This document shows positions 1 through 50,313 of a DNA stretch of 50,313 bases, piece by piece. Each line of letters starts with the position of its first letter. The first letter of the stretch is position 1. The stretch spans positions 1 to 50,313 of the forward strand of contig WFTL01000097.1 of the NCBI GenBank assembly GCA_015485495.1, read 5' to 3'. The DNA is from Planctomycetaceae bacterium. GTDB taxonomy: Bacteria; Planctomycetota; Planctomycetia; Planctomycetales; Planctomycetaceae. The position numbers and the translations under genes were made by a program. The notes under the pieces were generated by a model. That model did no database searches, had not been told where the DNA came from, and saw only the letters and a program-made list of their open reading frames with translations.

Positions 1-1393
1 GGGCATGGTGAACGGTTCGGGGCCGATCCGGGGAATGAAGGGTGGAGTCGTTCGAAGCCGGAGCAGGGCGGAGCACCGGAACACCGGCCTGCGCGAGGTG
101 TTCGGGATGCTGTTCCGAATCGGGCGCTTCGCTTTCAGACGGTCGGAAGGTGTTTCCACCGGGTAACCGGGCGTCTTCAGCATGGGGGTGGGCGTCATCG
201 GAGCCGAGGACTGGGGGCTGTGGCAGTCGGGACGGCACGGGCGGTCTCCCGGTTTCGGCCTGCCGCAGCCGGCGCAGGATGGCGATGCGTCGCGGCAGGT
301 CGCCGTCTGGCACATCCAGTCGACTGCGGTGCGTCATGGCTTCGGCAACTGCCAGGCGAACGGCTTCGGCTTCCCCTTCGGCCGGAGTCTGCGGAGCGAT
401 GCGTTCTTCTTCGGTGAGGAATTCGTACCCGAAGTGAACCTGGGATTCGGTGAAAATGCGCTGAGCGGCATAGAATCCGAGGATGCCGTCGGGGCGGACC
501 AGCAGCAGCACGTACGGCCGGGATGTGAGCAGGCCGGCGGCTCGGTGATGATGACTGGTCAGAACCGCCGACAGCAGGGGATTGTGAGTGGGAGAAAATC
601 CGTTCAGATCATCCGGGCGGATGCGGACATCAGTGGCCGGCAGCAGGAATCCGGCACCATCGATTTCGACCACGATGGGTGTGCGGGCGGTGCCCTGGGT
701 TCCGGTGAACTGCACCACCGTCGCGTCGGCATTCCGATCGGCCGGTCGGCCGGCTTCCGCCTGCTGTTTCAGCAGGGTCAGAGCGGACAAACGTGATGCG
801 ACCGTGCGTTCCGCCTCATGGGCAAGCTGTTCCTGCTCGGCCAGGCGTTGTTTCAGGATCTGAATGTCGCGTTCGGCCTGAAGGGCCTGGTCCTGCAGCC
901 GCCTGAGACGGTTCGTCTGCCGGGCGTGTTCCTGCTGCAGGGCGAGGAGTTCTTCCGGAGTCGCCAGGCTGTCCGGGTCTTCATTGCGGGACTGCTGTTT
1001 CAATCGCCGGATTTCCTGGCGGGCGGCAGAAATCTGTTCCTGCCGTTCTGCACGCTGCCGGTGGGCGCGGGCGAGTTTCTGTTTCAGCGTTTCGATCCGT
1101 TTCTGCAGCCCCTGCAGTTCTCGCCGGGCTTCCTGCAGCCGGCCGGTCAGCCGGGTCCATTCGCGTTCGGTGTCGGCGGTCCGGCTGTCCGGGGCAACGG
1201 TTTCGGGTGTGTCGGAAGCGGTTTCCTGCCGGGCGACGGAGGCGGCAGCGACCTCGGCGACCGATGCTTCCTGTTTCTGGCGGATGCGGCGGGTGGTCAC
1301 CAGCAGAAGCAGAATGAGGGCTCCCATGGTGCAGACCAGAACGGCCAGAAACGGAAAAAGCGACACTGCGTTTTGGCTGCGATGTTTCGCCAT
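1..1393 (-). CDS. Membrane-anchored coiled-coil protein, partner of the ExbB-like protein (C-terminus off the window)
   Basis: The frame is open from the ATG at 1393 to the left edge, so at least 464 residues are seen and the stop lies outside. Residues about 11-33 form a single hydrophobic span beginning SLFPFLAVLV and ending before a basic stretch (TTRRIRQK). Residues about 70-215 are rich in Gln, Arg, Glu and Leu in heptad-like order, indicating a long coiled coil. After it comes a globular part with the conserved-looking stretch SRPYVLLLVRPDGI. It follows the MotA/TolQ/ExbB-like gene by 70 bp on the same strand. I infer that it plays the ExbD/TolR-like or load-bearing role for that channel, with its C-terminal part in the periplasm. 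I recognise the type as recurrent in planctomycetes but know no defined function. Confidence 0.75.
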   Translation of the reverse strand, partial: MAKHRSQNAVSLFPFLAVLVCTMGALILLLLVTTRRIRQKQEASVAEVAAASVARQETASDTPETVAPDSRTADTEREWTRLTGRLQEARRELQGLQKRIETLKQKLARAHRQRAERQEQISAARQEIRRLKQQSRNEDPDSLATPEELLALQQEHARQTNRLRRLQDQALQAERDIQILKQRLAEQEQLAHEAERTVASRLSALTLLKQQAEAGRPADRNADATVVQFTGTQGTARTPIVVEIDGAGFLLPATDVRIRPDDLNGFSPTHNPLLSAVLTSHHHRAAGLLTSRPYVLLLVRPDGILGFYAAQRIFTESQVHFGYEFLTEEERIAPQTPAEGEAEAVRLAVAEAMTHRSRLDVPDGDLPRRIAILRRLRQAETGRPPVPSRLPQPPVLGSDDAHPHAEDARLPGGNTFRPSESEAPDSEQHPEHLAQAGVPVLRPAPASNDSTLHSPDRPRTVHHA

Positions 1394-1463
1394 GAGAACT
1401 GCCGGTCGCTGTCCGGAACGGAGCGGTGTGTCGGACGGTGCTGTGGTGGAGTTGTTGGAGCCG

Positions 1464-2717
1464 TCAGGCGGCGCTGCGGCCGCCGGACGTTCGGGCCGCC
1501 AGCAGACTCACCGCCGCCGACAGACTGGACACCGCCTGTTCCATCGCGTCGGCTGCCTGGATGGCTTCGAGATTTCGGGTGAGCTGATCCTGGAGGCGAA
1601 CGAGGCGGTCTTCGGATTCGGCCATCTGCAGGAGCGTGCGTCCCAGAGCGTGCAGAGATTCGGTCTGTTCGGCTGCCGATGCGGCGCTGACCAGCAGAGC
1701 CTGTTCCCAGTGTTCCATGCGTTCCGACAGGCGATCGATGCCGGCGGCGATGGTTTCGGCGCAGGCGTGTGCTGCGTCTTCGACGACGTTTCCGAGAGCG
1801 TTCTGCGCGGCGGAAACGGCCTGCCGGTGCGTGTCCAGCGACGCATCGACATCGTGCTGCAGATGCTGCGACAGGGCGGCGAAGTGAGTCTGCAGGGTTT
1901 CTGACCAGGCGGACTGCAGTTCCTGGCACTGCTGCTGCCAGTGTTCGGCATCCGGGATCCCGGCCGGGAGGCGGTGTTCCGATTCGGTGACGCGGGGCAG
2001 AATGTGATCGATGCCGAACTGTTCGACGGCGTTCAGCAGGTTCTGTTCGCTGCGTTCCGTGCGGAATGCGGTGAATACCAGAACGATGGACATGGCCAGG
2101 GCCAGAGCGGTCGTGTCGAAGGCGGCTTCCAGTCCTCCGACGACTTCCGGCAGAGAGGTGTCGAGCTGTTCGGGGGTGAGGTTGGCGATGGCGATGGTGA
2201 TTCCGTGCACGGTTCCCAGGAATCCGAGGATCGGGATGGCCCAGGTGATGGTGCGCACCAGGGCGTAGCTCTGGTGAAGCCGTTCGGCCGCCATTTCTGC
2301 CAGATAGCGCAGATGGGCTTCGAACCCGTCGGCTGACGACCGGTCCGTGTATTTCAGAGCGGCCTGAATGCGTTCGACCATCGGTCCGGACCGCAGCCGT
2401 TCCGGCAGGGTTTCGCACCACCGCTTCATTCCGTCCGCCGACCGGCAGTCGTCGTTTCGAGCGGCCTGTTCGACCAGGTCGGCCGCGCGGCGTTCCCGTC
2501 GCATTTTCAGCAGGCGGTGCAGCAGAATGGCCATGCCGCAGAAGAACAGAACGGTCGAGACGATTTCGATCGGATGGCTGCAGAAATAGCGGCGGACGAA
2601 CGCCTCGATGCCCGGAATGACGGGCGCTGTCAGATAAAACGCGGCAGTGACCAGCAGGCCGGCCGCGTACACGCGAAACGGCGTTTCCTGCTGAGTGGAA
2701 TCCGGCAGATCGGACAC
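1464..2717 (-). CDS. MotA/TolQ/ExbB proton-channel family protein
   Basis: A 417-residue inner-membrane protein of the family whose members use proton flow to drive work in the envelope (TolQ, ExbB, MotA). Two hydrophobic spans lie near the N-terminus. The family core follows in the second third, with WAIPILGFLGTVHGITIAI and, further on, ALALAMSIVLVFTAF, giving the usual helix-loop-helix of the channel domain. The C-terminal 180 residues are hydrophilic and predicted helical, longer than in ordinary ExbB. I place the start at the GTG at 2717, preceded by a G-rich Shine-Dalgarno-like stretch; an upstream ATG at 2807 would add 30 residues rich in Pro and Arg that look non-coding. The coiled-coil membrane protein downstream is its likely partner. 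Confidence 0.82.
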   Translation of the reverse strand: MSDLPDSTQQETPFRVYAAGLLVTAAFYLTAPVIPGIEAFVRRYFCSHPIEIVSTVLFFCGMAILLHRLLKMRRERRAADLVEQAARNDDCRSADGMKRWCETLPERLRSGPMVERIQAALKYTDRSSADGFEAHLRYLAEMAAERLHQSYALVRTITWAIPILGFLGTVHGITIAIANLTPEQLDTSLPEVVGGLEAAFDTTALALAMSIVLVFTAFRTERSEQNLLNAVEQFGIDHILPRVTESEHRLPAGIPDAEHWQQQCQELQSAWSETLQTHFAALSQHLQHDVDASLDTHRQAVSAAQNALGNVVEDAAHACAETIAAGIDRLSERMEHWEQALLVSAASAAEQTESLHALGRTLLQMAESEDRLVRLQDQLTRNLEAIQAADAMEQAVSSLSAAVSLLAARTSGGRSAA

Positions 2718-2929
2718 GTCTTGCCCCCGTTCAGCAGGGGGCCGGCCGGAACGGCAGCCGCCGGGACGCCTGGACGTTTCCGGCCAGATCGCCGGCGTGC
2801 GGATCACGCAGCCGTGAAACCGGCGTGCGGTGCCCCCCTGGACCGCACGTCACGGATCGGGCGTCCGTCGCCCGTTCCTTGTCCCTATCGACACAATCGG
2901 AAAAACCGGTTGAATCAATTTCTTCCGGA

Positions 2930-2957
2930 TCCGGATCACCGGCCGGACTGATCCGGA
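2930..2957 (-). terminator. Hairpin after the YkgJ-type gene
   Basis: A perfect 9-bp inverted repeat (TCCGGATCA / TGATCCGGA) encloses a 10-nt GC-rich loop and lies 37 bp after the stop codon of the cysteine-cluster gene. No long T-run follows on the minus strand, so it is a terminator-like hairpin rather than a classical intrinsic terminator. A second, weaker inverted repeat (CGTGCGGT / ACCGCACG) lies further down at 2824-2849. The rest of the 276 bp between this gene and the ExbB-like start shows no convincing gene. Confidence 0.45.
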
Positions 2958-2993
2958 ATCCGCCGCCCGTCCGCAGGAACGGGGCGCGTGTCA

Positions 2994-3440
2994 TCAGGAA
3001 ACTGAGAGCACGGGCAGGGCCACCGGGTCGGTTTCGCGACGGCGCGGCCGCGGCGGCAGGACGGCATGAGCGTATTCCCAGATCTGTTCGGGGGTTTCGA
3101 ACAGTTTTTCATGGGTGGCGTCGTCGTCGAATTCGCATTCGTCCGTCGTGTAATCCCGGCAGATCTGCGGCCGCGTTTCGTAAGCGCCGCAGAAGTGATT
3201 CGGCAGCAGATGCTGACAGTCCGCATGAATCATCAGGTACCAGCTGCCGTCGTCCACGAAAACGGACACCGGACCGTGCATCATGTACCAGCGAATGTGG
3301 TCGTAGTCTTCCCACGTTTTCGGCCGGTCGATCGGCAGAGCGAAGTACCGGCAGCACCTGCCGGTGCAGTATTCGCAAAGCACTTCGCCCGGTTTGAGAT
3401 CTTCTCGGGAAATCCTGGCAGTCATCGGCATCTGAATCAT
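2994..3440 (-). CDS. YkgJ-type cysteine-cluster (putative Fe-S or zinc) protein
   Basis: A protein of about 148 residues with the Cys pattern of the YkgJ/UPF0153 family: CEYCTGRCC near the N-terminus, then HADCQHL, HFCGAYETRPQICRDY and a last Cys in TTDECEFD. Such clusters are thought to bind zinc or an Fe-S centre; the biological role is not established. The motif ETRPQICRDY is the family hallmark (YxxRPxxCRxF/Y). Several starts are possible (GTG 3458, ATG 3440, ATG 3431, ATG 3425) and none has a strong ribosome-binding site. I chose 3440; MTARISREDL at 3425 is equally credible. It is followed by a terminator-like hairpin and preceded by 148 bp without a gene, so it may be transcribed alone. 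Confidence 0.8.
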   Translation of the reverse strand: MIQMPMTARISREDLKPGEVLCEYCTGRCCRYFALPIDRPKTWEDYDHIRWYMMHGPVSVFVDDGSWYLMIHADCQHLLPNHFCGAYETRPQICRDYTTDECEFDDDATHEKLFETPEQIWEYAHAVLPPRPRRRETDPVALPVLSVS

Positions 3441-3588
3441 CACAGAATCTGAACGCACACAGCAAATCGTCCGGTCCGGCCGCTGAAGCCGACAGGCGGC
3501 CGCACGAGATCAGCAGCGGGCGCACAGTGTAGTGACGCATCGGCTGCCCGCAAAGCCGTCCGTGGGCGGCGGGAAAGGGCGCGACCGA

Positions 3589-5784
3589 TCAGCGCATCGC
3601 GGCGGTTTCGGCGGTGACGGTCACGGGAATCCCTTTGAATCCCGGTGTTCGGGAAAGCGGGTCGACGTCGTGGGGCACCAGCACGCTGGCTTCCGGGCAG
3701 TACATGAGCACGTTGCCCGGACGGACATCGAAAACGCGGGCGCGGTACCAGCGGAGTTCTCCGACGGCGCTGCGCACACGAACGGGCTGGTCGGGCACCA
3801 GCTTTCTGGCAGCCATGTCGTCTGCGTTCATCAGCACCACATCGCGCCGCTCCTGGCCTCGATACAGATCTTCTTCGTCGTAGACGACCGTGTTGAACTG
3901 GCCTTCCGAACGGACTGTCAGCAGCCGGAGCTGATCGTCTGTGCAGGACGGCGGAGGCAGCTTTACGGGATGAAACCGGGCTCGTCCGTCTGCTGTGGGA
4001 AAACGTCCATTCAGCGGGTGGCGGCCGCGGACGTGGAATTCGGATCGGGTGGCGTCGATCGTCGCCATGTCCTGATACCCCGGAACGACCCGGCCGATGA
4101 GCTGACGAATGGCCTGGGGATGGCTGAGCGATGTGAAATCGACCGGTCCGTCCGTTCCGCAGACTTTCTGTGCCAGACGGGCCAGAATGTCCACTTCGCT
4201 GCGCGGTCCGGCATGGCGGGCCGGGCCGCCTTCGCTGTAGCGGACGTAGCTGAACATGGATTCCTGAGTCGTGGGGTGGGGTTCTTCGTCGCGGGCCAGC
4301 ACCGGCAGAATGATGGTTTCCCGACCGTGTCCCCACGCGTGGCCGGTGTTCAGCGTGGTGGACAGAAACACCATGGTGCCGATGGCATTCAGAGCATCGG
4401 ACGCCCAGGCGGAGTGCGGATTGCTGCCGTACAGATTGCCGCCCAGGCACAGCGCGAAATCCATGTCTCCGCGGTGAGCGGCCTGCATGCACTGCATCGT
4501 GTCGCCGCCGGACGTTTTCGGAATCTGCAGTCCGATTTCCTGTTCGAGTTTTTTCGCCAGAGCGTCGTTCAGAACCGGAGTGACGCCCACCGACCCCATT
4601 CCCTGAACATTGCTGTGGCCGCGGATGGGCATCAGGCCGGCACCGGGGCGTCCGACCATCCCGCGCAGCAGCGCCGTGGCAGCCATCAATTGCACCGTGC
4701 GGGTTCCGTGCAGATGATGCGTGACGCCCATGCACCAGCCGAACACGACGTGACGGGCCGCCACGTATTCGTCGGTCAGTTCCCGGATTTCGCGTCGCGA
4801 AAGCCCGCTGGACTGTTCGATGTCGTCCCAGGACAGTTCTTCCAGCGACCGGCGGAATTCCGGGAACCCGTGCGTGTGTGCATCGATGAAGTCCTGGTCC
4901 TGGGCGCCACGGTCCAGCAGTTCCCGGCACATGCCCGCCAGCATCGCCAGATCGCCTCCGGCATGCGGACGCACCCAGCGGCTGGCGATGGACGAACCGG
5001 TCAGCAGACTGCGGATGTCGGAAGGAACGCGGAAGGTCTGCAGTCCGGGTTCCCGGACGGGGTTGACGACGATGACACGCCCGCCGCGGCGGCGGATTTC
5101 CATCAGGGTTTTCATCAGCCGAGGGTGATTGGATGCCGGATTCGCTCCAATGAGGAAGTACAGATCGACGTCGTCCAGATCTTCCAGTCGAATCGTCCCG
5201 GTGCCCGTTCCCAGACAGCTCGTCAGTCCTGCTCCGCTGGCCTGATGACAGTAATACGAACAGTTGTGCACGGCGTTCGTCCCGAACCGGCGTGCCAGAA
5301 TCTGAAGCAGAAATCCGGCCTCATTGCCGGACCGCCCGCTGGCATAGAAGAACGACCGCTGCGGACCGGCGGCCGCCATGCGGCCGGCCGCACGATTCAG
5401 CGCTTCGTCCCAGGAAACCGGCCGAAAGTAACGGGATCCCTGTTCCCGGATCAGGGGACGCACCAGGCGACCGCTGTGTTCGAGCTGACGCGGTGACAGA
5501 GCCCGCAGCCGATCGACCGAATGTGTGGTCCAGAAGTCGTCGGGAATGCCCTTCTGCATGTCGGCCGCGGCTGCCTGAACGGATTTCTTGCACACTTCGG
5601 GAAAACGGCCCGTTTCACTCACCATGCCTCCGTTCTGACCGCCCATTCCCAGTGCACACGTTTTGCAGGCATTGCGGGAACGCAGCGCCTTCCACATGGT
5701 CCACCAGCCTGTGCGAGCGGCCAGCCGCATCACATAACGGATCGCGTTCCAGCCGCCTCCGGCTTCCGGCTGTCTGACTGGCAT
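3589..5784 (-). CDS. FdhF/YdeP-type molybdopterin oxidoreductase
   Basis: A 731-residue protein of the DMSO-reductase superfamily, in the subgroup annotated 'oxidoreductase alpha (molybdopterin) subunit' (FdhF/YdeP). Seen directly: the N-terminal CKTCALGMGGQNGG (Cys43, Cys46), which replaces the usual Cys-x2-Cys-x3-Cys cluster motif of this superfamily; NCSYYCHQASG; IGANPASNHPR of the pterin-binding fold; and a C-terminal molydopterin-dinucleotide-binding domain with DVVLMNADDMAA. There is no Tat signal, so it should be cytoplasmic. No beta subunit, FdhD or cofactor-synthesis gene is adjacent, so its electron partner is unknown. Formate dehydrogenase activity should not be assumed; relatives include acid-resistance and uncharacterised enzymes. 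A hairpin with 7-bp arms (CGGCCGC / GCGGCCG, 3477-3502) lies downstream. Confidence 0.88.
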   Translation of the reverse strand: MPVRQPEAGGGWNAIRYVMRLAARTGWWTMWKALRSRNACKTCALGMGGQNGGMVSETGRFPEVCKKSVQAAAADMQKGIPDDFWTTHSVDRLRALSPRQLEHSGRLVRPLIREQGSRYFRPVSWDEALNRAAGRMAAAGPQRSFFYASGRSGNEAGFLLQILARRFGTNAVHNCSYYCHQASGAGLTSCLGTGTGTIRLEDLDDVDLYFLIGANPASNHPRLMKTLMEIRRRGGRVIVVNPVREPGLQTFRVPSDIRSLLTGSSIASRWVRPHAGGDLAMLAGMCRELLDRGAQDQDFIDAHTHGFPEFRRSLEELSWDDIEQSSGLSRREIRELTDEYVAARHVVFGWCMGVTHHLHGTRTVQLMAATALLRGMVGRPGAGLMPIRGHSNVQGMGSVGVTPVLNDALAKKLEQEIGLQIPKTSGGDTMQCMQAAHRGDMDFALCLGGNLYGSNPHSAWASDALNAIGTMVFLSTTLNTGHAWGHGRETIILPVLARDEEPHPTTQESMFSYVRYSEGGPARHAGPRSEVDILARLAQKVCGTDGPVDFTSLSHPQAIRQLIGRVVPGYQDMATIDATRSEFHVRGRHPLNGRFPTADGRARFHPVKLPPPSCTDDQLRLLTVRSEGQFNTVVYDEEDLYRGQERRDVVLMNADDMAARKLVPDQPVRVRSAVGELRWYRARVFDVRPGNVLMYCPEASVLVPHDVDPLSRTPGFKGIPVTVTAETAAMR

Positions 5785-6414
5785 AACTGTGTCTCCCGTT
5801 CAGGCCCCTTTTCGTCTGTCGGCCGCATCGTAACGCACAGAGCGCGGCGAGACACGTGCCCGTTCGGGTGCGGTCATTCAGACGAACACGGGGCGCCTGC
5901 CTGGAACCGACTGCCGTGTCAGACTGGTGCGAGAACCGGGCACGCCGTATTCCTGGGAGGCCGACAGCGGCCGCCGAATGCGTCCGGTTGTTCCCCTGCC
6001 CGGACATCTTCATCGGGTCGTTCCGTCGACTTCATCCGGTCGACGGCCCAGGCGGCGTGTGTCCCGGCAGAATGGTGCGACGGAGAATCGAGCCATGATT
6101 CCACGCCCGGCCGGCCGGCGCGAACCGTACGAAGCCGATTCCCGCGACCCGCACCGCACCGCATCGGCTGGCCTGCTGAGTTGTCCGGGATGGGGGTTGG
6201 GAGGTATCTGCAGAGGTTGTCGGCGGCAGCGATGATGACCGCGCGACCATTCGCAGACTGCATGCTGCCTGCCGACCGCACTGCGGGAATGCCGGAACGG
6301 CCGAAACGTTTCCACGTTTCAGCCGTTCCGGACCCGAATTCTCTGCACGCGTCATCCGGTTCCGGCCGGGACGTATCAGCCGGAAAGCAGATGCGCATTC
6401 CGGTTCCGCCGTGC
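5785..6414. other. 630-bp intergenic region with inverted repeats
   Basis: This lies between the gap stop codon and the start of the molybdopterin oxidoreductase, both on the minus strand. Open frames exist on both strands but none shows family motifs, a credible ribosome-binding site or the codon pattern of the neighbours. It holds the strong hairpin at 6292-6331 (listed separately) and a perfect 8-bp inverted repeat, CCGTCGAC / GTCGACGG with an 8-nt loop, at 6023-6046. The part nearest 5785 must carry the promoter of the oxidoreductase, but I cannot point to a specific box. Confidence 0.5.
6292..6331 (-). terminator. Strong terminator-like hairpin after gap
   Basis: Two 18-nt arms, 6292-6309 and 6314-6331, pair with a single mismatch around the 4-nt loop TTCC. 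The hairpin lies about 85 bp after the gap stop codon. No U-run follows in either direction, so it could end transcription only with help, or protect the 3' end of the gap message. Confidence 0.5.
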
Positions 6415-7461
6415 TTACAGCGCGGCCAGTTTTTCGATGAGTTCCACGGTGCGGCACGAATAGCCGTATTCGTTGTCGTACCATCCGAGGCATTTGACCA
6501 TGTTCCCGCCCATCACGGTGGTGAACCCGGAATCGAAGATGCAACTGTGCGAGTTGCCGATGATGTCGGACGAGACGATGGGGTCTTCGGTGTATTCCAG
6601 AATCCCCTTCAGGTCGCCTTCCGCAGCCGCCCGCACGGCCGCATTGACGTCTTCGGCCGTGGTCGTGGACCCCACGATGCATGTGAGATCGGTGATGCTG
6701 CCGGTGGCCACCGGAACCCGCAGGGCCATACCGGTCAGCTTTCCGTCGACAGCCGGAAAGACCTTGCCGACCGCCCGGGCGGCTCCTGTGGATGTCGGAA
6801 TGATGTTGATGGCCGCAGCGCGGGAACGACGCGGGTCCGAATGGAGCTGATCGGCCACCTTCTGATCATTCGTGTAGGCATGGCATGTCGTGATGAGGCC
6901 GTGCTCGACGCCTCCGAAGTTTTCATGCAGCACACGAATCATGGGCGCCAGGCTGTTCGTTGTGCAGCTGGCGTTGGAGATGCAGCGGTGTTCCGAGGTG
7001 AGCTGGTCATCGTTGACACCGCAGACGACAGTGAGGTCTTCGCCTTTGGCCGGGGCGGAAATCACGACTTTCTTCGCGCCGGCATTCAGGTGAGAATCGA
7101 ACCCGGGTTTGCCGTCGGCTGCCCGGCTGGTGAAAAAACCGGTGGATTCCAGAGCCACGTCGACGCCCAGATCGGCCCACGGCAGATTGCCAGGATCGCG
7201 TTCCGAACAGATTTTGATTGTGTGGCCGTTGACCACCAGATCATTGCCGCTGACTTCCACGTCGCCGCTGAAACGCCCCTGAGAACTGTCGTATTTGAAC
7301 AGATTGCGCAGAGCCTTCGTGGCACCCAGATCGTTGATGGCCACCACTTCGATATCGGCCGTCCGGTCTTCGCTGGCCTGACGAGCCACGATGGCCCGCA
7401 GAGTGATCCGGCCGATGCGGCCGAACCCGTTGATTCCCACTCTCACCGTTGGACGTGACAT
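6415..7461 (-). CDS. gap: Glyceraldehyde-3-phosphate dehydrogenase
   Basis: Cytoplasmic glycolytic enzyme that converts glyceraldehyde 3-phosphate, NAD and phosphate to 1,3-bisphosphoglycerate. The 348-residue length is about normal for type I GAPDH. Visible are the Rossmann motif GINGFGRIG (residues 9-17), AINDL (Asp44) at the end of the second strand, which fits NAD preference, the active-site SNASCTTN with Cys166, and the C-terminal [10 protein letters not shown] chose the ATG at 7461, which gives the canonical start [14 protein letters not shown] and has GAGGGAG upstream; an in-frame ATG at 7488 adds nine unconserved residues. It stands alone, with long non-coding regions on both sides and a strong hairpin downstream. 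Confidence 0.97.
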
Positions 7462-7847
7462 GGACAAACTTTCTCCCTCAGGAAACACGGCGCCGACAGC
7501 GCCGCAGACTCAAAGCGAACCGGATTCCACGGAAATCCGTGTTCGAAACCAAACAACCGCCGGACTTCGTCGCAGTGGCACGGACAGCGATGACGCTGTG
7601 CCGGGGTCTTCCTGGTTCTCAGCAGCAGTGGAGAACCCGCCTGGACCACCCATGTGATCCCGAATCGGGAGCCATCCTAACGGCGCCGAACGGGTTTGCA
7701 AGCTGAGTGCGTCGGTGGTGTCCGTTCGTTCACAATTCGTTCACATTCCGGAGAAACCGGATACCGCACAGGAGAAAACCGGATGCTGTTCTGCATGGGA
7801 ACGGCGGCTGTGTGTGCGGTCGGGCACGGTCGGACGAAGCCCGTCCA
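7462..7847. other. 386-bp region upstream of gap
   Basis: No credible gene. This is the region between the SDR stop and the gap start and should carry the gap promoter. It contains a perfect inverted repeat CACGGA-AA-TCCGTG at 7528-7541, about 70 bp before the gap start, an imperfect hairpin at 7577-7602, and tandem 11-bp repeats at 7728-7749 that are listed separately. Confidence 0.5.
7728..7749. promoter_or_regulatory. Tandem 11-bp direct repeat, PHO-box-like
   Basis: Two adjoining 11-mers, GTTCACAATTC and GTTCACATTCC, share the core GTTCACA at exactly one helical turn. Direct repeats of this period are the usual target of OmpR/PhoB-type response regulators, and GTTCAC cores are known for PhoP in actinobacteria. 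The site lies about 270 bp upstream of the gap start. Function is inferred from form only. Confidence 0.3.
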
Positions 7848-8711
7848 TCAGGACTCCGCGGCGGAGTCGACAGTGTGTGCTGTTTGCGTGGCCGATGCCT
7901 GGACATCGGCCACGCGCTGCGTGAACCGCCGCGATGCCGCAAGGATCAGTTTTTCACCCAGACGCGGAAATGCGGTTTTCAGCGCCATAATCGGTCTCAT
8001 GGGAGGCCGGTTCACGATGATTTCCGGAGGACCTGTTCGAATGGCTTTCAGCACGGCCCGGGCCACGGCCTGAGCGGTGGTGCCGCCGACGACAGGCGAT
8101 GTGGTGCGCCCGGATGCGGTCACCATCCGATCGTAAATGCCGCCGTCCGTCGTGAATCCGGGACAGATCGCCGTGGCTGTGATCCCCTGTTTCAGATATT
8201 CCCCCCGCAGTCCTTCGGTGAATCCGATGAGAGCCGCCTTGGTGGCTCCGTAGACGGCGCCAAATGCCGGGCAGTGTTTGCCGGCAGTGGACGCCATATT
8301 GATGATCGCTCCGGACTTCTGTTCCAGCATGACCGGAAGAACAAGCCGGGTGAGCAGAACTGCGCCCGTGAAATTCACGTCGATCGTCTGTCGCACCTGT
8401 TCGACTGAGAGGCGTTCAAAATGTTCAAAGCATTCGACGCCCGCATTGTTCACCAGAACATCCATGCGTCCGAAACGTTCCCGCGTCTGTGCGACCAGCC
8501 GTTCCAGGTCGTCCGCATCGGACACATCGCAGGGAATGCTGACGGCTGAGGCGCCCTGCTGTTCGAGCCGCTGACGGACCTGATCGAGTCGGTCGACCGA
8601 TCGGGCCGCCAGGACGACCGACCATCCTTCTGACGCCAGCCGCTCCGCCACAGCCCGTCCGATTCCCGCGGAAGCTCCGGTCACGACGGCCACTTTGGAT
8701 TGATCGTTCAT
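7848..8711 (-). CDS. Short-chain dehydrogenase/reductase (SDR)
   Basis: A 287-residue classical-type SDR, so an NAD(P)-dependent oxidoreductase acting in the cytoplasm on an unknown alcohol or carbonyl substrate. The cofactor motif TGASAGIG is at residues 11-18, NNAG at 88-91, and the catalytic residues are Ser141, Tyr154 and Lys158 (in VYGATKAA). The residues after the second strand (AARSVDR) include an Arg that often goes with NADP preference. The C-terminal 40 residues extend beyond the usual fold. The last codons form a perfect 12-bp inverted repeat (7886-7915). The gene upstream is divergent, so it has its own promoter within 8712-9007, where I see no distinct box. Confidence 0.9.
   Translation of the reverse strand: MNDQSKVAVVTGASAGIGRAVAERLASEGWSVVLAARSVDRLDQVRQRLEQQGASAVSIPCDVSDADDLERLVAQTRERFGRMDVLVNNAGVECFEHFERLSVEQVRQTIDVNFTGAVLLTRLVLPVMLEQKSGAIINMASTAGKHCPAFGAVYGATKAALIGFTEGLRGEYLKQGITATAICPGFTTDGGIYDRMVTASGRTTSPVVGGTTAQAVARAVLKAIRTGPPEIIVNRPPMRPIMALKTAFPRLGEKLILAASRRFTQRVADVQASATQTAHTVDSAAES
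7886..7915 (-). repeat. Perfect 12-bp inverted repeat inside the SDR 3' end
   Basis: GCGTGGCCGATG and CATCGGCCACGC flank a 6-nt loop. It lies within the last 25 codons of the SDR gene, 38 bp before the stop. It could act as a transcription terminator or 3' stabiliser that overlaps coding sequence. Confidence 0.5.
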
Positions 8712-9007
8712 GTTGCGACATCCCTGCGCGAAACAGTTGCTCTGCAGACCCTGTCTGTTCTGACTTCAGAATCGCACATTGCTGCGAAACCGTCGAGACC
8801 GGAACTGCGGGATGCCGGCGGAGTATGTCTCTGCCACCCGCAGCCGGAGCAGGACGCGGGACACGCTTCTGTCGTTTTCATTCTCCCTGAAAATTGCCGC
8901 ACGTCGTTCGAACCGGCGGGTCGGGCGGTATCGAAAAGTGCGCGGTTTCGTCAGAATGCACTTCGTGTACGGTGACGTCTTCGTGATCTGTTCCGGGGAG
9001 CTGTCGG

Positions 9008-9859
9008 ATGCCTGTTCTGCGAGTCAACCAGGCCGATCTGTGGTACGAAGTTCACGGGCAGGGACCGGAAACGGTCGTCTTTGCCCACGGACTGCTGTGG
9101 AGCGGCCGGATGTTTCACCGTCAGGTGTCCGCGCTGCAGGATCGCTACCGCTGCATCACATTCGATTTTCGCGGCCAGGGACGCAGTGAAATCACGCGCA
9201 GCGGTTACGACATGGACACGCTGGCAGACGATGCGGCTGCCCTCATCGAACAGCTCGACCTGGCTCCGTGTCATTTCGCCGGGCTGTCGATGGGCGGGTT
9301 CGTGGGAATGCGTCTGGCTCTGCGCCGGCCGGAACTGCTGCGGTCGCTGATTCTCATGGACACATCGGCCGATCCGGAACCGGAAGAAAACATCGGCCGC
9401 TACAGACTGCTGAATCTGATTTCCCGCTGGCTGGGCATGGGGCTGGTTGCCGGACACGTGATGCCCATCATGTTCGGACAGAAATTTCTCAGCGATCCGC
9501 AGCGGGCTGAGGAACGAGCCGAATGGAGGCAGCGGCTGCTGAGCAATCGGAGGAAGGGAATTTCCCGGGCGGTTCGCGGCGTGATTTCGCGGGAAGGCAT
9601 TCAGGATCGCATCAGCGGCATCACCGTTCCGACTCTGATCATCGTCGGCGACCAGGATGTGGCCACGGTTCCGGAAAAATCCCGGCGCATGCACGAACGG
9701 ATTCCCGATTCCCGCCTGGTGATCATTCCGGGGGCCGGTCATACGTCGACGGTGGAAGAGCCCGAAGCTGTGACCGCGGCGATTGAGGAATTTCTTGGCA
9801 GTTTGTCCGGGAACGCCGCGGATGATGCGGACCGTGAAAATCCGGACGGCGGCTGCTAA
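9008..9859 (+). CDS. Alpha/beta-fold hydrolase
   Basis: A 283-residue alpha/beta hydrolase without a signal peptide. Visible are the oxyanion-hole region FAHGLLWSG, FDFRGQGRS, the nucleophile elbow GLSMGG with Ser94, an acidic residue in VGDQDVATVP and the catalytic His in GAGHTS close to the C-terminus. A good ribosome-binding site (GGGGAG) precedes the ATG. The start of the acyl-CoA ligase lies 61 bp downstream on the same strand, so the two are probably co-transcribed. The pairing suggests ester or thioester metabolism of a carboxylic acid that the ligase then activates, but the substrate cannot be told from sequence. Confidence 0.88.
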   Translation: MPVLRVNQADLWYEVHGQGPETVVFAHGLLWSGRMFHRQVSALQDRYRCITFDFRGQGRSEITRSGYDMDTLADDAAALIEQLDLAPCHFAGLSMGGFVGMRLALRRPELLRSLILMDTSADPEPEENIGRYRLLNLISRWLGMGLVAGHVMPIMFGQKFLSDPQRAEERAEWRQRLLSNRRKGISRAVRGVISREGIQDRISGITVPTLIIVGDQDVATVPEKSRRMHERIPDSRLVIIPGAGHTSTVEEPEAVTAAIEEFLGSLSGNAADDADRENPDGGC

Positions 9860-9920
9860 TCTGTCTTCGCGGCCGCCGGCCGGTCCATTCAGTTCGCAGT
9901 GATGAAGCGGGAGCGACAGG

Positions 9921-11576
9921 GTGCAGAACGAACCGTTCAATCTGGCACACATTCTGGAACACGCGGCCACGTTTCACGGAGACGTGGAGATCGTGACCCG
10001 TCAGGTGGACGACGGGTCGATTCGGCGATCCACCTATGGTGAAGCGGCCGACCGAACACGTCAGCTCGCCCGGGCTCTGCAGAAACTGGGCATTTCCCGG
10101 GGCGACCGCGTCGGCACAATGGGCTGGAACACGCAGCGGCACCTGGAAGCCTGGTACGCCGTGTCCGGACAGGGGGCCATCTGCCACACGATCAATCCGC
10201 GTCTGTTCGAAGATCAGATCGAATACATCATCAACCACGCTCAGGATCGTGTCATTCTTCTGGACGCTCCGTTCGTCCCGATGATGGAACGTCTTCAGGC
10301 CCGGCTGCCTTCGGTGGAGCAGTGGATCGTCCTGACCGATGCGGACCACCTGCCGGACGCCGATCTGCCCGGTGTCGTGGACAGCGAATCGCTGATCGCC
10401 GACGAACGGCCGGAATTCGACTGGCCGCGGCTGGACCATGAAACTCCCGCGGGACTCTGCTACACGTCCGGGACAACGGGAAATCCGAAGGGCGTTCTGT
10501 ACACGCACCGTTCCAATATGATTCATGCCTGGGCGGTGTGTTCGCGGGATGTCACGGGGATCGGCATGAGCGACACGGTGCTGATGGTGGTTCCCATGTT
10601 CCACGCCAACAGCTGGGGGCTGGCCTATGCCTGTCCGATGACCGGATCGAAGCTGGTGCTGCCGGGAGCCCGGCTGGACGGAGCGAGCATCTATGAACTT
10701 CTGGACGGCCAGCAGGTCACGTTTTCCGCTGCCGTGCCGACTGTCTGGAATATGCTTCTGACGCACCTGAAACAGAACGATCTCGGTCTGCCCCATCTCC
10801 GGGAGGTGCTCATCGGGGGGTCTGCCGTCCCGCGGCATCTCATCGAAACCTTCGACCGCGACTATGACGTGACGATCGTCCAGGGCTGGGGCATGACGGA
10901 ACTGAGTCCTCTGGGAACCACCTGCCGGCTGAAAGCCTGCATGAAGGACTGGCCGTGGGAAAAACAGGTCGACGTGCGGATGAAGCAGGGCATCCCCATT
11001 TACGGATGCGACCTGAAAATCGTCGACGACGACAACCGGGAACTGCCGCACGACGGCGAAACGGCAGGGCGACTGCTGGTCCGCGGTCCCTGGGTGATCA
11101 AACGCTATTACCGGGATGACACAGACGCGACCGATGCCGACGGCTGGTTCGACACCGGAGACATCGCCACGATCGATTCCTTCGGATACATGCAGATCAC
11201 GGACCGCGCCAAGGATCTGATCAAATCCGGAGGCGAATGGATCAGTTCCGTGGATCTGGAGAACGCCGCCATGGGACACGAACAGATCGAGATCGCGGCC
11301 GTCATTGGAGTGCACCATCCCCGCTGGGAAGAACGGCCGCTGCTGCTGGTGAAACCTGTGTCCGGAGCCGCTCTGACGCGGGATGAAGTCCTGGATTATC
11401 TGCGGGACAAAGTGGCAAAATGGTGGCTGCCGGACGATGTGCTGTTCGTCGATGAAATTCCTCTGACGGCGACGGGAAAAATCAGCAAGCTGCAGCTGCG
11501 AAAACAATACGGCGATTATGTCCTGCCGCAGCAGGAAACCGCTGTCGCAGACGCTCCCGATGCGAAAATGAAGTGA
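9921..11576 (+). CDS. Acyl-CoA ligase (AMP-forming), fatty-acid/methylthiopropionate-type
   Basis: A 551-residue member of the ANL superfamily, which forms acyl-AMP and then acyl-CoA. Motifs in order: [11 protein letters not shown] (181-191, phosphate loop), [37 protein letters not shown] (hinge) and the C-terminal lysine motif ATGKISK. Overall it resembles the medium/long-chain fatty-acyl and 3-(methylthio)propionyl-CoA ligase branch; substrate specificity is not certain. The start is the GTG at 9921 with GGGAGCGACAGG just upstream. It is last in a two-gene plus-strand unit and is followed by a symmetrical hairpin at 11686-11711. Confidence 0.9.
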
Positions 11577-11685
11577 ACAGGACAGCTCCGGAAACCGGCC
11601 GGATACACGCCGGTTCCGCGGGCGTTGAGGTGACGTCACGGCTGTGCCGGCGAGACGTTCAGCCGGAGTTCCTGTTTCCGGATCT

Positions 11686-11711
11686 CGCTCAGAAAAAGAT
11701 CTTTCTGAGCG
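11686..11711. terminator. Bidirectional terminator between the acyl-CoA ligase and actF
   Basis: A perfect 10-bp inverted repeat, CGCTCAGAAA / TTTCTGAGCG, with a 6-nt loop sits between two convergent genes, about 110 bp after the ligase stop and 85 bp after the actF stop. The A/T-rich upper stem is symmetrical, so it can serve both directions. There is no long downstream T-run. Confidence 0.6.
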
Positions 11712-11796
11712 GCAGGTATGCCGGAATGAGTTCGCATCGTGTGTTTGGGGGACTGGAACGCACCGCACGCGGAATTCTGAACGGGATGCCGCACGT

Positions 11797-12963
11797 TCAG
11801 GCGTGGTATTGCAGGCTTTCGCTGAGATACGGGTCGTTGCGAGGGACTGTTTCGGAAGACAGGAACGCCCGCAGAAACAGCAGAACAGACAGGCTGCCCG
11901 CACACAGGATGGTCGCCGCTTCGGGGATCCCGAACACCGGCATATCACCGACCACAGGTGGAAAAATCATCACATACAGGTCGACCCAGCGGCCCAGCAG
12001 CACGACAACGGCCACTTTCAGCATGACACGTTCGCTGCGTTTGCAGGACCGTGGCAGCAGCACGAAGAACGGGACCAGCCAGTTCAGCACAATGCTGCTG
12101 AGCACAATCGGCCCCCAGGGGCCATGCGTGCGGCGAATGAAATAAGCCGTCTCTTCGGGAATGTTCGAATACCAGATGAGCATGTACTGGCTGAACCAGA
12201 TGTACATCCAGAAACAACTGAAGCCGATCAGCAGCCTGCCCAGATCGTGAAGATGGTCGTCGCGAAACACGCCGCGCAGCGGTCCCCGCTGCCGCAGGAC
12301 AATGCAGGCAATGATCATCACCGCCAGAGCAGCCGTGATCAGCCCGGAAAACTGGTACACGCCCCAGATGGTGCTGAACCACATCGGTTCCAGTGCCATG
12401 ATCCAGTCCACACCGGCTGCAGAAATTGTCATGGCGAACACTGCCAGAAACACGGCTGAGACAGCGGTGTTCACGGGCCGACCGGACGGTTCGGGTCGTG
12501 TGTCCTGCCGCTGCGAATTTCGAACCAGAGTCCGGGCGAAGACGGTCCACAGCAGGACGATGCCGACCGCTCGAGCAGCAAAAAACGGCGGGGACAGCCA
12601 CATTTCTTTGAACCAGAATGTTCCGGGGCCGTGTTCACCGTGATGATGCCATGCGTACTCCGGCAGCCGCGCTGCCAGCACGGCAAGCAGCACGATGCCG
12701 GCTGACGGCAGCACTCCCGTCATTGCTTCAGGAACCCGGCGAAATGCCGCATTCCAGCCGGCGCCGCAGACGTTCGTCAGTGCAAGGAACACGGCAGCAC
12801 CCGTGCCGACGGTGATCAGGTAATAGGCTGCCAGCAAAAGATTCGACCAGACGCGACCCGGTACAGCGACAGCGCATGCGGCAAGCAGCAGTGCTGAAAT
12901 CACAGCCGTGGCAGCGGCTTTCCGTGTGATGCTGCTCAAAACAGCGTGGGGTGCTGCAGTCAT
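11797..12963 (-). CDS. actF: Alternative complex III subunit ActF (quinone-binding-type membrane subunit)
   Basis: A polytopic membrane protein of 388 residues with about ten hydrophobic spans, matching the ActF subunit of alternative complex III (quinol:cytochrome c/acceptor oxidoreductase). Recognisable stretches are GVDWIMALEPMWFSTIWGVYQ and FWMYIWFSQYMLIWYSNIPEE. ActF is related to ActC but lies at the opposite end of the membrane module; whether it takes part in proton movement is debated in the literature. Its ATG overlaps the actE stop codon (ATGA), indicating translational coupling. It is the last gene of the respiratory block. In many bacteria cytochrome oxidase genes follow actF; here a terminator hairpin and a convergent gene follow instead. 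Confidence 0.92.
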   Translation of the reverse strand: MTAAPHAVLSSITRKAAATAVISALLLAACAVAVPGRVWSNLLLAAYYLITVGTGAAVFLALTNVCGAGWNAAFRRVPEAMTGVLPSAGIVLLAVLAARLPEYAWHHHGEHGPGTFWFKEMWLSPPFFAARAVGIVLLWTVFARTLVRNSQRQDTRPEPSGRPVNTAVSAVFLAVFAMTISAAGVDWIMALEPMWFSTIWGVYQFSGLITAALAVMIIACIVLRQRGPLRGVFRDDHLHDLGRLLIGFSCFWMYIWFSQYMLIWYSNIPEETAYFIRRTHGPWGPIVLSSIVLNWLVPFFVLLPRSCKRSERVMLKVAVVVLLGRWVDLYVMIFPPVVGDMPVFGIPEAATILCAGSLSVLLFLRAFLSSETVPRNDPYLSESLQYHA

Positions 12964-13769
12964 TTCGCTTCCTCCTGCCCGGCGCGTGAACCCGGTGAAT
13001 CCGCTGGTTCCGCGGTCGGCGTTTCGGCTGTTGCGGGAGCTGTTGTGTCTGCGGCGTTCTTCTGCATAGCGCGCACGAAATTGATGACGTCCCAGCGGCG
13101 GTCCCGTGTGAGCTGAGCGGCCATGGGGGGCATGCTGCCCTGGCCGTACGTGAGAATGTGGAACAGCTGCCCGTCCTTCATCTGTGCTGACCGGCCCGTC
13201 GTCAAAGGCGGAGGCGGCGGGAATCCTCGCTTTGCCACCGGTCCGTCACCGGCGCCGGTCGGTCCGTGACAACTGATGCAGAACACCCGGTAAATCTCGC
13301 GGCCCCGACTGAGCGAATCGCTGATTCGTTTCTGAGCAGCCTTCCTTCTCGCTTCCTGTTCGGACTGTCCTCTGTCGTGTTCCGGATTCTCGGCGCCCAG
13401 GCCGGATTCGGCCGGGGGGGCGTCGGGCGTCGGTTCGGCGATGGAAACGTCTGCCTGGATCTGAAGGAGCGCGAAATCGTCCGCATACGGGTTCGACAGC
13501 TGCTCACCAGCCCGAAGGGCATCTTCTTTGGTCGGCGCAAAATGCAGGGGCAGTGTGCCTCGGGCAATCGTTCCGGGAACGGGAGTCTGAAGTGTGCGAT
13601 GGTTGGCGAAATTCGGATTCTGCGAGAACGCGTCGTAGGCCGGCGAGCGCTTCATTTCCGGGAGGAATTCGTAGTTCGGCCGTGTCAGGTCGACGTTGAT
13701 TCCGGCAGCCAGACCGGCGGTGATCAGCAGGGCGACGGCCAGCACCACATTGGTACGGGAGAAGGTCAC
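12960..13769 (-). CDS. actE: Alternative complex III subunit ActE (monoheme cytochrome c)
   Basis: A 269-residue protein with an N-terminal hydrophobic segment (residues 8-24) and one class I heme-c site, CISCH at 164-168, followed by GPTGAGDG; GSMPPMA further on supplies a likely Met axial ligand. In alternative complex III ActE carries electrons in the periplasm from the ActA/ActB side toward the acceptor. The early stretch PNYEFLPEMKRSPAYDAF is typical of ActE. Between residues about 105 and 150 there is a low-complexity acidic/Pro-rich linker, and the C-terminus is a Thr/Pro/Ala-rich tail. It overlaps actD upstream and actF downstream by 4 nt each. Confidence 0.92.
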   Translation of the reverse strand: MTFSRTNVVLAVALLITAGLAAGINVDLTRPNYEFLPEMKRSPAYDAFSQNPNFANHRTLQTPVPGTIARGTLPLHFAPTKEDALRAGEQLSNPYADDFALLQIQADVSIAEPTPDAPPAESGLGAENPEHDRGQSEQEARRKAAQKRISDSLSRGREIYRVFCISCHGPTGAGDGPVAKRGFPPPPPLTTGRSAQMKDGQLFHILTYGQGSMPPMAAQLTRDRRWDVINFVRAMQKNAADTTAPATAETPTAEPADSPGSRAGQEEAK

Positions 13770-14323
13770 GACGACAGCCTCCTCTGACGGAACCAGGTTC
13801 TGTCTGTGATGACGCGTTCCTCGGTTTCCACGACGTCGAATCCTTCCAGCATTTCTCTGACACGATCGGCATCGAATGCGGCGTCCGTTTCATCGATGAC
13901 CAGCACGAATCGATCATCCGTTGTTCGCGGGGCCACGGTCCGGGCTGTTTTGCCAGGAAACAGACGGCTCACGCCGAACAGAGCGAACACGGAACCGAAT
14001 CCGGCCAGCAGCACAGCCGCCTCGAACGCGACCGGTATGTCGGACGGCAGCGAATTCCACGGTTTGCCCCCCACGTTGACCGGCCAGGAAATCGACGCGG
14101 TCCAGTGTTCAAACCACAGCATTCCCAGGGCTCCGGTCATTCCACACACGAAACAGACCCAGGTGAGCCGGGACGGCCGAAGCCCCATGGCTCGTTCCAG
14201 CCCGTGGACCGCATACGGCGTGAACACATCGACGATGCGCAGGCCGGTCCGGCGAGCGGCCGTTGTGGCACCGATCAGGTCGTCCTCATGTTCAAAAGTT
14301 GCGAGCAGCAATCGGTGGCTCAT
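13766..14323 (-). CDS. actD: Alternative complex III subunit ActD (DUF3341)
   Basis: A 185-residue protein with a soluble N-terminal part (FEHEDDLIGATTAARRTG, then VDVFTPYAVHGLE) and two hydrophobic helices (about residues 58-75 and 97-120), as in the DUF3341 family. ActD is a structural subunit that packs against ActC and carries no cofactor. A soluble C-terminal extension of about 60 residues, with TDDRFVLVIDETDAAFD, follows the second helix. It starts 33 bp after the actC stop and overlaps the actE start by 4 nt. Confidence 0.9.
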   Translation of the reverse strand: MSHRLLLATFEHEDDLIGATTAARRTGLRIVDVFTPYAVHGLERAMGLRPSRLTWVCFVCGMTGALGMLWFEHWTASISWPVNVGGKPWNSLPSDIPVAFEAAVLLAGFGSVFALFGVSRLFPGKTARTVAPRTTDDRFVLVIDETDAAFDADRVREMLEGFDVVETEERVITDRTWFRQRRLSS

Positions 14324-14356
14324 GATGACAGTTCCAGGTTGTCGTCAGTCCGTCGG

Positions 14357-15799
14357 TCAGGAGACTCCGGCCGGTTTGGCTGTTTCTGCTGCGACGGTGC
14401 CTGGTGCGACAGCGGACGATTGTGCGTCCACACGCCGCATGGCCGGCCGTTTCTTCAGGCCGGCGGCACCTTTCACTTCTGCAATGGCGATGGCCGGGGC
14501 GATTCGACAGAAGATCAGGAAGCACGTAAAGAACAGACCGAAGCTCCCCACGAATGTGGCGATTTCGATCGAAGTCGGGATGTAATGCGCCCAGCTGGAT
14601 GGCAGAAAATCACGGTGCAGGCTCGTGACGATGATTACGAACCGTTCGAACCACATGCCCACATTCACCAGAATCGCAATCATGAACACCAGCGGCAGCG
14701 AACGCCGAACAGACCGAAACCACAGCAACTGCGGCACGACCACATTGCAGGTGACCATCGTCCAGTAGGCCCCGCTCAGCGGCCCCAGTGCGCGGTTTTT
14801 GAAAACAAACTGTTCATACGGGTTGCCGCTGTACGCGGCCATGAAGAATTCCGTGCCGTATGCAAACCCCACGATACAGCCCATCGACAGCATCAGCAGA
14901 CTCATCCGTTCAATGTGTGTCAGGGTGACGTAATCTTCCAGGTGCATCACTCTGCGAGCGATGAGCATCAGCGTCAGCACCATGGCCAGTCCGCTGAAGA
15001 TCGCACCGGCCACGAAATAAGGCGGAAAGATGGTTGTGTGCCAGCCGGGAATGACGGATGTCGCGAAATCCATACTCACGATGGTGTGTACGGAAAACAC
15101 GAGTGGCGTTGCCAGACCGGCCAGCAGCATGTAGACCGTTTCATACCGGTGCCATGTGCGGGCGGAACCGTCCCAGCCGAGCGACAGGATCGATGTCACG
15201 CGTCTGCGCAGTCCTGGCTGCGAACGATCGCGTACGGTCGCCAGATCGGGAATCAGGCCGACGTACCAGAACACCGCCGAAATCAGCAGGTAGGTCGAAA
15301 TGGCGAAGACGTCCCACAAAAGGGGGGACCGGAAATTGACCCAGAGCGGGCCGCGGGTGTTGGGATAGGGCAGGGTCCAGTAGGCCAGCCAGGTGCGTCC
15401 CATGTGGATCAGCGGAAAGATTCCGGCGCACATGACGGCAAACAAAGTCATGGCTTCGGCCGATCGGTTGACCGCCGTTCGCCATTTCTGACGGAACAGG
15501 AACAGCACGGCCGAAATGAGTGTGCCGGCGTGTCCGATTCCCACCCAGAAGACGAAGTTGGTGATGTCGAAACCCCACCCGACCGTTCGATTCAGGCCCC
15601 ATGTGCCGATGCCTGTGACGAGCTGGTACCACACCGCAGCCACCCCCACTGTCAGTGCCGCTGCCGATACCAGAAACGCAGCCCACCACAGTCCGGTCGG
15701 CTTTCGTTCCATGGGAACGCAGATGTCGCGGGTGATGTCGCTGAGTGATTTATCGCCCGTGATCAGTGGCGGCCTGAGCGGTGCGTCGGCATCAGACAT
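14357..15799 (-). CDS. actC: Alternative complex III subunit ActC (NrfD-like quinone-binding membrane subunit)
   Basis: A 480-residue integral membrane protein of the NrfD/PsrC family with about ten spans. In alternative complex III ActC holds the quinol site next to the Fe-S domain of ActB. Typical stretches are [24 protein letters not shown] near the N-terminus, [33 protein letters not shown] and [12 protein letters not shown]. The start is the ATG at 15799 with GGGAGGTGAGC just upstream; it overlaps the last 8 nt of actB. The ATG at 15829 would add ten residues inside actB and lacks this site. The C-terminal 30 residues after the last helix are Ala-rich and cytoplasmic or poorly ordered. 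Confidence 0.93.
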
Positions 15800-18700
15800 G
15801 CTCACCTCCCTCGTGCTGTTCTTCCTCACGATTCCTCACCATGCGCAGGTACGACACCGAAGGCCGAAAGTTGAATTCTTCGAGAACACCGTATCGGCGC
15901 GGACTGTTCAGTGCGGAAGATACGGCACTGTTCGGGTCATTCATGTCACCAAAGACGATGGCCTGAGCGGGACACGACTGCTGACAGGCCGTCTGAATGT
16001 CTCCGTCGAGCAGCGGTGCCCCCCGCCGCTTCGCATCGATCCGTGCTTCTTCGATGCGCTGGACGCACATCGAACATTTTTCCATCACGCCGCGCGAACG
16101 CACGGTGACATCGGGATTGAGCGCCAGATTCTGCAGTTCGTCTTCGTGCGGATATTCGAACCAGTTGAAGCGTCGCACCTTGTACGGACAGTTGTTCGCA
16201 CAGTAGCGCGTGCCCACGCATCGGTTGTAAGCCTGCACGTTGAGTCCCTCCTGGCTGTGAACCGTGGCAAGGACCGGACAGACGGTTTCGCAGGGTGCGT
16301 TGTCGCAGTGCTGGCACATCATGGGCTGATGCCCGACATCCACCTCATCGCCGGTTCCCGAGTAGTACCGGTCGATTCGAATCCAGTGCATTTCCCGCTG
16401 GCGGCGTACTTCGTCTTTTCCCACCACAGGCACATTGTTTTCCGACTGACAGGCGATCAGGCAGGCCGAACATCCCGTGCATGCATTCAGGTCGATCACC
16501 ATGCCCCAGGCATGGCCGGTTTTCGGATGATCTTCGGGCCACAGCTGAACATCGGACTGATGGTGCGATTCGGGAGAACCTGCAGATGGATCACGGGCAA
16601 ACGCAGCCAGGGTTGTCGACTGGATCGGCTCACGCATTTCCGCGCCATAAGGAGCCACCCGTGGAGGCACTTCCAGCCAGTGATGCTCCTGTGTTGACGC
16701 CAGCTCGTGACGCCGCCCGGTTTTTCGCAGTCGGATTCCGTTTCGGGCGTACCGCAGTGTTCCGTCGCGCGCTTCGATGAAACCGGCGGCGTTCTCTCCA
16801 ATGACGCCACCTTCGGAAACAGTGGGTTCCGCACCAATCCACCGAGGCCCCACGCCGGCGAAACGGTCGGTCCCCCTGACACCGTAGGCCAGCGCCACAG
16901 CCAGAACGCGATCGTGCTGGCCGGGCTGGATCAGCGCCGGCAGTTCGAGAGTATCTCCCGTTTCCGATTCCAGAATCACGACGTCGCCGTCGTGGAGTTC
17001 CAGTCTGCCGGCAGCAGCAGGGGAAACGCACACATAGTTGTCCCAGGTGACTTTCGTGATCGGATCGGGCAGTTCCTGCAGCCAGGGATTGTGTGCATGC
17101 CGACTGTCGGTGAGACCGACTTTCGAATACAGCGACAGGCAGTACTCGTCGTCGCTTACGGTCGCATCGACCTCGACAACAGCCGCCGCATTGAAATCAC
17201 CGGGCGTTTCCGTCGTCGGTTCGACCTCAGCGAATCCGTCATGGACCGCCTGGTCCCAGAAGTCCTGGAACGATTCTGCGCTGCTTCGCGGAAAAACATC
17301 TGTTTCCCAGAATGAGCGGACAATGTCGCCGGCGGATCGGCTGCCGCCGCTCCATCGTTCAAGGCTTTCGAGAATCGATCGCGTTTCTCCCAGCGGTGCG
17401 AGCAGTGGCTGAAAAAGGCTGATGATTCCGGAAACCGGTTCGGCATCCGCCCAGGATTCCAGCGGGTGATGATCGGGACACACGAAGTGTGCAAGAGAGC
17501 TGAAATCATCGAGGCGTTCGGAGAAACTGACCACCAGGCGCACGTTTTCAATCGCTTCAGCCAGACTCCGGCGTTCCGGAAGATTGTGAGTGAAATCCGT
17601 GCCCGCAACGAACAGGGCGCTGACCCGGCCCTGTTTCAGGTCGTCGAGCAGCCGAAGAACCTCTCGGTCATTCCCCTGTCGCTGCCGGCCTGGCCGTTCC
17701 AGGTCGATCGTCGATCCGTAGTTTCCCAGGTGGTGATTGATGGAATTCACCAGCGTCTGAACGGCAACGTCCTGGCTGTCGCAAAGAACGATGCTTCGTC
17801 CGCGGGCTTCCCACAGCCGATCGGCCAGTTCCTGCAGATCTCGATCCGGAAGCGGTGCACTGCCGGCAGCGGCATCGGGCGGGGAACCGACGGCCATTGA
17901 CCGAATCCTGCCGTGCAGATGACGGAGGACCGATGCATACTCGTCCGGAGCCAGACGGATTCGCCGATCCGCATTGCTGCCGGTCAGAGACATCCGGCCT
18001 TCCAGCTGGACGTGCCAGGACATCGTCGGGCGATCCGGTGCGGGAGCCCGGCGCGATCGCCACGCGGCTGTGAATTCAACCGGAGAAATCCACGTGCCCA
18101 GGAAGTCGGCACCGAACGCCACAATGACATCCGCCCTGGCAAGTCGGAAATGCGGCAGCACACGTACCCCGTGAGTTCTTTCATGAGCGTCCGGAATCGC
18201 CGAACAGCTGACCGCATCGAACATGACATGCCGACCGTCCGGAAACCGACTGAGGAATCGGTCGATCGATGCTTTGAGCGTGGGACTGGTGATGGTCGGC
18301 GTGACGAAGCGGACGGCACCGTCACTCAGTCCGGGCTGCTGAAGGGTCTGCAGAATGAGCCGGTCGATTTCCTCCCAGTCCGACTGTTCACCACGATGCA
18401 GTGGATGCCGCAGGCGATGAGTGTCGTACAGGCCGAGAGGGAGCGCCTGGCCGATGGCGCACAGCCCGCCGGCCGAAAGAGGATGCTCCGGCATGCCTTC
18501 CATCTTCAGCGGTCGGCCGTCGCGCACCCGGGCGAGAAGCCCGCAGCCTGCCGAACAGCCGGGGCATGTGGTGGCGTATGTCAGCGACCGCCCGGGGATG
18601 ACACCTTCCGGCTGGACGGCAAACGGCAGTGCAGTTTCGGTCGGGGTCCGGCCGCAGCCCTGCAGTGCCGCCAGCGACACGGCGAATCCGGCCGCTTCCA

Positions 18701-18818
18701 GAAACCGACGCCGGCTGACAGAAAACAGTTCGTCGGCCGGCGGAGCGGAATCCGGTTCAGGGACTGTGTGCCGCCGGAGACGACGGTCGGGCGATGGCTG
18801 TCCGGAAATCTGATTCAT
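15792..18818 (-). CDS. actB: Alternative complex III subunit ActB (molybdopterin-like plus four-cluster ferredoxin domains)
   Basis: A 1008-residue periplasmic subunit. The N-terminus carries a Tat-type signal ([11 protein letters not shown], residues 35-45) ending near a Cys (LQGCG) that could be lipidated. The first two thirds are a DMSO-reductase-like domain, which in characterised complexes has lost molybdopterin. The last third has four Fe-S motifs: [37 protein letters not shown], and CSMCVQR with CQQSCP. In known structures this domain passes electrons from the ActC quinol site to the hemes. Here the N-terminal domain also retains Cys85, Cys88, Cys92 and Cys120 (C-x2-C-x3-C-x27-C), the usual cluster motif of active relatives. 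I chose the ATG at 18818, 10 bp after actA; the ATG at 18863 lies inside actA. Confidence 0.93.
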
Positions 18819-18828
18819 GGCGTCTGTT

Positions 18829-19482
18829 CTAAAAATGGCAGACGGCACAGTCCGTCGATGCACGGACGGCCCGGCCGTTGATTCCGTTTTCCGTCGATTC
18901 GCGATGACAGTTCACGCACCATCCCATCGACAGGGGCTCGAACTGACGGAGACGCTCCATCGATTCGACCGGACCGTGACATTTCTGACAGGTGACTCCG
19001 GCCGTCACATGCGCGCTGTGATCGAAATAGACGTAATCCGGAAGATTGTGAACGCGTACCCAGGGAATGGACGTCGACAGGGAATCGGACACAGGCTGCT
19101 GTGGATCCGTCAGACCCAGCGAGTCGTACAGTTTCTGCAGCTCGTCAGAAACAATGGCCTTCGGCTTTCGCTTTTCCTTATCTGCCTGCGTGAGTTCGTC
19201 CTGCATGACATCGAAGGAGGCTGTCACGAATCGGTGGCATTTCATGCAGACATCGGTCGAGGGAATGCCCGCATGGCGGCCGTGTTCAGCAGCGGTATGA
19301 CAGAACCGGCAGTCGAGCCCCAGTTCTCCCGCATGCAGCCGATGCGAATATTCGATCGGCTGAGGAGGCGCATAGCCCTGCTGGTTGTCCGGCAGGCGCC
19401 AGGCGCTCATTCCGGATATCAGGACGATCAGACTGAAGGACAGTCCGACCAGCAGGATGATGTTGAGAACAGTTCGGTGCAT
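18829..19482 (-). CDS. actA: Alternative complex III subunit ActA (pentaheme cytochrome c)
   Basis: A 217-residue membrane-anchored cytochrome with five CxxCH heme sites: CRFCH 58-62, CMKCH 79-83, CQKCH 165-169, CVNCH 189-193 and CAVCH 212-216. One uncleaved-looking hydrophobic helix (residues 6-27) anchors it, with the hemes in the periplasm. This is the standard layout of ActA, the electron-exit subunit of alternative complex III. A strong GGAGG ribosome-binding site precedes the ATG. It begins only 22 bp after the second narK gene, which is the physical link between the nitrate and complex III gene sets. The last heme motif ends one residue before the C-terminus. Confidence 0.93.
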   Translation of the reverse strand: MHRTVLNIILLVGLSFSLIVLISGMSAWRLPDNQQGYAPPQPIEYSHRLHAGELGLDCRFCHTAAEHGRHAGIPSTDVCMKCHRFVTASFDVMQDELTQADKEKRKPKAIVSDELQKLYDSLGLTDPQQPVSDSLSTSIPWVRVHNLPDYVYFDHSAHVTAGVTCQKCHGPVESMERLRQFEPLSMGWCVNCHRESTENGINGRAVRASTDCAVCHF

Positions 19483-19504
19483 GAGACGTCGTCTGCCTCC
19501 GCAG

Positions 19505-21097
19505 TCAGCACTTGATTTCCGCGTTCTTTCGTGCGTAGAACCACCAGTTCACTGCCAGACAGCTCACGTAGTAGCCGGCGAACCCGTACAGGGCATACTC
19601 GGGCGTGCCGGCCCGGATCTGCGTGGCGAAGATTTTGGGAATCAGATAAGCCCCGTACGCAGCGATGGCTGATGTCCAGCCCAGAACCGGGCCGGCCTGT
19701 TCCTTCGAGAAGATGATGGGGATCATCCGGAAAGTGGATCCGTTTCCGATGCCGGTGGTGGCGAACAGAACGACGAACGTGATGAGAAACGGAAGGAAGT
19801 ATTTCTCCGGTTTGTCGCTTTCTCCGGCCAGCGAGACCAGGTATCCGGCCAGGACCGTGGAAACCACCATGATCCACGTGTCCCACTGCGTGACCCGGGC
19901 GCCGCCCAGCCTGTCAGCCAGCCAGCCGCCGACCGGTCGAATCAGTGCTCCGACCGCTGCCCCGATCCAGATGTAGTGAGAGGTCACCAGACCGTTGGTC
20001 GGCGTGACGAACACATCATCGATCAGCTTGGGGAATGCGTTGGCATAGCCGATGAATGAGCCGAACGTCATGACGTACAGCCACGTCATGATCCAGTTGT
20101 GTTTGTTACTGAAAATCGCGAACTGTCTGTTGAGTGGTTCCTGGATCGACTGCGGAGTCAGGAATCGCATGCCCAGCAGTGTGGCGATCACGGCGGCCAG
20201 CAGCACCAGGAAGATGCGAATCAGTTCCGGAATCGGGAGTTCGAGGAAAATGAGCAGCAGGACGCCGACCGCTGCTCCCAGAAATCCGACCGTCTGCAGC
20301 CAGAGATATTTTCCGATTGCCGCCGGAGCGGGTCCGCAGTCGTGCTGCGGCAGATTGTTCATCAGAAACCAGGCCAGAATGGCCAGAACGGTCATGATGG
20401 GAACCCAGACCAGAGCCGCGTTCTGTATCCAGATCTGCTGAGTTTCACCGCCGGCACTGAAGATCTGCGGATCGCCGCCCGGTTGTCCGAACATGGGAAA
20501 CGTGACTGCCCAGGGAATCAGAAACTGCATGACACTGACGCCCGCGTTTCCGAGACCGGCGTTCAGCCCGAGAGCCAGGCCCTGCATGCGTCTGGGGAAG
20601 AAGAATGAGATATTGGACATGCTGGATGCGAAGGCGCCTCCTCCCACACCGGACAGCGCGGCAAGGACAATGAACGCACCGAACGGAGTGGACGGGTTCT
20701 GCAGCGCGATGCCGGTTGCCAGTGCCGGAATGATCAGCATGACGGTTGTCATGAATTTGACGTTCCGCCCGCCGCAGATGGCGATCATGAACGAATTCGG
20801 GATTCGCAGCGTCGCTCCGGCCAGACCGGCCACGGCGGGAAGCGTGAACAGGAGCGCCCGGTAACCCGCCTCGTCATACGGCTGCCCGCTGTTGCGGAAC
20901 GTGAAGTTGAACAGGTCTGCATCTGCAAAATGCAGCCGCTGCATGGTCTTGGCGATCATGCCCCAGTACAGCCAGACCGAGAACCCGCACAGGAGATTCG
21001 GAATCGAAATCCAGAGATTCCGATTCGCGATTCTCCGGCCTTCGGACTCCCAGAAGGCATCGTCTTCGACATCCCAGTATTCGGGTGTGGCGGCCAT
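19505..21097 (-). CDS. narK: Nitrate/nitrite transporter of the NarK family (second copy)
   Basis: A 530-residue major-facilitator protein of the nitrate/nitrite porter family with 12 predicted spans. Both family signatures are present in form: GLGNAGVSVMQFLIPW in helix 5 and SAIAAYGAYLIPKIFA in helix 11. The sequence begins with an acidic, Trp-rich stretch (YWDVEDDAFWESEG) and RNLWISIPNLLCGFSVWLYWG, which resembles the NarK2-like nitrate/nitrite exchanger branch. Whether it imports nitrate with protons or exchanges nitrate for nitrite cannot be decided. It starts 26 bp after the first narK. A GAAAGTTCACTTTC inverted repeat (21101-21114) overlaps its ribosome-binding site AGGAAAG and could lower translation. 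Confidence 0.9.
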   Translation of the reverse strand: MAATPEYWDVEDDAFWESEGRRIANRNLWISIPNLLCGFSVWLYWGMIAKTMQRLHFADADLFNFTFRNSGQPYDEAGYRALLFTLPAVAGLAGATLRIPNSFMIAICGGRNVKFMTTVMLIIPALATGIALQNPSTPFGAFIVLAALSGVGGGAFASSMSNISFFFPRRMQGLALGLNAGLGNAGVSVMQFLIPWAVTFPMFGQPGGDPQIFSAGGETQQIWIQNAALVWVPIMTVLAILAWFLMNNLPQHDCGPAPAAIGKYLWLQTVGFLGAAVGVLLLIFLELPIPELIRIFLVLLAAVIATLLGMRFLTPQSIQEPLNRQFAIFSNKHNWIMTWLYVMTFGSFIGYANAFPKLIDDVFVTPTNGLVTSHYIWIGAAVGALIRPVGGWLADRLGGARVTQWDTWIMVVSTVLAGYLVSLAGESDKPEKYFLPFLITFVVLFATTGIGNGSTFRMIPIIFSKEQAGPVLGWTSAIAAYGAYLIPKIFATQIRAGTPEYALYGFAGYYVSCLAVNWWFYARKNAEIKC

Positions 21098-21123
21098 CGT
21101 GAAAGTTCACTTTCCTGACGGTG

Positions 21124-22692
21124 TTACGAATTGATGCGAAGATGAGCGCTGGTGGATTCCATCTGTCGCGACAGTTCCGGTGCCTCGGTTCGCAGCATTT
21201 TCTGAACCACCAGGTGCATCCAGATCAGACACACCGAGACCAGAACAGCAAAAAACATCCAGCAGGAGGTCCACAGGCCGGTCGCATTCAGCAGGTAACC
21301 GAAGATGACAGGGCACACGAATCCGCCCAGGCCGCCGAGCACGCCGACGATCCCTCCCACAACTCCCACATCGTTCGGAAAGTAATCGGGAATGTGTTTG
21401 TAGACCGCAGCTTTGCCAATCCCCATCACGGTGCCGAGAATCAGACTCAGCACCGTAAAGACCCAGATATTGGCCTGAAAGAAGATCTCTGTGATGCCAC
21501 GAGCCAGCAGTTCCCTGGTGGCCACTTTCTGCCCCGGTTCAACGACAGGTTCCTGCCACGACATCGAACGGGGCAGGATCAGCATGCCGGAGTTCCGTTC
21601 TTCGTCGCTGACCAGTTCTCCCTGTCTGCGTTTGAGAACGTAGGTGTGCTCGTCGCCGCTCGCGGTTCGCACCACGATTTTCGAATCCGTTACGAGGACG
21701 ACTACTCCGGGGGCCCGGGCCATGATTCCGCTTCCCGGCGAGCGGATGTCCATCTGCGGCACGATCAGCAGAATGCAGCAGACCAGCGACGACCCCAGCA
21801 CCCAGTACATCACCGTCCGGGCGCCGAACACATCCGACAGCCAGCCGCCAAACGCACGGATCACACCGGACGGAAGACTGTTGCAGCCGGCCAGCACGCC
21901 TGCCAGAACCACAGTGGTGGAATAGGCATTGACGTAGTAGGGAACGAGCCACTGTGCCAGTGCCACGAAGCCGCCGAACACGAAGAAATAATAGAGCCCG
22001 AACCGCCAGACTCTCAGATGTTTCAGCGGCTCCATACGCTCAGACAGCGTTCTGGTGGCGCTGCCGGGAGGAATCCGCGTGGTCGTAGTCAGCAGAAACA
22101 CGACACCCGTAACAGCCAGCAGGGCCGCATAAAGTGTCGGCAGGTGTCTCCACCCTTCGATATGGGTGCCGTTGTCCGTAAGGATTTTGAGAACCGTTGG
22201 TGCCCCGAATGTGGTCAGCGCAGCGCCCGCATTTCCCGCTCCGAAAATTCCCAGAGCCGTTCCCTGGCGATGCTGCGGAAACCAGACAGACGTGTAGGCG
22301 ATGCCGACGGCGAAACTTGTTCCGCAGAATCCGAATCCCAGACCGGCCAGGAAGAAGTCCCGGTAACTGTCGCAGTACCCCGTGAGAAACGTCGGGACAG
22401 CGCAGGCCAGCAGCAGCACTCCGAAAACGATTCGTCCGCCCCATTTGTCCGTGGCCACGCCCAGCGGCAGACGAAAAACGGCTCCGGTCAGCACGGGGAT
22501 TCCGATCAGCCAGCCCATTTCCTTCGGGCCCCAGTCGTAAACGCCGTTGTTGACGAGGAACGTGATGAGCACCCCGTACATCATCCACACCGCGAAACAC
22601 ACGGTGAAAGCCAGCGTGTTCATGGTCAGAATCCACCAGGCACGCCGCCGTTCTTCCGGGTTCAGGCCTTCATTCATCGTGTGTTCTGTCAT
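21124..22692 (-). CDS. narK: Nitrate/nitrite transporter of the NarK family (first copy)
   Basis: A 522-residue major-facilitator protein. The helix-5 signature GAGNAGAALT is at 151-160 and the second Gly-rich signature GGIVGVLGGLGGF at 446-458. It differs from the second narK by a hydrophilic, beta-strand-like insertion at about residues 314-403, between two transmembrane helices in the C-terminal half, containing VVVLVTDSKIVVRTASGDEH. It follows narI by 18 bp, with GGAAAG seven bases before the ATG. Two unlike NarK proteins next to a respiratory nitrate reductase usually mean one importer and one exchanger; which is which is not resolved here. Confidence 0.9.
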   Translation of the reverse strand: MTEHTMNEGLNPEERRRAWWILTMNTLAFTVCFAVWMMYGVLITFLVNNGVYDWGPKEMGWLIGIPVLTGAVFRLPLGVATDKWGGRIVFGVLLLACAVPTFLTGYCDSYRDFFLAGLGFGFCGTSFAVGIAYTSVWFPQHRQGTALGIFGAGNAGAALTTFGAPTVLKILTDNGTHIEGWRHLPTLYAALLAVTGVVFLLTTTTRIPPGSATRTLSERMEPLKHLRVWRFGLYYFFVFGGFVALAQWLVPYYVNAYSTTVVLAGVLAGCNSLPSGVIRAFGGWLSDVFGARTVMYWVLGSSLVCCILLIVPQMDIRSPGSGIMARAPGVVVLVTDSKIVVRTASGDEHTYVLKRRQGELVSDEERNSGMLILPRSMSWQEPVVEPGQKVATRELLARGITEIFFQANIWVFTVLSLILGTVMGIGKAAVYKHIPDYFPNDVGVVGGIVGVLGGLGGFVCPVIFGYLLNATGLWTSCWMFFAVLVSVCLIWMHLVVQKMLRTEAPELSRQMESTSAHLRINS

Positions 22693-22710
22693 GAGTCGTC
22701 TTTCCGGGTT

Positions 22711-23391
22711 CTAGCGACGCCCGTACCACCGCACGACCTGTGGTTTTCGCCACAGGTACGGATTGGGAATCACCAGCAGATGCACGAGCCTGGTGAACGG
22801 GAAGAAGCCGATGATGACGAATGCCAGAACGATGTGAGCCCGCACCAGAATGGGCATTCCGGTTACATAACTCAGATCCGGGTTCAGCATGAGAACAGAC
22901 CACAGGTAGGGCGACAGATTCGACGCGAACCAGGACGAACCCCACGGGCGAAAAACGGCGATGGCCACTCCGCCGGCAGTCTGCACAAGAAGCATGCCGA
23001 ACAGGATCCAGTCGGTGACGGTGGTGACGCGACGCAGCCTGCTGGTCATCGCGCGACGAACCAGAAGTCCCCCCAGACCGATGAGAGTCAGCAGCCCGCA
23101 GGCCAGAGCGGAAATTTCCAGGACGTACAGACGCAGGGGGTGGCTGTTCCACACGAGAATGCCGCGCGGGATCAGAAACGCGATCAGGTGCCCGGCCGTG
23201 ACGGCCAGAATGCCGTAATGAAAAGGAACGACCGCCCAGAAATGGAGCCGGTTCTCCAGAAACTGGCTGGACAGGCTTGAATAGGAAAACGACTGTGCGC
23301 GATAGCGGTGAATCGTCATGAGCAGGAACGTGAACAGACACACGTACGGCAGTGCGACGAACAGAAACGTGTCGAGTATCGGGGCGTTCAT
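22711..23391 (-). CDS. narI: Respiratory nitrate reductase gamma subunit (diheme cytochrome b)
   Basis: A 226-residue, five-span membrane protein that oxidises quinol at the periplasmic side and passes electrons through two b hemes to NarH. The four heme-ligating histidines sit at His58, His68, His186 and His204, close to His56, His66, His187 and His205 of the E. coli protein. The contexts VPFHYGILAVTAGH and RAHIVLAFVIIGFFPFTRLVH are typical. The ATG overlaps the narJ stop by 4 nt. The length matches the family. Confidence 0.95.
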   Translation of the reverse strand: MNAPILDTFLFVALPYVCLFTFLLMTIHRYRAQSFSYSSLSSQFLENRLHFWAVVPFHYGILAVTAGHLIAFLIPRGILVWNSHPLRLYVLEISALACGLLTLIGLGGLLVRRAMTSRLRRVTTVTDWILFGMLLVQTAGGVAIAVFRPWGSSWFASNLSPYLWSVLMLNPDLSYVTGMPILVRAHIVLAFVIIGFFPFTRLVHLLVIPNPYLWRKPQVVRWYGRR

Positions 23392-24092
23392 GGCTGAGAG
23401 TCCCGTGGTGGTGGCGGAAATGTGTTTTCCAGCTGCACGAATTCTTCGGGGCCGGAACCACAGCTGCCGCAGCCGGGCCGGATACCGGCCACCGGAAACG
23501 CATGCAGAGGATCGATGCCTGCGGAAACGGCATGCTCATCCTGCTGAGACTGTTCAGAATCGTCACTCGGCGACCGGCCGCGGCCCCAGAAGTGAGACAG
23601 CACTTCATCAAGGCAGGCCACCACATGACGGTACGGGGTCGGTTTCTCTTCGATCCCCCGGCGCATCGTCCTGACAGCCGGCTCCACGCATGCCCGGACG
23701 AATCGCTGCGCTTCGCTGTGCGGCATTGCTGCGATGACCGACAGGACGTGCGTAATGTGGTCCGGAAGTTCTGAGGTTTCTTCGATTCCGAATTTGCGCA
23801 TCTGCTCGCGCATCCGGACCAGAAACATGCCACGTGCGTATTCTTCCCCGAACAGGTGCCAGCCCACCTCCGGTGCACAGGCCGGGTTGACGTCGAACGT
23901 GCCGGTGAACGCCTCTTCCGCTTCGCACAGGTCGTGCTGATCGAGGAATGCGCCGAACTTCGAAATGTGCTTTGCAGCTTCCGGCAGTTCACTCTGCAGG
24001 CTGACATACAGCAGTTCGGCTGCTTCGATGGTCTGGTCGTCGGGGTAGCTCAGCAGCACCCTGAGTGGCCGGAGGGTTCGGGAACCGGTCAT
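23388..24092 (-). CDS. narJ: Nitrate reductase assembly chaperone
   Basis: A 234-residue protein of the NarJ/TorD family. NarJ binds the NarG apoprotein in the cytoplasm, holds it until the molybdenum cofactor is inserted, and is not part of the final enzyme. The N-terminal half has the helical pattern LLSYPDDQTIEAAELLYVSL and GWHLFGEEYARGMFLVRMRE. The C-terminal 50 residues are Ser/Asp-rich with CGSCG and vary among homologues. The start is the ATG at 24092, which shares one base with the narH stop (TGATG); the upstream ATG at 24224 lies within narH. Confidence 0.9.
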   Translation of the reverse strand: MTGSRTLRPLRVLLSYPDDQTIEAAELLYVSLQSELPEAAKHISKFGAFLDQHDLCEAEEAFTGTFDVNPACAPEVGWHLFGEEYARGMFLVRMREQMRKFGIEETSELPDHITHVLSVIAAMPHSEAQRFVRACVEPAVRTMRRGIEEKPTPYRHVVACLDEVLSHFWGRGRSPSDDSEQSQQDEHAVSAGIDPLHAFPVAGIRPGCGSCGSGPEEFVQLENTFPPPPRDSQP

Positions 24093-25585
24093 CACAGTCC
24101 CCTCCTGGGCCCGCCAACGAACCCGAATCCGGCCTCTTCGCGATGTTCGTGCGGTTCCTTCATCATCTCGATGGCCTGTTCGCGGTGCATGGGAGGAATG
24201 ACGAAACGGTCTTCGAAGGTGCACAGCGACGTCAGCCTGTAGATGGCATCGGCTTCTTCGCGTGAACAGTCGGCTTCCCGAAGCATGCGGTCGGCGGTTT
24301 CGCGATCGACATCGCCCACAGTTTCCGCTCGGCGATGCCAGCGGACCGCCTTTTGTTTGGCCAGCGCGTAGCGGACGACGCCTTCATGTCCGGCTCCGAA
24401 CAGGCTGGCCAGAAATTTCATCGGGACACGCGACTCGTCGATGTCGTGAAACAGATTGTCGCTGCTGTGAGTGATCGTGTCTTCGGAGCGGCTCGCCTGG
24501 ACCGGAGACATCGGCGGCACGTAGAACAGCATGGGGAGTGTGCGGTACTCGATGTGCGGCGGCAGTGCGATCCTCCACTCTTTAACGAAGCGGTACACGG
24601 GCGAATTCTGCGCCGATTCAATCACTGCCTCGGACACGCCGTTTTCCAGTGCTTCGGAAATGACTTCGGGATCGTGCGGATCCAGAATCAGCGATCGGTG
24701 CCCCTCGACCAGCTCGTCGTCGGGAAGTTTTGCGACGGCTTCCAGTCGTTCGGCGTCGTAAAGCAGCACTCCCAGATAGCGAATCCTTCCGACACAGGAA
24801 TGGAAGCAGGCGGGAGCCTGGCCGGTTTCGAGTCGCGGGAAGCACAGAATGCACTTCTCGCTTTTTCCGGTGAACCAGTTGAAATAGGTCTTCTTGTAGG
24901 GGCAGGCTGCCACGCACGAACGCCAGGCACGGCATTTCTGCTGGTCGATCAGCACGATGCCGTCTTCGCCCCGTTTGTAAAGGGCCCCCGACGGACACGA
25001 CGCCACGCAGCACGGATTCAGACAGTGATTGCAGATCCGCGGCAGATAGAAGAACACCAGTCGTTCCACGGAACTGAGCTGCAGTCGCTGCTGCTCTGTG
25101 AGTCCGTCGAGGTTGGGATCGTTTTCGGCGTAGATGGGCGAACCGCCGAGATCGTCGTCCCAGTTGGGGCCCGACTGGACATCGATCTTTTCGCCGTCGA
25201 TCATCGAGATCGGTTCGGCAGTGGGCTGGTCGGAACCTTCCGGTGCATTGAACAGGTTCTGATAATCGTACGTCCACGGTTCGTAGTAATCGTCCATGCC
25301 GGGCATGTGCGGATTGTGGAAGATGTTGGGCACGATCTTCGTTTTGCTGGTCGACCGAATATCCAGCCCGCCACTGCCGTTCAGCTTCCATCCGCCCTGA
25401 TATTTGTCCTGGTCCTCCCATTTCGTCGGGTAGCCTGTCCCCGGTTTGGTTTCGACATTGTTCCACCACATGTATTCAGCGCCCCTGCGATCGGTCCACA
25501 CGTTCTTGCAGGCGATGCTGCACGTGTGACAGCCGATGCATTTGTCGAGGTGAAACACCATCGAAACCTGTGATCGAACCTGCAT
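24092..25585 (-). CDS. narH: Respiratory nitrate reductase beta subunit (Fe-S)
   Basis: A 497-residue electron-transfer subunit that links NarI hemes to NarG. Four cluster motifs are visible: CIGCHTCSIAC near residue 17, CNHCLNPCCVASCP, CRAWRSCVAACP, whose Trp replaces a Cys as expected for the [3Fe-4S] cluster, and CILCFPRLETG followed by CFHSC. The start MQVRSQVSMVFHLDKCIGC aligns with known NarH from its first residue, so the ATG at 25585 is secure although its ribosome-binding site is weak. Upstream is a 189-bp stretch (25586-25774) without a gene. Its stop overlaps narJ. Confidence 0.96.
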   Translation of the reverse strand: MQVRSQVSMVFHLDKCIGCHTCSIACKNVWTDRRGAEYMWWNNVETKPGTGYPTKWEDQDKYQGGWKLNGSGGLDIRSTSKTKIVPNIFHNPHMPGMDDYYEPWTYDYQNLFNAPEGSDQPTAEPISMIDGEKIDVQSGPNWDDDLGGSPIYAENDPNLDGLTEQQRLQLSSVERLVFFYLPRICNHCLNPCCVASCPSGALYKRGEDGIVLIDQQKCRAWRSCVAACPYKKTYFNWFTGKSEKCILCFPRLETGQAPACFHSCVGRIRYLGVLLYDAERLEAVAKLPDDELVEGHRSLILDPHDPEVISEALENGVSEAVIESAQNSPVYRFVKEWRIALPPHIEYRTLPMLFYVPPMSPVQASRSEDTITHSSDNLFHDIDESRVPMKFLASLFGAGHEGVVRYALAKQKAVRWHRRAETVGDVDRETADRMLREADCSREEADAIYRLTSLCTFEDRFVIPPMHREQAIEMMKEPHEHREEAGFGFVGGPRRGL

Positions 25586-25774
25586 TCGTCCGTGTCCCTG
25601 CTGCCGCCACCGGCCTGTTTCTGCCCGGGGAACGGTCGGGGAGAAGGCCGTGACGCTGTTTCTGTGAGTGATGCGCTGTCCGTCAGTAATGTGTCCTGTA
25701 TGGTCCTGGGTGGCACATCCCGCTTCCGGCCATCGCCCGTCAGGGCTGCAGAAAGGGGATGCAGGCCGATCCGC

Positions 25775-28700
25775 TCAGTACACGGGTTTCCCTGGCAGTT
25801 TTCTTACCAGCAGATGCGTATCCCGGTTGCAGCCGACCGGCCCCCAGTAGTTGAAGTGATAGGTGAACTGGCCGTACCCGCCGGCCATGAAGTTGGGTTT
25901 CAGACGCGTGCGTGTCAGGCTGTTGTGCCCGCCGGCGCGGCGTTTCTTCCGCAGTGGTGACAGGGGAATGCCGTGGGTTCGTTCGGGAGAGTGGTACTGC
26001 ATGCAGATTCCCCTCGGAATGCGGGCGCTCACGACGGCGCACGTCACAACGACACCGTGATCGTTGAAGACTTCGATCCAGTCGTTGTCGACGATGCCCA
26101 GCTGTTCGGCATCGCGGTCGTTGATCCACAGGGGATACACACCGCGCGACAGGGTGGTCATGCGCTGGTTATCACCGTAGGTCGAGTGGATGTGCCATTT
26201 GCCGTGCGGTGTCAGATAGTTCAGCATCAGTGTCGGACCGGTCTGTTCGGTCGATTCGCTGAACTGCAGGTCCGCATACTGCGTTGGCAGCGGTTTCGGT
26301 TTGTAGGTCGGCAGGTGTTCGCCGAAATCGATGTAGATCGGATGGTCGAGGTAGAATGACTGGCGACCCGTCAGGGTCCGCCAGGGGACCAGGTTCTCGA
26401 CATTGTAGGTGAATGGTGCGTAGGAGCGTCCGTCTTCGATCAGACCGGACCACATCGGACTGTTGATGAACCGACGCGGCTGGCTCTGAATGTCCCTGTA
26501 GGACGTTCGGAAACCGCGGTTCTTCTCCGCCAGATGCACCAGCGGCAGACCGGTTTTTTCCTCCATCCCTCTGTACGAGCGATACGCGAATTCTCCGTTG
26601 GTGACCGTCGCGAAATGCAGAATGACGTTGCAGACATCCTCATCGCGGGCGAGCGACGGGTAGGTGCGGTCATCCCATGTTTCCGTGCGGTGTGTTCTGA
26701 TGTATTCATCGTACTCATCGGCGATCTGATAAGCCGTGCCGTGTGCACCCAGGCCGTTGGCGCGCACCATGGGTCCGTAGGAAATGAACTGTCTGTAGAC
26801 GTTCCGGTAGTCTCGTCTGACGACTTTGAACGCCGGCATGGTCTTTCCGGGAATGGCGTCGACTTCGCCCGTAATCCACTGTTTCATGTCGGGCTGCGCG
26901 ATTTCGGCCGGCGTGTCATGTGCCAGTGGTGTTGCAACGAGATCTTCGACCGGTTCGGGAAAATGAGGTGCGGCCAGTTCCGAAAACTTTCTGGCCACCG
27001 ACCTGAAGATCGCCCAGTCACTCTTCGATTCCCAGCACGGCGGCACGGCCGGCGAGAGGGGATGAATGAAACTGTGCATGTCCGTCGAGTTGAGATCCGC
27101 CTTTTCGTACCAGGTGGCGGCCGGCAGGATGATGTCGGAATACAGCGCGGAAGTGTCCATCCGGAAGTTGAGATCCACGACCAGATCCATCTTTCCCTGG
27201 GGAGCATGTTCGTGCCACGCGACCTCGCGAACGGAGTCTCTGGCCAGTTCCCTGCCGACTGCGTTGTCGTGGGTTCCCAGGTAGTGCCGGAGGAAGTATT
27301 CGTGGCCTTTGGCACTGGCCATCAGGGCGTTGCCCCGCCAGATGAACCACACCCGCGGCCAGTTCTCTTCGGCATCCGGATCTTCGACGGAAAACTGCAT
27401 CTCCCTGTTCTTAAGCCGCTCAGCCACCCAGGCTGCGATGTCATCGGGAGTATCGGCACCTGCTTCACGGGCCTGGCGCACCACATCGAGCGGGTTTTCG
27501 GGGAACTGCGGATAGAACGGCAGCCAGCCCTGTCGCACGGCGCGGACCTGCATGTCCATCGTATGTCCCTGCGCCGTGGTCGATTCAGACGTCTTCTGCG
27601 GGACCGTGTGATAGTCGGTGAAGTCCTTTTCGTAGCGCCACTGATCGGTATGAACATAGTGCCAGCTCGGCGTGTTCTGAACGCGTGACGGCGGAAACCA
27701 GTCTTTCGCCAGCGCGATGGAAGACCAGGATTCCATCGGAGCAAGTTTTTCCTGACCGACATAGTGTGCCAGTCCGCCGCCGTTGACGCCCACACAGCCG
27801 CAGAACATGAGCGCGTGGATTCCGGCTCGATACATCAGGTTGGCGTGGTACCAGTGATTGATCCCCGCCCCGATCAGGATCGTGCATTTGCCTCCCGTGT
27901 GCTCGGCGGTTGAGGCCCATTCACGGGCAAAACGAATCACAACGTCGCGGCCGATACCCGTGTATTTCTCGCTCCACGCCGGAGTGAACGGTGCTTCTTC
28001 GTCGTCGTAGTCGGCGGGATACTCACCGTCCAGCCCGCGGTTCACCCCGTACTGCGCCATCAGCAGGTCGTAGACGGTGGTGACCGGAACGTCCTGGCCG
28101 TCTTTGGCTGTGATCGTGCGAACGGGAACGCCGCGTGTGGTTGTGCGTCCTGCTCCGAAGTCGTCCAGTTCGACCTCGAGAACGCCGTCGTTGGCGCTGA
28201 GAAACGTGAGCGTCGGATGGATCGGACTGCCGTCCCGGCCGTCATTCAGCCGGAGATTCCATTTGCCCTTTTCCGTCGCCCAGCGGAATCCGGAACTGCC
28301 CATCGGCATTTTGGGGCCGTCGGATTCCTCATCCCACATCAGGAACTTCCATTCTCCGTGTTCTTCTTCGCTGTACTGTTCCAGACGCCCGGCACGCAGC
28401 AGCCGGCCCGGACGCAGCGTTCCGTCGTCGCCTTCGACGATTTCGACCAGGTACGGTGAATCCGTGTATTTTTTCGCATAATCGATGAAGTACGGCGTCT
28501 GTTTCCGGTGATGGAACTCGGTCAGCAGCACATGGTTGACCGCCATCCACCAGGCGCCGTCCTGTCCGGAATTCAGAGCGACCCATTCGTCGGCGTATTT
28601 TGCCACCATGCTGAAATCGGGTGAAAAAACCCACAGCTTGGTTCCGTTGTGGCGCCCTTCGGCCAGGAAGTGACAGTCGGGGGTACGTGTCATGCCGATG

Positions 28701-29434
28701 TTAGCGCCCATCGAAACCAGCATCTTGGCGTGATACCAGTCGGCGCTTTCGGCCACGTCGGTCTGTTCGCCCCAGGTTTCCGGAGATGCCGGAGGCAGGT
28801 CGCAGTACCAGTCGTAGAATGAAAGCGACAGCCCGCCGATGAGCTGCATGAGCCGCGCACCGGCCGCGTAACTGATCATCGACATGGCCGGAATCGGTGA
28901 GAAGCCGGCAATTCGGTCCGGACCATGTTTCCTGATGGTGTGCACCATCGAGGCGGCGATGATTTCGAGAGCGGTGTCCCAGGTGGTGCGTCGCAGACCG
29001 CCCTTGCCCCGGGCACGCTGCCAGCGCCGTCGGGCTTCGGGATTCTCGACCAGGCTTTGCCACGCATCGACGGGATCGGTGTGATCGGCGCGAGCCTGCT
29101 TCCACAGATCCAGCAGTGCTCCGCGAATGTACGGATACTTCACACGCAGCGGACTGTAGAGATACCAGCTGTATGAGATGCCTCGCTGGCAGCCGCGCGG
29201 TTCATAGGGCGGAATCCCCGCTTCCAGAGCCGGATAGTCCAGCCCCTGCATCTCCCAGGTCACAATGCCGTCTTTGACGTGAATGTTCCATGTGCATCCG
29301 CCCGTGCAGTTCACGCCATGGGTGCTGCGCACGACTTTGTCGTGCTGCCAGCGGTTGCGGTAGAATTCTTCCCACGCCCGTCCTTTGGGATTCACTTCAT
29401 CCCGAATCCAGGCGATCGCATCCAGTCCGTTCAT
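25775..29434 (-). CDS. narG: Respiratory nitrate reductase alpha subunit (Mo-bis-MGD)
   Basis: A 1219-residue catalytic subunit that reduces nitrate to nitrite. The His39, Cys43, Cys47, Cys82 set (in [11 protein letters not shown] and EPRGCQRG) binds the [4Fe-4S] FS0 cluster, and Asp212 in [12 protein letters not shown] corresponds to the Mo-ligating Asp222 of E. coli NarG. The ten-residue offset is constant, so the N-terminus is only slightly shorter. No Tat signal is present, which places the active site in the cytoplasm, unlike nitrite oxidoreductases and archaeal-type pNar. Similarity to canonical NarG continues to the end ([15 protein letters not shown]). The ATG overlaps the stop of the cytochrome gene (ATGA). 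Confidence 0.97.
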
Positions 29435-30408
29435 GAAGTTTTTTCCCGGTGTGAATCGGGTCCGCGGGAGACGCTGTCCTCAACAAGGGGACGGCGCACA
29501 CCGCGGAACCGCTCTTTCCAGACGGCGTCGAACACAAAAATTACACCGGTGGCGATCGCCAGTCCGGTCAGCAAAAAAGTGATCCGAGCGGTGGACGCGT
29601 CGGATTCGCTGTGTCGGGCGGCTTCTTCGAAATAGGCAGCCAGAGCGTGAATTTCTTCCGCTTCAAGAGGGCGGTTCCTGAAAATCGGCTGCATGGTTTC
29701 GGTGGCCGGGGCCATCAGCCAGGCACTCAGGGCCTGGCGGCCTTTCAGGCGTTCGTAAACGCGTGTCAGGTCCGGCCCCAGTCGCCCGCCGCCCAGAGCG
29801 GGCAGGTTGTATATCGAATGACACGCACTGCAGGCCGTACCGCCGTTCTTCAGCCTGCGGATGCCGACGAAGATGGCTTCTCCGTTTTTTCGGTCGGCAT
29901 CCGTGAACGGCCTGTTCGAAATCTTCACGCCCTGGAACTGCGACTTCTCAAGCTTCGATTCGGCTTCGATGAGCCTGATAAGCTGTTCCGCTCGATACCG
30001 AGTCATTCCGGGCGCGATGGGCATGACAACCCCCCGCGACTCCTCGACCAGCTTTGCCGCGTACGGGTCACCGCTGTCAACAACTGACTTCGGATTCTGC
30101 AGGAAGTTGATCAGCCATTCGGTGTCGCGACGTTTCGTGACGTCTTTGAGATCGGGGCCGGTCAGGCGGCCGCCTCCAATTGTGTGACAGTTGAGGCAGT
30201 TTTGGCGGTAATAATCGGGAGTATCCTGAGCACGAACAGATGATGTCCCGGCCACCAGAACCAGGAGCATGGCTGCCCTGCAGAAGTGAAAGCTTCTGTT
30301 TCTCTCAACAGGAACAGCAACGGAGACATGGCCGCCTTCTGCCCTTCTGTGGATGTTCAGCAGGCAGCACCTGGCCAGGGAAGGTTGTGTCCTGTCCGCT
30401 TCCAGCAC
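29431..30408 (-). CDS. Diheme cytochrome c, NarC-like
   Basis: First gene of the respiratory block, overlapping narG by 4 nt. It has two heme-c sites, CLNCH (about residues 71-75) and CSACH (about 193-197), each with downstream Met candidates ([16 protein letters not shown]), then a C-terminal transmembrane helix (about 270-292) and a short basic tail. A signal-like stretch ([15 protein letters not shown]) precedes the first heme domain. Both heme domains should be periplasmic. The position and heme count match NarC of the Thermus nar operon, a diheme cytochrome reported as needed there for nitrate reductase attachment and electron transfer. The start is uncertain: GTG 30408 has the best ribosome-binding site (AAGGAG, 6 bp away), ATG 30270 gives a short signal peptide, and ATG 30507 is also open. 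Confidence 0.82.
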
Positions 30409-31081
30409 CACACTCTCCTTCGGTCCGAACGGTTCCCGTTGCGAACGGTCCGAGAGACACCATCGGTCCTCACGTTCAGCGGGCCCATGTTGCAACAACC
30501 GTGCCATCGGTTTCTTTCACAGAAAAGCGATGCCCTCTGCGCGTGAACGCTTCGTGTGTTGTGCGAGAACGATCAGTGTGCGCCGGTCGACCGACAGGCA
30601 CTGCGGATGCTGATCGATGCGGGCCGCTCTGCACGGAACCGGCGTTGCTGCAGCAGTTCGCTGCCGGTCAGACAGCCGGAATCACGGTTTTTGCGAGATC
30701 AGGGATGCGGCGTTTCGCAAACGAGACATGGCTGCGGCACTTCTTCCGGTGGCGCGGAATGTCGCGCCGTGTGTGCAGCGTCGCACGCAGTCGAATGTCT
30801 GATCACCACTCAGATCGCGCGCAGGGAAGGTTGTGCCACGTCTTCCGAACAGTCGGATTCGCGAAGACTCGTCCGTTGGCTGAAACGTTTACAGCACGTG
30901 ATTCCGATGCCTGGAAGCAGATCATTGCGGGTTAGTCCCCGTTCCTGACAGGGAATTCAGCGCGTTCACTGCGAAACATCACCGAATGATGGCTGGTCTG
31001 CTGTCATCCGCTGTTTTCTTCGTGATCAGATCGATTGAGCGGTTACCATGACGGAACTGGAAACCTGTGCGGAGAGTCCCG
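30409..31081. other. Divergent regulatory region between the nar block and the kinase gene
   Basis: About 670 bp with no convincing gene; open frames here lack homology, ribosome-binding sites or normal composition. It should hold the promoter of the nar-act block and that of the kinase gene. Noted sequences are a 10-bp palindrome TGTTGCAACA at 30488-30497, about 80 bp before the chosen cytochrome start, and CAGGGAAGGTTGTG found twice (30376-30389, just inside the cytochrome gene, and 30822-30835). I looked for an FNR/DNR-type TTGAT-N4-ATCAA box and saw none. Confidence 0.5.
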
Positions 31082-34000
31082 ATGATCGATACGCCTTCCT
31101 GGGAAGGCAGGATGCCTGGATACGGCGCCGACCCAGAATTCGGCGGTGCCGGAGATTCGGAAGGCCGCGCCCGATCCGGTCCTGCCGGGAATCGTGACAG
31201 CTCATCGGGACTGCAGCGCTGGCGTCAGTGTCTGGTCCTGCTGTCAGCCCGACAGCTCGCCTTCACATGGCCTCAGACCGTCTGCATTTCCGCTCTGGTG
31301 AATGAGGCGATGCGTGAGCACGGCCTGGACCTGCCGGTCAGCCGCGCGGACGCTCAGATGCAGCTTTCTCAGGTGTGCCAGTATGTGCGTGAGTGTGCCG
31401 ATCCGTCCGGCGAATCGAGTGGCCTGAACGGTTCCCGAAACCTTCCGTCTCCGGCTCGGCAGATCGAGGCGGAAGTCGAGAAGGAAGCCCATCGTTCGGA
31501 TGATTCCGGGGCCGAATCCCGGACGTTCGGTCGCGCGGCCGTTCTGAGCGAAGCGTTGTCCCGTCTGCCGCAGCAGGACCGCCGTCTGCTGCGACTGCGT
31601 GCCTTCGATCACCTGCCGTTTCGCCGGATCGCTCAGGCAGTCGGCGGGGAGACCGAAGAAATCTGTCGGCGCTGGTGCGAAGCGGTTATGCGGCTGGCCT
31701 CCTGGCTTCCGGGAGATTCAGGAGAACAGCATGCGGCAGAAGGGGAAGATCTGTCGGAGGAGGAGATTCGGTTTCTTCTGGAGTCGGACCGGATGCTGGA
31801 AGAGGACCGGCTGTTCGTGGCCGAGTCCCGGCAGGAGTTCCTGAAGTCGGACACTCTGATTCTGCCGCCGTTCGCGAATCGTCTGGACAGAGCGATGCGG
31901 TGCGTTCGCTGGCTGAGGGCGGAAGCGACCCTGAACACTCTTCCGGCAGGAGGCCCGGAACGGGTTCTGGAGCGATCTGTGCGCTGGCTGGGACGTTATG
32001 AAATCCTTTGCGAACTGGGGTCCGGCGGACACGCATCGGTGTTCCTGTCCCGGGATTCGGAACTGGGGCGATTTGTGGCCGTCAAGACGCCTCGTCTCGG
32101 CGCATCGGCTCGACGAGACATTCGGCGCCGTTTCGAAATCGAAGCGCGGGCCATTGCAGCTCTGAATCATCCCCACATCGTGGAAGTGCTGGATTTCGGC
32201 CAGCACAACAGGCAGATGTATCTGGTGGAAGCAGCCTGTCTGGGACCGACTCTGAAGGAATGGAACACGGCCCGCCGGACACCGGTGGACGATCGGACCG
32301 CCGCCTGCATTGCGCGCCAGCTCGCCGATGCCGTGTCTCATGCCCACTCCCGCAACATTCTGCACCGGGACATCAAACCGGCCAACGTTCTGCTGGATCC
32401 GGTTTCGAGCGAGGTTTCTGCCCGGTACCAGGAAGAACATCTGGTCCCGTCCCTTCCGTCCTATGATTCGGTTTTTTTCCTGCCGCGTCTGTCGGACTTT
32501 GGGATTGCCCGAATCTTCGACAGCGAACAGGGCGAACCGCTGACGGCCACAGATGCCGTCATCGGCACGATTCCCTACATCGCGCCCGAACATGCTCTCG
32601 GCCACCACGATCAGATCGGCTGGGCGACGGATGTCTACGGACTGGGAATGGTCCTGTATGAACTGCTGACACGAACGCTCCCGTTCCGGGGGATTTCTCC
32701 GATGCGGGTTCTGCATGCGGTCACTCAGGAAGAACCGCGTGCTCCCAGCCGGATCCGTTCCGACGTCAACCGGGATCTGGAAGCGATCTGTCTGAAGTGT
32801 CTGGAAAAATCGCCGGCGGCCCGCTACGAGTCGGCTGCGGCTCTCCGGGATGATCTGGACCGGTTTCTCAGTGGCCATCCGGTGCTGGCCAGACCGCCGT
32901 CCCGATTCGGCCGGCTGCGCCGGTGGTGCCGGCGTCATCCGGGCCGCATGCTGGCTGCCGGCAGTGCTGTCGTGATGGCTGCGCTGCTGGTGCTGTCGGT
33001 CTTCTGGCATGTGACGGCTCTGAATCGGGAAGTCGAAAGAACACGCGTTCAGATGGTCGAGGCGCACCATCAGCGGCTGCGGGCCGATCAGGAAGCGGAC
33101 AACGCGAAACGTCAGACGGAACTGGCCGAACAGCGAAACCGGCGGCTTCTCAGACATCTGTTCAGCCTGGACGCGCAGGCCGCCTGGCTGTCGCTGCGCA
33201 AAGGGAACTGGACCCGGTGCGATGAGCTGCTTCGCAAACATGCGGACAACCCGGATGTGACGTCCGGATTCATCTATCGATTCCTGTGGCAGATGGCCCA
33301 TCAGCACGCGGCCAGCAGCCGTGTGTCGGACGGCCGGGTGTTCTGCGTTTCGTTTTCACCGGACGGAAAGATTCTGGCCGGCGGCGATGAAGACGGAACT
33401 GTGACAGTCTGGAATGCGGGTGATCTGTCGCTGAAAACACGTCTGACCGGTCACACGGCCTGCGTCAATGCGCTCACATTTTCCGATGACGGATCGCGGA
33501 TCTTTTCCGTGTCCTGCGACGGAACACTGCGTTCCTGGAACACTCGGACGTGGAAGCCGGCAGCCGTTCTGTTTACCGGACAGTCCGAACTGTATTCCGT
33601 CGCTTCATCGCCCGATGTTGCGTATCTTGCCGCCGGAGACCAGAACGGAAATCTCTTTCTGATCGATCCGCAGCACGGGCATGTGATTTCCCGGGTCCGC
33701 GTGTCCGACTGGCGCATCGAATCGCTGTTCTTTTCCCACGACGGGCGGCATGTCGTCGGAGCCTCCCATGACGAAGCCGTCGTGTATCAGGTTCCGGATC
33801 TGCAGGAAATCCGGCGGACAGGAATCCGCAGGAACCTGGCCGGTGGAGTCCATGTCGTCCATCGTCTTCCGACTACAGATCAGTTCCTCTGGGCCGGATC
33901 GGCTCCCCTGATCGGCCGCGAACCGCTTCTGACCACGTCCGGTCCACAGACTCTGTATCAGCCGCGGCAGGCGATTCATTCTCTGAGTTCCGACCGGTCG

Positions 34001-35119
34001 GGACGGCTGATTGCATTCGCCGGCGGCGGCCGCATCGCCCAGGTGTTCGATTCGGACGTTCAAAGAACCATTCTTCGGCTGTACGGACATACCGATCGCA
34101 TCACCGGCATCAGCCTGCATCCGGACGCGGTCAGTCTGGCAACCAGCAGTTTCGACGGAACTGTGAAACTCTGGAAGGTGCCGCATCGAGGGGAATGGCG
34201 GGATCTTTCGGAAATCCGGGGTGCCCGGCAGCTGGCGTTTGCCGACGCCGGTTCCGTGCTGCTGATCACCGGTTCCGACGGAATCCGGGCCTTCGATGTG
34301 ACGGACTGGACCTGCCGCTATACCCTTCCGGGGGACTGCTGCGCGGTATCGTGCGATGAAACGCGCGGTGTTGTGGCCGCGGTGTCCGACGGGCGGATGA
34401 CACTCCACCGGGCCTCCGACGGAACCACACTGACATCAGACAGCCATGAATGGAACATCCGTCCCGGCGATGAATTTCTCGTAGGACCATCCGGATCGTT
34501 CATCATCGGCCTGGATTCCCGGGGATGGCTGCAGCAGGTCGATCTGGTTCATCGGGACCGACCGGCCGTCCGGCAGAACGTTCATGGCCGGTGTCGTGCT
34601 GTCTGTCGGAAACCCCGTTCGGATTCTCTGATCGTTCTCGGCAGTCAGCCGGATGATCTTCTGGATCTGGCACCGCCGGATCCGTCGCATCCGGGGAGGG
34701 AAATGCGTCTGATGGCCAGGAACATTCGTCACGTCCGGTCCCACGACCGGACAGGACGGATCGCCGCGGCAGCCGCGGACAGCTTCATCTACGTCTGGGA
34801 TGCGCACCGCAGCAACATGCTGGTGTCCACCACATCAGACGCCGACAGTGCTGCCACGTGCGTTGCGTTTTCCGCGGATGGTGATGTTCTGGCCGGCGGG
34901 GATGAAGATGGCTGGGTCCGGCTGTGGGAAACGGAGACCGGACACAACTGTCTGTCGATTCCCGCTCACAGAACGGCCGTCACGGCCATGACGTTTTCTC
35001 CGAACGGTCGGCTGCTGGTGACGGCGGCTGCCGGCACAGCGGATGTGCCGGGCTGCGTGCGGGTGTGGAAGGCGGCTTCTGCAGCAGCGACGGTTCAGCC
35101 CGCGGACGATGTGCCATGA
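31082..35119 (+). CDS. ECF-sigma-like / Ser-Thr kinase / WD40 fusion protein
   Basis: A 1345-residue protein with four parts. Residues about 45-210 resemble a planctomycete-type ECF sigma factor: an ISALVNEA stretch (about 69-76) like the TALVNEA of that group, and a region-4-like helix-turn-helix beginning LSEALSRLPQQDRRLLRLR (155-173). Residues 303-595 are a Hanks-type kinase with GSGGHASVF, Lys335, HRDIKPAN (Asp430), DFG at 472-474 and APE at 501-503; about 23 extra residues lie between the catalytic loop and DFG. One transmembrane helix (623-645) and a short coiled coil follow, then WD40-type repeats from about 745 to the end (SFSPDGKILAGGDEDGTVTV is the first clear one). All catalytic residues are present. 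The ATG at 31082 has GGAGAG five bases upstream; a GTG at 31067 is also in frame. Confidence 0.88.
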   Translation: MIDTPSWEGRMPGYGADPEFGGAGDSEGRARSGPAGNRDSSSGLQRWRQCLVLLSARQLAFTWPQTVCISALVNEAMREHGLDLPVSRADAQMQLSQVCQYVRECADPSGESSGLNGSRNLPSPARQIEAEVEKEAHRSDDSGAESRTFGRAAVLSEALSRLPQQDRRLLRLRAFDHLPFRRIAQAVGGETEEICRRWCEAVMRLASWLPGDSGEQHAAEGEDLSEEEIRFLLESDRMLEEDRLFVAESRQEFLKSDTLILPPFANRLDRAMRCVRWLRAEATLNTLPAGGPERVLERSVRWLGRYEILCELGSGGHASVFLSRDSELGRFVAVKTPRLGASARRDIRRRFEIEARAIAALNHPHIVEVLDFGQHNRQMYLVEAACLGPTLKEWNTARRTPVDDRTAACIARQLADAVSHAHSRNILHRDIKPANVLLDPVSSEVSARYQEEHLVPSLPSYDSVFFLPRLSDFGIARIFDSEQGEPLTATDAVIGTIPYIAPEHALGHHDQIGWATDVYGLGMVLYELLTRTLPFRGISPMRVLHAVTQEEPRAPSRIRSDVNRDLEAICLKCLEKSPAARYESAAALRDDLDRFLSGHPVLARPPSRFGRLRRWCRRHPGRMLAAGSAVVMAALLVLSVFWHVTALNREVERTRVQMVEAHHQRLRADQEADNAKRQTELAEQRNRRLLRHLFSLDAQAAWLSLRKGNWTRCDELLRKHADNPDVTSGFIYRFLWQMAHQHAASSRVSDGRVFCVSFSPDGKILAGGDEDGTVTVWNAGDLSLKTRLTGHTACVNALTFSDDGSRIFSVSCDGTLRSWNTRTWKPAAVLFTGQSELYSVASSPDVAYLAAGDQNGNLFLIDPQHGHVISRVRVSDWRIESLFFSHDGRHVVGASHDEAVVYQVPDLQEIRRTGIRRNLAGGVHVVHRLPTTDQFLWAGSAPLIGREPLLTTSGPQTLYQPRQAIHSLSSDRSGRLIAFAGGGRIAQVFDSDVQRTILRLYGHTDRITGISLHPDAVSLATSSFDGTVKLWKVPHRGEWRDLSEIRGARQLAFADAGSVLLITGSDGIRAFDVTDWTCRYTLPGDCCAVSCDETRGVVAAVSDGRMTLHRASDGTTLTSDSHEWNIRPGDEFLVGPSGSFIIGLDSRGWLQQVDLVHRDRPAVRQNVHGRCRAVCRKPRSDSLIVLGSQPDDLLDLAPPDPSHPGREMRLMARNIRHVRSHDRTGRIAAAAADSFIYVWDAHRSNMLVSTTSDADSAATCVAFSADGDVLAGGDEDGWVRLWETETGHNCLSIPAHRTAVTAMTFSPNGRLLVTAAAGTADVPGCVRVWKAASAAATVQPADDVP

Positions 35120-35135
35120 ACACGCCGCGGCTTCA

Positions 35136-35756
35136 TCAGTCCATGAAGATGCGGTGGTAGTCGCGGAAGATGACATCCAGCAGATCGCGGGCCGGTTCCG
35201 GAGCATGGTAGCGCACGAAACCTTCACCGGTTTCGGGATTTTCGTCCACCAGACGAATGTTGTCTTCTTCGCTGTACATCCAGGCTTCTTCCTGGAGGTA
35301 TCCGAAGATCTCGTGCAGTGCCTCTTCATCCGCCGGAATGAAGACTTCACCGTCCAGGAAAAGCTGGTAGGCGTATTCTTCCAGTTTCGGCCAGGACATG
35401 CCTTCTGATGTGCCGCGGTAATACGGCTGCAGCACGGACACGGCATCCGGCTTCACGTTCGGATTCCGCAGCATGTCGATCGCGTTCCACGGGCAGATGG
35501 TGAGCTGATAGAACTCGCTGCTGTCATTGGGCGATCGGTAACACATCTGGCAGCCGATGCAGCGGCTGGTGTCGATCTGATGGTAGCTCTGGGAGGGAAT
35601 CGGGCTGACCACTTCGTAGATGCAGTCCACCGGACAGACCGATGCGCAGGAATTGCACGATGTGCAGCTGTCCTTGTTGATGACGTTCAGATACCGCGTT
35701 TCTTTCTTGCGATCCGACCTGCGCGTCCGGAAATATTCGGTCACCGAAATCGTCAT
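35136..35756 (-). CDS. 4Fe-4S ferredoxin-type protein with C-terminal extension
   Basis: A protein of 206 residues. The first cluster motif CTSCNSCASVCP is canonical. The second begins CIGCQMC but its last Cys-Pro (TICPWNAID) comes after a 16-residue insertion, where 3 residues are usual. A C-terminal extension of about 90 residues without cysteines follows, containing DGEVFIPADEEALHEIFGYL. No signal peptide is present, so it is probably a cytoplasmic electron carrier or subunit; its partner is unknown. The start is the ATG at 35756, preceded by GGGGGAG; the longer open frame up to 36086 looks non-coding. It converges on the kinase gene with only 16 bp between stops. Confidence 0.85.
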   Translation of the reverse strand: MTISVTEYFRTRRSDRKKETRYLNVINKDSCTSCNSCASVCPVDCIYEVVSPIPSQSYHQIDTSRCIGCQMCYRSPNDSSEFYQLTICPWNAIDMLRNPNVKPDAVSVLQPYYRGTSEGMSWPKLEEYAYQLFLDGEVFIPADEEALHEIFGYLQEEAWMYSEEDNIRLVDENPETGEGFVRYHAPEPARDLLDVIFRDYHRIFMD

Positions 35757-36113
35757 CGACTCCCCCGTCTGCTTCCAGAAAAACGGTCCGGCTTCATCGG
35801 TCCGGCACCGCACGGCATCTGATTGTTCCCGCCCGATCGGACGTCCTGACCAGACCGGACCGCCAGACACCTGTTTCCAGGGGCAGCCTGGCTGTTCATT
35901 CCTGCACACCTGGCTGTTCCCCGGCAGGTGACAGACCACATGATCGCCGGCAGGCAGCGGCCCATGAGTACCATCGTCGATGCCGCAGGATGAGCTATGA
36001 AGAATAGACGGAAAATCGGGCAGCAGCCACATCGGTGCGGCGGCCGGGAGCCCGTTTTTCCCATTCCCGACACCTGTTCCCGGCAATTCCTGCCCCTGAG
36101 AAGGCGGCGGCTG
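35757..36113. other. 357-bp region upstream of the ferredoxin-type gene
   Basis: No gene is apparent. CCTGGCTGTTC occurs twice, at 35887-35897 and 35909-35919, a spacing of 22 bp or two helical turns; the second copy lies inside an inverted repeat CACCTG ... CAGGTG. These sit about 130-160 bp upstream of the ferredoxin start and could be an operator. No clear terminator for the phosphatase gene was seen. Confidence 0.4.
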
Positions 36114-36863
36114 TCACGCATCGTCTTCCGATGTGAGCACCGTATTTTCCGGCAGCAGCACGCAGCTGAGCTTTCCCTGCCGTCCTCCGGTGGTGTCCGT
36201 GGCGATGATCCGGTCGCCAAACAGAACTTCGGGGATCGGGACATGTCCCTGAACGACCGTCACCGGGCAGCCCTGCGGAACCGGCCCCCGAATGAAGGAT
36301 TTGCTGAACAGCCACGGCGGCTGAGACAGCGTGTAATCCGGCTGCCTGAGAATCTGTACCTGCATGTCGAATGTCATCGCCGGATCCAGCCCCGCATGGA
36401 CGAACAGGTATCTGGGATGTTCCACCCGCCACGGCAGACGGCTCAGCCAGTGCGCATGGTTTTCCGGCAGCGCTTCCCGAAGCTGGTCGAAGTTCCCCAG
36501 GTCGGCTCCATAAGACGCGAACGTCGTTTCCACGGAATAGGCATGCAGCCAGGCACTCTTCCAGTCCAGGTAATCCGGAGTATCGATCAGATCCAGAGAA
36601 GCCGCCATGGCCAGTTCATGGTTTCCGCAGACCCATGCCACGCGATCATGCTGACTGATCAGATCACAGAACAGGTCGAGGGTTCCTTTGGGGTCCGGAC
36701 CGCGATCGACCAGATCCCCGATGAACACGATCCACCGGTGCTGCATGTCGGGGACACGTTCGAGCTGATGGATGATCTGCCGCAGTTTTCGCGTCTGCCC
36801 GTGCACATCTCCGATGACTGCGACGGGGCCGTCGATCCGGGTCGGCAAAGAGCTGGCAGGCAT
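36114..36863 (-). CDS. PPP-family metallophosphatase (Ser/Thr phosphatase-like)
   Basis: A 249-residue calcineurin-like phosphoesterase with the metal-binding motifs in order: GDVHG, GDLVDRGP, GNHE, then His residues in FVHAGLD and QGHVPIP. These are the PPP phosphatase signatures, so it may remove phosphate from proteins or cleave diadenosine tetraphosphate-like molecules. I chose the ATG at 36863, which lies 16 bp after the stop of the UPF0173 hydrolase; an upstream ATG at 36887 would overlap it. It ends a three-gene run with pgi. A protein kinase gene lies 1 kb away, but no direct link is shown. Confidence 0.88.
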   Translation of the reverse strand: MPASSLPTRIDGPVAVIGDVHGQTRKLRQIIHQLERVPDMQHRWIVFIGDLVDRGPDPKGTLDLFCDLISQHDRVAWVCGNHELAMAASLDLIDTPDYLDWKSAWLHAYSVETTFASYGADLGNFDQLREALPENHAHWLSRLPWRVEHPRYLFVHAGLDPAMTFDMQVQILRQPDYTLSQPPWLFSKSFIRGPVPQGCPVTVVQGHVPIPEVLFGDRIIATDTTGGRQGKLSCVLLPENTVLTSEDDA

Positions 36864-36879
36864 GGAATGTCGTCTTCCG

Positions 36880-37575
36880 TTACGCAACGCCGTCGAAGGA
36901 GAACGACTGGCCGGGTTTCAGCACCACCGGCAGAGCCGACGTGTCTTTTTCGATGGCCGCCGCCCAGGCATCCGTGTCCTGTTCGATCACCGGCCAGGTG
37001 TTGTAGTGTGCCGGAATCACGGTACCGGGGCGAATGAACTGAGTGGCCCGCACGGAATCTTCCGGTCCCATCGTGAAATTGTCGCCGATCGGCAGAATGG
37101 CCACGTCGATTTCTTCATCGCCGATCAGCCGCATATCGGAAAACAGAGCTGTGTCGCCGGCATCGTAAATCGTGACGTCTTCGGTTTTCAGAATCAGCCC
37201 CGCCGGACTGCCTCCGCAGCTTCCGTCCGGCAGCATGGATCCGTGATGGGCCACCGTCAGTTTCAGCACACCGAAATCGAACGCATGCCGGCCGCCGATG
37301 TGCATCGGGTGGGCGTTTTCCACACCGCGTTTCTGAAACCACGACACGATTTCGAAATTGGAAACCACCAGCGCTCCGGTGCGTGATGCAATCGCCTCGA
37401 CGTCGGCCATGTGGTCTTCATGACCGTGCGTGACCAGAATCGCGTCCGCTTCGATGTCGTCGGCGGATGCGGCCGCCTGAGGATTGCCTGTCAGAAACGG
37501 GTCGATCAGCACCGACTGACCGCCTGTCAGAATCTGAAACGACGCATGTCCCAGATACCGGATTTCTGTTGTCAT
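36880..37575 (-). CDS. UPF0173-type metal-dependent hydrolase (metallo-beta-lactamase fold)
   Basis: A 231-residue protein with the metallo-beta-lactamase fold metal site THGHEDH plus later His residues in VAHHG, the Asp in IYDAGDTALF and the His in IPAHYNTWP. It begins YLGHASFQI and LIDPFLTGNP, as in the UPF0173/YtkL group. The enzyme is predicted cytoplasmic; its substrate is not known. Its start follows the pgi stop by 2 bp, so the two are almost certainly co-translated from one message. Confidence 0.9.
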   Translation of the reverse strand: MTTEIRYLGHASFQILTGGQSVLIDPFLTGNPQAAASADDIEADAILVTHGHEDHMADVEAIASRTGALVVSNFEIVSWFQKRGVENAHPMHIGGRHAFDFGVLKLTVAHHGSMLPDGSCGGSPAGLILKTEDVTIYDAGDTALFSDMRLIGDEEIDVAILPIGDNFTMGPEDSVRATQFIRPGTVIPAHYNTWPVIEQDTDAWAAAIEKDTSALPVVLKPGQSFSFDGVA

Positions 37576-37577
37576 CG

Positions 37578-39011
37578 TCAGGTCTCCGAATCGCCTGTGT
37601 CGGCACCGCCGCGCAGCAGAATGTCGATCATGTTCTTCTTGTAGGCTTCCACGCCAGGCTGACCATACGGGTTGATTCCGATCAGTTCCCCTTCCACGAC
37701 CGTTGACAGCATCAGAAGCTGGAAAAGCTGCCCCAGAGAATGCGGCGTGATTCCCGGCAGTTTCAGATCGACCGTGGGACGCGCATCGGCCGCGTAGGCC
37801 TGACTGGTCCCGGCGATGGCTGCTTCCAGCACGGATGCCGGACTGTGACGGGCGAAGCGGTTCAGGTCGTCCGCGTCGTCTTCACGAAGCGGAATCTTCT
37901 GAGTCGGATGTCGGGGCGGACCGGGCAGCAGGTTGACAATCAGTTTGTCGCGACGACCTTCCTGATGCTGCTGGCCGCGGCTGTGCAGGTCGCGCGTATT
38001 GACCCCTGTGATCGGTGTGGCGCCGCGTTCCTGTTTGCCCAGGCTTTCCGCCAGAAGCTGATCGTACCACAGTCCCACAGCTTCCAGATGGCTGCCCCAT
38101 GTGGACAGAACGCGGATGGTCAGCCCGCGCTGCCGTTCCAGCAGATGACCGATGGCCGCATGACGGAGCACCGCGTTGTGTTCGAACGGAGCCGATCGGA
38201 AATGTTCGGTCATCTCGGCCGCGCCCTGCAGCAGACGGCGGATGTTGATTCCGCTGACTGCCGCCGGCAGCAGTCCCACTGCCGTGAGAACAGAAAAACG
38301 TCCGCCGATTCCTTCGGGAATCGAAAACACGTCGCGAAAGCCGGCCTGTTCCGCCAGTGTTCTGAGTCGACCGGTGGTTCCCGTGACGGGAACAATCAGA
38401 TCCTGAACGTCGCTGCTGAAATGCCGTTCCACGAAGGCCCTCAGATTCCGAAACGCGATGGCCGGTTCCAGCGTGCCTCCCGATTTGCTGATGACGATCA
38501 GAGCCGTCCTGCCGGCCGGGCCGTCTGAACCACAGCGGCGGACCCGGTTTTCCAGAAGGTCCAGCAGAGCCTGCTGACGATCGGAATCCACATTCCAGCC
38601 GGCAAAGTACAGACGCGGAATGCCTCCGCGTTCTTCCCGTGTTCGTTCATTGTGAAACGGGTCGGCCAGAGCTTCGAACAGGGCCCGCATTCCCATGTAG
38701 GAACCGCCGATACCGATCACCACCACGGTGTCGACCGTTTGCTGCAGACGGGTCGCGCAGCGTTCGATCTGAGCGATCAGGCTGTCGGCGCCGTTTTCCT
38801 TCATATCCTGAAGCAGACGGTCAGGCCAGTCGATGAAGGCGGCATCCAGAGGCTGTTTCTGCGGCGATGCGGTGCAGCCTTCCGCCGCCCGACGCGCGTC
38901 CTGCAGCACCGCTTCCCGAGCCTCCGGCAGCCCCGCTTCCAGGGCCGCTCTGTCCGGTTCCGGCAGCGTCTTCAAAGCCGCGTGCAGGTCGCAGGTGATC
39001 AGTTCCGACAT
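37578..39011 (-). CDS. pgi: Glucose-6-phosphate isomerase
   Basis: A 477-residue cytoplasmic enzyme that interconverts glucose 6-phosphate and fructose 6-phosphate. Recognisable are VVVIGIGGSYMGMRALFEAL, VISKSGGTLEP in the sugar-phosphate-binding SIS fold, and the C-terminal NPYGQPGVEAYK containing the catalytic Lys. AGAAGG lies just before the ATG. It heads a three-gene unit with the UPF0173 hydrolase and the PPP phosphatase. It is separated from rpsD upstream by a terminator. Confidence 0.95.
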   Translation of the reverse strand: MSELITCDLHAALKTLPEPDRAALEAGLPEAREAVLQDARRAAEGCTASPQKQPLDAAFIDWPDRLLQDMKENGADSLIAQIERCATRLQQTVDTVVVIGIGGSYMGMRALFEALADPFHNERTREERGGIPRLYFAGWNVDSDRQQALLDLLENRVRRCGSDGPAGRTALIVISKSGGTLEPAIAFRNLRAFVERHFSSDVQDLIVPVTGTTGRLRTLAEQAGFRDVFSIPEGIGGRFSVLTAVGLLPAAVSGINIRRLLQGAAEMTEHFRSAPFEHNAVLRHAAIGHLLERQRGLTIRVLSTWGSHLEAVGLWYDQLLAESLGKQERGATPITGVNTRDLHSRGQQHQEGRRDKLIVNLLPGPPRHPTQKIPLREDDADDLNRFARHSPASVLEAAIAGTSQAYAADARPTVDLKLPGITPHSLGQLFQLLMLSTVVEGELIGINPYGQPGVEAYKKNMIDILLRGGADTGDSET

Positions 39012-39129
39012 GAACCTTCTTCACAGTTGAAACGAAATCGGCGGCCGGCCACCTTACACGATCTTTCGGACACCGTCACGCGACTCCCGGCTGACGGCTG
39101 CGTCCGGTTCGTCCGCCAGCCCAACAGAA

Positions 39130-39156
39130 ACAGGACGCCCGCGGGGGGCGTCCTGT
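39130..39156 (-). terminator. Rho-independent terminator of rpsD
   Basis: Perfect 11-bp arms (ACAGGACGCCC / GGGCGTCCTGT) around a 5-nt loop, 48 bp after the rpsD stop. On the minus strand the stem is followed by TTTCTGTT. It is the most classical intrinsic terminator in the window. Confidence 0.8.
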
Positions 39157-39204
39157 GATACTGGCTGAACCGGTCGAAATGCAGCAGGTCGGCACAGCGT
39201 TCGG

Positions 39205-39813
39205 TCAGCGCGACAGAAATGCCACCACCTGTCCGACATCCACGGACAGCGTCACATCGTCGTAAGTCGGTTCGGCTTTGATGGTCGCTTCCAGTTTGTT
39301 TTCGTCGAAACTGATCCAGTCCGTCTGCGGCAGTGTCGACGCTTCCACAACGCTTTTGTACAGGCGCTGCACATTGGGGCGGTTTCGCACCGAAATGACG
39401 TCGCCCGGACGCACCATGATACCAGGCCGGTCGACGGTGACTCCGTTGAGCTGAAAGTGGCGGTGCACAATCCCCTGGCGGGCCTGAGGACGTGTGACCG
39501 TGAATCCGGCCCGGCGGACCACGTTGTCCAGACGCCGCTCACAGATGAGCAGAAGCTGCTCACCGGTGTTGCCTTTCATTCTTCGTGCTTTGTCGAAGTA
39601 GCGTCTGAGCTGACGGTCGCGCAGGCCATAGAAGAACTTGATCTTCTGTTTTTCCGCCAGACCGATTCCGTAGTTGGTCGGTTTCTTGCGCCGCCGATGC
39701 ATTCCCGGCGGATACTCTTTTCGTTCCAGCGCCTTGATGCTGCCGCTGGATTCGTAAACATTGACGCCCAGGCGTCGGTTGATGCGTCCTTTCGGACCGG
39801 TGTAACGTCCCAT
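39205..39813 (-). CDS. rpsD: 30S ribosomal protein S4
   Basis: A 202-residue primary 16S rRNA-binding protein. It starts MGRYTGPKGRINRRLG and carries the S4 RNA-binding domain (about residues 90-152) with ERRLDNVVRRAGF and RPGDVISVRN. The N-terminal part lacks the four zinc-binding cysteines of some S4 proteins, so it is the zinc-free form. The longer open frame to 39909 adds unconserved residues; the start at 39813 matches the family. It stands alone, not next to rpsK, rpsM, rpoA or rplQ, and ends at its own terminator. Confidence 0.96.
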   Translation of the reverse strand: MGRYTGPKGRINRRLGVNVYESSGSIKALERKEYPPGMHRRRKKPTNYGIGLAEKQKIKFFYGLRDRQLRRYFDKARRMKGNTGEQLLLICERRLDNVVRRAGFTVTRPQARQGIVHRHFQLNGVTVDRPGIMVRPGDVISVRNRPNVQRLYKSVVEASTLPQTDWISFDENKLEATIKAEPTYDDVTLSVDVGQVVAFLSR

Positions 39814-40175
39814 GTGTTTCAGAACCTTCGAAAATCGTGATGCTCTGTACCGCCGTGAAGCCACACGCTCCACCGCCGTCTTCTCAGAGTCCGACTGATG
39901 CCCGAACACCCGCCCGAACAGCTTCAGTCACCGTACTCGACAGGCAGAACCCTGCGGGGGTCTGCGTACAGAGAAGCCGGATGCCCGGCCGGTTCCTTCC
40001 GGATTCCGACCGCGATCCGGGACGGAAGACTATCGGTGAATCGTTCCGGATTCAACAGCAGTCGACCGTGCTTCACCAGGTTCGCGGCGGCTTTTTCCAC
40101 CGGCTGTGAACCCGGCGGTGTCTTCCGGTTCATCCGGTCGACGCCGTCCCGTCTGCCGGTCGTCTGTCCCGGCGA
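39814..40175. other. 362-bp divergent region between rpsD and hemH
   Basis: No gene is apparent. It should hold the promoters of rpsD (minus) and hemH (plus). A short direct repeat, CCCGAACA twice at 12-bp spacing near 39900-39923, and TTCCGGATTC twice further on were noted; neither matches a known box. Confidence 0.4.
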
Positions 40176-41267
40176 ATGCCTGAGAAAGTTTCGAACGTGA
40201 CCGGTGACGCGGCTCCCTACGACGCTCTGCTGCTTCAGTCCTTCGGCGGTCCGGAAGGCCCCGACGATGTCATTCCGTTTCTTGAGAATGTCCTGCGCGG
40301 GCGCGGGGTGCCCGCATCGAGAATGCGGGAAGTGGCCGAACACTATCAGCGTTTCGGCGGAGTCAGTCCCATCAACGGGCACTGTCGGGAACTGATCGCC
40401 GCTCTGAAAACGGAACTGGCCTGTCACGAGATCCACCTGCCCGTCTACTGGGGCAACCGCAACTGGCATCCGTTTCTGGAAGACACGCTGCGTCAGATGA
40501 AAAGCGACGGCATCCGCCGCGTTCTGACCATCGTTACGTCGGCTTTCGCCAGTTATTCCGGATGCCGTCAGTACCGTGAAGACATTGTCCGCTGTGCGGA
40601 AGCGGCGGGCGCAGCCGATCTGCAGATCGATCGGCTGAGAATGTTTTACAATCACCCGGATTTCATCGAGACGATTGCCGAAAACACGGGCCGGGCCATG
40701 AGCGATGTGACGGCCGCCTGTCGCGAATCGGACCGCGTGCCGCGTGTGATCTTCACGGCCCACAGCATTCCTCTGACCATGGCCGCCTGCTGTGACTACG
40801 AACAGCAGCTTCGGGAAACCTGCCGGCTGGTGGCGGAACGACTGAATCTGCCGGCCGACCGCTGGGAGCTGGCGTGGCAGAGTCGCAGCGGGCGTCCGGA
40901 AGATCCCTGGCTGGAACCGGACATCTGCGAGGTGATCGAATCCGCAGACGTTCAGAAAGATCCCTGTCTGGTGATTTCCCCGGTGGGGTTTCTTTCCGAC
41001 CACATCGAAGTGCTGTACGACCTGGATGTCGAAGCCGCTCAGGCGTGCGAACGCAAAGGTCTGGCGATGCGCCGCGCGGCCACTCCGGGGACCCATCCGC
41101 GCTTCATCACCATGCTCCGACGCCTCATTCAGGAACGCCTGTTCGGCCATCCTCGCGATGCCGTCGGCCGGTTCGGACCTCATCACGACGAATGTCCGGC
41201 CGACTGCTGCCTGTCCGGCCGTTCGCGGCCAGACTGTTCGCCGTCGGACCGGCTGCGGCGGGACTGA
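40176..41267 (+). CDS. hemH: Ferrochelatase
   Basis: A 363-residue enzyme that inserts Fe(II) into protoporphyrin IX (or into coproporphyrin III in the coproporphyrin-dependent pathway) to make heme. Typical stretches are ALLLQSFGGPEGPDDVIPF, the metal-site His in FTAHSIP, and the conserved GFLSDHIEVLYDLD with its Glu. The C-terminal tail contains Cys340, Cys344, Cys345 and Cys354 (CPADCC ... PDC), a spacing that could bind a metal or [2Fe-2S] cluster as reported for some other ferrochelatases. Heme supply fits the many c- and b-type hemes encoded nearby. The start is the ATG at 40176; a GTG at 40197 is possible. Confidence 0.93.
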   Translation: MPEKVSNVTGDAAPYDALLLQSFGGPEGPDDVIPFLENVLRGRGVPASRMREVAEHYQRFGGVSPINGHCRELIAALKTELACHEIHLPVYWGNRNWHPFLEDTLRQMKSDGIRRVLTIVTSAFASYSGCRQYREDIVRCAEAAGAADLQIDRLRMFYNHPDFIETIAENTGRAMSDVTAACRESDRVPRVIFTAHSIPLTMAACCDYEQQLRETCRLVAERLNLPADRWELAWQSRSGRPEDPWLEPDICEVIESADVQKDPCLVISPVGFLSDHIEVLYDLDVEAAQACERKGLAMRRAATPGTHPRFITMLRRLIQERLFGHPRDAVGRFGPHHDECPADCCLSGRSRPDCSPSDRLRRD

Positions 41268-41408
41268 TGCGTCTGCTGCGGGCGCCGCGGAAACGAAACC
41301 CGGGGGAATGTCCCGATCGTTCGGGAATTTCAGATTCTTCAGGACGGAACAGGCGGCAGTCCGTATGATTCCCGCGGCGCCGCAGCGGACGTGTGATAAT
41401 GTTTCTCA

Positions 41409-41428
41409 GGGCGCCGTACGTAGCGCCC
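41409..41428 (+). terminator. Hairpin between hemH and the ABC exporter
   Basis: GGGCGC and GCGCCC flank CGTACGTA, giving a stable stem 142 bp after the hemH stop and 29 bp before the natA-type start. It could end the hemH message or form leader structure in the exporter message. No T-run follows. Confidence 0.35.
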
Positions 41429-41456
41429 GGACCATGGCCCCTCATGGCTTCGACGG

Positions 41457-42239
41457 ATGATTCGCGTTCACGGACTGACCCGGGAATTCCACGATTTCAG
41501 CGGCGGCACGTTTCGCGCCCTGGATGATGTTTCGTTCGATGTGCGTCCGGGAGAGATTTTCGGGCTGCTGGGGCCGAACGGAGCCGGCAAGACGACCTGT
41601 CTGCGCATTCTGAGCACGGTTCTGAAGCCCACCCGCGGACTGGCGGAAGTGGCCGGGCACAATGTGATGACCGATCCGGAAGGCGTCCGCCGCCGCATCG
41701 GTTTCATGTCGGGCAACACCGGAATCTACGACCGGATGACGGCCTTCGAAATGGTCGAATACTTCGGAAAACTGTACGGAATTCCGGATGACCGGCTGTA
41801 TGCCCGCATCGATGAAATCTTCGATGTGCTGCAGATGAACGAAATCCGGCACCGCACCGGCGGCAAAATGTCGACCGGAATGAAGCAGAAGGTGTCCATC
41901 GCCCGGACGATTGTCCACGATCCTCCGGTCATCATCTTCGATGAACCGACATCGGGTCTGGATGTGCTGGTTGCCCGCAATGTCCTTGACGCCGTGGAAG
42001 CTCTGCGGGATCAGGGCAAGTGCATCATTTATTCGACGCACATCATGAGCGAAGTGCAGAAGCTGTGCGAACGGATCGCCATCATTCATCGCGGCCGCAT
42101 TCTGGCCTGCGGACACCTGCAGCAGATGATTCGCGACCATGGCCGGTCCGACGTGGAAGACCTGTTTTTCGATCTCATCCGGCAGCACGACGCGGCCTTT
42201 CCTGTCGAAAACGATTCTGATCCGGCCGTGCCGGCGTGA
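41457..42239 (+). CDS. ABC transporter ATP-binding protein, NatA-like
   Basis: A 260-residue ATPase. Walker A is GPNGAGKTT, the signature motif is [13 protein letters not shown], Walker B is [12 protein letters not shown] and the switch His is in YSTHIMSE. The order and the ABC-2 permease that follows place it in the NatA/drug-export group, so it energises efflux, perhaps of sodium or a small molecule. The ATG sits in GGATGATT, overlapping the stop of an 8-codon open frame (41434-41460). The next gene overlaps its stop region or starts 18 bp later, depending on the start chosen. Confidence 0.92.
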
Positions 42240-42256
42240 CGGAGACAGGGGCTTTC

Positions 42257-44677
42257 ATGAGCTGGAAAAACGTCAGACTCGTCTTTCTGAGGGAAGTCCG
42301 GGATCAGTTGCGCGATCGCCGCACGCTGTTCATGATCACGATCCTCCCGGTGCTGCTGTATCCTCTGCTGGGGCTGGGCCTCATCGAAATGATGCTCACC
42401 TTCAGTGAACAGCGGCGGACCATCGTGGTGCTCCAGGCCGCCCACCTGCCCGCGGAGCCGGCCTTTCTCACTGCCGACCGGATCGACGGGCGGTGGCTGG
42501 GAGACGAAAGCGGTCCGCCGCTGACTGTCATCACGGACCGCTCTGACAGTCAGGAACCGGACATCGTTCGAATCGGCAGCCGCACACGCGACCGCGCAGA
42601 CGTTCTTCGCGATGCCCGCACTCTCGCCGAAGCCGTTCGCCGCCACAGCGGTTCCTCCGATGCACCGGCCGGCCGGAACGATTCCGGTGCGCCGGGCGAT
42701 CTGAGCACGCAGTTTCGAAACAGCGGAATCGATGCGCTCATCGTGGTCCCCCCGGGGTACGCGGACGCCGTCGGCCGGATGCGTGTTTATCTGAAGAAGT
42801 CTTCTTCGACGGCGGCCGGTGCGCCGGAACCGCCTCCGCCGCTGATCGTGGTGCGGAACAGCGCCGATGACCGATCGGTGATGGCGTTTTCCATCGTGCA
42901 GTCCGCATTGAGAAACTGGGAAGCCGCGCTGCGGGAATCGCTTCTGCAGGATGTGGACCTGCCCCGGTCCGTGCTGACGCCCGCCCGGCTGCAGTGGGTC
43001 GAAGTCGCTGACGGTGACCAGGTTTCTGCGAACATCTGGAGCAAGCTGATACCGGCGCTGCTGGTTGTGATGACCCTGACGGGCGCCTTTTATCCGGCCG
43101 TCGATCTGGGGGCCGGTGAAAAAGAACGCGGCACGATGGAAACACTGCTGATCAGTCCGGCGCGGCGGATCGAACTGGTTCTGGGGAAGTTTCTGACCGT
43201 CATGCTGTTCAGCATCGGTTCGGCTCTGATGAATCTTGCCAGCATGGCCGTCACGGGACGCCAGATGGCCTCGGCCATGGGAGCCGGGCTGGCGGAGTCC
43301 TTCCGGCTGCAGTTTCCTCCTGTGTCCGCTCTCATCTGGGTTTTCCTGCTGCTGCTTCCCCTGGCGGCTCTGTTCAGTGCCCTCTGTCTGGCTCTGGCGA
43401 CCTTCGCCCGTTCCACGAAAGAAGGTCAGTACTATCTGACGCCCCTGCTGATGGTCGTGATGGGGCTGACGCTGTTCTGTCTGTCTCCCACTGTCCAGAT
43501 CGCTCCGATGTACAGCGTGCTGCCGGTGGTGAATGTGGCTCTGCTGCTGAAGGGACTGCTGGCGGCATCCGGGCAGGCCGCAGCTCTGGCCGCCTGGGCG
43601 ATTCCCGTTCTGGTTACCAGCATCGGTTACAGCATTCTGGCTTTGTGGTGGGCCATCGATCTGTACAACAACGAGAACGTGCTGTTTCGCGAATCGGAAA
43701 AATTCGAACTGCGGGCCTGGCTGAGACATCTGATGCGTCCGCGCGATGCGGTGCCCGCATTTTCCGAAGCCGTGTTCTGTTTCATCGGCATTCTGCTGCT
43801 GCAGTGGGCGTGGATGAATTTCGTGAGACCCGACCTGAATCTGCCGGCGGACCGGCTGCAGCAGAAGCTGCTGCAGATGCTCACCGTCCAGCAGCTTGTG
43901 ACAATCGCCTGTCCGGCCGTGTTCATGGGCATTCTGCTGACCACCAGTCCGCGGGCCACGTTTCGCCTGCGCCGCCCGGCTGTGTCGGATCTGCTGACCG
44001 GTGTGGTGCTCGCCGTCCTGGTGCATCCGCTGAGTGTGGAGCTGAATCACTTTCTCATGGAACAGGGCGTGTTTCCCGAACTGCCGGAAGCGGTCGGCCG
44101 TGTCCAGGCACTGATGGCCAGTCGCGAGCAGCCGCTGTGGGTTCTTCTTGCGGCGTTCGCCGTCGTTCCGGGAATCTGTGAAGAGCTGGCCTTTCGAGGA
44201 TTCATTTTGAGCGGCCTGGCACGCGGGGGGCGGCTGGGAATCGCCATTGTGCTTTCGTCGATGATGTTCGGCGCCATGCACATGATTCCTCAGCAGGTGT
44301 TCAACACATCGCTTCTGGGACTGCTCATCGGTCTGCTGGCCGTCCGCAGCCGCAGCCTGTTTCCCGTGATCCTGTTCCACATCACGAACAACGTGCTGGG
44401 CCTTCTGTATGCGCGATCGGAGTTTCTTCCGGCGGACGGACTGCTGTTCACTCACGACGGCCAGACGCTCCGGTACCGGCTGCCGCTGCTGCTGATATGC
44501 AGCGTTCTTTCCGGCATCCTGACGGTCCGCATGATTCGCGACCTGGTCCGGGAACAGGAAGCCCGCCGACGGGGAAAACTGCGGCCCTACACAGAACCGA
44601 CTTCGTCCGGCCGCCTGAAGACTGCCGAAGAAACGTCTGCGGCGGCCCCCGTATCGTCTCCGGCGCGGTCGGACTGA
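42257..44677 (+). CDS. ABC-2 permease fused to a CPBP (CAAX-type) intramembrane protease, NatB-like
   Basis: An 806-residue membrane protein. Residues about 1-500 are an ABC-2 permease of the NatB type: one helix (ITILPVLLYPLLGLGL), a large extracytoplasmic part (about 50-260), then a bundle starting LIPALLVVMTLTGAFYPAVD with GEKERGTMETLLISP. Residues about 560-790 are a CPBP/Rce1-type protease with EELAFRG (Glu642, Glu643, Arg647), FxxxH (Phe671-His675) and HxxxN (His708-Asn712), all catalytic residues intact. I chose the ATG at 42257, which has GGAGACAGGGG upstream; a GTG at 42236 overlaps the ATPase stop. The fused protease may process the exported substrate or the transporter itself; this is inferred. 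Confidence 0.9.
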   Translation: MSWKNVRLVFLREVRDQLRDRRTLFMITILPVLLYPLLGLGLIEMMLTFSEQRRTIVVLQAAHLPAEPAFLTADRIDGRWLGDESGPPLTVITDRSDSQEPDIVRIGSRTRDRADVLRDARTLAEAVRRHSGSSDAPAGRNDSGAPGDLSTQFRNSGIDALIVVPPGYADAVGRMRVYLKKSSSTAAGAPEPPPPLIVVRNSADDRSVMAFSIVQSALRNWEAALRESLLQDVDLPRSVLTPARLQWVEVADGDQVSANIWSKLIPALLVVMTLTGAFYPAVDLGAGEKERGTMETLLISPARRIELVLGKFLTVMLFSIGSALMNLASMAVTGRQMASAMGAGLAESFRLQFPPVSALIWVFLLLLPLAALFSALCLALATFARSTKEGQYYLTPLLMVVMGLTLFCLSPTVQIAPMYSVLPVVNVALLLKGLLAASGQAAALAAWAIPVLVTSIGYSILALWWAIDLYNNENVLFRESEKFELRAWLRHLMRPRDAVPAFSEAVFCFIGILLLQWAWMNFVRPDLNLPADRLQQKLLQMLTVQQLVTIACPAVFMGILLTTSPRATFRLRRPAVSDLLTGVVLAVLVHPLSVELNHFLMEQGVFPELPEAVGRVQALMASREQPLWVLLAAFAVVPGICEELAFRGFILSGLARGGRLGIAIVLSSMMFGAMHMIPQQVFNTSLLGLLIGLLAVRSRSLFPVILFHITNNVLGLLYARSEFLPADGLLFTHDGQTLRYRLPLLLICSVLSGILTVRMIRDLVREQEARRRGKLRPYTEPTSSGRLKTAEETSAAAPVSSPARSD

Positions 44678-44683
44678 AACGTC

Positions 44684-46291
44684 TCAGCGCGACGGCTCCG
44701 CTGCCTCTGCAGGGGCCTGCCATTCTTCCAGCAGCGCTTCCACACGCGCCCGGTTGAAGTGTTCGGGCATGTCTTCATCCTGATGAGCCAGCAGGTCGTC
44801 CAGAGTCAGTCGGCGCGATGGCACGCCGTCGGCCGGGATGTCGGCATGAGCGGTCCAGGCGATGGCGTTCAGCACCAGGGTGCGGAAATCGTCGTGTCCC
44901 CAGTTCCAGTGGAAATGGCCGCCCGTGATTCCAAAGCCGCGGCCATGATCGGGACGTTCGCAGGCCCACGCCACGGTCTGTGGTTCTCGTCGTTCCAGAA
45001 CCGCGGCCCGGACATGGGGATTGTTGCTGTGAGGACCGTCGGGGCGTTTCAGAGTCTTTTCCGGAGGCAGATCGCTCAGAATGGCCGTCACCGACGCCGG
45101 ACCGTCGGTGAACCGCATGTGATAATACCACTCATCCCGCAGCGTGAACGGGGCCACTCCGCGCGTGACAGGGTGCGGCGGCAGCCGGTCGAACCGGGCC
45201 GTCCAGTGAGGATTGACGGACCAGTCCGTTTCGAAATACCCGCCGATCCAGTTCAGGAAGGCATTCCCGGACGGTCCTTTCGGCACTTCCACGCCGTAGT
45301 GAATGCACACCATGCCGATGCCGCGTTTCTGAAGCTGCTGCAGCCGGTCCAGATGCGCGTTGAAGGGGTGTCCCTGGCCGCCGTCGGCGTACACGACGAT
45401 CGTGTCGGCGAAATCCAGAAAGCCGTCGTCTTCCGGCCAGCCGCCGGAATGGACGCTCGCCTGGATATTCAGACCGCTGCTGTTCAGCGCATCGGCCAGA
45501 AGCAGGCAGCCGGCCCGATGTTCGTGGGCGCCGAAACCGTGGCTGGGCCGGCCGGCGATGAATGCCACGCGCCGCCGTGACGGCAGTCGCTTCAGACGGA
45601 TGTTTCGGAACTGTACCGTCATGGGGGGGCCGGTGTGAATCTGCAGGGCCAGCAGGCCGGCTGCCCGCCGTTCCTGCAGGTCGTTGTCCACCACGTCGAT
45701 CGTCTGCTGTCCGTTGATGAAATGCCGCAGCCGATATCCGACCGCTTCGATGCGGTAGTGATTCCAGTCTTCCTTCCGAATGTGTGTCTGCAGTTCTTTG
45801 CTGTCGGCGAAAGACGTCACAACGGTCTTTCGGAACTGACCGCCGCGGCGCGTCAGTTCTGTCCGCTGCCCGCGTTCGGCCAGAATGCCGCGAAACCGTT
45901 CTCCGTACAGAATGCCCGAATAGTTGTCGCCGGCTTCCAGATCGGCCTGGTAGCCGCCCACCGACCACGGAACACCCGGCACTTCGAAACTGCGGTACTG
46001 GATTCCGGAATTGCCATCGACGATGCGGTATTCCAGTTCCAGTTCGAAATCGGCCACGTCGCCGCCGCGCCAGATGAGAAAACTGTTGCGTTTCAGCGGA
46101 GCTTCGGCCGTGGTTCGTCCGGTGATGGCACCGTCTTCCACCGACCACAGATTCGGATCGCCGTCCCAGCCGCTGAGTGTTTTTCCGTCGAACAGATTCT
46201 GCCAGACCGGCTCTTCAGCACGCACACCGAATCCGGAACCGATCACAGCAGCACCGACCAGGATGACAGACAGACGCAATCCAGCAGTCAT
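44684..46291 (-). CDS. Secreted DUF1080 (3-keto-disaccharide hydrolase-type) plus ThuA-like protein
   Basis: A 535-residue protein. A signal peptide (MTAGLRLSVILVGAAVIG, cleavage near GVRAEE) is followed by a DUF1080 domain (about 28-225) with WQNLFDGKTLSGWDG, ISAB-like WRGGDVADFELELEYRI and a concanavalin-like fold, then a ThuA-like domain (about 232-485) with VAFIAGRPSHGFGAHEH and GGHFHWNWGHDDF. DUF1080 proteins include 3-keto-glycoside hydrolases; ThuA-like domains belong to trehalose/sugar utilisation. The ATG at 46291 gives the proper signal peptide; the upstream ATG at 46351 does not. It is third in a minus-strand run after the isomerase and propeller genes. Confidence 0.88.
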   Translation of the reverse strand: MTAGLRLSVILVGAAVIGSGFGVRAEEPVWQNLFDGKTLSGWDGDPNLWSVEDGAITGRTTAEAPLKRNSFLIWRGGDVADFELELEYRIVDGNSGIQYRSFEVPGVPWSVGGYQADLEAGDNYSGILYGERFRGILAERGQRTELTRRGGQFRKTVVTSFADSKELQTHIRKEDWNHYRIEAVGYRLRHFINGQQTIDVVDNDLQERRAAGLLALQIHTGPPMTVQFRNIRLKRLPSRRRVAFIAGRPSHGFGAHEHRAGCLLLADALNSSGLNIQASVHSGGWPEDDGFLDFADTIVVYADGGQGHPFNAHLDRLQQLQKRGIGMVCIHYGVEVPKGPSGNAFLNWIGGYFETDWSVNPHWTARFDRLPPHPVTRGVAPFTLRDEWYYHMRFTDGPASVTAILSDLPPEKTLKRPDGPHSNNPHVRAAVLERREPQTVAWACERPDHGRGFGITGGHFHWNWGHDDFRTLVLNAIAWTAHADIPADGVPSRRLTLDDLLAHQDEDMPEHFNRARVEALLEEWQAPAEAAEPSR

Positions 46292-46347
46292 GAACGATGA
46301 CTCCTCAGCAGAAACAGTGAAAAGGCAGGATTCGGTGACAGTCCGAA

Positions 46348-47874
46348 TCATTCCGGATCGCTCGCAGCGGCTTCGTCCGGTGGAACGAGATTCTTCAGGT
46401 CCAGACAGACCAGCCAGTCTTCACTGCGGAGATACAGTTTTCCACTGGAAATGACCGGAGCGGTCCAGGCCGGATAATGAATTTCCGGCAGCGAGAATCG
46501 GCCGTGTTCCGAAAAGGCATGAGGATTCACGTCGACGGCCGCCAGCGTGCCGCGTTCTCCGAGAACGATGAACCGGCTGCCGACCTGTGTCAGAGATCCC
46601 CGTCCGTAGTACGGATACGGAACCGGCCGGCCGGTCCGAACGTCGACGATCTGACGCGTTTTTCGATCGCGGGCGAACCGGCGGATATCCCCGTCGAATC
46701 CGGACGTTTTCCACATCACCTTTCCGTCTTCCAGACGGATGCACCGCAGTTCGCCTTCGTTTTCGTGCCGGCCGCTGAACCCGTAAACATATCCGTCGAC
46801 GTGAATGGGCGTTGTCCAGTGCGCCAGAAGGTTGCGGCGGTCCCGCCACACTTCCGAACAGGAACGGCCGTCTGCGGCCACTTCCAGCAGAACCGAACCG
46901 GTGCGGTAGGCAGCCGACAGAAGAATGCGGCTGCCCACGACCAGCGGACGGGCCGCATTGACCGATTCATGAACCCGGGCGCGAAACCAGTAATGAAACT
47001 GCTCCTGGCCCGTTTCCGGGTCCAGCGACAGCAGCCCGTGTCGCAGCAGGCACAACAGATGACGCCGGCCATGAATCACGGCCGGAATCGGCGAAGAATA
47101 ACTCACCACCATTTCCGACCCCGTCCACCGATACGGCTGGCCGGTATCGGCGTTGATCGTGCCATCCCAGGTCGAACGCCCGCCGGCTTCCCAGAGAACT
47201 TTTCCGTTGTTCCGATCGAATGCCACGACTCCGGAATTCGGCTGACCGCCGACCAGAACGATCAGCCGGTCCCCGTCGACAACAGGGGAACACCCCATGC
47301 CGAAGAACCAGTCGGGAATCTGAAACATGTTTTTCAGATCGTGCTGCCAGATGAGTCGGCCGTCTTCCAGAGCCACGCACGTCAGCATCCCTTCGGCGCC
47401 CAGGGTGAAGCATTTTCCGTCGGCCAGCACCGGAGAACAGCGGGGACCATCGTTGTAGCCATAAGGATCGGTGAATGTGCTGGCATAACGGTACTGCCAC
47501 TGTTCCTGACCGTCGGTCACCGATCGGCAGGAAATCACTTCGTCCCGTCCTCTGCGGTGGTGAACCACCACCCGGTTTCCGAGAACAGACGGAGCGCTGT
47601 ATCCGGTGCCGATCGGCTGCTTCCACAGCACGGCCGGACGCGCCCGGGACCAGTCGATCGTCAGAGACGTTTCACCGGACACTCCGGTGTGGCGCGGGCC
47701 CAGAAACCAGGGCCAGTCTTCGGCATCTGCGGTGCCGGAAACAACAGCCGTCATCAGCAGCACAACGGACCACAGGACGGCTCGCAGCGGCAGACGTGTC
47801 CGTCCGAACACGACGGGCCGATCATCGGAAAGATGATGCGGCCCCGCAGCAGAATCAGAACACCGTACAGCCAT
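46348..47874 (-). CDS. Secreted PQQ-like beta-propeller protein
   Basis: A 508-residue protein with a long-n-region signal peptide (RTRLPLRAVLWSVVLLMTAVV, cleavage after GTADA) and BamB/PQQ-enzyme-type repeats, for example DWPWFLGPRHTGVSGE, SPVVDGDRLIVLVGG and SGVVAFDRNNGKVLWEAGG. Residues that would bind PQQ and calcium for alcohol dehydrogenase activity are not evident, so a binding or scaffolding role is more likely than catalysis. Such proteins are abundant in planctomycetes. The ATG at 47874 has GAGG about 8 bases upstream; a GTG within PVVFGRTR is an alternative. It lies 62 bp after the isomerase gene and 56 bp before the DUF1080-ThuA gene. Confidence 0.88.
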   Translation of the reverse strand: MAVRCSDSAAGPHHLSDDRPVVFGRTRLPLRAVLWSVVLLMTAVVSGTADAEDWPWFLGPRHTGVSGETSLTIDWSRARPAVLWKQPIGTGYSAPSVLGNRVVVHHRRGRDEVISCRSVTDGQEQWQYRYASTFTDPYGYNDGPRCSPVLADGKCFTLGAEGMLTCVALEDGRLIWQHDLKNMFQIPDWFFGMGCSPVVDGDRLIVLVGGQPNSGVVAFDRNNGKVLWEAGGRSTWDGTINADTGQPYRWTGSEMVVSYSSPIPAVIHGRRHLLCLLRHGLLSLDPETGQEQFHYWFRARVHESVNAARPLVVGSRILLSAAYRTGSVLLEVAADGRSCSEVWRDRRNLLAHWTTPIHVDGYVYGFSGRHENEGELRCIRLEDGKVMWKTSGFDGDIRRFARDRKTRQIVDVRTGRPVPYPYYGRGSLTQVGSRFIVLGERGTLAAVDVNPHAFSEHGRFSLPEIHYPAWTAPVISSGKLYLRSEDWLVCLDLKNLVPPDEAAASDPE

Positions 47875-47936
47875 CTGAGAAGCCTCAGCCGAAGATCCGT
47901 GGACGAAACAGGGGGCGGATTCGCCGGCAGGCCGTT

Positions 47937-48788
<852 letters not shown>

Positions 48789-49024
48789 CGTCTCCTCCTC
48801 GCCCCGCAAAACCTGATTTCTGAAGATCCGGATCCTGGCGAAGCGGTGTGAGATTTGCAATCCGCGCGCGATACGCAGACTTCCTCAGCCCATTCCCCTT
48901 CCCGTCTTCCGGGACCGCTGTCGGTCCGGATTGTGAGCGGTTTCGGGACCTTCTAAACTGATGTCCGGTCCTTCGAAACATTTTCTTCACAGCGCGGCGG
49001 CACCCGCCGCAACCGGAATCTGGC

Positions 49025-49999
49025 ATGACGCCGCTGACATTCAGGCCGATCCTGAAACGCATACGCTGGGGAGGTCGGAAGCTGGGAGACGTTCTGGGTC
49101 GGCCGATCGGTCCGGAATCGGATTACGCCGAAAGCTGGGAAATCGCCGATCATGCCCATGGGCAGAGCATTGTGGATGACGGCCCCTGGACCGGACAGAC
49201 TCTGCGGCAGGTGCTCGAGCATTCCGGAAAACAGGTGTTCGGCCGCCACCCGTGCCGGACCCCGTTTCCGCTGCTCATCAAATTCCTGGATGCTCACGAC
49301 TGGCTGTCCCTTCAGGTCCACCCGAACGACGAACAGGCCCGCCGCTGCAGTCCGGACGAACAGGGAAAGACGGAAGCCTGGGTGATTCTCGATGCGGAAC
49401 CGGACAGCCGGATCTGTGCCGGCCTGCGCAACGGTATCGGACCGGACGAGCTGCTGCGGCATCTGGACAGCGGAACGGTTGACCAGTGTCTGAATATGGT
49501 GTCCGTGCAGCCGGGCGACTGCGTGTTCATTCAGGCCGGAACCGTTCATGCCATCGGGCCGGGGATTCTGCTGGCGGAAATTCAGCAGCAAAGCGATCTC
49601 ACGTATCGCCTGCACGACTGGGGACGCCTGGGATCCGACGGCCGCCCGCGGGAACTCCACATCGATCAGGCTCTGCAGTGCATCGACTTCGATCGTGGTC
49701 CCGTGTTTCCCGTCGCGCCGCGTCAGCAGGACGAACCATCTGCTTCCCGCGAAGAACTCGTGCACAGCCCCTGGTTCGTGATCGAACGGCTGACCTTCCA
49801 GACCCCCTGGATGCTGTCCCTGGAAGACCGTTTCCACATTCTCATCGTTCTGAACGGGTCTCTGACACTGCATCACGATCACGGCGAGGCGCCGCGGCGT
49901 CTGAGCCGGGGGAGCACGCTGCTGCTGCCGGCCGGGCTGAACCGTGTGACCCTGGTTCCCGATGAAACGGCCGTGCTGCTGGACGTGTGCCTGCCCTGA
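49025..49999 (+). CDS. manA: Mannose-6-phosphate isomerase, class I
   Basis: A 324-residue cupin-type zinc enzyme that interconverts mannose 6-phosphate and fructose 6-phosphate. Zinc ligands are visible in SLQVHPND (Gln, His), GKTEAWVIL (Glu) and QAGTVHAIG (His), followed by the conserved DWGRLGSDGRPRELHID with its Arg. The start matches the family (LTFRPILKRIRWGGRKL). It is transcribed away from the TIM-barrel isomerase gene across a 236-bp region in which I see no clear box. Confidence 0.94.
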   Translation: MTPLTFRPILKRIRWGGRKLGDVLGRPIGPESDYAESWEIADHAHGQSIVDDGPWTGQTLRQVLEHSGKQVFGRHPCRTPFPLLIKFLDAHDWLSLQVHPNDEQARRCSPDEQGKTEAWVILDAEPDSRICAGLRNGIGPDELLRHLDSGTVDQCLNMVSVQPGDCVFIQAGTVHAIGPGILLAEIQQQSDLTYRLHDWGRLGSDGRPRELHIDQALQCIDFDRGPVFPVAPRQQDEPSASREELVHSPWFVIERLTFQTPWMLSLEDRFHILIVLNGSLTLHHDHGEAPRRLSRGSTLLLPAGLNRVTLVPDETAVLLDVCLP

Positions 50000-50041
50000 C
50001 CGGCGTGTGGGAACTGCTGACAGCCGGTGTGTCGGCGGGTG

Positions 50042-50313
50042 TCACTGGTGGGTTTTCAGTTCGAGGCGGGCGATCTGTGCCAGATGCACTTCATCGGGGC
50101 CGTCGGCCAGTCGCAGCGTTCGCTGATTGGCCCAGGCCGCAGCGAGAAACGTGTCCTGACACACTCCGAGCGCTCCATGGGCCTGAATCGCCCGATCAAT
50201 GACCCGCAGCGACATGGCCGGTGCTTCGACCTTGATGGCCGCGATCTCTTTGCGGGCGCCCTTGTTGCCGACGGTATCCATCAGCCACGCCGCGTGCATG
50301 ACCATCAGACGGG
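50042..50313 (-). CDS. Acyl-CoA dehydrogenase, C-terminal end (N-terminus off the window)
   Basis: The last 90 residues of a flavin-dependent acyl-CoA dehydrogenase enter from the right edge. Visible are [35 protein letters not shown] and the C-terminal [20 protein letters not shown], which belong to the C-terminal helical domain; the last resembles the ACAD10/11-like branch. The enzyme would oxidise an acyl-CoA to its enoyl form. The catalytic Glu and FAD-binding part lie outside. It converges on manA with 42 bp between stops and no obvious hairpin. Confidence 0.9.

Follow-up and report, generated by a model that had tools for sequence, protein, structure and literature searches.

Results

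A sigma-like domain, a kinase and WD40 repeats in one reading frame

The window, that is, the whole 50,313-nt stretch of DNA analysed here, contains a long open frame on the plus strand with two candidate starts, GTG 31067 and ATG 31082, and a shared stop at 35119. The sequence GGAGAG at 31071-31076 precedes ATG 31082, the start used in an earlier, preliminary description of this DNA. The frame was scored for codon use in 27 blocks of 150 bases; every block gives a positive value, and the gene frame outscores both other forward frames in each of them but the last (34967), in which a different frame is higher. The encoded chain has, in order, a sigma-region-4-like helix-turn-helix, a kinase domain, one membrane helix and WD40 repeats; the features are collected in Table 1. 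The preliminary description had claimed a single chain combining an ECF-like module with a membrane kinase and WD40 repeats, and the open plus-strand frame, the Pfam Pkinase and WD40 matches and the transmembrane helix show that such a chain is real.

Table 1. Coordinates of the fusion gene and its features in the window.
Feature	Position	Strand	Basis
Fusion gene, 1345 aa from ATG	31082..35119	+	Coding signal in frame; GTG at 31067 possible
Eroded sigma region 2-like segment, residues 44-106 (ATG numbering)	31211..31399	+	ECF profile, conserved columns, model helices
C68-I69-S70-A71, occupying the site of the DAED/DxSD core-binding motif	31283..31294	+	Alignment and residue counts
Sigma region 4-like helix-turn-helix, residues 143-213	31508..31720	+	Profile, library matches, pLDDT, fold match
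Linker of about 90 residues, modelled as largely helical	31721..31990	+	Model; spacing in unfused pairs
Ser/Thr protein kinase domain with catalytic motifs	31997..32848	+	Pfam, motifs
Single transmembrane helix	32948..33016	+	Hydropathy and flanking charge
WD40 repeats (inferred extracytoplasmic)	33332..35074	+	Pfam

Pfam Pkinase (PF00069) matches residues 311-594 in GTG numbering (E 3.3e-41; 141.8 bits against a cut-off of 31.7), and the WD40 match has an E-value of 2.1e-42. The kinase motifs VAVK, HRDIKPAN, SDFG and GTIPYIAPE are intact; by its domain and catalytic motifs, the protein is predicted to be a Hanks-type Ser/Thr kinase. The hydrophobic helix lies near residues 628-650 (GTG numbering); its N-terminal flank carries a charge of +6 and its C-terminal flank 0, a pattern implying an inner kinase and an outer WD40 part. 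Region 4 and the kinase are separated by about 94 residues; in 13 unfused pairs, the distance from the sigma stop to the kinase domain is 67-125 codons. We do not claim that the linker is an old kinase N-terminus, since 93 of 1000 shuffles score as high as the look-alike RLDRAMRCVRWL against the pattern RLxRAxxCxxxL.

Sigma-kinase gene pairs in relatives

We surveyed kinase relatives in 397 genomes of the class, scoring at most four candidates per genome and inspecting the 13 best-listed matches. In 11 of these 13, a separate ECF sigma gene lies directly upstream on the same strand, and the gene therefore looks like a fusion of an ordinary operon. All four sigma-paired kinases scanned for WD40 carry the repeats. 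Seen from the sigma side, 44 of the 83 distinct sigma ORFs in the fetched loci are followed by a kinase ORF in the same orientation, and in 10 of these 44 pairs the two ORFs overlap by exactly 4 bases. The sigma/kinase gene neighbourhood previously noted for planctomycetes agrees with both counts. The best sigma and kinase matches both come from planctomycete sigma-kinase gene pairs, and the five rows nearest the query by path in the kinase tree are all from sigma-paired loci; in this tree the query belongs to no starred set, and sigma similarity was the criterion by which most of the sigma-paired rows had been collected.

A survey for the same fusion, covering fusions with an alignable linker among the matches listed, returned none: no fused sigma-kinase gene occurs among the 44 fetched pairs, and the five rows from the 397 class genomes that align from region 4 through the kinase, among the matches listed, each contain at least one stop. 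It is well supported that the gene is a lineage-restricted fusion of a common planctomycete operon, in which an ECF sigma gene is followed by a Ser/Thr kinase-WD40 gene. It appears that two normally adjacent genes, one for a sigma factor and one for a membrane kinase with a propeller-shaped sensor, were joined into one.

Unequal preservation of sigma regions 2 and 4

The N-terminal part was compared with a profile of 31 planctomycete ECF sigmas and with a second set of 13 sigmas. The region 4 helix-turn-helix of the proposed ECF-like module stands up well, with 58 bits against the profile, a score that none of 1000 shuffles attained (best 10). Library models match it at scores under their cut-offs: PF08281 (E 3.8e-5; 23.7 bits, cut-off 25.7) and TIGR02937, which covers region 4 only (E 1.6e-6; 27.8 bits, cut-off 42.9). 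The score for Sig-70_plancto1 (TIGR02984), 26.4 bits, lies below a curated cut-off of 183.75. The alignments fed to AlphaFold contained sigma relatives, so the resulting models were steered by these; in them, region 4 has a pLDDT of 93-97 in blocks 151-210. It matches the solved sigma4 domain 3hug_G with a Z of 11.5 (1.2 Å over 71 residues), and solved sigma4 domains in general superpose on it at 0.9-2.7 Å. Full-length structural matches to the two-domain model have a large rmsd (7.6-27.5 Å), therefore only region 4 is well matched; the best Foldseek hit of that model, at an E-value of 0.017, is a sigma factor.

Region 2, read earlier from the segment ISALVNEA, is by contrast barely recognisable. 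Its score against the profile is 5.5 bits, a value reached by 1 of 1000 shuffles (2 of 1000 when a shorter cut is used), and against the second set 0.4 bits (15 and 28 of 1000, respectively); it has no match in Pfam or TIGRFAM-type (TIGR) library searches, and hhalign with region 2 alone gave 5.7%. Its helices have a pLDDT of about 70-85 in the AlphaFold model. When region 2 was predicted alone, sigma2 ranked first in VIA-align with a Z of 5.4, tied with unrelated chains, and Foldseek returned no convincing match, one sigma chain appearing at rank 23 (E 6). The structural check of the sigma regions thus succeeded for region 4 and left region 2 level with unrelated chains, at a Z of 5.4 or less. 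Because the segment aligns collinearly with region 2 in genuine ECF sigmas, it is probably homologous to it but eroded, as judged from sequence.

Counts of conserved columns reveal the same imbalance, sigma2 having decayed more than sigma4. Against the 31 sigmas, 8 of 23 conserved columns are kept in region 2, the lowest number among 32 proteins, versus 17 of 27 beyond it; against the second set, the numbers are 6 of 21 and 13 of 23. In the region 2.2 motif, relatives have DxSDLVQ and the fusion protein has CISALVN, in which both acidic residues are absent and the third residue is Ser. The last D of DxSD is present in 31/31 relatives and is Ala71 here; the Gln, present in 30/31, is Asn74. Among the sigma ORFs of the clade in which this motif could be aligned, the fourth position is acidic in 71 of 72, as it is in 13/13 of the second set, and Ser occupies the third position in 41 of 72. 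The Trp of region 2.3/2.4 (31/31 relatives, 12/13 of the second set) falls in a gap. Two more weak sigma ORFs were seen: L060, in whose motif the acidic residues are missing, and L170, which keeps 7/28 and 10/25 conserved columns. Seventeen sigma ORFs of the own genome were also aligned, and that alignment enters no count. Beyond region 2, Gly150, Cys195 and Glu200 are three changed positions, at each of which at least 12 of 13 relatives share another residue. Glu200 replaces a recognition-helix Arg found in 29/31 relatives, which speaks against ordinary DNA binding by the helix-turn-helix.

Distribution and genomic neighbourhood

Searches with the N-terminus against 40 relatives, 397 class genomes and 170 family genomes returned no ortholog (best E 1.6e-7 besides the own gene); the own genome is counted in each set, and at most 5 (class) and 13 (family) candidates were scored per genome. 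The N-terminus matches inspected in relatives are ECF sigma ORFs, and the two other genomes of the genus have no match to the N-terminus. A contig scan with residues 1-344 (GTG numbering), in a set from which records near the own genome may be absent, returned four loci from Pseudomonadota and Acidobacteriota, whose similarity is confined to the start of the kinase. In the literature, with print covered in part, we found no description of a sigma-kinase-WD40 fusion; the group name ECF01-Gob was not found in a literature search either.

The gene is divergent to a cytochrome c-narGH cluster. The DNA upstream of the cytochrome gene, about 0.7 to 12.5 kb per genome, was taken from 11 of the 15 other narG-bearing genomes of the family; it contains neither a sigma nor a kinase ORF, and a conserved link to nitrate respiration is rejected on this ground. 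In the two other genomes of the genus, narG has no match at E 1e-100. A local link between the fusion gene and nitrate respiration is possible.

Discussion

Planctomycete operons of an ECF sigma and a Ser/Thr kinase are known from groups ECF59, ECF61, ECF62 and ECF217 of the Casas-Pastor classification (PMC8999054). They have the same two modules in the same order, a likeness of operon layout that assigns the fusion protein to no ECF group. The fusion protein differs from them in being one chain and in having a sigma2 without the acid, Gln and Trp kept by nearly all unfused partners. Sigma domains joined to WD40 repeats in one chain are also known: ECF57-type factors, compared here by description only, have sigma2-sigma4 followed by C-terminal WD40 repeats, with two Cys linking the domains (PMC8999054), and ECF-WD40 proteins occur in Gemmataceae (PMC8567305, PMC11032199). 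Here, in contrast, a kinase and a membrane helix lie in between and sigma2 is decayed. Planctomycete Ser/Thr kinases with C-terminal WD40 arrays, many of them membrane-spanning, share the other end of the protein; the accessible text on them mentions no N-terminal sigma-like domain (PMC11032199).

We favor, with moderate confidence, the reading that the protein is a membrane receptor kinase whose sigma2 has decayed and whose sigma4-like domain has been kept for docking the kinase. It is more probable that the sigma part serves as a docking handle than that it works as a sigma factor, because it has lost residues required to drive RNA polymerase. An ECF sigma with a working region 2 is not supported, the acidic core-binding motif, the following Gln and the Trp-containing helix of 2.3/2.4 all being absent. 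The preliminary description had offered either a one-protein path from an extracytoplasmic signal to promoter recognition or a relic used for protein contacts. Ala71, Asn74, the missing 2.3/2.4 Trp and Glu200 all argue against the former; the latter fits better, although the contacts are presumed. Nor have all the core- and DNA-contact residues gone: the tested positions of region 2 are lost, whereas the fold of region 4 and most of its conserved positions remain.

In the mechanism that we propose, an ECF sigma gene and a kinase-WD40 gene would have fused, the sigma2 half decaying with or after the fusion and the sigma4-like helix-turn-helix being retained. Given the lost residues, neither binding of the beta' clamp nor melting of a -10 element would be expected of sigma2 any more. 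A signal received by the outer WD40 part would switch on the inner kinase; the tethered sigma4-like domain may dock this kinase onto sigma4 targets, with the RNA polymerase flap, DNA or a sigma regulator as candidates, and the docked kinase would phosphorylate putative targets at the docking place.

Alternatively, the stop between the two genes was lost and the sigma part decayed without function, leaving a kinase that works unchanged and carries its N-terminus as a passenger. The decay of sigma2, the two same-genus genomes without a match and the changes at Gly150, Cys195 and Glu200 are all consistent with this, and, no ortholog having been found, the whole N-terminus may be a passenger. A pure passenger, however, would be expected to decay equally in both halves; the columns kept beyond region 2 and the pLDDT of region 4 argue against it, as does a frame still open with coding composition. 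We consider this account possible but rather doubtful.

The motif in region 2.2 invites comparison with ECF43 pairs such as EcfP-PknT of Vibrio parahaemolyticus and EcfK-PknS of Xanthomonas citri, which likewise combine a Ser/Thr at the third position of sigma2.2 with a Hanks-type kinase. In EcfP, the motif is STTA, acid-free as is CISA here, and its second Thr is phosphorylated in trans by PknT, the negative charge letting sigma2 bind core (PMC8999054); QTTA/QATE motifs are described as well (PMC13147305). PknS is transmembrane, like the kinase here. By analogy, the fused kinase, whose motifs are present, might phosphorylate Ser70, which stands where EcfP has its phospho-Thr, and so restore the charge for core binding. 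We judge this unlikely. Ser is ordinary at the third motif position in the clade, nearly always with an acid at the next position, and therefore Ser70 is no special adaptation; the partners in ECF43 are separate proteins, whereas here Gln and Trp are lost as well and the rest of sigma2 is not intact; and a membrane-tethered sigma might also need release. A complete switch in cis, in which a WD40 signal would make the kinase phosphorylate Ser70 and so permit RNA polymerase binding at the membrane, with no separate sigma, anti-sigma or kinase, is very unlikely.

Similarly improbable is a sigma mimic that would sequester a regulator, as PhyR does NepR through its sigma-like part (PMC8999054), with kinase activity controlling its exposure: a mimic requires a sigma fold that lacks core-binding residues, but the match of the PhyR model over region 4 (E 0.16) is at chance level. 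That an assembly or sequencing error joined two genes is most improbable in spite of a genome in 180 contigs and the absence of the fusion from every other genome searched, since more than 18 kb separates the joint from each end of the window, the coding frame is continuous across the joint, the linker length resembles the spacing of natural pairs and a join error would not bring about the decay of sigma2.

The fusion puts kinase and sigma domain into one construct in which the two can be studied together. If our preferred reading of a docking module is true, a sigma factor would here have been turned into a tether. More generally, a natural sigma-kinase fusion argues that the paired kinases and ECF sigmas of planctomycetes act on or beside each other.

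A sigma-like domain and a kinase in one chain

The fusion gene is an open frame with coding composition. From N- to C-terminus its product, in which residues are numbered from the ATG at 31082, comprises an eroded sigma region 2-like segment, a sigma region 4-like helix-turn-helix, a linker that is mainly helical, a Ser/Thr kinase domain bearing the kinase motifs, a single membrane helix and WD40 repeats. The kinase domain looks intact and lies in the same chain as the sigma4-like fold; flanking charge would place it inside and the WD40 repeats outside. The single chain of sigma-factor-like domain, kinase, membrane helix and WD40 propeller reported in the preliminary description is real, but its region 2 is weak. 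A profile built from 31 planctomycete ECF sigmas, with the window protein left out, gave region 4 a score of 58 bits, whereas 1000 shuffles reached at most 10; region 2 scored 5.5 bits, as 1 of 1000 shuffles also did. Most of these 31 had themselves been found because they resemble the window protein, so 13 sigmas from the neighbourhoods of related kinases were taken as a second set; here region 4 scored 39.3 bits (0/1000 shuffles as high) and region 2 0.4 bits (15/1000). With hhalign, the whole N-terminus gave 97.9% and region 2 alone 5.7%. An AlphaFold2 model built with the sigma alignment (pTM 0.47) had a pLDDT of 93-97 in region 4 and of about 70-85 in the region 2 helices. Region 4 superposes closely on solved sigma4 domains (3hug_G, Z 11.5, 1.2 Å, 71 residues); region 2 modelled alone formed three helices with weak sigma2 matches only.

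From its start to the end of region 2, the window protein keeps 8 of 23 conserved columns, the start Met among them, the lowest count among the 32 aligned proteins, itself included; beyond region 2 it keeps 17 of 27, and four relatives (loci L045, L113, L019 and L094) keep a smaller share. The beta' clamp-binding motif D-x-S-D reads C68-I69-S70-A71: its last Asp, present in 31/31 relatives, is A71, and the Gln that follows the motif in 30/31 is Asn74. The region 2.3/2.4 Trp of 31/31 relatives is missing, and in region 4 Glu200 replaces an Arg conserved in 29/31. In a wider count, the fourth motif position was acidic in 71 of 72 sigma ORFs (L060 is the exception) and the Trp was kept by 65; the second set has the acid in 13/13 and the Trp in 12/13. 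Given L060 and L170, both weak sigma ORFs, such weakening may extend beyond the window.

Possible function

A protein-contact role for the sigma-like domain is favoured over promoter recognition. A signal would enter via the WD40 repeats, and the sigma4-like domain would serve to dock the kinase, with RNA polymerase, DNA or a regulator as the docking site. Ser70 is a candidate phospho-switch in cis because, according to PMC8999054, the sigma factor EcfP regains the charge for core binding once the second Thr in its STTA motif is phosphorylated; EcfK, described in PMC13147305, is a further precedent. However, Ser is the commonest residue at that position in related sigmas (41/72), and further region 2 residues are gone. 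The one-protein path from signal through phosphorylation to promoter recognition, as first proposed, is unsupported: the acid, Gln and Trp of region 2 are lost and the Arg has become Glu200.

Features of the window and of loci fetched from other genomes or the same genome
Feature	Position	Strand	Remarks
Alternative-complex-III-like genes	12960-19482		adjoin the nitrate cluster; ActD, NrfD, molybdopterin/Fe-S protein, cytochromes
Respiratory nitrate reductase cluster	19505-30507		includes a cytochrome c gene and two NarK-like transporters (under curated cut-offs)
445-aa ORF	22670-24007		between narH and narK-like genes, where narJ/narI might be expected; no Pfam or NCBIfam match at 1e-5
NarH	24092-25585
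NarG	25775-29434		TIGR01580, 1503.6 bits
Fusion gene	31082-35119	+
Block syntenic with both same-genus genomes	35136-39011		fusion gene lies just outside
L060, weak sigma ORF	1489-2022	-	no acidic motif
L170, weak sigma ORF	2773-3456		upstream of a kinase; keeps 7/28 and 10/25 conserved columns
L068, kinase ORF	1063-4605		1180 aa; beside a divergent sigma ORF
L079, kinase ORF	952-4569		1206 aa; beside a divergent sigma ORF
L106, ECF sigma (own genome, contig C14)	1363-3249		regions 2 and 4 above Pfam cut-offs; C-terminal extension of ~420 residues, no Pfam match at 0.01

Neighbouring and related genes

At E 1e-100, narG has matches in 16 of 170 family genomes, its own counted, with up to 88% identity in other genera, and none in either same-genus genome; this distribution suggests transfer. 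The N-terminal segments of the L068 and L079 kinases carry an HxxxCxxC-like pattern, similar to that of zinc anti-sigma domains; L068, the one scanned, has no Pfam match to such a domain.

Origin of the fusion

By sequence, the relatives of the N-terminus are ECF sigmas, often encoded directly before a kinase gene. The fetched loci contain 83 distinct sigma ORFs, counting sigmas of the window's own genome that were retrieved by family, and 44 of the 83 are followed by a kinase ORF in the same orientation; none of these 44 pairs was fused, and no kinase was seen within the short locus fetched for the other 39. A sigma gene lies directly upstream in 11 of the best 13 kinase matches listed from 397 class genomes (all except L158 and L165), and 4 of 4 of these sigma-paired kinases scanned with Pfam have WD40 repeats. 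Two further loci, picked because the match extended into region 4, also have a sigma gene directly upstream. In 13 unfused pairs 67-125 codons separate the sigma stop from the kinase domain, compared with about 94 residues from region 4 to the kinase in the window protein. In the kinase tree the window protein belongs to no well-supported set; the five rows nearest by path (L037, L006, L051, L032 and L038) come from sigma-paired loci, rows of this kind having been fetched mostly through sigma similarity, and two of the five, L006 and L037, turned up as sigma matches too.

An ortholog of the fusion was found neither in the two same-genus genomes, nor among the candidates scored in the rest of 170 family genomes and 397 class genomes, nor in one scan of a species-level contig collection. 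The simplest history is that two neighbouring genes in a single operon lost the stop separating them and that sigma2 decayed. The fusion is a rare variant of a known planctomycete arrangement.
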